Positions 1 to 44,122 of a stretch of DNA of 44,122 bases are shown piece by piece. Every line of letters begins with the position of its first letter. Position 1 is the first letter of the stretch. The position numbers were made by a program, and so were the translations under genes. This DNA comes from Magnetococcales bacterium (GTDB taxonomy: Bacteria; Pseudomonadota; Magnetococcia; Magnetococcales; Magnetaquicoccaceae), in assembly GCA_015231915.1 (NCBI GenBank), contig JADGAR010000029.1:1-44122 (forward strand), written 5' to 3'. The notes below the pieces were generated by a model that did not search any database, was not told the origin of the DNA, and worked only from the letters and a program-made list of their open reading frames with translations.

Positions 1-561
1 TGGAGGGGGTGGCGTATCCGTTTCCCGCATGTAGGTGTTGATCAGGCCATCCTTGGCCACCTCTTCCTCCTCATCGATGGGACCGAAGGCATCGGAAAAA
101 ATGGCCAGGGGATCCTCCTCGACCACAGGCTCGACCGCTTCCAGGAGGCCGGCGGATTTTTCCCGTTCCTGCTCCTGCTCCTCCTGCTCCAGCCCCGCGA
201 GGGCCTCGCCGAAGATGTCATCCACGGGAATCTCGTCCAAGCCATCCAGGCCATCCTCGACCTCTTCGCCCACGAAGAGATCCGGTTCCACCAGCCCCTC
301 TTCCATGTCGCCCAGGGTTTCCTCCGCATCATCGAGGAAGGCGAACTCTTCGTCGGGAATTTTTTTCAGGACGGCGGGCGACTCCTGTGCAGGGGTGGAC
401 GCGGGGGCGGAAACGGGAGTCGGTCTGGAGGCCTCGCCCTTGGGTGGGGGCTGAAAGAAAACCGCCGAGCACTGGGAACACTTCAACTTGCGACCCGATG
501 GCCGCAGGATGGCGTCATCCACATCAAATTGAGAGCGACAGCTTTCACATTGCACAATCAC
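1..561 (-). CDS. MJ0042-type zinc-ribbon protein, C-terminus off window
   Basis: A GTG-started frame (561-559) is open to the left window edge, giving 187 codons with no stop. The first 31 residues form a treble-clef-like zinc ribbon with Cys5-x2-Cys8 and Cys28-x2-Cys31, typical of the MJ0042 / zinc_ribbon_5 family found at the N-terminus of many proteobacterial proteins. The rest is a long acidic low-complexity stretch rich in Glu, Asp and Pro. On the minus strand the start is preceded by GAGGGGAG about 7 nt upstream, which fixes the GTG. It is divergent from ftsE. Members of this family often carry a C-terminal membrane segment and a DUF3426 domain, but that part lies outside the window, so the function stays open. 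Confidence 0.75.
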   Translation of the reverse strand, partial: MIVQCESCRSQFDVDDAILRPSGRKLKCSQCSAVFFQPPPKGEASRPTPVSAPASTPAQESPAVLKKIPDEEFAFLDDAEETLGDMEEGLVEPDLFVGEEVEDGLDGLDEIPVDDIFGEALAGLEQEEQEQEREKSAGLLEAVEPVVEEDPLAIFSDAFGPIDEEEEVAKDGLINTYMRETDTPPPP

Positions 562-760
562 GTTTCGACTCCCCTCGCACACTCACTCATCCGGCTGGGC
601 CCGTTTCGCATGAATCGGCACTATACCGGAATTCACCCTCCCGAAACAACGATACCCGACATGGATGCCAGGGAGTTGCTTGAGTTTCGTAAAATGAAAA
701 GGTACCATGCCAGGGAGCCAAGCAAGCCTTTGACCAAGTCCGCCAAAGATCGACGCGCCC

Positions 761-1450
761 ATGATTCAATTTCATAACGTCACATTGCGCTATCCGACGG
801 GATACGAAGCCGTCAAGAAAGTCTCGCTCACGCTGCCCAAGGGATCGTTCCATTATCTGACAGGCCATTCGGGAGCGGGCAAAAGCTCGATTCTGAAATT
901 GATCTATCGGGCCGTGCTCCCCTCGGAGGGTGCGGTGGTGGTGGAAGGGCGCAACGTGGAACAGCTCACGCGGCGGCAGCTTCCCATGCTCAGACGGGGG
1001 ATCGGGGTGATTTTTCAGGATTTCAAACTGCTCTACGACCGGACGGTATTCGAAAACGTCGCGCTGGCCATGGAAGTGGCCGGGCACGATCCCGGACGGA
1101 TACCGGGTCAGGTGAAACGCACCCTGCAAAACGTCGGGCTGGGGGAACGGATGTATTACAACCCCATTGCGCTGTCCGGGGGCGAGCAGCAACGTGTGGC
1201 GATCGCACGCGCCACGGTCAACTGTCCGCCGGTGGTCATCGCCGACGAGCCGACCGGCAACCTGGACAAGGAGATGGGGCGGCGCATCATCGCGCTGCTG
1301 GATGCGCTGCATCAACAGGGCACCACGGTGTTGCTGGCCACGCATGATCTGGATCTGGCCGGGGAAACCGGCCATCCGCGCATCGAGATGCGCGAAGGAA
1401 GCATCGTGGGAATATGGCGGGACGGGACGGCGAGCGGGAGCGAGCCATGA
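761..1450 (+). CDS. ftsE: Cell division ABC ATPase FtsE
   Basis: ATPase of the FtsEX complex, which sits on the cytoplasmic face of the divisome and, by ATP hydrolysis, drives periplasmic activation of septal peptidoglycan hydrolases. The 229-residue length is normal for the family. Walker A (GHSGAGKS, residues 35-42), the Q-loop region (FQDFKLL, about 85-91), the ABC signature (LSGGEQQ, 138-144) and Walker B followed by the catalytic Glu (ADEPTGNLD, 161-169) are all intact. Its stop codon overlaps the ftsX start (ATGA at 1447-1450), so the pair is translationally coupled. Identification rests on these motifs together with the FtsX partner directly downstream. Confidence 0.95.
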
Positions 1451-2433
1451 CGCCGCGGGAAACCGAAAGCGCCACGAGCGGCGGGCGTGGTGGCGGCAAA
1501 CGCCCGACAGTGCGCCGGACGACGAAGACGGAACCGCTGATTGTGGGCAATTTTCATGCGCGCTCCTTCAGACACGCCTGGAAACCGTTTGCGGAAAAAT
1601 CGCTATCCCATTGGACCACCACCCTCGTGATCGCCCTGGCGTTGACGATTTACGGGACCTTCCATCTGTTGCTGGTCAACGCCGAGACGGTATTGAACCA
1701 ATGGGAGAGCAGCAATCTGGTCACGGTGTTCATGCAGCGGGGCGTGGATCGCAACATGCTGGCGGGGGTGGGCAAGGCGATCAAGGGACAAGCCGGCGTG
1801 ACGCACCTGACGTATGTCTCGCCCAAGGAGGCGCTGATCCGGCTGAAGGGGATGATGGGAGAGGAGGCCAAACTGCTGGACGAACTGGAAGAGAATCCCC
1901 TGCCCTATTCGCTGGAATTCCGGGTGACGGGCCACAACCGGGAACAGGTGCGCGCCCTGGCCAGGGAGGTTGGGACATTCCCTGGGGTGGAGACGGTCTC
2001 GTATGATCACCAATGGGCGGATCGGCTGGAGGCGGTGGTGGGGCTGTTCCGGTACGTGGGGCATTTTTTTTCCCTGCTTTTGCTGGCGGCAGTGGCGCTG
2101 ATCGTCTCCAACACCATCAAGCTGACCATCATCGCGCGACGGGACGAGATGGAGATCATGCGTTTTCTGGGAGCGGACGACGCGTTCATCAAGACCCCGT
2201 TTTTGTATGAAGGGGCGCTGCAAGGCTTGCTGGGGGCGAGCGGGGCGGTGGTGTTGACCGGAGTGCTGTATCTGGGGGCGCATGGGGTCATCGGGGAGTT
2301 GAACCGTTCGTTCGGGATCATGCTTTCCGTGGAATTTCTGTCGATCGGGCAATTGATCCTGCTGGTGCTCGTGGGAGCGACTCTGGGAGTGGCCGGGGCA
2401 TTATTGTCCCTGGCGCGTTTTTTGGAGGTTTGA
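1447..2433 (+). CDS. ftsX: Cell division permease-like protein FtsX
   Basis: Membrane partner of FtsE, 328 residues. A basic cytoplasmic N-tail precedes TM1 (around LVIALALTIYGTFHLLL). The periplasmic loop that contacts hydrolase regulators follows, and then three C-terminal TM segments (around SLLLLAAVALIVSNTI, LLGASGAVVLTGVLYLG and LILLVLVGATLGVAGALL), the standard four-TM FtsX topology. The signature region between TM2 and TM3 (TIIARRDEMEIMRFLGA) is well kept. I chose ATG 1447 because it makes the ATGA overlap with ftsE and has GGGAG upstream; an in-frame ATG at 1414 would overlap ftsE by 37 bp and add an unlikely extension. Confidence 0.93.
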   Translation: MTPRETESATSGGRGGGKRPTVRRTTKTEPLIVGNFHARSFRHAWKPFAEKSLSHWTTTLVIALALTIYGTFHLLLVNAETVLNQWESSNLVTVFMQRGVDRNMLAGVGKAIKGQAGVTHLTYVSPKEALIRLKGMMGEEAKLLDELEENPLPYSLEFRVTGHNREQVRALAREVGTFPGVETVSYDHQWADRLEAVVGLFRYVGHFFSLLLLAAVALIVSNTIKLTIIARRDEMEIMRFLGADDAFIKTPFLYEGALQGLLGASGAVVLTGVLYLGAHGVIGELNRSFGIMLSVEFLSIGQLILLVLVGATLGVAGALLSLARFLEV

Positions 2434-2529
2434 GCTTTTTTGCGGACGAGCCTTGCGACGAAAGGTTGCAAAGATGGTGCGAATGGGTTTTAATGATGTG
2501 TCATTTGCTCTATCGAGAGGGATGCGGCC

Positions 2530-2931
2530 ATGTCCGAAATCGGAGCCATTCCGGAAGATTTGAGATACAGCAGGGAACACGAATGGATACGTGTTCAAGG
2601 CGGCGAGGTCGAGGTTGGGATCACGGCCTATGCAGCCAACGCGCTGGGAGATGTGGTATTCGTGGAGCTGCCCGGAAGCGGAACGCGTCTGACGATGGGC
2701 AAGCCGTTCGGAGTGGTGGAATCGGTCAAATCGGTCTCCGATCTGTTCTCGCCGGTAACGGGTCTGGTATCGGGCGTGAACAAGGCGCTGGAAGAGTCAC
2801 CGGAGTTGGTGAATGAGGCACCTTATGAACGCGGTTGGATGATCCGCATCACCCCGGACCATCCGGAAGAGATCCACCAACTGCTGAACGCGGCGGAGTA
2901 CCGTGCCCTGTTGAGCGGTGCGTCCCAATAA
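2530..2931 (+). CDS. gcvH: Glycine cleavage system H protein
   Basis: Lipoyl carrier that shuttles the aminomethyl group between the P, T and L proteins of the glycine cleavage complex. The 133 residues cover the whole family length, and the lipoylation motif ESVKSVSD is intact with Lys67 as the expected attachment site. The flanking HEWI and GWMIRI segments are typical. A purine-rich stretch (GAGAGGGATG) precedes the ATG. No gcvT or gcvP lies next to it here; it sits between ftsX (96 bp upstream) and a tRNA, so it appears to be transcribed alone. GcvH-like LbpA proteins of sulfur oxidation are an alternative, but the sequence follows the canonical H-protein pattern. Confidence 0.93.
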   Translation: MSEIGAIPEDLRYSREHEWIRVQGGEVEVGITAYAANALGDVVFVELPGSGTRLTMGKPFGVVESVKSVSDLFSPVTGLVSGVNKALEESPELVNEAPYERGWMIRITPDHPEEIHQLLNAAEYRALLSGASQ

Positions 2932-2955
2932 TGGACGCGGATCGATCAAAAGGGG

Positions 2956-2984
2956 TTGACGACGCGACCGGCAACGTCTAGCCT
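2956..2984 (+). promoter_or_regulatory. Sigma-70-type promoter of tRNA-Val
   Basis: TTGACG (2956-2961), a 17-nt spacer and TAGCCT (2979-2984) place a start around 2991, eight bases before the mature tRNA 5' end. Confidence 0.65.
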
Positions 2985-2998
2985 AGTCAGTCGCAGAT

Positions 2999-3076
<78 letters not shown>

Positions 3077-3090
3077 GAATCAAGCACTTA

Positions 3091-3119
3091 CGGCCACTCT
3101 TCGGGTGGCCGTTTTTTTT
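3091..3119 (+). terminator. Rho-independent terminator after tRNA-Val
   Basis: Stem CGGCCAC (3091-3097) / GTGGCCG (3105-3111) with a 7-nt loop, followed by eight T (3112-3119). It lies inside the element, 18 bp past the tRNA, so the inserted DNA appears to supply the tRNA's terminator. Confidence 0.88.
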
Positions 3120-3140
3120 CCAGTAAGCAGCCAGTAAGCA
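3118..3140 (+). repeat. Left putative integrase arm sites (two direct copies)
   Basis: CCAGTAAGCA occurs at 3120-3129 and 3131-3140, 11 bp apart. The whole 23-bp block is identical to 9683-9705 at the other end of the element, as expected for arm-type sites of a tyrosine integrase. Confidence 0.75.
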
Positions 3141-4205
3141 CGCGAAAAAAATTCTGGAGTTCGTCAAACCCGTGACAGGATGGCGCTTGCGCTTCCAGGA
3201 TGAGACAGTCGGCCCGCCTTCCGCACGCCGGTCAGTTCCCGGCCAGGGGTTAACCACCACCACTACCCCGGCCCCGGCTCACAATCTTGTCACAAAGTTA
3301 TTCCAAAAATGCTGTTATCCAGTCAATATTAAACAAATTTTTGTTGTATTTTATGCCGACATTTGAACGTGACCGCGCCCACGGCTCCGGACTCCCCCAC
3401 TGGTACCGGCCCGGACTCGCCCCGCCAGGGAAGGGGCTTCCCCCTGGCAGGATCCGCCCACGGGGGGCAGGGTGGCCCGCCAGGATCGATTGCAAGGGGG
3501 TGGCCGGTACTTCCCTTGCTTGGTATCGGCTGGCGCGCTCCTGCGCGGGTGGTGGCGGGCTTCTCCCTGGCAGGCTCCCCCGCAACCCGAAGGGCCACCC
3601 CTCGCCACATCGATGCCCCTCTTGTCAGCACCGTCCGCCAGGGTAAGGAAGACCCACCCGGCCAGGTGGTGATCTCTCCGGCGGAAGGGCCACCTTCCCC
3701 GGCGCATGACGGCACCGGCCCCCGCCATCAAGCGACCGCGTACAGATGGCCTTGCGGCGTTCATGGCGCGCCCCGCTACCCATGCCTTCCGCCAAGCCCA
3801 GAAACACGTCCACGGCCCGCGTGGTGCAATGATAGGCACAGGGAACGGCAGGCTGGCCGCGCGCCCACCGCACTGCCCGGCCAGGCATAAAAAAACCGGG
3901 AAGATCACTCCTCCCGGTTTACCTTGCCGTGCCGCGCCCAGCCTTGTCAAGCCGCGTTTGTGGGAAGATCTTACCTCGCCCGCCCACCAAAGGCAAGCGG
4001 CGCGCCGCTCCCCGAAGCATGGCGATACCGGCGCACAGGAAGCCCGACGCCGCGCTTTTGACTCGTGGGCAAGGCTATCCCTTGGGGGGGTGGTGACCCC
4101 ACTTCCTGGCCTGGCTCACGGAACGGCAGCAAGATCCCTATGGACGGGATCGGATCGGATAGAGTATTCTGCAACTGCGTACCGCCTGTCAGGAGAGGAA
4201 ACCCC
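3141..4205. other. 1.07-kb GC-rich leader without a convincing gene
   Basis: Frames are open on both strands, but they are GC-driven, Pro/Arg/Gly-rich and lack ribosome binding sites. The stretch holds an AT-rich patch (3290-3360) with TGCTGTTAT at 3310-3318 and TGTTGTATT at 3342-3350. It also holds a degenerate 22-bp direct repeat (3434-3455 and 3557-3578, two mismatches) and a hairpin at 3893-3920. It may serve as a replication or transfer origin for the element, but nothing proves it. Confidence 0.4.
3893..3920. terminator. Bidirectional hairpin, terminator-like
   Basis: AAACCGGGA (3893-3901) pairs with TCCCGGTTT (3912-3920) across a 10-nt loop. An A-run precedes it and T closes it, so it could stop transcription in either direction. 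Confidence 0.55.
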
Positions 4206-4574
4206 ATGACCACCATTGCCATCCCGTTTGACACACTGGCCTTTGTGAAGGAATTGGAAAGCGCCGGGGTGCCGCCTGCCCAAGCCGAAGCCCAGGCCAG
4301 GGCATTGTCTGGCGTCCTTCAGAAGGTGGAAGAAGCGCGGCTCAAGGAATTGGCCACAAAGGGCGATGTCGAAGCCGCCAAGATCGAATTGAAGCGTGAC
4401 ATGAAGGAACTGGAACTCCGCATGGTGATCAAGATGGGTGCCATGATCCTTGGTGGGATCGGCCTGCTTTTCGGACTCATGCGGGCATGGCCCCTCCCCG
4501 TGCAGTATGTCCCTGCCGTCCAGGAGATGCGCATGCCTGTCCCTGGCCAGGGATTGCCTGCCCCCTCCAGGTGA
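4206..4574 (+). CDS. Coiled-coil membrane protein, DUF1640/CCDC90-like
   Basis: 122 residues. The N-terminal half is a charged amphipathic helix/coiled coil (around residues 15-75, ending in a KGDVEAAKIELKRDMKELEL-type segment). One hydrophobic stretch follows (about 78-92, MGAMILGGIGLLFGLM) and then a Pro-rich tail. This matches the small DUF1640 (CCDC90-like) proteins common on mobile DNA, whose role is unknown. ATG 4206 is chosen because AGGAGAGG lies about 8 nt upstream; a longer in-frame start at 4065 has no such site. It is the only plus-strand gene of the element and stands alone. Confidence 0.65.
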   Translation: MTTIAIPFDTLAFVKELESAGVPPAQAEAQARALSGVLQKVEEARLKELATKGDVEAAKIELKRDMKELELRMVIKMGAMILGGIGLLFGLMRAWPLPVQYVPAVQEMRMPVPGQGLPAPSR

Positions 4575-4852
4575 TCCCTGCATGGGTACTACACAAAAAT
4601 TGCTGTTATATCTGCTCATGCCGGTTGCGCCCGTGGCACGGATCGTCATGCGGCCCCACCAGTAAACAAGGTTAACACATATCACACTATTTTTGCTGTA
4701 TTTTTACCCACCCACCACCATGCCCGTCAATCAATCCTTAACATATTAAGTAAAAAACAAAAAGCCGGAAACTGGGCGGGTTTTCCGAAAACTAGTATAC
4801 GATTTTCCTGGAAGAACCTACACTTGATAGATATTCTTTCTTATATTAGTTA
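4575..4852. other. AT-rich gap with repeated TGCTGT motifs
   Basis: No gene is seen. TGCTGTTAT at 4601-4609 and TGCTGTATT at 4694-4702, both following A- or T-runs, echo the pair at 3310-3318 and 3342-3350. The AT-rich composition next to the replication genes would suit an origin, but only four imperfect copies exist. Confidence 0.35.
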
Positions 4853-5758
4853 TCAGCTACTTAATATGACGAACCTTGCTTCGCATACTTTGATCATCAG
4901 GAATAACCAGGAACTTGACGCGCAGTTCGTCAACGGGTTGGGTGCCCGATCCTCGGAAAGAGCAAATCGTTTGATGTCAGCGGGTGCGAGTGGCCCCAAG
5001 TTCCAGGCGAACCGCATGCCGTCCACGAGTGCCGACGATCCGCGCGCCGCGTGCTGGGAGTCGTTGCCACCCAGCGCCGCCGACTTGCCGATGTGGTGCA
5101 CCAACAAAACAGCCGCGCCGGTTTCTTTCGCCAAATGTTCGGCAGCTTCGACGATTCTAGTTATGTCTTGTGAAGCGTTCTCGTCGCCTCCCCGGAACCG
5201 GGAAAGCGGATCCAGCACGATCAAGCGCAAGTCGGGTATCAGCTTCGCGGCTTCGATCAGCCTATCAAGAAACGCGGTGCGCTCTACCTCCCGGCTTGCC
5301 GGGTTGGTTGTGGTCAATAGGGAGTCCTGCCCGATGCGACTTTCAAAAAAAATTCGGTCCCACGCCAGCTTTTGCCGGTCTTGAGGTAGATGATTAATCG
5401 CCAACCTGATGCGTCGATGAAACTCTTCCGCCTCGTCTTCGCCCGCCACGATCAACACCGCGCCCGGCTCGATAACCGGAAATCCCAGCCACTGGACACC
5501 CGACGCGATGGAAACGGCGGCGCTTCCGATCAACCGGGATTTGCCCGCGCCGCCTGCTCCAAACAGACCACCGACGCGGCCAACGGGCAATACGTCCTGG
5601 ATGACCCATCGGCGCGGCTCCGGTTCGGATCGGTCCCACCCTCGCGCTGCGCATGATTGCGGCACAAAGGCCAGTTCCGGTCGCGGCTGTTCGTCGGGTG
5701 GGGGGTCCGTCTCCTCGAACGGCTCGACGGCTTCCAGGGCGTCAATGAATATGTTCAT
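4853..5758 (-). CDS. RepA-type AAA ATPase / replicative helicase
   Basis: 301 residues resembling plasmid and phage RepA hexameric helicases (RecA-like fold, AAA_25). Walker A is GAGGAGKS (67-74), Walker B is LIVLDPLSRF (179-188), and the conserved LLVHHIGKS motif follows at 218-226. It presumably unwinds element DNA alongside the primase encoded just upstream. ATG 5758 overlaps the Toprim stop (ATGA), so the two are coupled; a start 12 codons earlier is possible but less likely. The last ~28 residues, after ALSEDRAPN, look unlike the family. The next reading frame there instead continues with a charged, coding-like segment (VDELRVKFLVIPDD), so a 1-nt deletion near 4940 is possible. Confidence 0.8.
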   Translation of the reverse strand: MNIFIDALEAVEPFEETDPPPDEQPRPELAFVPQSCAARGWDRSEPEPRRWVIQDVLPVGRVGGLFGAGGAGKSRLIGSAAVSIASGVQWLGFPVIEPGAVLIVAGEDEAEEFHRRIRLAINHLPQDRQKLAWDRIFFESRIGQDSLLTTTNPASREVERTAFLDRLIEAAKLIPDLRLIVLDPLSRFRGGDENASQDITRIVEAAEHLAKETGAAVLLVHHIGKSAALGGNDSQHAARGSSALVDGMRFAWNLGPLAPADIKRFALSEDRAPNPLTNCASSSWLFLMIKVCEARFVILSS

Positions 5759-6129
5759 GCTGCAACATCCATAATGTTCCAGCAATCCAGCCAATCAATG
5801 CCTTTTAATCCGTTCTGAATCGGCCCCGGCGGGACCAGGATGCGCACGGCGTGCCCCTCGCGGACCAACCGCCGCGCCAGGGTTTCGGCGGCCTGTTGAC
5901 CGGCCCCGGATGCATCCCAGTCCGCCCAAACGACCACCTCGTGGATTTCCGGGGGCAACTCCAGCGCCGCCATGCCGCTTGCAGAAATCGCGCTCCAGAC
6001 CGGTTGGCCAGTTGCCGCCCGAACGGCCAACGAGGTTTCGACGCCTTCCGCAACGCCAAGCACCGGCCCGGACACCGGATACAATCGGATCGCCCCGCCC
6101 CGGATTGCACCGGGGGCAAGCGGCTTCAT
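5755..6129 (-). CDS. Toprim half of a split element primase
   Basis: 124 residues holding a compact Toprim fold. The catalytic Glu region is GVAEGVETSLA (Glu28/Glu31), and the Asp-x-Asp pair is WADWDASG (Asp70/Asp72) that binds metal for primer synthesis. The natural N-terminus of a Toprim protein is missing. Its ATG (6127-6129) overlaps the stop of the upstream zinc-ribbon frame (TGATG). Homologous island primases are single chains with zinc ribbon, linker and Toprim; a one-base change in the A5 run at 6133-6137 would fuse these two frames. It could be expressed by coupling or frameshifting, or be the rear half of a broken gene. Confidence 0.75.
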   Translation of the reverse strand: MKPLAPGAIRGGAIRLYPVSGPVLGVAEGVETSLAVRAATGQPVWSAISASGMAALELPPEIHEVVVWADWDASGAGQQAAETLARRLVREGHAVRILVPPGPIQNGLKGIDWLDCWNIMDVAA

Positions 6130-6899
6130 CAGTTTTTGGGGTCGGGAACAGGTGCCTTGCCGCGCCCATCGGCGGCCAAGTAGCTTCGATGAATCGAAAC
6201 CGCCCCGCCTCCCGGCCCCCTGACGAGCGCCAGCAAGGCCGGAAATTTTTCAACCGCCCGCCCGTCGCGCCAAAAAGACAATGCGGGGGTGAACCTCATC
6301 ACATCCGGACCCGGCAGGTCGGCCAAGATCGCACCCAAGCCCCGCCATTCGAGATATCGGCGGCCCAGTTCCGCGTCGGGGTGGTCAAGCGGAATCGACG
6401 CCCGCCAGGTGGCGAGCAACCGCGCCCTTGTCTGGTTGTCATTCCCTGGCTGGGGAGTCGGCCTGGCGGGTACCGGTCGCGCCGCGCCCCGGCTCCGGGG
6501 GGTGATGTCCGTCTCCGGTTGTGCGCCGTCAGCTTCTGCCACCAGCTTCACGATTTCGGGAAAATCTCGAACCGGATCAATCCCGCGCACCTTCGCCACC
6601 AGGGCGAAACCATCCGAATATCCGCCGCATTGCGCGCAAATTCCCGAACCCGAACCGCCTCGGTCATCAAATCGCCACCGATCCTTGCCTCCGCAAAACG
6701 GACATGGCCCGTGGCGTCCGGTCAGGCAAGCGGGGTCCAGACCCATGGCAGGTAAAATCCCATCCCACCGGCCTTTTGCCAACTCGCGAACGCGGTCAAC
6801 GTCGAAGGAGCCTTGCGCCCGCCCGTCCGATGAAGTACAATTATTTTGTGTCCATTTTCCCCCGCCCGGCCCGCCAGCCGGGCTTTTTCGTTCGTCCAT
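6129..6899 (-). CDS. Zinc-ribbon half of a P4-type primase
   Basis: 256 residues. A zinc ribbon of the P4 alpha/DnaG type is present (Cys66-x2-Cys69 and Cys88-x2-Cys91, with the KDRWRFDD signature between). It is followed by the linker domain that precedes Toprim in island primases (DUF7146-like). The frame ends at PVPDPKN-stop exactly where single-chain relatives read on through a PKKLM-type sequence into the Toprim domain, which here sits in the -1 frame. ATG 6899 is chosen for GAGGGGG 6 nt upstream and because it starts just after the HTH gene; a start 51 codons earlier would run through that gene. Confidence 0.75.
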   Translation of the reverse strand: MDERKSPAGGPGGGKWTQNNCTSSDGRAQGSFDVDRVRELAKGRWDGILPAMGLDPACLTGRHGPCPFCGGKDRWRFDDRGGSGSGICAQCGGYSDGFALVAKVRGIDPVRDFPEIVKLVAEADGAQPETDITPRSRGAARPVPARPTPQPGNDNQTRARLLATWRASIPLDHPDAELGRRYLEWRGLGAILADLPGPDVMRFTPALSFWRDGRAVEKFPALLALVRGPGGGAVSIHRSYLAADGRGKAPVPDPKN

Positions 6900-6909
6900 G
6901 GCCGCCCCC

Positions 6910-7230
6910 TCACCGCCCGGCGGCCCGGCGCGCGTCGGCCTCGCTGGTGCTGGAAACCTTCCGCTCCTCAAGCCATTGATCCAAGTCGGCAGGATCGTAA
7001 ACAACAGTTTTCCCAAGCTTGATGAATCGCGGCCCGTCACCAGTGCATGCAAATTTTTCCAGCGTGCTCACGGCGATGCCCATGTACGACGCCGCATCTG
7101 GACGCCGCAGTTTTGGGCGTTGGGGTGTTGGGGTAGCCCGCCAATCCCGCGCGTGCCGTTCGATGAGTGCCGCGCTTGCGGCCATGGTAGGGGCTTGGCG
7201 GATTTGTTGGGCAATTTGTTCGATGTTCAC
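6910..7230 (-). CDS. AlpA/excisionase-like helix-turn-helix protein
   Basis: 106 residues from GTG 7230, which has GGGAGAAA at a good distance upstream. The C-terminal half is a MerR-like winged HTH of the HTH_17 type (LRRPDAASYMGIAVSTLEK, then a wing with KLGKTVVYDPADLDQWL). This fold is used by AlpA-type regulators and excisionases of P4-like islands. It leads the primase/RepA block (10-bp gap to the primase start), so it probably controls excision or replication genes. An inverted repeat lies 70-100 bp upstream. A TTG start at 7245 is an alternative. Confidence 0.75.
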   Translation of the reverse strand: MNIEQIAQQIRQAPTMAASAALIERHARDWRATPTPQRPKLRRPDAASYMGIAVSTLEKFACTGDGPRFIKLGKTVVYDPADLDQWLEERKVSSTSEADARRAAGR

Positions 7231-7301
7231 AGTTATTTCTCCCAAGATGACGCGGCATCCAGATGATCAGGCCGGATGCCAATGGCGTTGCGCAACTTGG
7301 A

Positions 7302-7333
7302 GAAAACCTTACAACATCGCAGATTAGGTTTTC
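7302..7333. promoter_or_regulatory. Inverted repeat upstream of the HTH gene
   Basis: GAAAACCT (7302-7309) and AGGTTTTC (7326-7333) form a perfect 8-bp inverted repeat with centres about two helical turns apart. It sits between the HTH gene start and the RelE gene end and is a candidate operator. Confidence 0.45.
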
Positions 7334-7434
7334 CATGTGCAGATGAAGGGTTTCATCAAATGTTGTTGCCCAGCGGGGGGGGTGAAGGTTTCCCCTTTTC
7401 CCGCCGTCGCGGTAGGCCGGGCATCTCTTGGCGG

Positions 7435-7701
7435 TCAGCGATAGACATCACGCCTGTGTCCGAGCTCCAATACCATAACCGTGACGATCTCGTCTTGCAG
7501 ATGACACAGCAACCTGTAATCCCCGACTCGATACCGCCACAGCCCGGCCAGATCCCCCGTAAGCGCATGCCCGATGCTCCGGGGATCACCGATCCCTTGA
7601 ATGCGTTCGCGCAAAAACCGCACGATGCGGGTCTTGTGTTGCGCATCCAGACGCGCAATCTGCCTGGCCGCCGTCTCCCGAATTTCAACCGTCCAGACCA
7701 A
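7435..7701 (-). CDS. RelE/ParE-family toxin
   Basis: 88 residues from TTG 7701. The sequence follows the RelE pattern: a basic N-terminal helix (ARQIARLDAQHKTRIVRFL), the DLAGLWRYRVGDYRLLC core and a C-terminal VLELGHRRDVYR strand whose Arg and Tyr match the residues used for ribosome-dependent mRNA cleavage. TTG is chosen because GGAAAGA lies 4-10 nt upstream and the length is then typical; a longer start at 7749 would run deep inside the antitoxin gene. It overlaps the antitoxin by 17 bp and is the last gene of the integrase-led cluster. Confidence 0.85.
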   Translation of the reverse strand: MVWTVEIRETAARQIARLDAQHKTRIVRFLRERIQGIGDPRSIGHALTGDLAGLWRYRVGDYRLLCHLQDEIVTVMVLELGHRRDVYR

Positions 7702-7897
7702 GGCGTCTTTCCAGTTCGTCCAGGGTGATGGTCGGTTCGTTGCGGGCAAGGGCCTTGGATGCTGCCAAGTAATCCAGCCGGTCGTCGATGTAATTCATGA
7801 TGGCGTCACGCAGGCATTCGGCTATCGGCTTGCGCAACGCCGCCGCCACATCCCGCAAGCGTTCCTCGATGTCGGCGTCCATGGTGATGGGCAACAT
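7685..7897 (-). CDS. RelB/CopG-like antitoxin of the RelE toxin
   Basis: 70 residues. An N-terminal strand with the PITMDADIEERL pattern and a following helix pair give a ribbon-helix-helix DNA-binding fold. The acidic tail (TITLDELERRLGLDG) would wrap the toxin. The order antitoxin-toxin with overlapping frames is standard for type II modules. Start ATG 7897 has GGGG just upstream; a GTG at 7903 that overlaps the DUF2283 stop (GTGA) adds two residues and is equally possible. Either way it is translationally tied to the gene before it. Confidence 0.8.
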   Translation of the reverse strand: MLPITMDADIEERLRDVAAALRKPIAECLRDAIMNYIDDRLDYLAASKALARNEPTITLDELERRLGLDG

Positions 7898-7899
7898 GT

Positions 7900-8109
7900 T
7901 CACCCCACGACCGCCTGATGCAATACCGCCTTGGGAAGCTGCAAGGGCAGCAAGCCATCGGCCTTGGCATCCAGGATGGTAATCTGCCCGATCCCCTTGG
8001 CGGTCATGCCCACATTGACATTCCAGCCATGGGAAATGTCCTTTTCAACGGGGTCATCGCTGAACCGGATGAACAGGATGTCGTCTTGCTCGTCATAGTC
8101 GATTTTCAT
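7900..8109 (-). CDS. DUF2283 small protein, probable antitoxin partner
   Basis: 69 residues that fit DUF2283 along the full length: the N-terminal MKIDYDEQDDILFIRF strand, a middle GWNVNVG turn and a C-terminal ITILDAK strand. DUF2283 proteins regularly sit beside DUF4258 proteins, and the pair has been proposed as a toxin-antitoxin module. Here the ATG overlaps the DUF4258 stop (ATGA, 8106-8109). The end meets the next antitoxin start within a few bases. The biochemical role is unproven. Confidence 0.75.
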   Translation of the reverse strand: MKIDYDEQDDILFIRFSDDPVEKDISHGWNVNVGMTAKGIGQITILDAKADGLLPLQLPKAVLHQAVVG

Positions 8110-8381
8110 GATGCCTCCATCTGTTGCCAGTTGTGCATGACAGTCTTGATCACCACCACATTTTCCACCGCCACCGCCGCGCAGATCAGGTTATCGGCCC
8201 GTTCCGGGTAGGCTTTGACGATCCACAGATTGCGCTCGTTCTTGGGGATGATCTCCCCACTTTCCACCACGTCGGCCACCTTGGGCAGGGTGATGCCCCG
8301 TTCCCGCATGCGGGCTTGACCATGCCTGGTCAAAATGACCGGTCGCTTGAATCGCGTGCTGAACCATTCGGAACCTTCCAT
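8106..8381 (-). CDS. DUF4258 protein, RelE-like putative toxin
   Basis: 91 residues with the DUF4258 pattern: the TRHGQARMRERGI helix, the DVVESGEII turn and C-terminal strands ending in VVVIKTVMHN. The family is a distant relative of RelE/ParE-like folds and often precedes a DUF2283 gene, as here. Its ATG (8381) lies one base before the integrase stop (8385-8383), so translation probably depends on the integrase message. The toxin role is inferred from the family and the context. Confidence 0.75.
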   Translation of the reverse strand: MEGSEWFSTRFKRPVILTRHGQARMRERGITLPKVADVVESGEIIPKNERNLWIVKAYPERADNLICAAVAVENVVVIKTVMHNWQQMEAS

Positions 8382-8382
8382 C

Positions 8383-9642
8383 TCAAACCGTCTTCACCTT
8401 CCTGGCGGGGAGTTCCACAACCTCGCCCTTGGGGGTGCCGTTCAACGCGGCGGCAATCTGCCCGGAAATCCGGTCGGCGGCCACCTTCACGGGGTCATCG
8501 GCCAAATGGGCATAGCGGGCTGTCATGTTCGGGGTCTTGTGGCCCAGCAACGCCCCCACGATGGGCAACCCCATTCCGGCCATCACCCCCACCGATGCAA
8601 ACCCGTGGCGGGTGTCGTGAATGCGCACGTCAGAAAGCCCGGCCCGTTCCCGGATCTTGCGCCAAACGCGCGGCAAGCCTACCAGGGGTTGCCCCTCGAT
8701 GGCACCGGGAAAGCAATACGGGTTCCCCTCGATGCGCGGCAACCCGGCCAGCAGTTCCATGGCAGCAGCCCCCATGTGGACAACCTTCTGGCCGGTCTTG
8801 CTATCCGGAAGGCGTAGGCACCCGCGCTCGATATCCACATGGGACCATTGCAGCGTCAGGGCCTCGCCGCGCCGCATGCCGGTCAGCAGCAACAACCGCA
8901 TGGCCGCGATGGCCACCGGGTTCATCCCTTCGCGTTCGGCCTCCTGCAACGCCTCCCCCAATCTGGCCAACTCCTCCCCGGTCAGGAACCGTTCCCGACG
9001 CTGGCCAGTGAATTTTTTCACCCCATGCACCGGGTTGTCCGTCCGCAAACCCCGTTCCACGGCGAAAGTGAAAATGGCCCCCAGCAGCCCCATGCACCGC
9101 GTTGCCGTGCCCTTGCCACCGGTCACAATGGCCCGGCCTCGCGACCCGGTCCTGATGTCGGTAGCCGTCTGCCCGGATGCCACGGCGTTCATGAATTTTT
9201 GCACATCGGCACGGGTCACTTGGTCGGCCCGCTTTCTCCCCAGCAACGGCTTGATGTGCCGATCAATCCGCCCCCGGTCGATGGCCAGGGTGGATGCCTT
9301 CTTGAGCGCGGTCCCCTCCTGCATGTACTGGTCGCACAGATCCGCCACGGTGGGCATGCCCTTGGCTTGCTGCTTCTGTTCAAAAGGATCTTGCCCTTCC
9401 ACAACCGTCGTCAGCAACCGGGTCGCTTCCTTGCGTGCCTGTTCTGGCGTCCAGGGAGAACCGTGCGTGCCTATGCTGATGCGCCTGGTTCTCCCGTTGA
9501 AACGATACTGGATCAGATAGATTCGGCGTCCGGTCGGCGTGACCTTGAGACCAAACCCTTCCAGATCGGAATCCCACAGGTATTCGTCACGCTCTCCCGG
9601 CGGAATTCCTTCCACCGTCCGCTTGGAAATTTTCCCTTTCAT
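8383..9642 (-). CDS. int: P4-type tyrosine integrase
   Basis: Site-specific recombinase, 419 residues, responsible for insertion into tRNA-Val. The N-terminus is the DUF4102 arm-binding domain (residues about 1-90). A core-binding SAM-like domain follows (about 97-200), then the catalytic domain with Arg257 (TGMRRGE), Lys282, His342-x2-Arg345 (HDTRH), His368 (LGHKT) and nucleophile Tyr377 (ARYAH), all present. ATG 9642 has GGGGGA 5 nt upstream; a GTG at 9663 would add seven residues. The gene reads away from attR and its promoter region holds the putative arm sites. Three to four small toxin/antitoxin-like genes follow with no gap. Confidence 0.95.
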   Translation of the reverse strand: MKGKISKRTVEGIPPGERDEYLWDSDLEGFGLKVTPTGRRIYLIQYRFNGRTRRISIGTHGSPWTPEQARKEATRLLTTVVEGQDPFEQKQQAKGMPTVADLCDQYMQEGTALKKASTLAIDRGRIDRHIKPLLGRKRADQVTRADVQKFMNAVASGQTATDIRTGSRGRAIVTGGKGTATRCMGLLGAIFTFAVERGLRTDNPVHGVKKFTGQRRERFLTGEELARLGEALQEAEREGMNPVAIAAMRLLLLTGMRRGEALTLQWSHVDIERGCLRLPDSKTGQKVVHMGAAAMELLAGLPRIEGNPYCFPGAIEGQPLVGLPRVWRKIRERAGLSDVRIHDTRHGFASVGVMAGMGLPIVGALLGHKTPNMTARYAHLADDPVKVAADRISGQIAAALNGTPKGEVVELPARKVKTV

Positions 9643-9665
9643 GTGGTCCCCCGTTTCGCGCACGC

Positions 9666-9705
9666 TGCTTACTGGAGAAGATTTCCAGTAAGCAGCCAGT
9701 AAGCA
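9666..9705. repeat. Right putative arm sites (one inverted, two direct)
   Basis: CCAGTAAGCA occurs at 9685-9694 and 9696-9705 and, inverted, at 9666-9675. With the left pair this makes five copies in the element. They lie between the integrase promoter and its start codon. Confidence 0.75.
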
Positions 9706-9714
9706 GTTGAAAGG

Positions 9715-9743
9715 AAATTAGCGGAAACTCGCGGAAACGTCAA
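9715..9743 (-). promoter_or_regulatory. int: Integrase promoter
   Basis: On the minus strand TTGACG (9743-9738), a 17-nt spacer and TAATTT (9720-9715) predict a start near 9708, directly beside the arm sites. Integrase binding there could repress its own promoter. Confidence 0.65.
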
Positions 9744-9793
9744 GCAAATAATTATTTGATTTTGTATGGCTTCATATAGCGTGCGGAAACGTC
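9721..9793 (+). repeat. GCGGAAAC repeats at the integrase promoter
   Basis: GCGGAAAC occurs at 9721-9728, 9731-9738 and 9783-9790; the last two extend to an 11-bp identity (GCGGAAACGTC). They flank or overlap the -35 box. They are candidate binding sites for the HTH/excisionase protein. Confidence 0.5.
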
Positions 9794-9811
9794 GAAAACC
9801 CCATACACTTG

Positions 9812-9861
9812 CCTTGACACGGTAGGGGTCATAGGTTCAAATCCTGTACTGCCCACCATTT
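9812..9861 (+). repeat. attR: tRNA-Val 3' fragment
   Basis: Direct repeat of 3027-3076 with one mismatch. It lacks the 5' half of the tRNA and so encodes no tRNA. It marks the right junction of the element. Confidence 0.92.
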
Positions 9862-9862
9862 T

Positions 9863-10024
9863 TTACTGGTAAAATCAAACGGCCACCGCTGCACGAACAT
9901 TTTCCGGGGCCAGATCAACGCTTACACCAGAGCCGCCCAGTCGGACCTGCTGACCGCCGAATCCCGGTGGCGCCTGCAACGGGTGGGCGGAGCGATTTTG
10001 GCCAACGTGTTTTTGAGTGCGTGA
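9863..10024 (+). pseudogene. Orphan C-terminal coding fragment beyond attR
   Basis: A 53-codon open frame with no start codon of its own reads out of attR and ends at TGA 10022-10024. Its residues (for example NAYTRAAQSDLL and WRLQRVGGAILANV) have a helical, coding-like composition. I do not recognise the family. It may be the rear of a host gene cut by earlier rearrangement; its stop overlaps the -35 box of the following toxin-antitoxin promoter. Confidence 0.35.
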
Positions 10025-10068
10025 CATACGGCCCGAAAATCGTTATAGTCTGACTAGTCTAACTATAA
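10021..10068 (+). promoter_or_regulatory. Promoter with embedded palindromic operator of phd-vapC
   Basis: GTGACA (10021-10026), 17 nt, TATAGT (10044-10049). The -10 box is the left arm of a 26-bp near-palindrome (10043-10068): TTATAGT and ACTATAA as outer arms and GACTAGTC as a perfect core at 10052-10059. This suits autorepression by the Phd-type antitoxin. Confidence 0.75.
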
Positions 10069-10081
10069 ATGGAGAACGCAC

Positions 10082-10330
10082 ATGGGAACATGGCAATTGC
10101 AGGAAGCCAAGGCGCGTTTCAGCGAAGTGATCCGCAAGGCCGTGGCCGAGGGGCCTCAGGAGATCACGGTGCATGGACAACAGGCAGCGGTCGTGTTGAG
10201 CCGGGAGGACTATACCCGACTGACACACAAGCAGATTTCGTTTGTGGAGTTCATGCGGACATCGCCTCTTGCGGGTGTAGAACTTGAGCTTGACCGGGAT
10301 CGCTCCATGATCCGGGAAGTCGAATTATGA
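10082..10330 (+). CDS. Phd/YefM-family antitoxin
   Basis: 82 residues. The N-terminal Phd fold is clear (WQLQEAKARFSEVIRKA, then EITVHGQQAAVVLSREDY), a DNA-binding dimer that represses its own promoter. The tail (FMRTSPLAGVELELDRDRS) is the toxin-binding part; a similar FMRxSPL-type tail is common in antitoxins paired with PIN toxins. GGAGAACGCAC precedes the ATG. The stop overlaps the toxin start (ATGA at 10327-10330). The upstream palindrome is the likely operator. Confidence 0.9.
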   Translation: MGTWQLQEAKARFSEVIRKAVAEGPQEITVHGQQAAVVLSREDYTRLTHKQISFVEFMRTSPLAGVELELDRDRSMIREVEL

Positions 10331-10743
10331 GCTATCTGCTGGATACCAACGTCCTGTCAGAAACCGTGCGGACCACACCCCATGAAGCGGTCATGAACTG
10401 GTTGCAGCAGATACCGGATGACCATTTATACATCAGTGTGTTGTCGTTGGGAGAGATCCGCAAAGGGATCGAGAAATTGTCTCCCGGTTCCCGACGAGAA
10501 CGCCTGCGATTGTGGCTGGAGCATGATCTGACGGCATGGTTCGGAGTACGGGTGTTGCCCATCGACAAGGCCGTTGCCGACCGATGGGGATGCCTGCTGG
10601 GAGGGATGGATCGATCGATTCCCGCCATCGACTCTCTGCTGGCCGCCACCGCCATGCACCACGAGTTGCGTCTGGTGACGCGCAATGTACAAGATTTTGT
10701 ATTTCCGGGTCTGGAAGTGGTCAATCCCTGGATTTGGTCATAA
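10327..10743 (+). CDS. VapC/FitB-type PIN-domain toxin
   Basis: 138-residue PIN-domain ribonuclease. Acidic metal-binding residues are visible: the LLDTNVLSE start (Asp6), Glu at SLGEIRKGI and Asp at IPAIDSLLAATAM, with a fourth position in the LVTRNVQDF region. The SPGSRRERLRLWLEHDL segment is typical of FitB-like VapCs, which cleave tRNA or other RNA. It is translationally coupled to the antitoxin. The pair is complete and apparently functional. Confidence 0.9.
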   Translation: MSYLLDTNVLSETVRTTPHEAVMNWLQQIPDDHLYISVLSLGEIRKGIEKLSPGSRRERLRLWLEHDLTAWFGVRVLPIDKAVADRWGCLLGGMDRSIPAIDSLLAATAMHHELRLVTRNVQDFVFPGLEVVNPWIWS

Positions 10744-11032
10744 AAACCACGATCACGGCCATTATGGCTTTGCAAGCGACGATCAACTTGTGAAAAAATC
10801 AGCCTTTCTGAAAACCGCTCCAACGTTCGTTCCAACACCCCTCAAGATGGCGGAGAATAGACTGTCTGGGGCGACTTTGGCTCCCTGATTGGCCTGAGCA
10901 GGCCAAACCACAAGGAAAACGTGCTGAGACGGCTGGGGCGGTCAAAATGGCCATCCCAGGCTTTGGTTCCTGACGATGAGAAACTGATTCCTCTTTCCAA
11001 TACCTGGCTGATTTCGAAAGGAGAATCACGCC
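10744..11032. other. Gap with no supported gene
   Basis: Short frames only. The composition drops toward AT relative to the flanks. A ribosome-binding-like AAGGAGAA sits at its right end and serves the following short frame. Confidence 0.5.
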
Positions 11033-11146
11033 ATGAGCCACCAACCCTCCACCTCTTTCGACGCCACCAGCAAAACCCTTCTGCAAGACCCGGAGACGGC
11101 GGCCATGTATCTGGAAGAGTGCCTTGCGGATGGAGACATGGAGTGA
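11033..11146 (+). pseudogene. Truncated HigA-like addiction antidote
   Basis: A 37-codon frame with a strong AAGGAGAA site upstream. The segment LLQDPETAAMYLEECLADGD closely follows the N-terminus of the 'putative addiction module antidote' family (HigA_2-like), which continues for another 50-60 residues through an HTH. Here the frame stops at GDME-TGA, immediately before a long hairpin. Probably the front end of an antitoxin gene cut off by rearrangement; no HigB-like toxin is seen beside it. Confidence 0.5.
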
Positions 11147-11153
11147 ATGTTTC

Positions 11154-11196
11154 ATGTTTCATCGATTGAAGCATAATGTTTCAATCGATGAAACAT
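11154..11196. repeat. Perfect 17-bp inverted repeat
   Basis: ATGTTTCATCGATTGAA (11154-11170) pairs exactly with 11180-11196 across a 9-nt spacer. There is no T-run, so it is not a classical terminator. It begins 8 bp after the truncated antidote frame. Confidence 0.8.
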
Positions 11197-11473
11197 CTTT
11201 GCGATTCCGCTCCCCCCTTTTCCAGAACAACTACTAGTCAATGCTTTGATTGGGAAGCAGAAATTCAAATTCTGCAAAAATTGCAATATCCGGCACGCTG
11301 CTTGAAATACATTCATGTCAGGAATGGTGTATGTTCCTGGCGCTCTGCCACAGGGCACCCCAACGGCATGAACGGAAATCACCTCCTGCAAACGAAATCC
11401 GCGCCGCCTGCGGATCTTTTTTTGTAAAACCAGTCGACAATTATTGCCACAACACGCATCAAGGAGGAGAGCG
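11197..11473. other. Chemoreceptor upstream region
   Basis: No gene is seen. A near-palindrome (11257-11275, GCAGAAATTCAAATTCTGC) lies in the middle. AAGGAGGAGA at the right end is the ribosome binding site of the chemoreceptor. Confidence 0.5.
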
Positions 11474-13510
11474 ATGGACAATCTCAAACTGGGAACAAAA
11501 CTGGGGCTTGGGTTTGGCCTGGTACTGCTGATGACCATCTTCGTGGCGCTCATTGGCTCCCAGGGGTTCTCCTCGGTGATCAAGCGGCTGGGCAACAGCA
11601 ACATCGTCGGAGAGATCGAGGGGGAATCCATCGTGATGCTGCGGGCAGAGCGCAACTTCATCGGGGATCGCCAGGAAAAACATCTGGAAATGGCCTCCAA
11701 GGCCATTGAGAACATCAAAAAGGGAACCACTGAAGCCGTGGAGAAACATTTCAAGGATCCCACCGACAAGGAGAGCCTGGGCAAAGTCGCCCGGTTGGCG
11801 GAGCAGTTCGGCAAGGAGTTCTCCGGGCTGATCCGAGAGGACAAGGAGCTGGCAGAGGTGCTGAACCGGATCCGGGCGCTCTCCCGCGAGCTGCTGACCG
11901 CCATCGACAAGCTGGAAGAGAGCCAGTTCGCCAAGCTGCGGGAGTTCGGAGACCACGCCGCGACCCTGAGCGCCGAGGAGCGGCAGAAGGGGCTGGAGGA
12001 TCGGATCAAAAAGATCAACAACGCAGGCGACATCAACAAGATCTTCCTGGATGCCCGCGTCGGCGAAAAGGAGGTGATCCTCTCCAACGGCGCGGACGCC
12101 AAATCGATCCAGCGGGTCAAGGACGGATTGAACAAGGCCCTGGCGTTGGCAGCCGAGATGACCGCAGCGTTCAAGGACCCCAAGGATGTGGCGATCGGCC
12201 AGGGGGTCACCAAGGCGCTGCACGACTATGGCAAGGGATTCGAGGATCTGCAAAACCAAATCGCGGATCAATCCAAGGCAGAAAAGGAGATGATCTCCGC
12301 CCGGCGGGAGTTGACCTCCCTCGTGGATCAGCTGCATGAAGGCCAGGAGAAGAAACTCCAGGCGGAGATCGGCAGCTCCGAGCAGTTGATCATGGCCGGC
12401 AGCGGGCTGGCCGTACTGCTGGGCGTGGTGCTGGCCTTCCTCCTCTCCAGGAATCTGGTGAACTCCATCACCGGCTGCATTGGCAACATGGTGAAGATGT
12501 CGGAAGGGGATCTGGGGATCCGCTGCATCACTGACCGCCGCGACGAGCTGGGCGACATGTCCAGGGCCATCGACAGAATGGCCAACAGGCTGCGCGAGGT
12601 GGTGGCCCGGATCACCGCAGCCTCCGGCAGCGTCACCACCGGGGCGCAGGAGCTCGCATCCTCGGCACAGAACCTCTCCCAGGGGGCGGTGGAACAGGCG
12701 GCCAGCATCGAGGAGACCTCCTCGGCCATCGAGGAGATGAGCGGCAACATCGCCCAGAACACCGACAACGCCTCCACCACGGAGCAGATCTCGCGGGTCG
12801 CCGCCAAGGACGCCGCAGCGGGCGGCCAGGCGGTCTCCGAGGCGGTGGGTGCCATGAAGGAGATCGCCTCCAAGATCTCCATCATCGAGGAGATCGCCCG
12901 GCAGACCAATCTGCTGGCCTTGAACGCCGCCATCGAGGCGGCCAGGGCCGGGGAACACGGCAAGGGGTTTGCCGTGGTGGCCGCCGAGGTGCGCAAACTG
13001 GCGGAACGCAGCCAGACCGCCGCCGGGGAGATCAGCCATCTCTCCGCAGCCAGCGTGCAGGTGGCGGAGCGGGCCGGAACCATCATCGGCAAACTGGTGC
13101 CGGACATTCAGAAGACCGCGCAACTGGTGCAGGAGATCAGCGCCGCCTCCCGCGAGCAGAGCCAGGGGGCCAGCCAGATCAATGCCGCCATCGGCCAGTT
13201 GGACCAGGTGATCCAGCAGAATGCCGGGGCCTCGGAGGAGATGGCCGCCACCGCCGACGAGATGAACAATCAGGCCCGCCATCTCTCCGAGGTGATCGGT
13301 TTTTTCAAGACCGGACCACAGGAGCTTCCGCCCGCCGCTTCGTCGCCGACGGCCAGAAAAGCGCCGCCGGTCGCCGCAGCGAAAATGAGCCATCTGCCCA
13401 AAAAGCCGGCGCCCAAGGCGCTGCCTGGGCCAGCCTCTTCCAGACCTTCTGGCGTGAATTTGAACATGGCCTCCGGAAGTGCTTCGGACGATGAGTTTGA
13501 AACCTTCTGA
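11474..13510 (+). CDS. Methyl-accepting chemotaxis protein
   Basis: 678-residue transmembrane chemoreceptor. TM1 is at about 9-30, followed by a large helical periplasmic sensor of about 275 residues (four-helix-bundle/HBM-like, ligand unknown). TM2 is at about 305-325, then HAMP, then the kinase-control module with the invariant hairpin tip ([20 protein letters not shown], about 473-492) and the [21 protein letters not shown] stretch after it. The tail after about residue 615 is Ala/Pro-rich and unstructured. ATG 11474 is fixed by AAGGAGGAGA directly upstream; the frame could open at 11444 but has no site there. A cheW gene follows 23 bp later, so receptor and coupling protein are likely made together. 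Confidence 0.93.
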
Positions 13511-13533
13511 CCTCGGGAGAGAGGAGAACCGCG

Positions 13534-14007
13534 ATGAACAGTGTCGATTCTTCAGGATCGATCCAGTTGCTGACCTTTCATCTGGACCATGAGGTGTTCG
13601 CCATCGAGATCGCCAAGATCAAGGAGGTGCTGGAGTTCACCTCCCTGACCAGAATCCCCCGAACCCCGGAGTTCATGTGCGGGGTGATCAATCTGCGGGG
13701 CAGCGTGGTGCCGGTGGTGGACCTGCGGTTGAAGTTCGGCATGGCGGAAACCGCAAGGACCATCAACACCTGCATCATCATCCTCGATGTGGTTCACGAG
13801 GATGAGACAGTGGTGATCGGCGCCATGGCCGATTCGGTCCAGGAGGTGGTGGAACTCGACGCCTCCCAGATCGAGGCGGCCCCCAAGCTGGGACGCGGGC
13901 TGCAATCGGATTTCATTCGCGGCATGGGCAAGCAGGGCGATCGCTTTGTGATTCTGCTGGATACCGACAAGGTGTTTTCGGCCACCGAGATGGCTCTCGC
14001 CGCCTAG
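13534..14007 (+). CDS. cheW: Chemotaxis coupling protein CheW
   Basis: 157-residue CheW that links receptor tips to the CheA kinase. The double beta-barrel pattern is complete: the LLTFHLDHEVFAIEIAKIKEVL opening, the TRIPRTPEFMCGVINLRGSVVPVVDL core and the late VIGAMADSVQEVVEL and FVILLDTDKVF strands. AGAGAGGAGAA precedes the ATG. No cheA, cheR or cheB is nearby, so it must join a signalling cluster encoded elsewhere. It probably serves the receptor gene before it. Confidence 0.95.
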   Translation: MNSVDSSGSIQLLTFHLDHEVFAIEIAKIKEVLEFTSLTRIPRTPEFMCGVINLRGSVVPVVDLRLKFGMAETARTINTCIIILDVVHEDETVVIGAMADSVQEVVELDASQIEAAPKLGRGLQSDFIRGMGKQGDRFVILLDTDKVFSATEMALAA

Positions 14008-14245
14008 CGGCCTGCCATGGTACCAGGCTGGGATAGCCGTCGATCAGGAGCCACTGTTGGGGGTGTTGCCCAGGAATGACCAGCACCGGAACAAGCGGAC
14101 CGGCATCGGCAATGGCTTGCATGAGCCGATCCAGACTGGCGGCATGCCGGATGCGCAACCCCGCGCAAGGGGTGAGCAGTTGGCCGGAGTAAAAATCGGT
14201 ATGGACCACATTTTTTTTTGCAAATTTTCTTGCATCCACGTTCAC
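14008..14245 (-). pseudogene. ParB-like nuclease-domain fragment
   Basis: On the minus strand from ATG 14245 a frame reads a ParB N-terminal-like segment: LRIRHAASLDRLMQAIADAG, a hydrophobic VPVLVIPG strand, then WLLIDGYPSLVPWQAAR. This resembles ParB-type proteins that accompany some transposons (VLIDGYxRxxAL core). The reading frame then runs into the antisense of cheW, so the rest of the gene is missing. The 5' end holds a run of nine A. It looks like a remnant of a lost transposon. Confidence 0.45.
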
Positions 14246-14270
14246 AGCCTGTTAGACTGCTACAGAATTT

Positions 14271-14284
14271 AGACGAACTAGTCT
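14271..14284. promoter_or_regulatory. TetR operator candidate at its own gene
   Basis: AGAC-GAACTA-GTCT is a perfect 4+4 palindrome 33 bp before the tetR start, embedded in TTAGAC...GTCTGTTTT. It is consistent with autoregulation. Confidence 0.45.
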
Positions 14285-14316
14285 GTTTTATTAACTGCAA
14301 ACCATAAAGGCCAACT

Positions 14317-14934
14317 GTGTGCGCCAGTCGTCCCCCTTCCGCCAAGGCCCTGGAAACCAGGGAGAAGATTCTGGATACGGCAACGCGGCTTTTTTACATT
14401 CATGGCTATAATGCCACCGGAGTGGATCGCATTATCGCCGAGACTGGAGTAAGCAAAGGCAATTTTTTTTATCAGTTCAAAAGTAAGGAAGAATTGGCCA
14501 TTAGAGTGCTGGATTGGCATCGAGAAAAGATGCAAGCGGAATTGGCGGAATTGGCTGACACATATGCCACAACCCCCCGGGAACATCTATTGGCCATTAT
14601 CAAGACCATTGCCCGCAAATCGGCCAACTACAATGAATCCTGTGATATTCGTGGCTGTATTTTTGGCAATTTTGCCATGGAAATGAGTGTGGAAAACCGG
14701 GAAGTTCGCATTAAGGTACTGGAAATCTTATCGGAATTTCGACAAAACATGGAAAATTTGTTGATCCAAGCGGTGCAACAACAAGAACTTACCGATAACT
14801 TTGATTGCCACCACACGGCTGGCATTATCCTCTGCCAGATTCAAGGGGCATTACTGCTGGATAAAGCCGCCCAGGAGGCGCGGGAAACCGATGGCGTTAT
14901 TCGCTTTGTCTCCGCTTTGCTAAAATTGGCATGA
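14317..14934 (+). CDS. TetR-family transcriptional regulator
   Basis: 205 residues. The N-terminal HTH is textbook TetR (TREKILDTATRLFYIHGYNATGVDRIIAETGVSKGNFFYQF-type, residues about 13-52). The C-terminal ligand domain has a CDIRGCIFGNFAMEMS stretch with two close cysteines (about 108 and 113), which could sense thiol or sulfur compounds. GTG 14317 has an AAAGG-like site upstream. It stands directly before the dsrE2-like and tusA genes, whose leader has two copies of GACCTGTCTGT, so it probably represses them. The gene is richer in A+T than the flanking core genes, a sign of transfer. Confidence 0.88.
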   Translation: MCASRPPSAKALETREKILDTATRLFYIHGYNATGVDRIIAETGVSKGNFFYQFKSKEELAIRVLDWHREKMQAELAELADTYATTPREHLLAIIKTIARKSANYNESCDIRGCIFGNFAMEMSVENREVRIKVLEILSEFRQNMENLLIQAVQQQELTDNFDCHHTAGIILCQIQGALLLDKAAQEARETDGVIRFVSALLKLA

Positions 14935-14959
14935 GGCTTTTTTTAACAAACAATCGACT

Positions 14960-15043
14960 GACCTGTCTGTACATTATTAAAATTATGGCAATTGACTATG
15001 GATTGATTTATTTTTTTGCAATTTTTTAAACGGACCTGTCTGT
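14960..15043 (+). promoter_or_regulatory. Two direct GACCTGTCTGT boxes before dsrE2-tusA
   Basis: An identical 11-mer at 14960-14970 and 15033-15043, 73 bp apart (seven helical turns), flanks the AT-rich presumed promoter. GTCT half-sites match the tetR-proximal palindrome, so this is a candidate looping operator. Confidence 0.55.
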
Positions 15044-15067
15044 CAATTCAATAAAAGGAACCAAAAA

Positions 15068-15682
15068 ATGCACACATCACTTCCCGTCTCTGAACTCTCC
15101 GCCATGGTGGATCAAGCTGTGGCACAACGCATTTCCAAGGAGTTATTGCCTCAGATGCATAACCTGCAATCCAACCTGGAACAGCGCCTGAATGCCCTGG
15201 AACAACGCCTGCCAAAAAACAGGATTTCCATCGTGCTATTTTCCGGTGATCTGGACCGTGCGCTGGCGGGATTTATTATCGCCAATGGCGCCTTGGCGAT
15301 GGATATGGAGGTTGCCATGTATTTTACCTTCTGGGGAATGGCAGCCATCAAACAAGCCACCAATAGCCAGGGTAAGGAATTTCGGCAACGACTTATGGGA
15401 CTGTTCACGCCGGAGCGTAGCGAGGAGATGGGGCTGTCTCAACTCAACATGTTGGGCATCGGCTCCAAAATGATGAAATCCATGATGCGCGCACGCAACA
15501 TCTCTTCGCTTGAGGAACTGCGCAACCTGGCCCTGGAGATGGACGCCCGCTTTATCGCCTGCACCATGGCCATGGAACTCATGGGCATCCGCCAGGAAGA
15601 GCTGGTGAAGGGCATTCAACTGGGCGGCGTGGCCACCTTCATGGAAAGTGCCCTCAACTCTCGTCTGACCCTTTTTATTTAA
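15068..15682 (+). CDS. DsrE2-like sulfur-carrier protein
   Basis: 204 residues of the DsrE/DsrF/DrsH family. After an N-terminal coiled-coil-like helix (residues about 15-45) comes the DsrE fold, starting ISIVLFSGDLDRALAGFIIA with the YFTFWGMAA motif. Near the C-terminus FIACTMAMELMGI carries the conserved cysteine expected to hold persulfide sulfur. The hydrophobic helix MDMEVAMYFTFWGM is typical of DsrE2-type membrane-associated members. AAAAGGAA precedes the ATG. It is followed 41 bp later by tusA, its usual partner in cytoplasmic sulfur relay. Confidence 0.85.
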   Translation: MHTSLPVSELSAMVDQAVAQRISKELLPQMHNLQSNLEQRLNALEQRLPKNRISIVLFSGDLDRALAGFIIANGALAMDMEVAMYFTFWGMAAIKQATNSQGKEFRQRLMGLFTPERSEEMGLSQLNMLGIGSKMMKSMMRARNISSLEELRNLALEMDARFIACTMAMELMGIRQEELVKGIQLGGVATFMESALNSRLTLFI

Positions 15683-15723
15683 CCCCATCCAAGCAACACA
15701 TATCTTTCATAGGAGAACATGCC

Positions 15724-15942
15724 ATGCAACAACTGGACGCCAGAAAATTGCAATGCCCCATGCCAATTCTGCACACCAAAAAAGCGCTCACGACAATGGA
15801 AAGCGGAGAAAAACTGCAAATCCTCTCCTCCGATCCAGGATCAGCCAACGATATGGAATCCTTCTGCCGCAAGTCGGGTCATGTTCTGGAGGAGGCCACA
15901 GAAAGTCAAGGCGAGTTCCGTTTCATCATTCGCAAAGGATAA
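15724..15942 (+). CDS. tusA: TusA-family sulfurtransferase
   Basis: 72-residue sulfur carrier. The signature CPMPILHTKKAL gives the persulfide cysteine (Cys11), and the fold continues to the C-terminal FRFIIRKG strand. TAGGAGAA lies upstream. With the DsrE2-like protein it forms a sulfur-transfer pair that passes sulfane sulfur to thiolation or oxidation enzymes. TetR-DsrE2-TusA arrangements are common near rhodaneses, but none is present here. A strong terminator follows. Confidence 0.92.
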   Translation: MQQLDARKLQCPMPILHTKKALTTMESGEKLQILSSDPGSANDMESFCRKSGHVLEEATESQGEFRFIIRKG

Positions 15943-15959
15943 CGACACATACCACAACG

Positions 15960-15997
15960 AAAAGCCGCGCTTCGCATCCACAGGAGCGCGGCTTTTT
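15960..15997. terminator. Bidirectional terminator between tusA and hemC
   Basis: AAAAGCCGCGCT (15960-15971) pairs with AGCGCGGCTTTT (15985-15996) across a 13-nt loop; the T-run runs to 15997. The A-rich left side lets it serve hemC on the minus strand too. Confidence 0.9.
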
Positions 15998-16054
15998 GAT
16001 TTTATTGTTTTTGCACATTTTTTATGTCACGACCAAAAACCGGCTCTTGTGGGA

Positions 16055-16996
16055 TCACGATCCCGCCTGGTCGTGGGGATAGGCCGCAGCCAGCAAGCGA
16101 TCCGCGCCCATGGCCAGGAGTTCCCGGGCCAGGTCGCGGCCCAGACGTTCCGGTTCCCGGGGGGAGCCGAGCTTTTCTTTGGTCAGCAGCTCGCGACCGT
16201 CCACCGAGCCGACCCGGCCCAGCAGGCGCAGGCCATCCCCCCGCAACACGGCATGCCCGGCGATGGGGACCTGGCAGCCCCCTTCCAGCTCCCGCAGAAA
16301 GGCCCGTTCGGCGGCGACGGTGATGCGCGACACCTCATGGTTCAAGGGGGCCAGCAGCCGGTTGGTCTCCTGGTCTTCCAAACGCGACTCGATCCCCACC
16401 GCACCCTGACCATTGGCCGGAATCATCACCTCCGGGTCAAAGTATTTTACCAGTCGTTCGGTCATCCCCAGACGCTTGACCCCGGCGGCGGCCAGCACGA
16501 TGGCGTCGAACTCCCCCGCCTCCAGCTTGCCGATGCGGGTGTTGACGTTGCCCCGCAACGACAGGATCTCCAGATCGGGCCGCAAATGCCACAACTGGCT
16601 TTGTCGGCGCAGGGAGGAGGAGCCTACCTTCGCCCCATGGGGAAGCTCCTCGAGGCTGCGATAATGCACCGAAAGCAGCACGTCCCTGGGATCTTCCCGC
16701 TCCAGGACCACCGCCAGGCCCAATCCTTCCGGAAACTCCGCCGGAACGTCCTTCATGGAGTGGACCGCCAGATCCACCCGCCCGTCCAGCAGGGCCTCCT
16801 CCAGCTCCTTGACGAACAGTCCCTTGCCCCCCACCTTGGCCAGGGGCACATCCAGGATGATGTCCCCGCGGGTCTTGATGATGACCAACTCCACGCTCAG
16901 GCCGGGGTGGGTCTGCTCCAGCAGGGTTTGCGCCCAACGCGCCTGCCACAGGGCCAGGGCGCTGCCACGGGTGCCGATCTTGATGTGTGTTTTCAT
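16055..16996 (-). CDS. hemC: Porphobilinogen deaminase (hydroxymethylbilane synthase)
   Basis: Condenses four porphobilinogens to hydroxymethylbilane in heme synthesis; cytoplasmic. 313 residues, the usual length. The N-terminus IKIGTRGSALALWQA and the substrate-binding VHSMKDVP and SSLRRQSQL stretches are intact. The dipyrromethane-cofactor cysteine lies in ELEGGCQVPI. ATG 16996 starts at the conserved MKTHIKIGTRGS; the frame is open 37 codons further, but that would overlap the divergent tsaD region. The gap to the divergent tsaD start is 94 bp. Confidence 0.95.
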   Translation of the reverse strand: MKTHIKIGTRGSALALWQARWAQTLLEQTHPGLSVELVIIKTRGDIILDVPLAKVGGKGLFVKELEEALLDGRVDLAVHSMKDVPAEFPEGLGLAVVLEREDPRDVLLSVHYRSLEELPHGAKVGSSSLRRQSQLWHLRPDLEILSLRGNVNTRIGKLEAGEFDAIVLAAAGVKRLGMTERLVKYFDPEVMIPANGQGAVGIESRLEDQETNRLLAPLNHEVSRITVAAERAFLRELEGGCQVPIAGHAVLRGDGLRLLGRVGSVDGRELLTKEKLGSPREPERLGRDLARELLAMGADRLLAAAYPHDQAGS

Positions 16997-17090
16997 TTTT
17001 TTGCCCGTTGCATGGTGAAGCCATTGGAGCATGGCGGATTTCAGGGTATCCTTCCTACAATAGGGGAAAAGAGTGTTCGGGGACAAGAGC

Positions 17091-18125
17091 ATGCGGGCAT
17101 TGGGCATAGAAAGCAGTTGCGACGAAACCGCCGCCGCCGTGGTGGAACTCCCCGGTCGGATCCTGTCGAACGTGGTGCATGGCCAGGTGGAGGTGCATGC
17201 CCGCTACGGCGGGGTGGTGCCGGAACTGGCCAGCCGCGCCCACGCGCGCCATATCCAGCCGGTGATCGAGGCCGCGTTGGCACAGGCCGGCATGACGCCC
17301 CGCGACCTGGACTGCGTCGCGGTCACCATCGGTCCCGGCCTGATCGGCGGACTGCTGACCGGCCTGGCCGCAGCCAAGGGGTTTGCCCTCGGCGCGGGAC
17401 TCCCCCTGGTGGGGGTGCATCACATGGAAGGCCATCTGATGAGTCCCTTCCTGGACAGCGGACAGCCGGCGTTCGACTTTCCCTTCGTGGCCCTGCTGGT
17501 CTCCGGGGGCCATACCCTGCTCTTGCATGCCAGGGCGTTCGGGGAGTATCTTTGCCTCGGTCAGACCCGCGACGACGCGGTGGGCGAGGCGTTCGACAAG
17601 GGCGCCCGCCTGTTGGGGCTGGGCTATCCCGGTGGACCGGCCATCGCCCGCCTCGCCGAGGGGGGGGACCCGCAGGCAGTCCATTTTCCCCGCGCCCTGC
17701 CGGAAAAAAAGGATCTCGATTTCTCCTTTTCCGGCCTGAAGACCGCCTTGAGAACCTTTCTGGCCCGCAACCCGGAAGGCGCCATCCCCCGCCGGGACGT
17801 GGCGGCCTCCTACCAGGAGGCGATCGTGGATGTCCTGACCATCAAGTCGCTGGCGGCCTGCCGCGCCATCGGGCAGCGGCGTTTGGTGGTGGCCGGGGGG
17901 GTCGGCGCCAACCGGAGGCTCCGCGAGGTGCTCCGGGAACGGGCGGCAGCGGCAGGGATCGAGGTCTGCTTTCCTGCGGTGGCTCTGTGCACGGACAACG
18001 GGGCGATGATCGCCCTGGCGGGGTTGCGGCGCTGGCGTGCAGGGGAGCGCGACGGCGCACAACGGAACGCCATGGCGCGCTGGCCCGTGGAACGATTGCT
18101 TGGGGAGACACAACGAAATGCATGA
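17091..18125 (+). CDS. tsaD: tRNA N6-threonylcarbamoyladenosine transferase TsaD
   Basis: Transfers the threonylcarbamoyl group to A37 of ANN-reading tRNAs, with TsaB and TsaE. 344 residues of ASKHA fold. The hallmark LGIESSCDETAAAVV start, metal-binding HARHIQPV and HHMEGH motifs, SGGHT phosphate loop and the late CTDNGAMIA motif are all present. ATG 17091 begins at the conserved MRALGIESSCDE and has GGGGACA upstream; a GTG at 17073 is open but off-pattern. It is the first gene of a run of five overlapped genes ending with sulP. Confidence 0.95.
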   Translation: MRALGIESSCDETAAAVVELPGRILSNVVHGQVEVHARYGGVVPELASRAHARHIQPVIEAALAQAGMTPRDLDCVAVTIGPGLIGGLLTGLAAAKGFALGAGLPLVGVHHMEGHLMSPFLDSGQPAFDFPFVALLVSGGHTLLLHARAFGEYLCLGQTRDDAVGEAFDKGARLLGLGYPGGPAIARLAEGGDPQAVHFPRALPEKKDLDFSFSGLKTALRTFLARNPEGAIPRRDVAASYQEAIVDVLTIKSLAACRAIGQRRLVVAGGVGANRRLREVLRERAAAAGIEVCFPAVALCTDNGAMIALAGLRRWRAGERDGAQRNAMARWPVERLLGETQRNA

Positions 18126-19152
18126 TCTCGAATCCATGCCGGACGTGGCGGTCATCGGCGCAGGGTCGTGGGGCACGGCGCTGGCCAGCGTCCTGGCCGA
18201 CCGGCTCCCCCGCGTCACCTTGTGGTGCCGCGAGACCGAAGTGGCCACGGGCATCAACCGCAACCGGCACAATCCTTTGTTCCAGTCGGAGTTCCTGCTC
18301 CCCGCCAACATCGAGGCCACCACGGATCTGATCGCCACCGCCGCCCGCAACCGGATCCTGATCATGGTGGTGCCCACCCAGTTCACCCGACCGGTGTTGA
18401 ACGCCATCCAGGCGTTCGTCACCCCCGAGACCCTCTACGTCTCCGCCAGCAAGGGGGTCGAGGCCGACTCCATGACCCTGCTTTCCGACCTCTATGTCCA
18501 GGTGTTCGGGGAAGAGGTGCGTCCGCGTTGCTGTTTTCTCTCCGGCCCCTCGTTCGCGCGGGATGTCCTGAGCCGCCTGCCCGCCGCCGTGGCAGTGGCC
18601 GGGAGCGATCCGGCCAACGTGGAACGGGTGCGGGAGCTGTTTCACACCGGCTATTTCCGCACCTACTCCAGCGACGACGTGGTGGGCCTGGAACTGGGAG
18701 GCGCCTTGAAGAACGTCTACGCCCTGGCCGCCGGAATCTGCGACGGTCTGGGGCTGGGACACAGCGCCCGCGCCGCCCTCCTCACCCGGGGCTTGAGCGA
18801 GATGATCCGTCTCGGCGTGGCCATGGGGGCCAGGGTCGAGACCTTCGCGGGTCTTTCCGGCATGGGCGATTTGTTGCTGACCGCCACCTCCACGTTGTCG
18901 CGCAACCATACGGTCGGTCGGCGTCTGGGCGCCGGCGAAACCCTGGAAGAGATTCAAAGCGAAAGCCGCGAGATCGCCGAGGGGGTGAAGACCGCCCAGG
19001 GGGTCTTCCGCCTCGCTGCCGAACGGGGCATCGACATGCCCATCGCCCAGGCCGTGCATGACATCCTCTACGCCGGCCTCGCCCCCCTGGATGCCGTGCG
19101 CGGGCTGATGGAACGAGAGCCGAAGCCGGAATGTGCCCCAGGTGACCGGTGA
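18118..19152 (+). CDS. gpsA: Glycerol-3-phosphate dehydrogenase [NAD(P)+]
   Basis: Makes sn-glycerol-3-phosphate from dihydroxyacetone phosphate for phospholipids. 344 residues. The Rossmann motif [14 protein letters not shown] is at the N-terminus. The substrate region [10 protein letters not shown], the active Lys in [15 protein letters not shown] and the [11 protein letters not shown] motif follow the family. ATG 18118 has GGGGAGA upstream and overlaps tsaD by 8 bp. Its stop overlaps the next gene (GTGA). Confidence 0.95.
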
Positions 19153-19622
19153 GCATGCGCAGCGGTGGGGCATGCGAGGAGGAACGGCTGGTGGCGGGGT
19201 GGCGGGAGTGGGTGGCGCTGCCCGATCTGGGCGTGGTCCGCATCAAGGCCAAGCTCGACACCGGCGCCCGGACCTCGGCCCTGCACGCCCTGGAGCCGAA
19301 GGTATTCGTCCGGGGCGGGGTGCGGCGGGTGCGCTTCCGGCTCCATCCCGAGCAGCGGCACGGCCACCCGGAGCTCTTCTGCGAGGCCCCCCTGGTGGAC
19401 CGGCGGGTGGTGGTCAATTCCGGGGGCAACCCGGAGCGGCGTCTGGTGATCCTGACCCGTCTCGTCCTGGCCGGTCGCATCTTCCCCGTGGAGGTCACCC
19501 TCACCAACCGCGCCCCCATGGGATTCCGCATGCTGATGGGACGCACCGCCATTCGCAAGTGGGGCCTGGTGGATCCCGGACATTCGTTCCTCCTCTCGGC
19601 AAGCCACACGGAACTGCCATGA
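19149..19622 (+). CDS. RimB-like retropepsin-fold peptidase (RimK-associated)
   Basis: 157 residues of the 'ATP-dependent zinc protease'/RimK-associated family. The [13 protein letters not shown] motif has a retropepsin-like DTGA, and the late [12 protein letters not shown] segment is conserved. In RimABK systems the RimB-type peptidase opposes RimK by trimming glutamate tails. The gene overlaps gpsA (GTGA, start 19149; ATG at 19155 is an alternative) and rimK (ATGA at 19619). The function is taken from the family and its constant rimK partner. Confidence 0.85.
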
Positions 19623-20545
19623 AAATCGCCATTCTCGCCAGAAATCCCACGCTCTACTCCCACCAGCGTCTGGTGGAGGCGGCACGGGCGCGGGAACACG
19701 AAATCGAGATCATCGACACCCTGAAGATCTACATGAGCATCGCCTCCAATCAGCCCCAGCTCCGTTACGCAGGCCGGGACCTGACCGGCTTCGACGCCGT
19801 GATCCCCAGGATCGGCGCCTCGATCACCTTTTACGGCCTGGCGGTGCTGAATCAATTCGAGATGATGGGGGTCCTGCCCCTCAACAACAGCGAGTCCATC
19901 GCCAGGGCGCGGGACAAGCTGCGTTGCATTCAGCACCTCTCCCGTGCCGGGATCGGCCTGCCGGTGACCAACTTCGCCCATGCCACCCAGTTCACCGACG
20001 ACCTGATCCGCATGGCCGGCGGCGCGCCGGTGGTCATCAAGCTGCTGGAGGGGACGCAAGGGATCGGTGTGGTGCTGGCGGAGACCCACCGCTCCGCCAA
20101 GAGCATGATCGAGGCCTTTCGCGGCATGGACGCCAACATCCTGGTGCAGGAGTACATCAGGGAGTCCGGTTCCTCGGACCTGCGCTGCCTGGTGATCGGC
20201 GAACGGGTGGTGGCCTCGATGCTGCGCCAGGGCAATGAGGCCGATTTCCGCTCCAACCTCCACCGTGGGGGAGAGGCCCGCCCGACCCGCATCACCCCTC
20301 AGGAGCGCCAGACGGCGGTTCGTTCCGCCCGCCTGCTGGGCCTGAACGTGGCGGGCGTGGATATGCTGCGCTCCAAACGTGGACCTTTGGTCATGGAGGT
20401 CAACTCCTCCCCTGGATTCGAGGGGCTGGAAAAGGCCACTGGAACGGATGTTGCAAGCAAAATCATCCGGTTTCTGGAGGCCATGCATCACAAGAAAAAT
20501 TCCAGGTCGTCGCAACGCTCGTCAGACACAGTGAGGGGAACATGA
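19619..20545 (+). CDS. rimK: RimK ATP-grasp glutamate ligase
   Basis: ATP-grasp ligase that adds glutamates to the C-terminus of ribosomal protein S6 and can make poly-alpha-glutamate. 308 residues. The N-terminal PreATP-grasp part starts [16 protein letters not shown]. The ATP-grasp lysine region is [19 protein letters not shown], and the metal-binding [14 protein letters not shown] motif near the C-terminus is intact. ATG 19619 gives the ATGA overlap with the peptidase gene; the stop overlaps sulP (ATGA). Paired with the RimB-like gene, it suggests reversible S6 glutamylation. Confidence 0.93.
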
Positions 20546-22758
20546 TGCAATCGGGAAAAATCGCGGGTGACATCTGGGGGGGATTGGCCGCCATGCTGGT
20601 GGCCCTGCCCTCCGCCATCGCCTTCGGGGTGGTCAGTTTCACCCCCCTGGGCACTGCCTATCTGGGCATCGGGGCCATGGCCGGGGTGATGGGGACCGTG
20701 GTGCTCGGACTGGTCGCCGCCGTGGTGGGGGGCGCCCCGCGGCTGATCACCGCGCCTTGCGCCCCGGCTGCCGCCGTGCTCTCCGCGCTCACCCTGAGCC
20801 TGATCGCCGGCAGGGATGGCCATGCCCCCATCCCCCCGGAACAGGTGCTTTTGCTGTTGGCGGTGGTGGGTTTGCTGTCCGGCGGGCTGCAGGTGCTCTT
20901 CGGCCTGCTCGGCGGGGGCAAGGTGATCAAATTCATTCCCTATCCCGTGGTCTCCGGCTACCTGAGCGGGGTGGGAATGCTGATCTTCCTGAGCCAGGTG
21001 CCCAAACTGCTCGGCTGGCCCAAGGGGACCGATCCCTGGCAGGGGTTGACCGACACCTCGCTGTGGCAGTGGACCGGGATCGTGGTCGGCCTGGTGACCA
21101 TCGCCGGCACCGTCCTGGCCCCGCGGGTCACCAAGGTCGTCCCGGCCCCCATCATCGGCCTGCTGGCCGGCGTGGGGTGTTATTTCCTCCTGGGCATCAA
21201 CCGCCCGGAATTGCTGCAACTGGCCAACAACAAACTGCTCATCGGCCCCATCGATGTCGATTTCGGCGCCATCACCTCGGGCATGCAAAACCGCTGGCAG
21301 GCCATGGGCCAGATGAGCATGGCCGATGTGGCGGCAATCCTGGTCCCCACCGCGACCCTCGCCGTGCTGCTCTCCATCGACACCCTGAAAACGTGTGTCG
21401 TGGTGGACGCCCTCACCCGATCACGGCACGACTCCAATCGCACCCTGATCGGCCAGGGGGTGAGCAACATGCTCTCCGCAGTGGTGGGCGGCATGCCGGG
21501 GGCCGGCACCATGGGCGCCACCCTGATGAGCGTCAACAGCGGTGGACAGACCCGCCTGTCCGGCTTCCTGGAGGGGATCTTCTCCCTGGTGGTGCTGGCC
21601 CTTTTCGCCAGCCTCATCGGCTGGGTGCCCATCGCGGCCCTGGCCGGCATCCTGATGGTGGTGGCCTACCGCATGTTCGACTGGCACAGCTTCACCCTGC
21701 TCAAGCAGCGCACCACGGTGCTGGATTTCGTCGTCATCCTGGCCGTGGTGGTGGTGGCGGTGAAGTTCAACCTCATCGCTGCCGCCGGGGCCGGCATCGG
21801 CTTCGCGGTGGTGCTCTTTCTGCGCGACCAGGTGCGCACCTCGGTGGTGCGCCGCCGTCGCGACGGTTCGACGATCTCCTCCAAGCGCAGCCGCGTCAAC
21901 GAGGAAAAGGAGATCCTGGCCGCCAATGGCCAGTCCAGCACCATCGTCGAGTTGCAGGGCAATCTCTTCTTCGGCACCACCGATCAGCTCTTCACCACCC
22001 TGGAGGCCGCTCTCAAGACCTGCCGGTTCCTGGTGCTGGACATGCGCAACGTCCAATCCGTGGACTTCACCGCCATCCGCATGCTCACCCAGATTGCCGC
22101 CATCCTGCGGGATCGTGGTGCGCAACTGCTCTTCAGCGATCTGCCCGCCAGCCTGCCCGGCGGCGGCAACCTCAACACCTATTTCGAACAGACCGGTCTG
22201 CTGGCCCATGCCGACAACATTCAGGTCTTCTCCGACCTCGATGCCGCCATCGAGTGGATCGAAGACCGCCTGATCGAGGAGCATCTCGCGGCGCGCAACG
22301 GGGAGGAAAAACCCCTGGCCCTGGAGGAGATCGCGCTGGTGAAAAAAATGCTGGACGAGCAGCATAACCCCCTCCTGGCCTCCGCCGTGGACGAAAAGCA
22401 CCTGCACAAGGGACAGAAGCTCTTCTCTTTGGGGGATGCCGGGGACGAACTCTATCTGGTGCGCCGGGGGCAGGTGCGCATGTTATTGCCCCTGCAAGGC
22501 GGCAAGAGCATGACCCTGGCCGTCTTCGGTCGCGGGAACTTCTTTGGCGACATGGCCTTTCTGGACAAGGGGTCGCGCTCTTCCGACGCAGTGGCGGATG
22601 TTCCCACCGATCTTTATGTCCTCTCCCGGCACCGCTTCGACGCGGTGGTCAAGGTCCATCCCGAGCTGGGCAACCGCTTTTTCGCCCGTCTGGCCCGCGC
22701 CATCTCGCACCGTCTGCGTTTCACCAATAGCGAATTGATGGCCCTCAAGGAGGGGTGA
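20542..22758 (+). CDS. SulP anion transporter fused to STAS and cNMP-binding domains
   Basis: 738 residues in three parts. Residues about 1-430 form the SulP/SLC26 membrane domain ([10 protein letters not shown] near TM1, a dozen or more hydrophobic segments). Residues about 450-560 form a STAS domain ([16 protein letters not shown], with [20 protein letters not shown]). Residues about 605-730 form a CRP-like cyclic-nucleotide-binding domain ([20 protein letters not shown], phosphate-binding cassette FGDMAF...GSRSSDAV with the key Arg). The substrate may be sulfate, bicarbonate or another anion; the sequence does not decide. The ligand-binding tail suggests gating by a nucleotide or voltage-independent signal. 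The start overlaps rimK (ATGA). Confidence 0.88.
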
Positions 22759-22842
22759 AGCGGGTCATGCATGGCGGCTCTGGTTTCCAGGCGTCGGGTG
22801 GGATATGATTCCTCGACAGCGACACCAGGGAAGGAGCAAGCC

Positions 22843-23448
22843 ATGAAATTCTATTTCGCCAAACCGGATCGCGCGGCCATCGACCGGTTTCTCGCCGCCA
22901 AGCGGGAGGCCGGTTTCACCTATGGGGAGGTGGGCGCCTCGCGTTTCGGTCCCGAGGAGAACCTGGCCTCCCATGTTGCCGGGCAATACCGCATTCTCCA
23001 TCACCGGCACTGTCTGGGGCATGGGGAGGAGACCTTCGCCCGCGTCCGCGCGGCCTTCGGGCGGTGGAGCATGTACCAGCTCTCCTGGCTGGACATCTGT
23101 TGGCCGGAGACCCCCTTGGCAGAAGGGGCCGTGGTGGCCACCCTGGGACAGGTGATGGGGACCTGGTGGGTCAATGTCAACCGGGTGATCTATACCATGG
23201 AGGAGGATGGCCCGGTGGCGCGTTTCGGCTTTGCCTACGGGACGCTGGATGGCAGTGTCTTAAGCGGCGAGGAGCGGGTGCTGGTGGAGTGGAACCGCCT
23301 GGACGACACGGTATACTACGATCTGTTTTCCTTTTCGCGCGCCAATCGCTGGATCGCGCGCGCCATGACGTTCTACCTGTGGTTTCTGCAGGAGCGTTTT
23401 GCCCGTGAATCGGCGCGGGCCATGGAGCGGATCGCCCTGGGGCATTGA
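22843..23448 (+). CDS. DUF1990 domain protein
   Basis: 201 residues matching DUF1990 along the length: FTYGEVGASR, HHRHCLGHGEETFARVRAAF, a central VVATLGQVMGTWWVN strand pair and a GTLDGSVLSGEERVLVEWN sheet with C-terminal helix. The family has a lipid-binding-like (START-like) fold in predictions, without a defined reaction. ATG 22843 has AAGGAGCAAGCC directly before it; the frame is open from 22771 but unsupported. The phosphate transporter gene starts 17 bp after it. Confidence 0.8.
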   Translation: MKFYFAKPDRAAIDRFLAAKREAGFTYGEVGASRFGPEENLASHVAGQYRILHHRHCLGHGEETFARVRAAFGRWSMYQLSWLDICWPETPLAEGAVVATLGQVMGTWWVNVNRVIYTMEEDGPVARFGFAYGTLDGSVLSGEERVLVEWNRLDDTVYYDLFSFSRANRWIARAMTFYLWFLQERFARESARAMERIALGH

Positions 23449-23465
23449 GTCGCGTTGGAGGGGGG

Positions 23466-24581
23466 ATGGAATTCCTGGCAGGGCAGCCGTTGCTGTGGGT
23501 GGCCATTGGGGCGGTGCTGTTCTTCGACTACACCAACGGCTTTCACGACTCCTCGGACATGACCGCTTCGGTGGTGGGGTGCGGGGCGATGTCGCCCGCC
23601 CGGGCGGTGTTGATGGCATCGTTTTTTACCGCCCTGGGGCCGTTGCTGGGTGGGACCGCCGTGGCCAATGCCGTGGGCAGGGTGTTGGACCTGAGCGGTC
23701 TGGACGCCCGTCTGGCCACCATCGTCATCCTGGCCGGGATTTGCGGGGCCATTTTCTGGAATCTGCTCACCTGGTGGTTCGGCATTCCCTCCTCGTCATC
23801 CCATGCCCTGGTGGGCGGGCTGGTCGGGGCGACGCTCATGGCCGCCGGGCAGGGACATGTCATCTGGGGGTTGGAGGCGTTGTGGAGCGGCAGGGGGCTG
23901 CTGGGTTTCGCCAAAGTGGTGGCTGCCCTGGTGATTTCGCCGCTGGTGGGATTTTGTGTTGCCCTGCTCTCCTACTGGGTGTTGTTTCGCCTGCTGGAGG
24001 GGGTCAAGCAGCGGATCTGCCGCAGGCGGCGGGCGCAGTGGATCCGGGAGGGCCGCGCATTTCGTGCGGGGGACGAGATTCCCAACATCAACAAGTGGCT
24101 CAAGCGATCGCAATACCTGACCATTGCCGTGCTCTCCTTAGCCCACGGGGCCAACGACGCCCAGAAGAGCATGGGGGTGATCGCCCTGCTGTTGCTGCTC
24201 AATGGCCGAACCGGCGCCTTCGAGGTCCCTTATTGGGTGATGCTCTCCTGTTCCCTGGTGATCACCCTGGGGACCCTGTCCGGCGGCTGGCGCATCGTGC
24301 GCACCCTGGCCTTCCGGGTGTCGAAGCTGCGCCCGATCCATGGTCTGGACGCCCAGTTGGGGGCGGGTCTGGTGGTCTTCGGGGCCTCGGTGATCGGCCT
24401 GCCGGTCTCCACCACCCATGTGGTGAGTTCCTCCATCATGGGGGTGGGAGCGGCGGAGAACATCAGGCGCGTCAAGTGGATCATGGCCCTGCGCATCGTG
24501 CTGACCTGGGTGATCACCATCCCCGGCTCCGCGCTGGTGGCCGGGGGGGTGGTGTGGCTGTTGATGCGTTTCGTCAGGTGA
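23466..24581 (+). CDS. PiT-family inorganic phosphate transporter
   Basis: 371 residues, about ten hydrophobic segments. Both inverted-repeat PiT signatures are visible: FFDYTNGFHDSSDMTAS near the N-terminus and LSLAHGANDAQKSMG in the middle, each with the conserved Asn-Asp or His-Asp. The serine-rich GIPSSSSHAL and LPVSTTHVVSSSIMGVG loops complete the family pattern. ATG 23466 has GGAGGGGGG just upstream; a TTG at 23445 is less likely. It probably imports phosphate with protons or sodium. Its end overlaps the convergent gene by 8 bp. Confidence 0.92.
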   Translation: MEFLAGQPLLWVAIGAVLFFDYTNGFHDSSDMTASVVGCGAMSPARAVLMASFFTALGPLLGGTAVANAVGRVLDLSGLDARLATIVILAGICGAIFWNLLTWWFGIPSSSSHALVGGLVGATLMAAGQGHVIWGLEALWSGRGLLGFAKVVAALVISPLVGFCVALLSYWVLFRLLEGVKQRICRRRRAQWIREGRAFRAGDEIPNINKWLKRSQYLTIAVLSLAHGANDAQKSMGVIALLLLLNGRTGAFEVPYWVMLSCSLVITLGTLSGGWRIVRTLAFRVSKLRPIHGLDAQLGAGLVVFGASVIGLPVSTTHVVSSSIMGVGAAENIRRVKWIMALRIVLTWVITIPGSALVAGGVVWLLMRFVR

Positions 24582-27315
24582 AGAGGGTACGCGTCATCAG
24601 GAATTCCGGACAATCCAGGGTGGGATGTTGCCGGGGCGTCGGCCCGAAGGCGGCTTCAATCCGTTTTTCCAATGCCTTGTTGGTGAATTTGTCCCCACCT
24701 CCTTGCAAGATCCGGGTGGCACGGAGGGTGAAGTCGCCCTGACCATTGCTTTCCAGGGCCACTTCATCCGACCGACAGGCGGAAAAGACCACCACCTTGC
24801 CGAGGTTCCCATCGCCCAGACCGGCCTCCGTTCTCCCGCTTCCCGCGCCCTTTTTGCCTTTTCCCAGCAGCTTTCGCTGACGCTTGAGCATGGCTCCGGT
24901 CAGGGAGATGAAACGGGGCGTGGACGCCGCCGGCGCGGGCACGACGAGTCCGCCGGACAGGCTGCGTCCCATGCGGGAGATGGTGCCCGAATGGCAGCAA
25001 TCGAAGAAGCAGGTGAGGCTCACCCCGTCTGGCAGAAGCCCGAACAAGGCGCCGATGTCATCATCCAGCAGCACCCCTTGCCGGTCGAAATCGATGGGAC
25101 AGATCGCCTCGTCCTCATGATCCTTTTCGTCGCCGTTGAGATCCGGAATCTGGGTTCCGTGGCCGGAATAGTGCCAAACCAGGGCATCTCCGGGACGGCT
25201 GGCGCGAATCATCCGTTCGACCACGACCCGGATGCCATCCCGTGTCGCTTGGCCATCGGTCAGGGTGGTCGCCTGAAAGCCCATGCCCTGCAAGGTGGCC
25301 TGCCAGGTCATGGCATCCCGGACGCAGCCGCCGAGGGGGCTGGTGGGGTAGCGGTCAATCCCGATGCAGATGGCAAAGCGTCGTCCGCCTTGGGTCGTCT
25401 TGCCACGGTAGGCTGGGCTGTGCAGCGCTCGCGTGCCCTCGTCGCACTCGGTGGTACGACCTGGGAAGGGCAGCACCGTGCCGGTGAATGGGGTGCCTGA
25501 GGCGCTGAGGATCCGCCAGAGAACGCTCTCCATGGTCTCCGGGTCATTGTCGAAACAGCCATGCTTGCTGACATTGCTCCTGGAGCCGAGGGGGGCATTG
25601 CGGACAGTTGGCGAATAGTGGATCGTGGCCGTGGACGCGGGCGTCGCAACTTCATGTCCCCTGAGATGCTTTTGCAGGCCGAGCAGGGGTTCTTTCTGAT
25701 TGTCCTCCAGGGCATCGGAGATCATGCAGAGCAGGGATCGACCGTAGTTCACCACCCCGAGGCCGCAACTCGAATCGCTTTCCTCGTGCTCCCTGTCCAT
25801 GGTGAAGATGGTGAAACCCGCGGGGGCGACATGCCGCACGTCAAGCTTTGCGGGGTTCCAGATCAGCCGATTAAAGTCATGGATGGAGATGGCAGGCGCC
25901 AGGAACTGGCAGGTATGCAGCACCGGCAGTCCCAGGTTTGCGGCTGCTTGCAACATATGGGCGTGAAAGATCGATCCGGCGCTGTGGCCCACGGCATGGA
26001 TTTCCAGTTGTGCCCGCTGGTCGTGGTTTGTCAGCATGGTGTGCAGCAGTTGCAGGAAATACCATCCGCCGCCCATACGGCAGGGATCATCCGCCTGTCC
26101 GGACGCTTGGAAGGCATGTTCCGCCGCATTCTTCATATCCCGCCACAAGGGCCGCGCGGCCAAACGGCACACCCCTTTCCACACCCCGCGCTTGATTGAG
26201 CCCAAAAAGCCGCGTGATTCGCCATGCGCACTGGTAAAATGATCGATCAGGGTCTCCATGATGCCGGTTTCCCAAACGAAGAACACCGGATAAACCCCAT
26301 TGGCTTTCCACCAGTGCAGCGAGGTCCAGGCCCAACGCAATGCGCTTTTTTCGTTCACCAGTCCGCCATGGGCCCACAGGAGCAGTCTTACAGGCCCTTT
26401 GTTCAGTTGCGCGCCGATGTTCGTGACGATTTCTCGCAACTGGGCCACATCGCTTTGAAAATCGCCATCCCGGGAAAAACATCCTTCGCGCAGGTTGACG
26501 ACATGCAGTCGCAACTCTGCGAGCTGGCTTGCGCCCAGGGGGGCATCCTCTCCGTCCGCGCCGCCCCGACCAAGGGGGGGGATGTCACGAGCATTGGTCA
26601 GCAGGGCATGGCCCCTCGGCGAAGTCCGGGAGGCCTCGTTCCACTCCTCGCCGAGGGTTGCATCGGGACCTGGGGGCGACTCGGCTGTCAAGAGCAGATC
26701 CATCAATTTGCTGCCGGCCAGGGCAGGCGCCGGGGGCACGGGGGCTGGCAGCGTCGGACCCCGCAGGTTGGCCGGTGGTTGTTGCATCACCTTGGCCACG
26801 TCGGACAGGAGCGCTGCGTAACCGATCGTATTGCCGGGACAGCTTTTGTGTGAGGTCATCTGGTTGTGAAACCGCATGGCCTCTGCCGGCAAACCGAATT
26901 TTTTCAGGACCTCGGCAATGACACGACAGGCGGTCGTCTTTTGTGGCCCGGCGAAATCGTCGTTGCCCTGATCAAAATCACCGATCATCTCGATCATGAA
27001 GGGGCCAGCGGTTTCGTTGCCGTTGAAGCCGGTGGCACTGGCCGGAGGCCAGTTCCAGTTCCGGCAGATCCAGATCTCCCCAGCCGGGTCAATGGTCACA
27101 TGCTGGGCAATATCCCGCCAGCCTTTCTCCTCGGTATGATAGCGCCACATGCCCTGGATCACTTCCACCTTGTTCGTGGCGGCGATCCAGATGGCATGAT
27201 TCGGTCGCCAGGTATGATGCAGATGGACCGAGTCGATTCTGCGCCGGAACGGAAAGGATTGCAGCAATGCAATAAACGCATCGATGTCGCACGATTTGAA
27301 GATGGGCGCGTTCAT
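24574..27315 (-). CDS. PGRP/amidase - alpha/beta-hydrolase - caspase fusion
   Basis: 913 residues, three hydrolase-like parts. Residues 1-175 resemble an amidase_2/PGRP domain: VHLHHTW with His33 as the expected zinc ligand, then HNQMTSHKSCPGN with His150 and Cys159 as the other two. Residues about 265-530 hold an alpha/beta-hydrolase with the nucleophile elbow VGHSAG (Ser445) and the early LLLWAHGG oxyanion-type strand. Residues about 645-905 form a caspase-like peptidase (C14 clan): RRFAICIGIDRY, catalytic HYSGHG (His719) and FDCCHSG (Cys774). No signal peptide is seen. The start has GGAGG 7 nt upstream, and the lipoprotein gene ends 18 bp before it. Candidate roles are toxic effector, stress protease or defence protein; the sequence alone does not decide. 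Confidence 0.85.
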   Translation of the reverse strand: MNAPIFKSCDIDAFIALLQSFPFRRRIDSVHLHHTWRPNHAIWIAATNKVEVIQGMWRYHTEEKGWRDIAQHVTIDPAGEIWICRNWNWPPASATGFNGNETAGPFMIEMIGDFDQGNDDFAGPQKTTACRVIAEVLKKFGLPAEAMRFHNQMTSHKSCPGNTIGYAALLSDVAKVMQQPPANLRGPTLPAPVPPAPALAGSKLMDLLLTAESPPGPDATLGEEWNEASRTSPRGHALLTNARDIPPLGRGGADGEDAPLGASQLAELRLHVVNLREGCFSRDGDFQSDVAQLREIVTNIGAQLNKGPVRLLLWAHGGLVNEKSALRWAWTSLHWWKANGVYPVFFVWETGIMETLIDHFTSAHGESRGFLGSIKRGVWKGVCRLAARPLWRDMKNAAEHAFQASGQADDPCRMGGGWYFLQLLHTMLTNHDQRAQLEIHAVGHSAGSIFHAHMLQAAANLGLPVLHTCQFLAPAISIHDFNRLIWNPAKLDVRHVAPAGFTIFTMDREHEESDSSCGLGVVNYGRSLLCMISDALEDNQKEPLLGLQKHLRGHEVATPASTATIHYSPTVRNAPLGSRSNVSKHGCFDNDPETMESVLWRILSASGTPFTGTVLPFPGRTTECDEGTRALHSPAYRGKTTQGGRRFAICIGIDRYPTSPLGGCVRDAMTWQATLQGMGFQATTLTDGQATRDGIRVVVERMIRASRPGDALVWHYSGHGTQIPDLNGDEKDHEDEAICPIDFDRQGVLLDDDIGALFGLLPDGVSLTCFFDCCHSGTISRMGRSLSGGLVVPAPAASTPRFISLTGAMLKRQRKLLGKGKKGAGSGRTEAGLGDGNLGKVVVFSACRSDEVALESNGQGDFTLRATRILQGGGDKFTNKALEKRIEAAFGPTPRQHPTLDCPEFLMTRTLFT

Positions 27316-27333
27316 TCGTGAACCTCCAGCCGG

Positions 27334-28269
27334 CTATAGCGTCGTTTTGGATGAGGCTGCCTGCACGGATTCCAGGATGTTGTCCTTGACATCCTGCGGC
27401 AGACATACATCCTTGAATGCACTCCCAATGCTGGCGATCTTTTGCAGAGTGCCGCAGGATCCTTCGAGATCCTTGAGCGACACGAGCCACTGCTGACCGA
27501 AACTCCCTGGGGCCACCACGATACGTCGCGCCATGTTCGCGAAGACTTCCCGATAGGCGACAATGAATTCCTGGTCGCGCAATACATTCTTCCCAAGTTC
27601 CGCGCCATCATCGAGCGTACTCCCCAATCCGCCCCCCCCAACGGCCAAGACGAGACTGCCAAAAAAGTTTTTGACTCCCTTGGCAGAGGATTTCGCGGAC
27701 TGTACGGCGGCGCTCAACTGGTTGAAAACAAGTTCGGCACGATGGAGCGGATAGTCGACCTCCCTGGCGGAACGCAAAGAATCCCGGAACGATTCTTCCG
27801 TAAGGCGGATGCGCGTGATCAATGCCTGCGCGGCCTGGGCCTGATTGCTGCCTTCATAGTCCGGGATGCGCGCCTGTCCCCAGCGGGCCAGCATGGCCAG
27901 AACGACATGCGCTCTGAGCAACAGCAATCGCCTGGACAATTCCGGACTCATTGGCGTGTTGTCAATCTTGATGACATCGTTGGATTTCGCCACATCCTCG
28001 ACTTGAATCAACCGGTATTCGTTGTTCTGCGAGTCCTTCACGACCGCGCGTCCTGCGGTGATATAGGGGATGCAGTAAAAATGTCCGTCGAGAAACTTAT
28101 TGAGCTTGTAAGACAGGCCTTGATTTGCATCGAATATAACTTTATTTCGCTCCTGACAGATTTTTGCGTCATATAAATCGTTGCTGATATCGTCTGATAC
28201 CGGTGGAATGATCGCACACCCGCTCAAGGTCGCAATTGTCAGGATGAATGCCAACAGCTTTTTTTGCAT
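27334..28269 (-). CDS. Lipoprotein encoded with the hydrolase fusion
   Basis: 311 residues with a clear lipoprotein signal: a basic start MQKKLLAFIL, hydrophobic core and lipobox TLSGC (Cys18). Ala at +2 predicts the outer membrane. The mature part is mostly helical (about 100-200), with a Gly-rich stretch (LVLAVGGGGLGS, about 200-211) that could insert in a membrane. I recognise no family. ATG 28269 has GAGGAG about 9 nt upstream; the frame is open to 28353. It sits 18 bp before the fusion gene in the same direction, so both are probably one operon. By analogy with lipase effector and lipoprotein immunity pairs it could restrain its partner, but that is inference. Confidence 0.75.
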   Translation of the reverse strand: MQKKLLAFILTIATLSGCAIIPPVSDDISNDLYDAKICQERNKVIFDANQGLSYKLNKFLDGHFYCIPYITAGRAVVKDSQNNEYRLIQVEDVAKSNDVIKIDNTPMSPELSRRLLLLRAHVVLAMLARWGQARIPDYEGSNQAQAAQALITRIRLTEESFRDSLRSAREVDYPLHRAELVFNQLSAAVQSAKSSAKGVKNFFGSLVLAVGGGGLGSTLDDGAELGKNVLRDQEFIVAYREVFANMARRIVVAPGSFGQQWLVSLKDLEGSCGTLQKIASIGSAFKDVCLPQDVKDNILESVQAASSKTTL

Positions 28270-28507
28270 GCCGAATTTCTCCTCATTTCCCATGGATTGT
28301 GGTATCGGATCCCGTTTGCGGGGGTGCAAGGCGGATGAATCTCGATATCGCATAATATTATCATCTCCATCTTAAACGACAATCGCTCATTTCAATAATT
28401 TTTGGTCACATTTTTTTGCATCCACCATCAAATAAACATTGATCCCCATCATGAACTCCGCTATCGTCGCGCACGGCTGCAACCGAATTTGTTAAGAAGG
28501 GGAGCAA

Positions 28508-29140
28508 ATGCGAATTTTTCTGGTGGATGATCATCCATTGGCGCGCGTGGGCGCACGCCATGTCCTGACCAGTTCTGGCCTCTGCGCCATCGCCGGCGAG
28601 GCCGCCACCGGCGCCGAGGCCAAGCTTGCATTGCGTTCCCTGGAGTGCGATGGGGTTTTGCTCGATACCGATCTGCCCGACATGAACGGCCTGGAGATCG
28701 CACACTGGCTGCTCAGGCATCGTCCCTCTCTCAAAGTTGTCGTCATGGCCCCTCTTCAGGATCCACATCTTGCAAAATATTGTTTTGGAATTGGCATCAT
28801 GGGTTATATTTCCAAAGATATTTCGCCAGAATTATTGCTGGATGCAATTAAAAGAGTTTTTATACACAATCACCGTTTTGTGACCCCGGAACTGGCCGAC
28901 CGGCTGCTCGCGGGCCACGGCAACCCGGAAGGGATGCTCGCCCATGCCACCCTCTCCCCACGCCAACTGGAGGTGCTGCGCAAACTGGCGCAAGGGTTTT
29001 CCCAGTCACGGGTGGCCCGCGAACTGCGCATCAGTCCCAGCACCGTGGCCACCCATCGCCGCCACATCCTCGAACGCCTGAACATCGAGGATCACCCGGC
29101 CCTGGTGGCCTATGCCCTGCGCCACGGCCTGATCGGCTGA
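28508..29140 (+). CDS. NarL/FixJ-type response regulator
   Basis: 210 residues. Receiver domain (1-115): Asp7 and Asp8, phosphoacceptor Asp53 in LLDTDLPDMNG, and Lys103 in GYISKD. The usual Ser/Thr switch residue is replaced by Ala81 (VVVMAPLQD). The C-terminal LuxR HTH (about 148-205) is typical: LSPRQLEVLRKLAQGFSQSRVARELRISPSTVATHRRHI. AAGGGGAG precedes the ATG. No histidine kinase is adjacent. It is divergent from the lipoprotein/fusion operon across 238 bp, so it may control it. The missing Ser/Thr suggests altered or phosphorylation-independent signalling. Confidence 0.88.
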   Translation: MRIFLVDDHPLARVGARHVLTSSGLCAIAGEAATGAEAKLALRSLECDGVLLDTDLPDMNGLEIAHWLLRHRPSLKVVVMAPLQDPHLAKYCFGIGIMGYISKDISPELLLDAIKRVFIHNHRFVTPELADRLLAGHGNPEGMLAHATLSPRQLEVLRKLAQGFSQSRVARELRISPSTVATHRRHILERLNIEDHPALVAYALRHGLIG

Positions 29141-29226
29141 ACCGGACCAGAAGACTGTACTTCCCGCGCATCATGTGGCATGATGCATCGTATTGCGCGC
29201 CCACGATTCCTCAGGAGGCACCGTCC

Positions 29227-29742
29227 ATGACCCAATCGACCCCCATCCTCATGTTCGTTCTCGCAGGGTGGCTCGTCTCGTTGCCGGGCCACCTCCTGGC
29301 AGAAACCCTCTATGCGGCGAAAAGCGGCGTCGAGGTCAATCAGGACCCTTCGCCCACCTCAAAAATCCTCGCCACCCTGGAGCGGGATGCCCCGGTCCAG
29401 GTCCTGGGCAACAAGGACCGCTACGTCCAGGTCAAACTCGCCAATGGCACCAAGGGGTGGGTCTATCAGTTCAAGCTCGCCAAGAACACCGCCAAACCCG
29501 AAGGAGGCGCCATCAACCTGGCGGCCCTGACCGGCGGCGGCAACATCCACGCCAAGGAGGCACGCTCCGGCGGCAGCATCCGCGGCATGCAGCCCGTAGC
29601 CGTCGGCTATGCCAAAAACCGCCACATCGACGAAAACCACATCCGCTCCCTCGAATGGATGGAGTGGTTCCAGGTGTCGGACAAGGAACTCATGACCTTC
29701 AAGAAGGAAGGCCGCATCGGCGAATTCCTGGGGAGCAAATGA
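29227..29742 (+). CDS. Exported SH3b-like protein
   Basis: 171 residues. A signal peptide of about 25 residues ends near LLAETLYA. Next comes a bacterial SH3 domain (about 28-85: VNQDPSPTSKILATLERDAPVQVLG, then YVQVKLANGTKGWVYQF) of the kind that binds peptidoglycan. A charged helical tail ends EGRIGEFLGSK. CAGGAGG lies upstream of ATG 29227. The stop overlaps the M48 peptidase start (ATGA). It probably guides or tunes the periplasmic peptidase encoded next. Confidence 0.8.
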   Translation: MTQSTPILMFVLAGWLVSLPGHLLAETLYAAKSGVEVNQDPSPTSKILATLERDAPVQVLGNKDRYVQVKLANGTKGWVYQFKLAKNTAKPEGGAINLAALTGGGNIHAKEARSGGSIRGMQPVAVGYAKNRHIDENHIRSLEWMEWFQVSDKELMTFKKEGRIGEFLGSK

Positions 29743-30671
29743 CCATGCCATACGCCATCCGTATCGTTCTGGGCGCCTTGATGCTCCTCGTCGCACCGGT
29801 AGGGACCACCCTCGGCGCGGGACTGCTCGACCAGCTGCAACAAATACCGATTCCTTCGGCACCAGGAGGCGGCTCGGTGATCGACGGCGTCGGCGGCATG
29901 CTGGGCGTGGACCAGAAAAAACTCGACCTGGTCAAAAAAGGGGTGCAGACCGCACAGGCCATGCAACCCATCAACGAAGAGGCGGAACGCGCCCTGGGAG
30001 AGACCATCGCCGTGGAGGCCTTCCGTCGCTTCGGCGGCCTCTACCGCAACGAACCCCTGACCCGCTATCTCTCCCTGGTGGGCCGGAGCATCGCCGAGGT
30101 GACGGATCGTCCCAACCTCAATTACCATTTCGCCATTCTCGACAGCCCGGAGGAAAACGCCTTCGCCGCCCCCGGAGGATTCGTCTTCGTCACCCTCGGC
30201 CTGCTGCGCGCCCTCTCCAGCGAGTCGGAACTCGCCGGCGTGCTCGGCCATGAACTGGCCCACATCAACCGCAAGCACATGCTCAATACCCTCCAGCGCG
30301 GCTCCCTCCTCTCCAATGTCACCGAGCTGTCCATGGCCGCCCTCGACAAGGACCCGAAACTGCTCGGCTCCGCAGTGGATCAGCTCTCCGATCTGCTCTT
30401 CACCCGTGGCCTGGACAAGGACCTCGAGTTCGAGGCCGATCAATACGGCCTGGATTACGCCCAGCGCGCCGGGTACACCCCGAACGGGCTGCGGGTCTAC
30501 CTGCAACGCCTCGCCCGCAAGCAAGGCGCCTCCCGCTCGGTTTTCTTCACGACCCATCCCCCGGTGGATGAGCGCCTGCAACGGGTGGAACGCCGCATCG
30601 CCGCTATGCCCAAGGAACCGCACCTGGCGATTCTGCAAGACCGGTTCAAGCGGAACATGAGCGCCATGTGA
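29739..30671 (+). CDS. Periplasmic M48-family metalloprotease
   Basis: 310 residues. The N-terminal signal peptide is (MTMPYAIRIVLGALMLLVAP...), so the enzyme is exported. Zinc motif HELAH (His171, Glu172, His175) and the third ligand Glu232 in EFEADQYGLDYA are intact, and a THPPVDERLQRVE stretch near the end is typical of BepA/LoiP-like M48 enzymes that process or degrade envelope proteins. ATG 29739 overlaps the preceding stop (ATGA). The stop overlaps the following GTG (GTGA). No BepA-type TPR tail is present, so it is the short form. Confidence 0.9.
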   Translation: MTMPYAIRIVLGALMLLVAPVGTTLGAGLLDQLQQIPIPSAPGGGSVIDGVGGMLGVDQKKLDLVKKGVQTAQAMQPINEEAERALGETIAVEAFRRFGGLYRNEPLTRYLSLVGRSIAEVTDRPNLNYHFAILDSPEENAFAAPGGFVFVTLGLLRALSSESELAGVLGHELAHINRKHMLNTLQRGSLLSNVTELSMAALDKDPKLLGSAVDQLSDLLFTRGLDKDLEFEADQYGLDYAQRAGYTPNGLRVYLQRLARKQGASRSVFFTTHPPVDERLQRVERRIAAMPKEPHLAILQDRFKRNMSAM

Positions 30672-33600
30672 GCGGCGGTTTTCCGGTCAAGCGTCTTTTC
30701 GGGATCACAACTCTCGCGGCGATCGCGCTCCTGGCTTGTTGTTTCCTCTTCCTGCCGCAACTGGCCGGTTCGGAACGCTTCCGCGTCGCCCTCGAAGCCA
30801 TGCTGGGGCGCGCCTTGCACGGCGAGGTGCGCCTGGGCAGGCTTGCGCTGGATTTTTCCAGCGGGATTCGCGTCGAAGGATTGCAATGGATCAAGGACGG
30901 CGTGCCGCGCCTGGTCCTGGACCGGCTCCTGCTGGACGTGGCCTGGAGCGAGCTGCCATTGGGCCGGCTGGTCGTTCGCGAGCTGCGCATCAGCGATGGC
31001 CGCCTGACCGCTTCCCAACAGGACCTCGCCCCGCAGGAGGCCGAGGCGCCCGCCAAGGCCCCCGCCAGCGGTTTTTCCCTGCCCGCCATCTTCCCGCTGG
31101 CCCTGGAGTTGCGCTCCGTGCGGCTGGAGGGGATCGATCTGGATTTCACCTATCCCCCCTCCCAGCGCCTCCATTTGCGCAATCTCGCCCTGAGCGCCTC
31201 GGCGCGGGCCGACCGGGAGGGGCTGGAGTTGCAGGGCACCCTGGACATCGCCACCCTCACCTTCAGCGACGCGAAGGGATCGCTCTCCCTGCCCGTGGAT
31301 CTGGTGTTCGACCTGGGCGGGGATTTCGGCTGGCGGGGACTGCGGGCGCGGCACTCCGCGCTGCGGCTGGGGGATCTGACCTCCATCCCGTTGGAGATCC
31401 AGATCAACACCGCCTACCACCCTTACGAGATGTTTCTCACCACCCGCGCCGAACCCATCTCCCTGGCCCCCATTCTGGCCCTGGTGCAACCCTGGTTGCC
31501 GGAGGCGTGGAACCCCTGCACCCTGACCGGTCGGCTCGAACCGTGGCTGACCATCGCGGGCCGCTGGGACGCGGACGGCTGGCATGGCCAGGCCACCGGC
31601 GGCCTGACCGCCGCCGGGTTGAACGCCGACCTGCCCAATCTGGCGATCCAGGTGACCGATGGCCAGGCGCAAGTCACCCTGAAATGGATGGAGTGGTACG
31701 CCAATCTCTTGCGCACGCTCTCTGCAGAGGTGAGCGTCAAGGCCGTGGACGCCGCCTGGGACCAGGAGGGGCTGCGGGATTTCTCCCTGCTGGCGGTCTC
31801 CGATTACCACCCCGACGGTCGGGTGGACGGCCACATGCGCCTGCGCGCAGAACGCACCGCGCCGCGCCTGCCTTTCGAGACCATCGTGCTGGCCAGCAGC
31901 GAGCCGCGCTCCGACTCCTATCATTTGCACCGACTGATGATCAAGGCCGGCGACTGGCTGCATCTGGTCGGAGAAGGGGATCTGGCGCGTCAGCCGGGGC
32001 AGCGGGCCGGGTGGCATCTGGAGGGGCGGTTGCACTCCACCTGGGAGTTGTCCAGGCTGTTGGAGCTGCTGCCCCCCGCGTGGTTGCAAGAAACCGGGGT
32101 GGCTTTCGCGCCCGGAGCGAGCCGATTGCGGCTGGAAGGGCGGGTCGGCATGGATGCGCACGGCATGCCCCGCGACATGGAGTTGGGCGGCGCGGCCACA
32201 CTCGCCCCCTGGCGGGTGGCCCTGGCCGGCGGGGAGTACTCCGGGACCGGCACCCGTTTGGCCTGGCGGGCCAACCAGGCCGTCACGGACGGGCCGGTGC
32301 GCGCCCGGCTGCGGGGCAATGCCGCCTTGACACGCAATGCGACGGCGCTCCCGGAGTTGAGCATCGCCTTGCAGGGGGAGGGGGATCCGGCCAACGGGGT
32401 CTATCGGGTGGAGCGGTTGCGGCTCGGGGTGGCCAGGGAGTTGACCGCCACCCTCGCGGGGCGGTATCAGGCAAAAGACGAGCAATTCGAAGCAAGCGGC
32501 AGCGTGGATCCCGTGGATCTGGTCCGTCTCGGGGAGCGGTTCGATCTGGCCGGACAGCCCTGGTATGCCATGGCTCAGCCCAGGGGGCGCGTCGGTTTGC
32601 GTTTCAACGCGGCGGGGCGGCTGGCGGAGCTGGCGCAACTGGATGGCCGTTCGTGGCCGTTGCAGGCCGATGTGCAGCTCATGCTCGCCGATCTGGCCGG
32701 GCAGTGGGGCGGCTGGAGCGTGGAGGAGGCCAACGGCGTGCTGCAGGCCGCCACCCGCCCGCAAGAGCCGCGCCGGATCCGGTTGAGCGGGGATCTGCGT
32801 GCCAGGCCCCGTCCTTTCTTCATGGAAGGGGGCGGCCCGGTGAAGCTTTTGTTCGACGTGACCGGTCAGGAGCTGGAGCAATGGCGTCTGAACCAGGTGC
32901 GGGCCGTGTTGCCGGGTCTGGTGCTGGATGCCTCGGGAGGGGTTGCCGGCACCGGCAGGCTGTTGCGCGGGGAGGGAGGAATCGCCAATCTGCTGACCCC
33001 CTTGCTGGTGGACGTGACGGGCAAGGCGCGCGCCGATTCGGGGCCGGTGACGGAGTGGTCCCTCTTCAAGGCGGCCAGGGGACCGGTCACGGCACGCCTG
33101 ACGCTGGATCCCAACGGGCTGTCCTGGAAGGGTGAGGGGGTCTTTCTGCAGCGGGCCGCCGGCAAGGTGAGCGGGGTGAAGACCCTCTGGCTGACCGGCC
33201 CGCCTCCCGCAACCAGCAGCAGTCAGCGGCGCGCCTTTGCCCTGGAGCGTCTTGCCACCCCCGCCTCCTGGTCGGCGTCCGACCGGCGCCTGCGCATCGA
33301 CGCCCTGGAGATCGCCGGGGTGAAGGCCGAGGAGATCGGCCTCGATTTGAGCTTTCACGAGGAGACCATCCGGGGAAGCCATCTGGAGATGCGGCTGCTG
33401 GGGGGCAGGATCGGGGGCAATCTTTTGGTGGATGCGGTCAGGCCGGGCCGCATCGACGCGGTGCTGGAAGGGGTCGGGATCGACCTGAATCAACTGCTGC
33501 CGGAAGGAGAGCGCCTCGCCAGGGACAGTTCGGTGGATTGCGTGGCGCGTCTGGCGTTGCGGTTCGAAAAGGAGAGCGGCAAACTGAGCTGGGGACGCAG

Positions 33601-33955
33601 CGAAATGAGCCTGATCTTCACCCGCATCGGTCGGGAGGCCCTGGACCGGCTGCTGCTCGCCCTGGACCCGCGCGAGAGCAATCCGGCCCTGGTCAATGCC
33701 CGTTCCAAGGTGGCTTACGCCAATCCTGCCTCTTTGGATTTGCAATTGGCCAAGGGAACGGTCAAACTGCGTATCGAGTTCGCATCGGGATTGATCTCCT
33801 CCCTGAACGTGGAGCGCATCCCGTTGGGGGTTTTGGGTCGCTTCGAGCGGATCGGTCGGGAGCTGGTCCCCCTGGAAAACCTGATGCGGCTTCTGACCTT
33901 GGCCGGCACCACCCATTTGCAGCTGGAGGCCCATGAAAACACGCCCGCGCCTTGA
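30668..33955 (+). CDS. AsmA/YdbH-like envelope lipid-transfer protein
   Basis: 1095 residues. One N-terminal TM (residues about 9-30, LFGITTLAAIALLACCFLFLPQLAG) anchors a long beta-rich periplasmic body, as in AsmA-like bridges that carry phospholipids to the outer membrane. The first domain (about 35-135) and the last 220 residues (from ASWSASDRRLRIDALEIAG) match the AsmA-type N- and C-terminal ends. The downstream DUF1318 gene fits the YdbH-YnbE-YdbL system, so YdbH is the best match. The start is a GTG overlapping the peptidase stop. The gene overlaps the DUF1318 gene by 23 bp. Confidence 0.8.
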   Translation: MSGGFPVKRLFGITTLAAIALLACCFLFLPQLAGSERFRVALEAMLGRALHGEVRLGRLALDFSSGIRVEGLQWIKDGVPRLVLDRLLLDVAWSELPLGRLVVRELRISDGRLTASQQDLAPQEAEAPAKAPASGFSLPAIFPLALELRSVRLEGIDLDFTYPPSQRLHLRNLALSASARADREGLELQGTLDIATLTFSDAKGSLSLPVDLVFDLGGDFGWRGLRARHSALRLGDLTSIPLEIQINTAYHPYEMFLTTRAEPISLAPILALVQPWLPEAWNPCTLTGRLEPWLTIAGRWDADGWHGQATGGLTAAGLNADLPNLAIQVTDGQAQVTLKWMEWYANLLRTLSAEVSVKAVDAAWDQEGLRDFSLLAVSDYHPDGRVDGHMRLRAERTAPRLPFETIVLASSEPRSDSYHLHRLMIKAGDWLHLVGEGDLARQPGQRAGWHLEGRLHSTWELSRLLELLPPAWLQETGVAFAPGASRLRLEGRVGMDAHGMPRDMELGGAATLAPWRVALAGGEYSGTGTRLAWRANQAVTDGPVRARLRGNAALTRNATALPELSIALQGEGDPANGVYRVERLRLGVARELTATLAGRYQAKDEQFEASGSVDPVDLVRLGERFDLAGQPWYAMAQPRGRVGLRFNAAGRLAELAQLDGRSWPLQADVQLMLADLAGQWGGWSVEEANGVLQAATRPQEPRRIRLSGDLRARPRPFFMEGGGPVKLLFDVTGQELEQWRLNQVRAVLPGLVLDASGGVAGTGRLLRGEGGIANLLTPLLVDVTGKARADSGPVTEWSLFKAARGPVTARLTLDPNGLSWKGEGVFLQRAAGKVSGVKTLWLTGPPPATSSSQRRAFALERLATPASWSASDRRLRIDALEIAGVKAEEIGLDLSFHEETIRGSHLEMRLLGGRIGGNLLVDAVRPGRIDAVLEGVGIDLNQLLPEGERLARDSSVDCVARLALRFEKESGKLSWGRSEMSLIFTRIGREALDRLLLALDPRESNPALVNARSKVAYANPASLDLQLAKGTVKLRIEFASGLISSLNVERIPLGVLGRFERIGRELVPLENLMRLLTLAGTTHLQLEAHENTPAP

Positions 33956-34520
33956 TGTTCCTGTTGCTGTCGCGGCTGCCCTGCTGGTGGCGGGATGCGG
34001 CGGTCCCCTGCTGGAGGTCACCCTGGTGGACGAGCGCACCGCCCTGGAGAATCAGGTGTTGGGCAGCTATGCCGAGCTGGGCAGGGAGGTGATGCTGCTG
34101 GCCTCGGTGCGGGGCCTCGATCCGCAAGGCCACCTGGTGAAAAAAACGCCCCTGGCCCCCAATCACAAGCTCGTGGTGCGCGCCCTGCAACGCACCGCCT
34201 TCAACCGGGACGACCTGGACCGCTTCAAGCGGGCCGGGGTGATCGGCGAGAACAATCAGGGTGGGGTGACCCTCCTCGCCCCGGAGAAGGTCGATGCCGG
34301 TCAACGTCCCTTTGTGGCCAATCTGGTCGAGGAGGAGAACGCCGACCGCAAGGTGATCATGGCCCGCATGATCGATACCGACGAAAAGCTCACCGAGGGG
34401 GACCTGCCCCGCATCCGCGCGGTCTTCGCCAACATGCAGCGGGACAATGCCCCGCCCGGCGTGCCGATCCAGCAGCCGGACGGCTCCTGGAAGCCCAAGG
34501 CGGACCTGGCGGCCAGGTGA
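33933..34520 (+). CDS. DUF1318 lipoprotein, YdbL/YnbE-like
   Basis: 195 residues. Lipobox VAGC puts the lipidated cysteine at position 22. The C-terminal half has the DUF1318 pattern (VIGENNQGG, then EENADRKVIMARMI), as in YdbL. In enterobacteria YnbE (lipoprotein) and YdbL (DUF1318) are separate; here one protein carries both a lipid anchor and DUF1318, which suggests a combined form. CTGGAGG lies directly upstream of ATG 33933. It is the last gene of the SH3-M48-AsmA run. Confidence 0.8.
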   Translation: MKTRPRLDVPVAVAAALLVAGCGGPLLEVTLVDERTALENQVLGSYAELGREVMLLASVRGLDPQGHLVKKTPLAPNHKLVVRALQRTAFNRDDLDRFKRAGVIGENNQGGVTLLAPEKVDAGQRPFVANLVEEENADRKVIMARMIDTDEKLTEGDLPRIRAVFANMQRDNAPPGVPIQQPDGSWKPKADLAAR

Positions 34521-34536
34521 TCCTCGCGCCACCGGG

Positions 34537-36057
34537 CTATGCCGGGGTGGTCTTGAAATAAGCCATGATATTGATCATCGACTGGGCTTGCGCGCTCATC
34601 TCCTCGGCGGTGGCGGCCATCTCCTCGGAGGCGCCGGCATTGGTCTGCACCACCTGATCCACCTGGAAGACCGATTGGGAGATCTGGTCGATTCCCTCCC
34701 GTTGCTGCCTGTTGCAATCCGCGATGCCGCGAATCCGTTCCGCGGTTTCCTGGATGTCGGGCACCAGTTTTTCGATGATGGCGCCGGCCTCTTCGGAAAT
34801 CTGGACACTGGAGGAGGAGAGCTGACCGATCTCCCCGGCGGCGACCTGACTGCGTTCGGCCAGTTTCCTCACCTCGGCGGCCACCACGGCGAACCCCTTG
34901 CCGTGCTCTCCGGCGCGGGCCGCTTCGATGGCGGCATTCAGTGCCAGCAGGTTGGTCTGGCGGGCGATCTCCTCGATGATCGAGATTCTGGAGGCGATTT
35001 CCTGCATGGCTTGGACCGACTCCACCACCGCCTTGCCCCCCTGGGCCGCATCCCGGGCAGCCCGCAGGGCCAGGGTTTGGGTGGTGTCGGCACTGTCGGT
35101 GCCAAGCTTGCAACTGCTGGTCATTTGGGTCATGGCAAAGGTCGCACTCTGCAGGGAGGTTGCCTGCTCGCTCACCCCCTGGGCGAGATTGGTGGCGGAG
35201 ACCGCGATTTCGTTGCTGCCGGTTCCCACCTGATCGGCCACCCCCTGGAGTTCCCGCACCACCTCCCGCAGTCTGGTCACCATCTCCCGGAGCGCCAGGA
35301 AGATGCCGGTGGCCTTGCCGGAGGCATCGAGCCGCATGGTCAGGTCGCCGGAGGCCACCTGTGCCGCCAGTTGCGCGATCTCCTCGGGTTCCCCGCCCAC
35401 CTGCCGCATGATCTGTCGGGCAATCGCCATCCCGAGCGCGACGGCCAGCAGAAAGACCATGACCAGGATCACCATGGCGATGCGGATGGCCTCGGTGCGT
35501 GTCGCGTCGAAGTGGGCGTCCGCCTCTTCGGCTTCTTTTGCCAGCGACTCCTTGATTTCTTTAAGCTGATTCATGAGGCCGTTGCGCACCTCATCCAGTT
35601 CGCCGTCCAGTTGGCGCAATCTTTTCGCCTCCGCGCTTTCCTTCTGGGCATCCATGGCGGCGATTGTGGCAAAATAATCGCCGGCAATGCGCGAAATATA
35701 ATTTTTGTATTGCGTCTTGACGGTCTCCAGGGTGGCGCGCTCTTCCGGGGTATCCACCAGAATGGCGAGGGCCGCGAGGTCTTTTTCCATTTGGGCGGTG
35801 GCCTCGCGCAGGGAGCGTTGCGACGCCTCCAGGTTGCGGTTGATGGCGGCATCGGCGGCGATGCTGTAAACCCCCTCGGCGCGCAGGACGATTTCCAGCA
35901 CTTCGCCGGCGGATTTGAAGCGTCCCGCCCCTTCGTCCTGCAACTGGGCCAGCCTGGACATGACATGCACCTGATAGAGGGCGGCAGCCAGAAAAACGCA
36001 GGCGAGCAGCAGGAAGGATGCGATAATTCTGGTCTTTAATTTGGTATTGCTGATCAT
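34537..36057 (-). CDS. Methyl-accepting chemotaxis protein
   Basis: 506-residue chemoreceptor. TM1 is at about 10-28, then a four-helix-bundle periplasmic sensor (4HB_MCP-like, about 30-190), TM2 at about 191-212, HAMP and a kinase-control module with the tip [20 protein letters not shown]. The tip and its flanks are nearly identical to those of the receptor at 11474, while the sensors differ. No cheW follows. The promoter lies at 36110-36137. It is convergent with the DUF1318 gene (16-bp gap) and divergent from the CHAT gene. Confidence 0.93.
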
Positions 36058-36109
36058 TTGTACACTCTTTATTAGTAGTCATGCCGATTGGGAAGATTGA
36101 GAATAGGAT

Positions 36110-36137
36110 AGTTTAGCATTCGCGTTGACACTGTCAA
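36110..36137 (-). promoter_or_regulatory. Promoter of the second chemoreceptor
   Basis: On the minus strand TTGACA (36137-36132), a 16-nt spacer and TAAACT (36115-36110) give a start near 36103. The -35 box is half of a palindrome TTGACA-C-TGTCAA (36125-36137), whose other half reads TTGACA on the plus strand. Confidence 0.6.
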
Positions 36138-36141
36138 GAAC

Positions 36142-36163
36142 AAAATTGATCAAGGTCAATTTT
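36142..36163. promoter_or_regulatory. Inverted repeat in the MCP/CHAT divergent region
   Basis: AAAATTGA (36142-36149) and TCAATTTT (36156-36163) are perfect arms with a 6-nt spacer, next to the TTGACA palindrome. It is a candidate operator shared by the divergent genes. Confidence 0.45.
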
Positions 36164-36336
36164 GCATGGGAGATATTTTGGCGATTTTGCTTGCATCCGC
36201 GCATGACGTCGTGCGATGTTCGCGGAACCGTTCCACCCGCTTGCCGAGCACACAAAGAGATGCCATCGTGTTGCCGAACGTCGAGAGTGATGCGCCAATC
36301 GAGGAGGCCCTGCCCAGCCCGCGCGGGGCGCGCGCC

Positions 36337-39300
36337 ATGAGCCATGCCCGTCCGCATTCGCTCTGCCGGATCGTGGCGCTTGCGTGCCTGTTTTTCCAGT
36401 TGCCCCCCTGCCCTGCGGACGCGGAGACGGTCATTGCCCATGCCGCCTATGATTTCGCCCCCTCGGTCAGCCGGGATGGCCGCCTGCTCGCGTTCGTCTC
36501 CAACCGCTCCGGCAACCGGGAGATCTGGCTGCGGGACCTGACCGCCGGCCTGGGGGCAGCCCCAAGACAGTTGACCGATCATCCGGGGGCCGACGAGGAG
36601 CCGGCCATCAGTCCGGATGGCACGCGTCTGTTGTACGTCTCCCACGCCACCGACCCGCGCGGCGATCTCTATCTGCTGGACCTGGCCAGCGGTTCCCGCA
36701 CCCGGCTGACCGACGCCACCCGTGGCGAAAGCGCGCCGGTCTGGAGTCCGGATGGTGCGGCGTTTCTTTATACCCGCCTGGCCGCGGGGCAGGAGCCACA
36801 GGCGGTCATCCACCATCACCCGGCCACCGGCAAGGAGTCGGTGGTGATGACCGGGGCCTCCTCCTGCGCCATCGGAGCCAACGACCGGCTGGTCTGCGCT
36901 CGTGACGGGAAGCTGTTTTTTCTCCAATTGGCCGCGCCGGGGTCGCCTGTGCCTCTGGCCACGGTCGGCCAGGACCGTGAGCCGGTGTTGGCCGACATCG
37001 ACGGCCAGGAGTGGCTGTTTTTCACCCGTTTCGCCGATTCCCGGGACGAGGGCCGTTCCACGCTGCACATGGCCCGTTTTGTGCCGGGACAACCCCTGGC
37101 CGAGACGTGGCAACTGACTCCGGAAGGGGAGTCCGCCCAGCACCCCAGTGTGGCCGGCAACCGGATGTATTACACCGACGCCCGCAATGGCGACATCCGG
37201 CGTCTGGATGTGCAGGCCTTTCTGGCGGGGTACCGGGATGCGACCAAGGCGCGCAATGCCGCCGCCGCCCGTTTCGCCGCCGGGGAGAGCGCGGCGGGCC
37301 TGCTGATTCTGGGCAACCTGTGCGCCAATCCCGGCGCCATGCCCGCCGGCGAGCGGCTGCAACTCGACCTCGAATACGCCGGACAACTGCGCGAGGCCGG
37401 CTGGCACGCGCGCGCGAAAGAGGTCCTGGCAAGGCACGCCAAATCGCCGGCAGCGGCGATTCCGGCCATTGCGCTGCCCATCGAAGAGGCGGTGGACCGC
37501 ATCGGGGCCGAGGATCTGCGGGAACGGGTGCGCAAGGCGGTGGAGGAGATCGGCGCCATCGCCGCGCAATGGCCGGGAGACGAACGGGTGGGCGTCATGG
37601 CCCGCATGGAGTCGAGCCGGCTTTTGCTGCTGATCGATGAGCCGCTGAGCGCCCTGGAGCAGTTGGCGCCCCTGGAAAAACTCAAGAACCGGGAATTGCG
37701 CGCCCAGGCCCTGTTCGTCCGGGGCAAGGTCTATCGGACCATGGGCAACACCGCCGGATTGCGGCGGATCTTTCCGGAGGTGATCCGCGCGGTGGGCGAA
37801 GGGAACCGCTGGGGGGTGCTGGCCATTGCGCAAGCGATCGCCGTGGCCGAGGGAACCGCAGAAACCCCCCTGCCGCAACGGATCGCCGCCCTGCGCGAGC
37901 TGATCCGCGAGCATCCCGACCTGAAACGCCTCAAGACCGCCACCCTGCTGCGCATCGCCCGCATCTGGCAGGAGGCGGGCGAGGAGATGAAGACGGTAGC
38001 CACCCTGGCGGAGATCCCGCCGGACGATCCGGAGCGGGGCAAAAGCCTCTGGTGGCAGGCGGAACGGCTCATCCGGCTGGAGCAGTATGCCGAGGCGGCC
38101 AAGGCCTACGAGGCGTTGACCCGGCTTGCCGGCCAGGAGGCGGAAGAGCGGGAGCGGGCCACCCGTGCGATGATCGGCCAACTCGTGGCAGCGGCGGTCA
38201 AGGATCGGGAACTGGGTGATCCCAAGGCGGCGGCCAAGGCGCTGGGAGGGATCGTGGCCGCCCACCCCGCCTCGGTGGAGGCCCATCGCGCCCATGTCGC
38301 CACCCGCGCCATGCTGGGCAAAAATGGCGAGAATCTGACCCATTACGGCAGGCTTTTGGCCGAAAATCCCCGCGATCCGGTGTTGCGCTATGCCCACGCC
38401 CTGGCCCTCACCTACGAGGCCTCCCCGGATTTTCCGACCCTGGCCGCCGAGTTGACCCGGCTGGCCGAGGAGGTGCCGGACAATCCGTTTTTTCATCAGA
38501 CCCTGGGGTGGGTACACGAACGCATCGGGGGGAGCCATCTGGAGCAGGCGGCGCGCGCCTATCAGACCGCCCTGCGCCTGACCGATCCGCGCCAGGGGCC
38601 GCGCGCCGAGGCGGATCTGTTGCGCAATCTGGGCAATGTCTTTCACGCCATGCCCAATCATGCCGAGTCCTACCGCTATTTCAAGCGCTGGACCGAGCGC
38701 AAGCTGCCGCTGGCCGAACCCCTGGAAAACGCCCTGCTGTTGCGCAAGCTGGCGGAAAGCGCCTTCAAGACCGACCGCACCCAGGAGGCGACGTTTCTCT
38801 ATCGCAAGGCCATCGACCTCCTCCCCGCCGAGCAGAAGGTGCTCCGGCTGGAGTTGATGGAGCGGCTGGCCCTGGCCTTCCAGGCCATGGGCGAACACGC
38901 CAAGGCCGCCAACTGGTTCGCCAGGGTCCTGGAGGGCAACCGCGAGCTGGGCAAGAGCGACAATCTCGCCCTGTTGCAACGCAACATCGGCGTCAACCTG
39001 CACCAGGCCGCCCTGTCCGGCGAGGTCCCGGACCAGGCGGCCCTGAAGGAGGCGCTAACCCGTTTCCTGGCCAGCCTGGCGGATCTGGAGCGGCATGGCA
39101 AACAGGCCCCTTCCGGGGGCAAGGGTTTTATCAATCTGGTGTTTTCCCTGGGGGAGAGCAGTTCCGGGGCCGCCTTCGGCTTTGACCGCACCGGAGAGCA
39201 GAAACTGTTGTTCGGTTTTCTCGCCACCACCTACGAGGGGTTGGAGGAGCCTGGCCCGGCCCTGGAGTATCTGCAAAAGAAACTGGCCCTGATCCCTGCG

Positions 39301-42300
39301 CAGGCAGAAGAAGACGTGGCGCAAGCCACGGAAAAGGCGGTGCTCCTGAGCCGCATCGGTCAACTGCAATTCCGGCTGAACCGGCGCGCCGCCGCCTGGG
39401 AGAGTTCCCTCGCCTCGCTGGTGCTGACCACCCGTCTGGGTTTGAAATTCGGCAATCAGGTCAATCTGCACAACCTCTCCCGGATCGCCGTGGAGCAGCT
39501 GCTGGCCGGAGAGACGGTGACCCCGGAGGCGGCGGCGCAGCTGGCCGACCGCCTCACCCCGGAGTGGGAGGGAGCCACCGTGCCGGTCAGCGCCTTTCAC
39601 ACCCTGGCCAATACCGCCTACGTGCTGGTCAATCTGCCGGAACTCCCCATGGACGCCCGCCTGTACGAATTGAAGGGCCGACCGGAGTCCCTCTATCGCC
39701 GCGCCGAGGCGCTGTTGACCGCCGCCAACGGTTTTTCCAGCCGGGAGCTGCTCGCCCACCAGACGCGCATCAAGCTCAACCGTCTGGTGCTGGCCACCGG
39801 CGCGGAAAAATGGCAGGCCGCCGCCGCGCTGCGCCAGGAGGTGGAGCGGCTGGTGGAGTCCGGCTGGTCGGAGAGCGGCTGGATTCTCTCCCTGTTGCAG
39901 GCCGAGACGGCCAGGGAGCCGGCGGAACAGGAAAAACAGTTGCGAACCGCCCTGGAGCGCGCTTTGAGCCTGCCCGCCATTGCGCTGCCCAGGGGGACGG
40001 GTCGTGCGCAGGCGCCGTTTCTCGATCAGCTCGCCAGCCGCCTGGTCGGTTTGCTCGCGGCGCGTGGCCGGCATGCCGAGGCCTTCGCCGTCAGCGAGCA
40101 GCTGGCCATGCGACGCGACATCCTGCTGCTCAACGACCAATTGGGCAAAGCGTTCTTCCTGCGTGCCGCCGGGGAGGCCGGGGAGGAGCTGACCGCCCTG
40201 TTGCAGGACCTGGAGCTTGCCATGGAGTCCGGCGATGCCGCGCGTCTGGAGACCTCCCTGCTCTTGTGGAAAAAGGCCGTGGCGGATGTGAGCGCGACCC
40301 GTCCGGCGGCTGGGGTTTTTTTCACCCGTTTGGACATCGACGCCTTGCGGGAGCGGCATTGTTCGTCCCGGCATCCCTGTCTGTCGCTCGTTGCGGGGGA
40401 TGCGGGTTGGCATCTGTTTTTGACCACCGGCAAGCCCCTGCAACATGTCAATCTTGCCGATCTGGGCGCGTTGTGGAGCCATCCCGAGGTGGTCGCGGCC
40501 CTGGCGCAGGCCGAGGCGGTCACCCTGGTCGCACCGCAGGCGTCGAGGCTGCCTGCGGGCCGGCTGCCCACGGCCCGGGTCCGCACCCTGGCCGAGCTGA
40601 TCCCGGCCCATGTCCGCCAGGGGCTGTTTCATGCCCGTGTGGCGCTCACCGGCGGGGCGGTGGTGGATGGACAAACCCTCCATGCCGTCTCTTTGACCGG
40701 GGAGACCAGGGAGAGGTTGACGGACGCCCATCTGCTGATCGCCGGAGCGCCGTTGCGCGGATTGGCGATTCCGGTCGCCGAGCGGGATCGGGTGGTGGAG
40801 CGGATTGCCCTTGCGGGGTTGCAGGTGAAGGAGGGGCATACCGCCTTTTTGACCACGACCGCCGGGATGGGGGAAGAGGAGCGTTCCCTGCTGGCCGAGG
40901 CGCTGATTTTCGCCGGCTTTGCCCATGTGGTATTGGTCCCCGAGGATCTGCCGTTGTCCCGGATCGGGCAGGTGGTGGGCCGTTATGTGGCCGGTCTGGA
41001 GGAGGCGCCGGCCCTGCTCGCGTTGGAGCGGGCCTGGCGGGAGGGATCGACCGGCAAGGAGGCGGTTCATCCGTTGCGGTGGCATGGCCGGGTGGGCGCG
41101 GATCCCGGCGAGGCGCGCAAGCTGGCGGCGGGCCTGTACGAGGAGGAGCTGTCCGCCGCCGTGGCCGCGCAACAGGCCGACGACACCCGGACGGCGTTGG
41201 CGCGGGTGGAGAATGCTTTGGCCCTGCAAAAAGCCGCCGGGCGCACAGAGCAGTTTCCGTTGCTCATCCGCTTCGCGGTGGAGAGCCTGTTCCGGCAGGA
41301 GGAGTACGACCGGGCGCTGGTGCATCAGCAGCGCCTGCTGGCCCATCTGGGCGAGGGCGGGGAGGCGCTGGAGCGGGCGCAGGCCGAGTTTACCATGGGG
41401 GTGCTCTATTCACGGCTGGAGCGGTTCGAGCCGGCCATCACCCATCTGGATGGGGCGATCCGCTTGTGGAGTGGCGCGGGCAAGGTGGCCAGGCAGGCGG
41501 AAGGGGTGGCCACTTTGGGGGTGGTGCGGGAGAACCGTGGCGCCTATGCCGAGGCTTTGGCCGATTTCACCACCTCGCTGGATCTCTATATGCGGGTGAA
41601 CGACCGGCAGGCGATGGCCGGGCAGTACATGCGCATGGGGCGGATCGATCATTTGCGTCTGAACCGTTATCTCTCCGCCCGTGAGCGGTTCGGCAAGGCG
41701 CTGGCTTTGTACCGGGAGGTCAAGGACCGGGACGGGGAGGCGCGGGCGCTGTTCGACGAGGGTCTGACATGGGACGCCACCGGGGATTTCGCCGAGGCCG
41801 AAAAGCGTTATCAGGCCGGGCGCGCCATCGGGGTGGAGTTGGATGCCCCTTTCCTGGTGGCCACCGGCGCCCTTTATCTGGCCAATTCCGCCTGGCATCA
41901 GGGGGAGTATCAGGCGGCCCTGGATGGCCTGCTGGCTGCCGACGATGCGGCCAAAAAGGCCGGTGACGCGCAGTTGACCATCATGATCGCCAACACGCGC
42001 GGTCTGGTCTATTGGACCCTGAACGAAAACGAGAAGGCGCTTTTGCATTTGCAAAAGGCCATCGATCTGGCGGAAAAGGAGAAGATCCCGTCGGAGCTGG
42101 CCACCTCCCTGAACAACAAGGGTCAGGTGTTGCGACAGTTGGAGCAGCCGGAAGAGGCGTTGACCTTTTTCCGGCGGGCCAAGGAGATCGACACCGGGTT
42201 GCGGACCAGTTGGGGGTTGGGGTACGACCATCGCAACATCGGCATGGCCTTGATGCAGCTGGGGCGTCTGGAGGAGGCCGAGGCGGAGTTCGTGGAGGCC

Positions 42301-43956
42301 GAGGCGTTGAGCGCGCGCATCTCCTATCCGGTCAATCAGGCCAAGGCGCTGTTGGAACTGGGCCGGGTGAACGTGCGGTTGCAGCGTCCCGCCAGGGCCG
42401 TCGATTTTTTTCAGCGCGCCCAGGCGTTGTCCCGGCGGCATCTGCTCAAGGAGGTGGAGTGGCGGGCAACCGCCGGATTGGCGGCCCTGCTGGCCGGGGA
42501 GGGGCGGAAGGAGGAGGCGGTCAGGCGGTACGACGAGGCGATCCGCGTGGTGGAGGGGATGCGGGAGAGTTTGCGCATCGATGCCTTGCGCAACAGTTTT
42601 CAGGTCAACAAGCAGGATCTTTACCGGGAGATGATCCTGTTGCTGGTGGATCTGGGTCGGCAGCGCGAGGCGTTCGATTATCTGGAGCGGTTTCGTTCGC
42701 GCAATTTCATCGATCTGCTGGCCAATCAGAAGGTGGTGTTGGGCCGCAAGGGGGACGAGGCCGCCTTGCGGCGGGTGAACGGTCTGTTCCGGGAGCTGGA
42801 GGGGTTGGCGAAGGAGATGGCGGCCAGGGACAACCCCCCCCCGGAATTGGTGAAAAAATATCGGGAGAAGCAGGCTGCCGCCGAGGAGGCGCAGTTGGAG
42901 TTGCAGCAGCGCAGCCCGGAGACGAGCGGTTTTGTCAGCGTGGATCCCATCACGTTGGAGCGATTCGAGAAGCTGCTGGATCCGGGCGTGGGGGTCGTGG
43001 CCTATCTGCTGACGGAGAAGGAGCTGTTGGTGTGGCTGACGCGCCGGGAGGGGACCGTGTTCCGGCGGGTGGCGGTGAGCGAGGCGGAGGTGACCGCCAC
43101 GGTGCGCGCCTATCGGGACCGGATGCAGAACCTGGAGCCGGTGGAGGCGTTGCTGGCGCGGCTGTACGGCTGGCTGATCGCGCCTGTGGAGAAGGAGATC
43201 GCAGGCTTGCGTTATTTGGGGATCATACCCCACGAGGCGCTGCATTTTCTGGCCTTTGCCGCCTTGCCCGGCCCGGGTGGGGTATTGGTGGAACAGCTGC
43301 CATTGTTTTATTCCCCATCTGCCTCGGCAATGCGTTTTGCCTTCGAAAAGCGGCACAAGGAGAAAAAGACCCGTGTTTTGGCGATCGGCAATCCGGATTT
43401 GGGGGATTTGAATTACGACCTGCCGTTGGCCGAGTTCGAGGCGGACAGCATTCGCTGGTCGTTTCCGCGCGGGGAGGCGATGAAGGGGAAGCAGGCCAGC
43501 AAGGAGTGGCTGGTCAAGCACATTGGCGAGTATGGGATCATCCACATTGCCGCGCACGGGGATTTTCAGAATATCAATCCGTTGTTTTCATCGCTTTGGC
43601 TGGCCTCCGGGGAGGGCGCGGACTCCGGTCGTCTGACGGTCAAGGAGATCTTCGCCTTGGACCTGCAGGCCGACCTGGTGACGTTGAGCGCCTGTCAGAC
43701 CGGTTTGGGTCAACTGCGCGGCAGCGAGTTGATCGGCCTGAACCGTGCCTTTCTGTATGCCGGGACCCACAGCCTGATTTCGTCGCTCTGGCGCGTGGAC
43801 GATCTTTCCACGGCGGTCCTGATGAAGCATTTTTATCGCAATTATGCCAGCATGCCCAAAGCCGACAGTCTGCGTCAGGCCCAGTTGCTGGTAAAACAGA
43901 ATTTCCCTCATCCTGCCAACTGGGCCGGGTTTAATCTGGTTGGGGATTATCGATAA
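36337..43956 (+). CDS. Exported TolB-propeller/TPR/CHAT giant protease
   Basis: 2539 residues. A signal peptide (1-29, core IVALACLFFQL, end PADA) predicts export. Residues about 35-290 hold PD40/TolB-type propeller blades (SVSRDGRLLAFVSNRSGNREIW, AISPDGTRLLYVS, VWSPDGAAFLYT). Residues about 300-1330 are helical, TPR-like, and about 1600-2150 give clearer TPRs. Between them, about 1330-1590, lies a CHAT-like segment without catalytic residues. The C-terminal CHAT domain (about 2200-2539) is intact: IIHIAAHG (His2407), LSACQTGLG (Cys2453), AFLYAGTHSLISSLWRVDD. ATG 36337 is chosen for the signal peptide; the frame opens at 36166 but the extension looks noncoding. CHAT proteases are usually cytoplasmic, so export is odd. 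Confidence 0.85.
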   Translation: MSHARPHSLCRIVALACLFFQLPPCPADAETVIAHAAYDFAPSVSRDGRLLAFVSNRSGNREIWLRDLTAGLGAAPRQLTDHPGADEEPAISPDGTRLLYVSHATDPRGDLYLLDLASGSRTRLTDATRGESAPVWSPDGAAFLYTRLAAGQEPQAVIHHHPATGKESVVMTGASSCAIGANDRLVCARDGKLFFLQLAAPGSPVPLATVGQDREPVLADIDGQEWLFFTRFADSRDEGRSTLHMARFVPGQPLAETWQLTPEGESAQHPSVAGNRMYYTDARNGDIRRLDVQAFLAGYRDATKARNAAAARFAAGESAAGLLILGNLCANPGAMPAGERLQLDLEYAGQLREAGWHARAKEVLARHAKSPAAAIPAIALPIEEAVDRIGAEDLRERVRKAVEEIGAIAAQWPGDERVGVMARMESSRLLLLIDEPLSALEQLAPLEKLKNRELRAQALFVRGKVYRTMGNTAGLRRIFPEVIRAVGEGNRWGVLAIAQAIAVAEGTAETPLPQRIAALRELIREHPDLKRLKTATLLRIARIWQEAGEEMKTVATLAEIPPDDPERGKSLWWQAERLIRLEQYAEAAKAYEALTRLAGQEAEERERATRAMIGQLVAAAVKDRELGDPKAAAKALGGIVAAHPASVEAHRAHVATRAMLGKNGENLTHYGRLLAENPRDPVLRYAHALALTYEASPDFPTLAAELTRLAEEVPDNPFFHQTLGWVHERIGGSHLEQAARAYQTALRLTDPRQGPRAEADLLRNLGNVFHAMPNHAESYRYFKRWTERKLPLAEPLENALLLRKLAESAFKTDRTQEATFLYRKAIDLLPAEQKVLRLELMERLALAFQAMGEHAKAANWFARVLEGNRELGKSDNLALLQRNIGVNLHQAALSGEVPDQAALKEALTRFLASLADLERHGKQAPSGGKGFINLVFSLGESSSGAAFGFDRTGEQKLLFGFLATTYEGLEEPGPALEYLQKKLALIPAQAEEDVAQATEKAVLLSRIGQLQFRLNRRAAAWESSLASLVLTTRLGLKFGNQVNLHNLSRIAVEQLLAGETVTPEAAAQLADRLTPEWEGATVPVSAFHTLANTAYVLVNLPELPMDARLYELKGRPESLYRRAEALLTAANGFSSRELLAHQTRIKLNRLVLATGAEKWQAAAALRQEVERLVESGWSESGWILSLLQAETAREPAEQEKQLRTALERALSLPAIALPRGTGRAQAPFLDQLASRLVGLLAARGRHAEAFAVSEQLAMRRDILLLNDQLGKAFFLRAAGEAGEELTALLQDLELAMESGDAARLETSLLLWKKAVADVSATRPAAGVFFTRLDIDALRERHCSSRHPCLSLVAGDAGWHLFLTTGKPLQHVNLADLGALWSHPEVVAALAQAEAVTLVAPQASRLPAGRLPTARVRTLAELIPAHVRQGLFHARVALTGGAVVDGQTLHAVSLTGETRERLTDAHLLIAGAPLRGLAIPVAERDRVVERIALAGLQVKEGHTAFLTTTAGMGEEERSLLAEALIFAGFAHVVLVPEDLPLSRIGQVVGRYVAGLEEAPALLALERAWREGSTGKEAVHPLRWHGRVGADPGEARKLAAGLYEEELSAAVAAQQADDTRTALARVENALALQKAAGRTEQFPLLIRFAVESLFRQEEYDRALVHQQRLLAHLGEGGEALERAQAEFTMGVLYSRLERFEPAITHLDGAIRLWSGAGKVARQAEGVATLGVVRENRGAYAEALADFTTSLDLYMRVNDRQAMAGQYMRMGRIDHLRLNRYLSARERFGKALALYREVKDRDGEARALFDEGLTWDATGDFAEAEKRYQAGRAIGVELDAPFLVATGALYLANSAWHQGEYQAALDGLLAADDAAKKAGDAQLTIMIANTRGLVYWTLNENEKALLHLQKAIDLAEKEKIPSELATSLNNKGQVLRQLEQPEEALTFFRRAKEIDTGLRTSWGLGYDHRNIGMALMQLGRLEEAEAEFVEAEALSARISYPVNQAKALLELGRVNVRLQRPARAVDFFQRAQALSRRHLLKEVEWRATAGLAALLAGEGRKEEAVRRYDEAIRVVEGMRESLRIDALRNSFQVNKQDLYREMILLLVDLGRQREAFDYLERFRSRNFIDLLANQKVVLGRKGDEAALRRVNGLFRELEGLAKEMAARDNPPPELVKKYREKQAAAEEAQLELQQRSPETSGFVSVDPITLERFEKLLDPGVGVVAYLLTEKELLVWLTRREGTVFRRVAVSEAEVTATVRAYRDRMQNLEPVEALLARLYGWLIAPVEKEIAGLRYLGIIPHEALHFLAFAALPGPGGVLVEQLPLFYSPSASAMRFAFEKRHKEKKTRVLAIGNPDLGDLNYDLPLAEFEADSIRWSFPRGEAMKGKQASKEWLVKHIGEYGIIHIAAHGDFQNINPLFSSLWLASGEGADSGRLTVKEIFALDLQADLVTLSACQTGLGQLRGSELIGLNRAFLYAGTHSLISSLWRVDDLSTAVLMKHFYRNYASMPKADSLRQAQLLVKQNFPHPANWAGFNLVGDYR

Positions 43957-44011
43957 ATTTTTTCAGGTAAAGGTGTTGGCCTTGATCATCGTTTCGGCCA
44001 GTATTACGGGT

Positions 44012-44057
44012 CCAGGGGGATTATCCCCCTGGTGAGATCCAAGGGCGAAGCCCTTGG
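44012..44057. repeat. Two stacked GC hairpins
   Basis: CCAGGGGGA/TCCCCCTGG (44012-44020 and 44024-44032) and CCAAGGGC/GCCCTTGG (44039-44046 and 44050-44057). The sequence style resembles dispersed intergenic repeats of other genomes. Confidence 0.75.
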
Positions 44058-44089
44058 GACTTTTGCCTTTAGCGCGCTCTTTTCAAGAA

Positions 44090-44122
44090 GCTTTTTTCGC
44101 GCGCCTTTTGCGCGAAAAAAGC
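44090..44122. terminator. 13-bp hairpin at the window end
   Basis: GCTTTTTTCGCGC (44090-44102) pairs exactly with 44110-44122 across a 7-nt loop. The A/T-rich outer stem would act as a terminator in either orientation. Confidence 0.7.

Follow-up and report, generated by a model that had tools for sequence, protein, structure and literature searches.

Architecture and genetic context of a probably exported giant TPR-CHAT protein with a TolB-like propeller in Magnetococcales

Results and discussion

Gene model and domain architecture

The window analysed here, 44,122 nucleotides of contig JADGAR010000029.1 from a Magnetococcales bacterium, encodes a giant protein whose parts, judged from its sequence, follow the order signal peptide, propeller, TPR region, pseudo-CHAT, second TPR region and CHAT. 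Its genetic linkage across phyla to a partner operon, encoding an SH3-domain protein, an M48 metalloprotease, an AsmA-like protein and a DUF1318 lipoprotein, is well supported. We propose, with moderate confidence, that the giant acts as a periplasmic sensor-scaffold with a C-terminal caspase-like protease and is part of a YdbH/YdbL-like intermembrane lipid-homeostasis system. The first-pass annotation of the gene had described an exported CHAT protein with a propeller that departs from its cytoplasmic relatives. The export, the propeller and the architecture held up while the cytoplasmic premise did not, and the pseudo-CHAT and the AsmA/DUF1318 operon, both overlooked at that stage, are more informative features than those first noted.

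The open reading frame is unbroken from ATG 36337 to 43956 on the forward strand (2539 aa), and residues of the window's protein are numbered below from this ATG. The frame remains open further upstream, up to an ATG at 36166 (2596 aa). In a close relative with 89% identity (G001), a GTG placed behind AGGAG aligns with GTG 36268 of the window, and there is no Met at the position of ATG 36337. These two features favour GTG 36268 as the probable start, giving a gene at 36268–43956 (+) with 2562 codons for amino acids. Thus, the intact frame and the domains assigned to the originally described 2539-residue protein were correct, and its start probably was not.

Pfam recognized PD40 (E 4.5e-20), TPR_12 in eight stretches (E 2e-38) and CHAT at residues 2271–2537 (E 6e-58) in the window giant, and the initially proposed layout of signal peptide, PD40/TolB propeller, TPR and CHAT is supported. 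The first TPR-like helical region, whose helices start after the propeller, would cover about residues 269–1328 (37141–40320, +), and the second, recognized by Pfam, about residues 1607–2188 (41155–42900, +), the extent of both being approximate. Overall, the giant looks like two TPR-CHAT units in tandem, the first of which is catalytically dead.

Export signal and predicted location

The N-terminus carries a signal-peptide-like stretch, RIVALACLFFQLPPCPADA with E as the next residue, encoded at 36268–36423 (+), for which hydropathy and inspection indicate an extended n-region and a likely cleavage between ADA and E. The signal-peptide-like stretch proposed in the first annotation is real. Its n-h-c form is conserved, by hydropathy and inspection, among 49 family members. 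The first annotation also withstood both refuting checks attached to it: the upstream start at GTG 36268 only lengthens the n-region, leaving the hydrophobic core and the cleavage motif unchanged, and the homologues have kept the hydrophobic segment. Indeed, a 12-residue segment with a mean hydropathy of at least 1.6 was present near the propeller start in 49/49 members with an intact N-terminus, a value reached by just 4.9% of equal-sized control windows drawn from the remainder of the same 49 proteins. The best hydropathy averaged 2.49 in the N-termini versus 0.79 in the controls, and 44 of the 49 N-termini were above the 99th percentile of the control windows. In divergent members the form of the N-terminus was preserved and its letters were not. 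Two other modes of export were considered for the window giant and rejected: the Tat pathway, as there is no twin-arginine motif, and a lipobox reading of VALAC, which has the wrong spacing and a hydrophobic part that is too short.

An alternative is that the hydrophobic N-terminus serves as an uncleaved inner-membrane anchor, with the giant facing the periplasm or with its CHAT domain in the cytoplasm. A start at GTG 36268 makes for a long n-region, which counts against a periplasmic sensor-scaffold, and HetF, a CHAT protein of heterocyst-forming cyanobacteria linked to septal envelope growth, has a single predicted transmembrane segment (PMC8406250). However, small-x-small cleavage motifs immediately precede the propeller in most members, the positive charges are located upstream and not downstream of the hydrophobic core, and a distant family member (L117) has a lipobox. 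Moreover, the paired cysteines and DTNxDG loops described below suit an extracytoplasmic propeller, and we regard the anchor as improbable. The export segment, the lipobox, the paired cysteines, the DTNxDG loop and the very low cysteine content of the family (2.1 per 1000 residues) are indirect signs, all of them pointing outside the cytoplasm, and the giant is probably exported to the periplasm.

TolB-like propeller

About residues 30–267 (36424–37137, +) are predicted to form a six-bladed TolB-like beta propeller. The AlphaFold2 model, built from 46 sequences, reached a pLDDT of 94 and consisted of approximately 23 strands, which we interpret as six blades, with helices after them. The top PDB matches in Foldseek were TolB (E 3e-14), and a profile search against TolB gave an E-value of 9e-18, so that the PD40/TolB assignment made at first sight is now backed by the Pfam PD40 match, the TolB profile and the TolB fold. 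The giant shares with TolB of the Tol-Pal system the predicted six-bladed periplasmic propeller, but it scored 62 bits against the TIGR02800 cut-off of 343.15, with about 130 of 418 positions matched. There is also no space for the N-terminal domain of TolB, the signal peptide abutting the propeller, and Pal and TolA are not encoded beside the giant.

Cys177 and Cys187 of the propeller (36865–36897, +) are either both present or both absent in all family rows and, because of this co-occurrence, may form a disulfide. A calcium-loop-like DTNxDG motif was found in the propeller of 42 of the 56 aligned giants (L075 and L089, for example); it is missing from the window giant and from the window's own genus.

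C-terminal CHAT and pseudo-CHAT

The C-terminal CHAT domain (residues 2271–2537; 43147–43947, +), identified by Pfam and the family alignment, scored 196.9 bits against a PF12770 cut-off of 24 and contains the putative catalytic pair His2407 and Cys2453. In the 56-row family alignment, the His was found in 47/47 and the Cys in 47/48 of the rows reaching the respective column, and the surroundings of the two residues are the most conserved stretch of the giant. A nearly invariant pair across phyla, together with the peak of conservation around it, fits selection for catalysis.

A second, interior CHAT copy (residues 1330–1605; 40324–41151, +) has lost the catalytic Cys. Pfam gave no CHAT match within these residues of the window copy, and a shallow comparison of the mid-domain and CHAT profiles (10 versus 11 sequences) also gave no match (probability 0.3). 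The match was obtained with deeper alignments that included sequences from other phyla: hhalign aligned the mid-region family alignment with the C-terminal CHAT over nearly the full domain (probability 99.4, E 1.3e-21). Moreover, the mid domain taken alone matched PF12770 in 39 of 54 members, with a best E-value of 3.6e-19. Cys occupies the catalytic column in 0/54 members, and the interior domain is, as judged by its sequence, catalytically dead. Its structure model was poor (pLDDT 60), the top Foldseek match of this model to DdvA being a hint only, and a profile search with the mid domain against PDB sequences returned nothing relevant.

The loss of catalysis in one of the two CHAT copies would be in line with another explanation, according to which the giant is an exported envelope scaffold or assembly factor organizing the AsmA/DUF1318 machinery, and its C-terminal CHAT serves just for binding or self-maturation and not for signalling through cleavage of other proteins. 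It also agrees with the propeller and TPR parts making up most of the protein and with the conservation of the partner genes. Nevertheless, the C-terminal His and Cys have stayed nearly invariant across phyla within the best conserved part of the giant, and we consider a pure scaffold rather unlikely, preferring a sensor-scaffold with a protease at its C-terminus.

Relation to other CHAT proteins

The premise, taken over from the first annotation, that CHAT proteases act in the cytoplasm was too strong. Among TPR/Sel1 proteins of the same order with a C-terminal CHAT, a signal peptide or lipobox was recognized by eye in 12/12 proteins with intact N-termini and in 7/9 further judgeable ones, hence in 19 of the 21 that could be judged. 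Export, therefore, generally characterizes one CHAT subclass in this order and is not unique to the giant. The exported TPR-CHAT proteins of Magnetococcales make up a sizeable class that seems to have been overlooked. Proteins with CHAT nearer to the N-terminus, some of them behind TIR-like domains, were mostly without a signal peptide or lipobox. Metacaspases of prokaryotes that probably bear an N-terminal signal peptide were already noted in a survey of 2012, in which CHAT was not treated (PMC3501461).

Several characterized proteins share parts of this architecture. Csx29 of the type III-E CRISPR system (Craspase) likewise has TPRs followed by a C-terminal CHAT with His and Cys, and the giant profile matched its structure 7y9x with an E-value of 2.3e-4. 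However, the giant reached 28.4 bits in the Csx29 model NF041237 of NCBIfam, far under the cut-off of 300; Csx29 is a CRISPR partner and has neither signal peptide nor propeller, whereas the giant adds an export signal, the propeller and a dead second CHAT. HetF, the founding CHAT protein, resembles the giant in having TPRs and being membrane-associated, but its CHAT is N-terminal (the CHAT antigen comprised residues 1–555), and it is without a propeller. DdvA (PDB 8rot, 8rw5), one of the closest CHAT proteins of solved structure and titled a transmembrane anti-sigma factor, is an envelope-associated CHAT protein whose CHAT part, going by this title, may face the periplasm. The giant's C-terminal CHAT matched it at profile level with an E-value of 7.8e-4. 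In contrast to the giant, DdvA is an anti-sigma factor with a deposited chain of 991 residues, and it is not known to have a propeller or a second CHAT. Separase, for its part, combines a dead and a live caspase-like domain on a large superhelical scaffold. The giant resembles it in layout only, its two caspase-like domains being approximately 600 residues apart with TPRs between them; Pfam gave no match to Peptidase C50 (PF03568) in the window giant, and one of 54 mid domains touched this family weakly (E 0.008).

Since CHAT and caspase proteins are common in defence systems, and an amidase-caspase fusion is encoded in the same window, the giant might also be seen as a defence or programmed-death effector exported by chance. 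This is very improbable in our view: PADLOC assigned a generic TPR model only, the genes conserved around it concern envelope lipids, as opposed to nucleases, ATPases or cas genes, and the giant family tracks an operon conserved across phyla.

Distribution of the family

One-per-species genomes were scanned with the family-specific TPR core (alignment A4) as a query. This gave 68 loci in Magnetococcales, Nitrospirota, Nitrospinota, Candidatus Nitrotoga, a Chromatiaceae MAG and a few deltaproteobacterial MAGs. Complete giants were about 2560–2800 residues long with the same order of parts throughout, so that homologues of identical layout, for which a search had been suggested, do occur in Nitrospirota, Nitrospinota, Ca. 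Nitrotoga and a few other groups. The carriers include three nitrite-oxidizing groups. The giants of Ca. Nitrotoga (L078, L079) are nested within the Nitrospirota clade (L066–L076) with high support, which suggests lateral passage of the operon between unrelated nitrite oxidizers. In the open-access literature we found no paper on this architecture; subscription papers and preprints were outside the scope of the search.

Partner operon

The partner operon of the window was located with tblastn; long antisense open reading frames overlap it, and the DNA is GC-rich. It consists, on the forward strand, of genes for an exported SH3-domain protein (29173–29742), a BepA/LoiP-like M48 metalloprotease (29739–30671), an AsmA/YhdP-like protein (30668–33955) and a YdbL-type DUF1318 lipoprotein with a lipobox (33933–34520), the M48 and AsmA-like starts each overlapping the preceding stop. 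The DUF1318 protein was above its Pfam cut-off, and the AsmA-like protein matched YhdP with an E-value of 4.8e-8 and 31.8 bits, below the cut-off of 46. In Nitrospirota, Nitrotoga and the Chromatiaceae MAG, all genes are on one strand in the order AsmA-like, DUF1318 lipoprotein, giant, SH3 and M48. In the window, the four partners in the order given above are followed by an opposite-strand gene for a methyl-accepting chemotaxis receptor (34537–36057, −) and then by the giant. The receptor is placed identically in G001 (L057) and is absent from this position in the other carriers with a linked locus; its presence on the other strand between operon and giant counts against a shared system.

The evidence for the linkage goes beyond adjacency. 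Within the order Magnetococcales, the giant core, the AsmA-like protein and the DUF1318 lipoprotein (the latter counted on strong hits) each occurred in 11 of 48 genomes, and these 11 were identical for the three. A twelfth genome (G006), 57% complete, has only the C-terminal half of a giant at a contig end. The partners are encoded on contigs other than that of the giant in G003 and G008, so that physical linkage alone does not account for the co-occurrence. Strong hits of the SH3 gene were confined to giant carriers, although not all carriers had it. Among 49 genomes of the Nitrospira family, 15 had both lipoprotein and giant, 29 had neither, and 5 were discordant; the three giant-only genomes have an incomplete giant frame, a sign that these assemblies may be fragmentary. 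The corresponding Fisher p-values, uncorrected for shared ancestry, were 5e-10 for the order and 6e-8 for the Nitrospira family. Apart from these two groups, 21 of 22 carriers tested via named loci, including Nitrospinota, encode the DUF1318 lipoprotein. In Nitrospinota, the lipoprotein gene is located away from the giant, and in the loci of these carriers its surroundings gave no AsmA-like homologue; this part of the link to lipid transport does not, therefore, extend to all carriers. In the two Nitrospinota loci inspected (L135, L136), a beta-ketoacyl-ACP synthase gene immediately precedes the lipoprotein gene or overlaps with it, again a lipid context.

The DUF1318 model also matches in Escherichia coli, in a protein which we take to be YdbL. 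Lipid homeostasis of the outer membrane in E. coli depends jointly on the AsmA-clan proteins YhdP, TamB and YdbH, and ydbH-ynbE-ydbL form one locus there (PMC8593681). The common point with the window is an AsmA-clan protein adjoining a DUF1318 protein; the E. coli locus, however, has no giant CHAT protein, and the AsmA-like protein of the window matches Pfam YhdP below the cut-off only. No small lipoprotein of the YnbE type was noticed between the overlapping genes of the window.

Possible function

Our lipid-homeostasis reading of the giant is based on its conserved co-occurrence with the AsmA/DUF1318 genes. Its signal peptide, for which the support is strong, would direct the giant to the periplasm, where the TolB-like propeller, together with the first TPR superhelix, might dock a partner in the envelope; the DUF1318 lipoprotein or the AsmA-like bridge would be plausible candidates. 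The dead CHAT between the TPR arrays would act as a structural or regulatory pseudo-enzyme. An envelope signal could then free the C-terminal His/Cys CHAT protease to cleave an envelope partner, and the cleavage would adjust lipid traffic or outer-membrane maintenance. A narrower version, which we put forward as speculative, is a periplasmic caspase-like switch, whereby the propeller and the pseudo-CHAT gate an active CHAT protease and the latter cuts one part of the AsmA/DUF1318 lipid bridge, the whole module spanning nitrite oxidizers and Magnetococcales. The regulation of AsmA-clan lipid bridges is poorly known, and the giant is a concrete candidate regulator. If true, the biology of caspase-clan CHAT proteins would reach beyond CRISPR and development and include envelope homeostasis.

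Other features of the window

A second caspase-clan protein of envelope type is encoded in the window at 24574–27315 (−); its 913 residues comprise an N-terminal Amidase_2 domain (peptidoglycan amidase) and a C-terminal caspase C14 domain. A tRNA-Val gene (2999–3073, +) and an int-alpA RNA match (7354–7422, −) are 4 kb apart, and this pair may mark an integrated mobile element.
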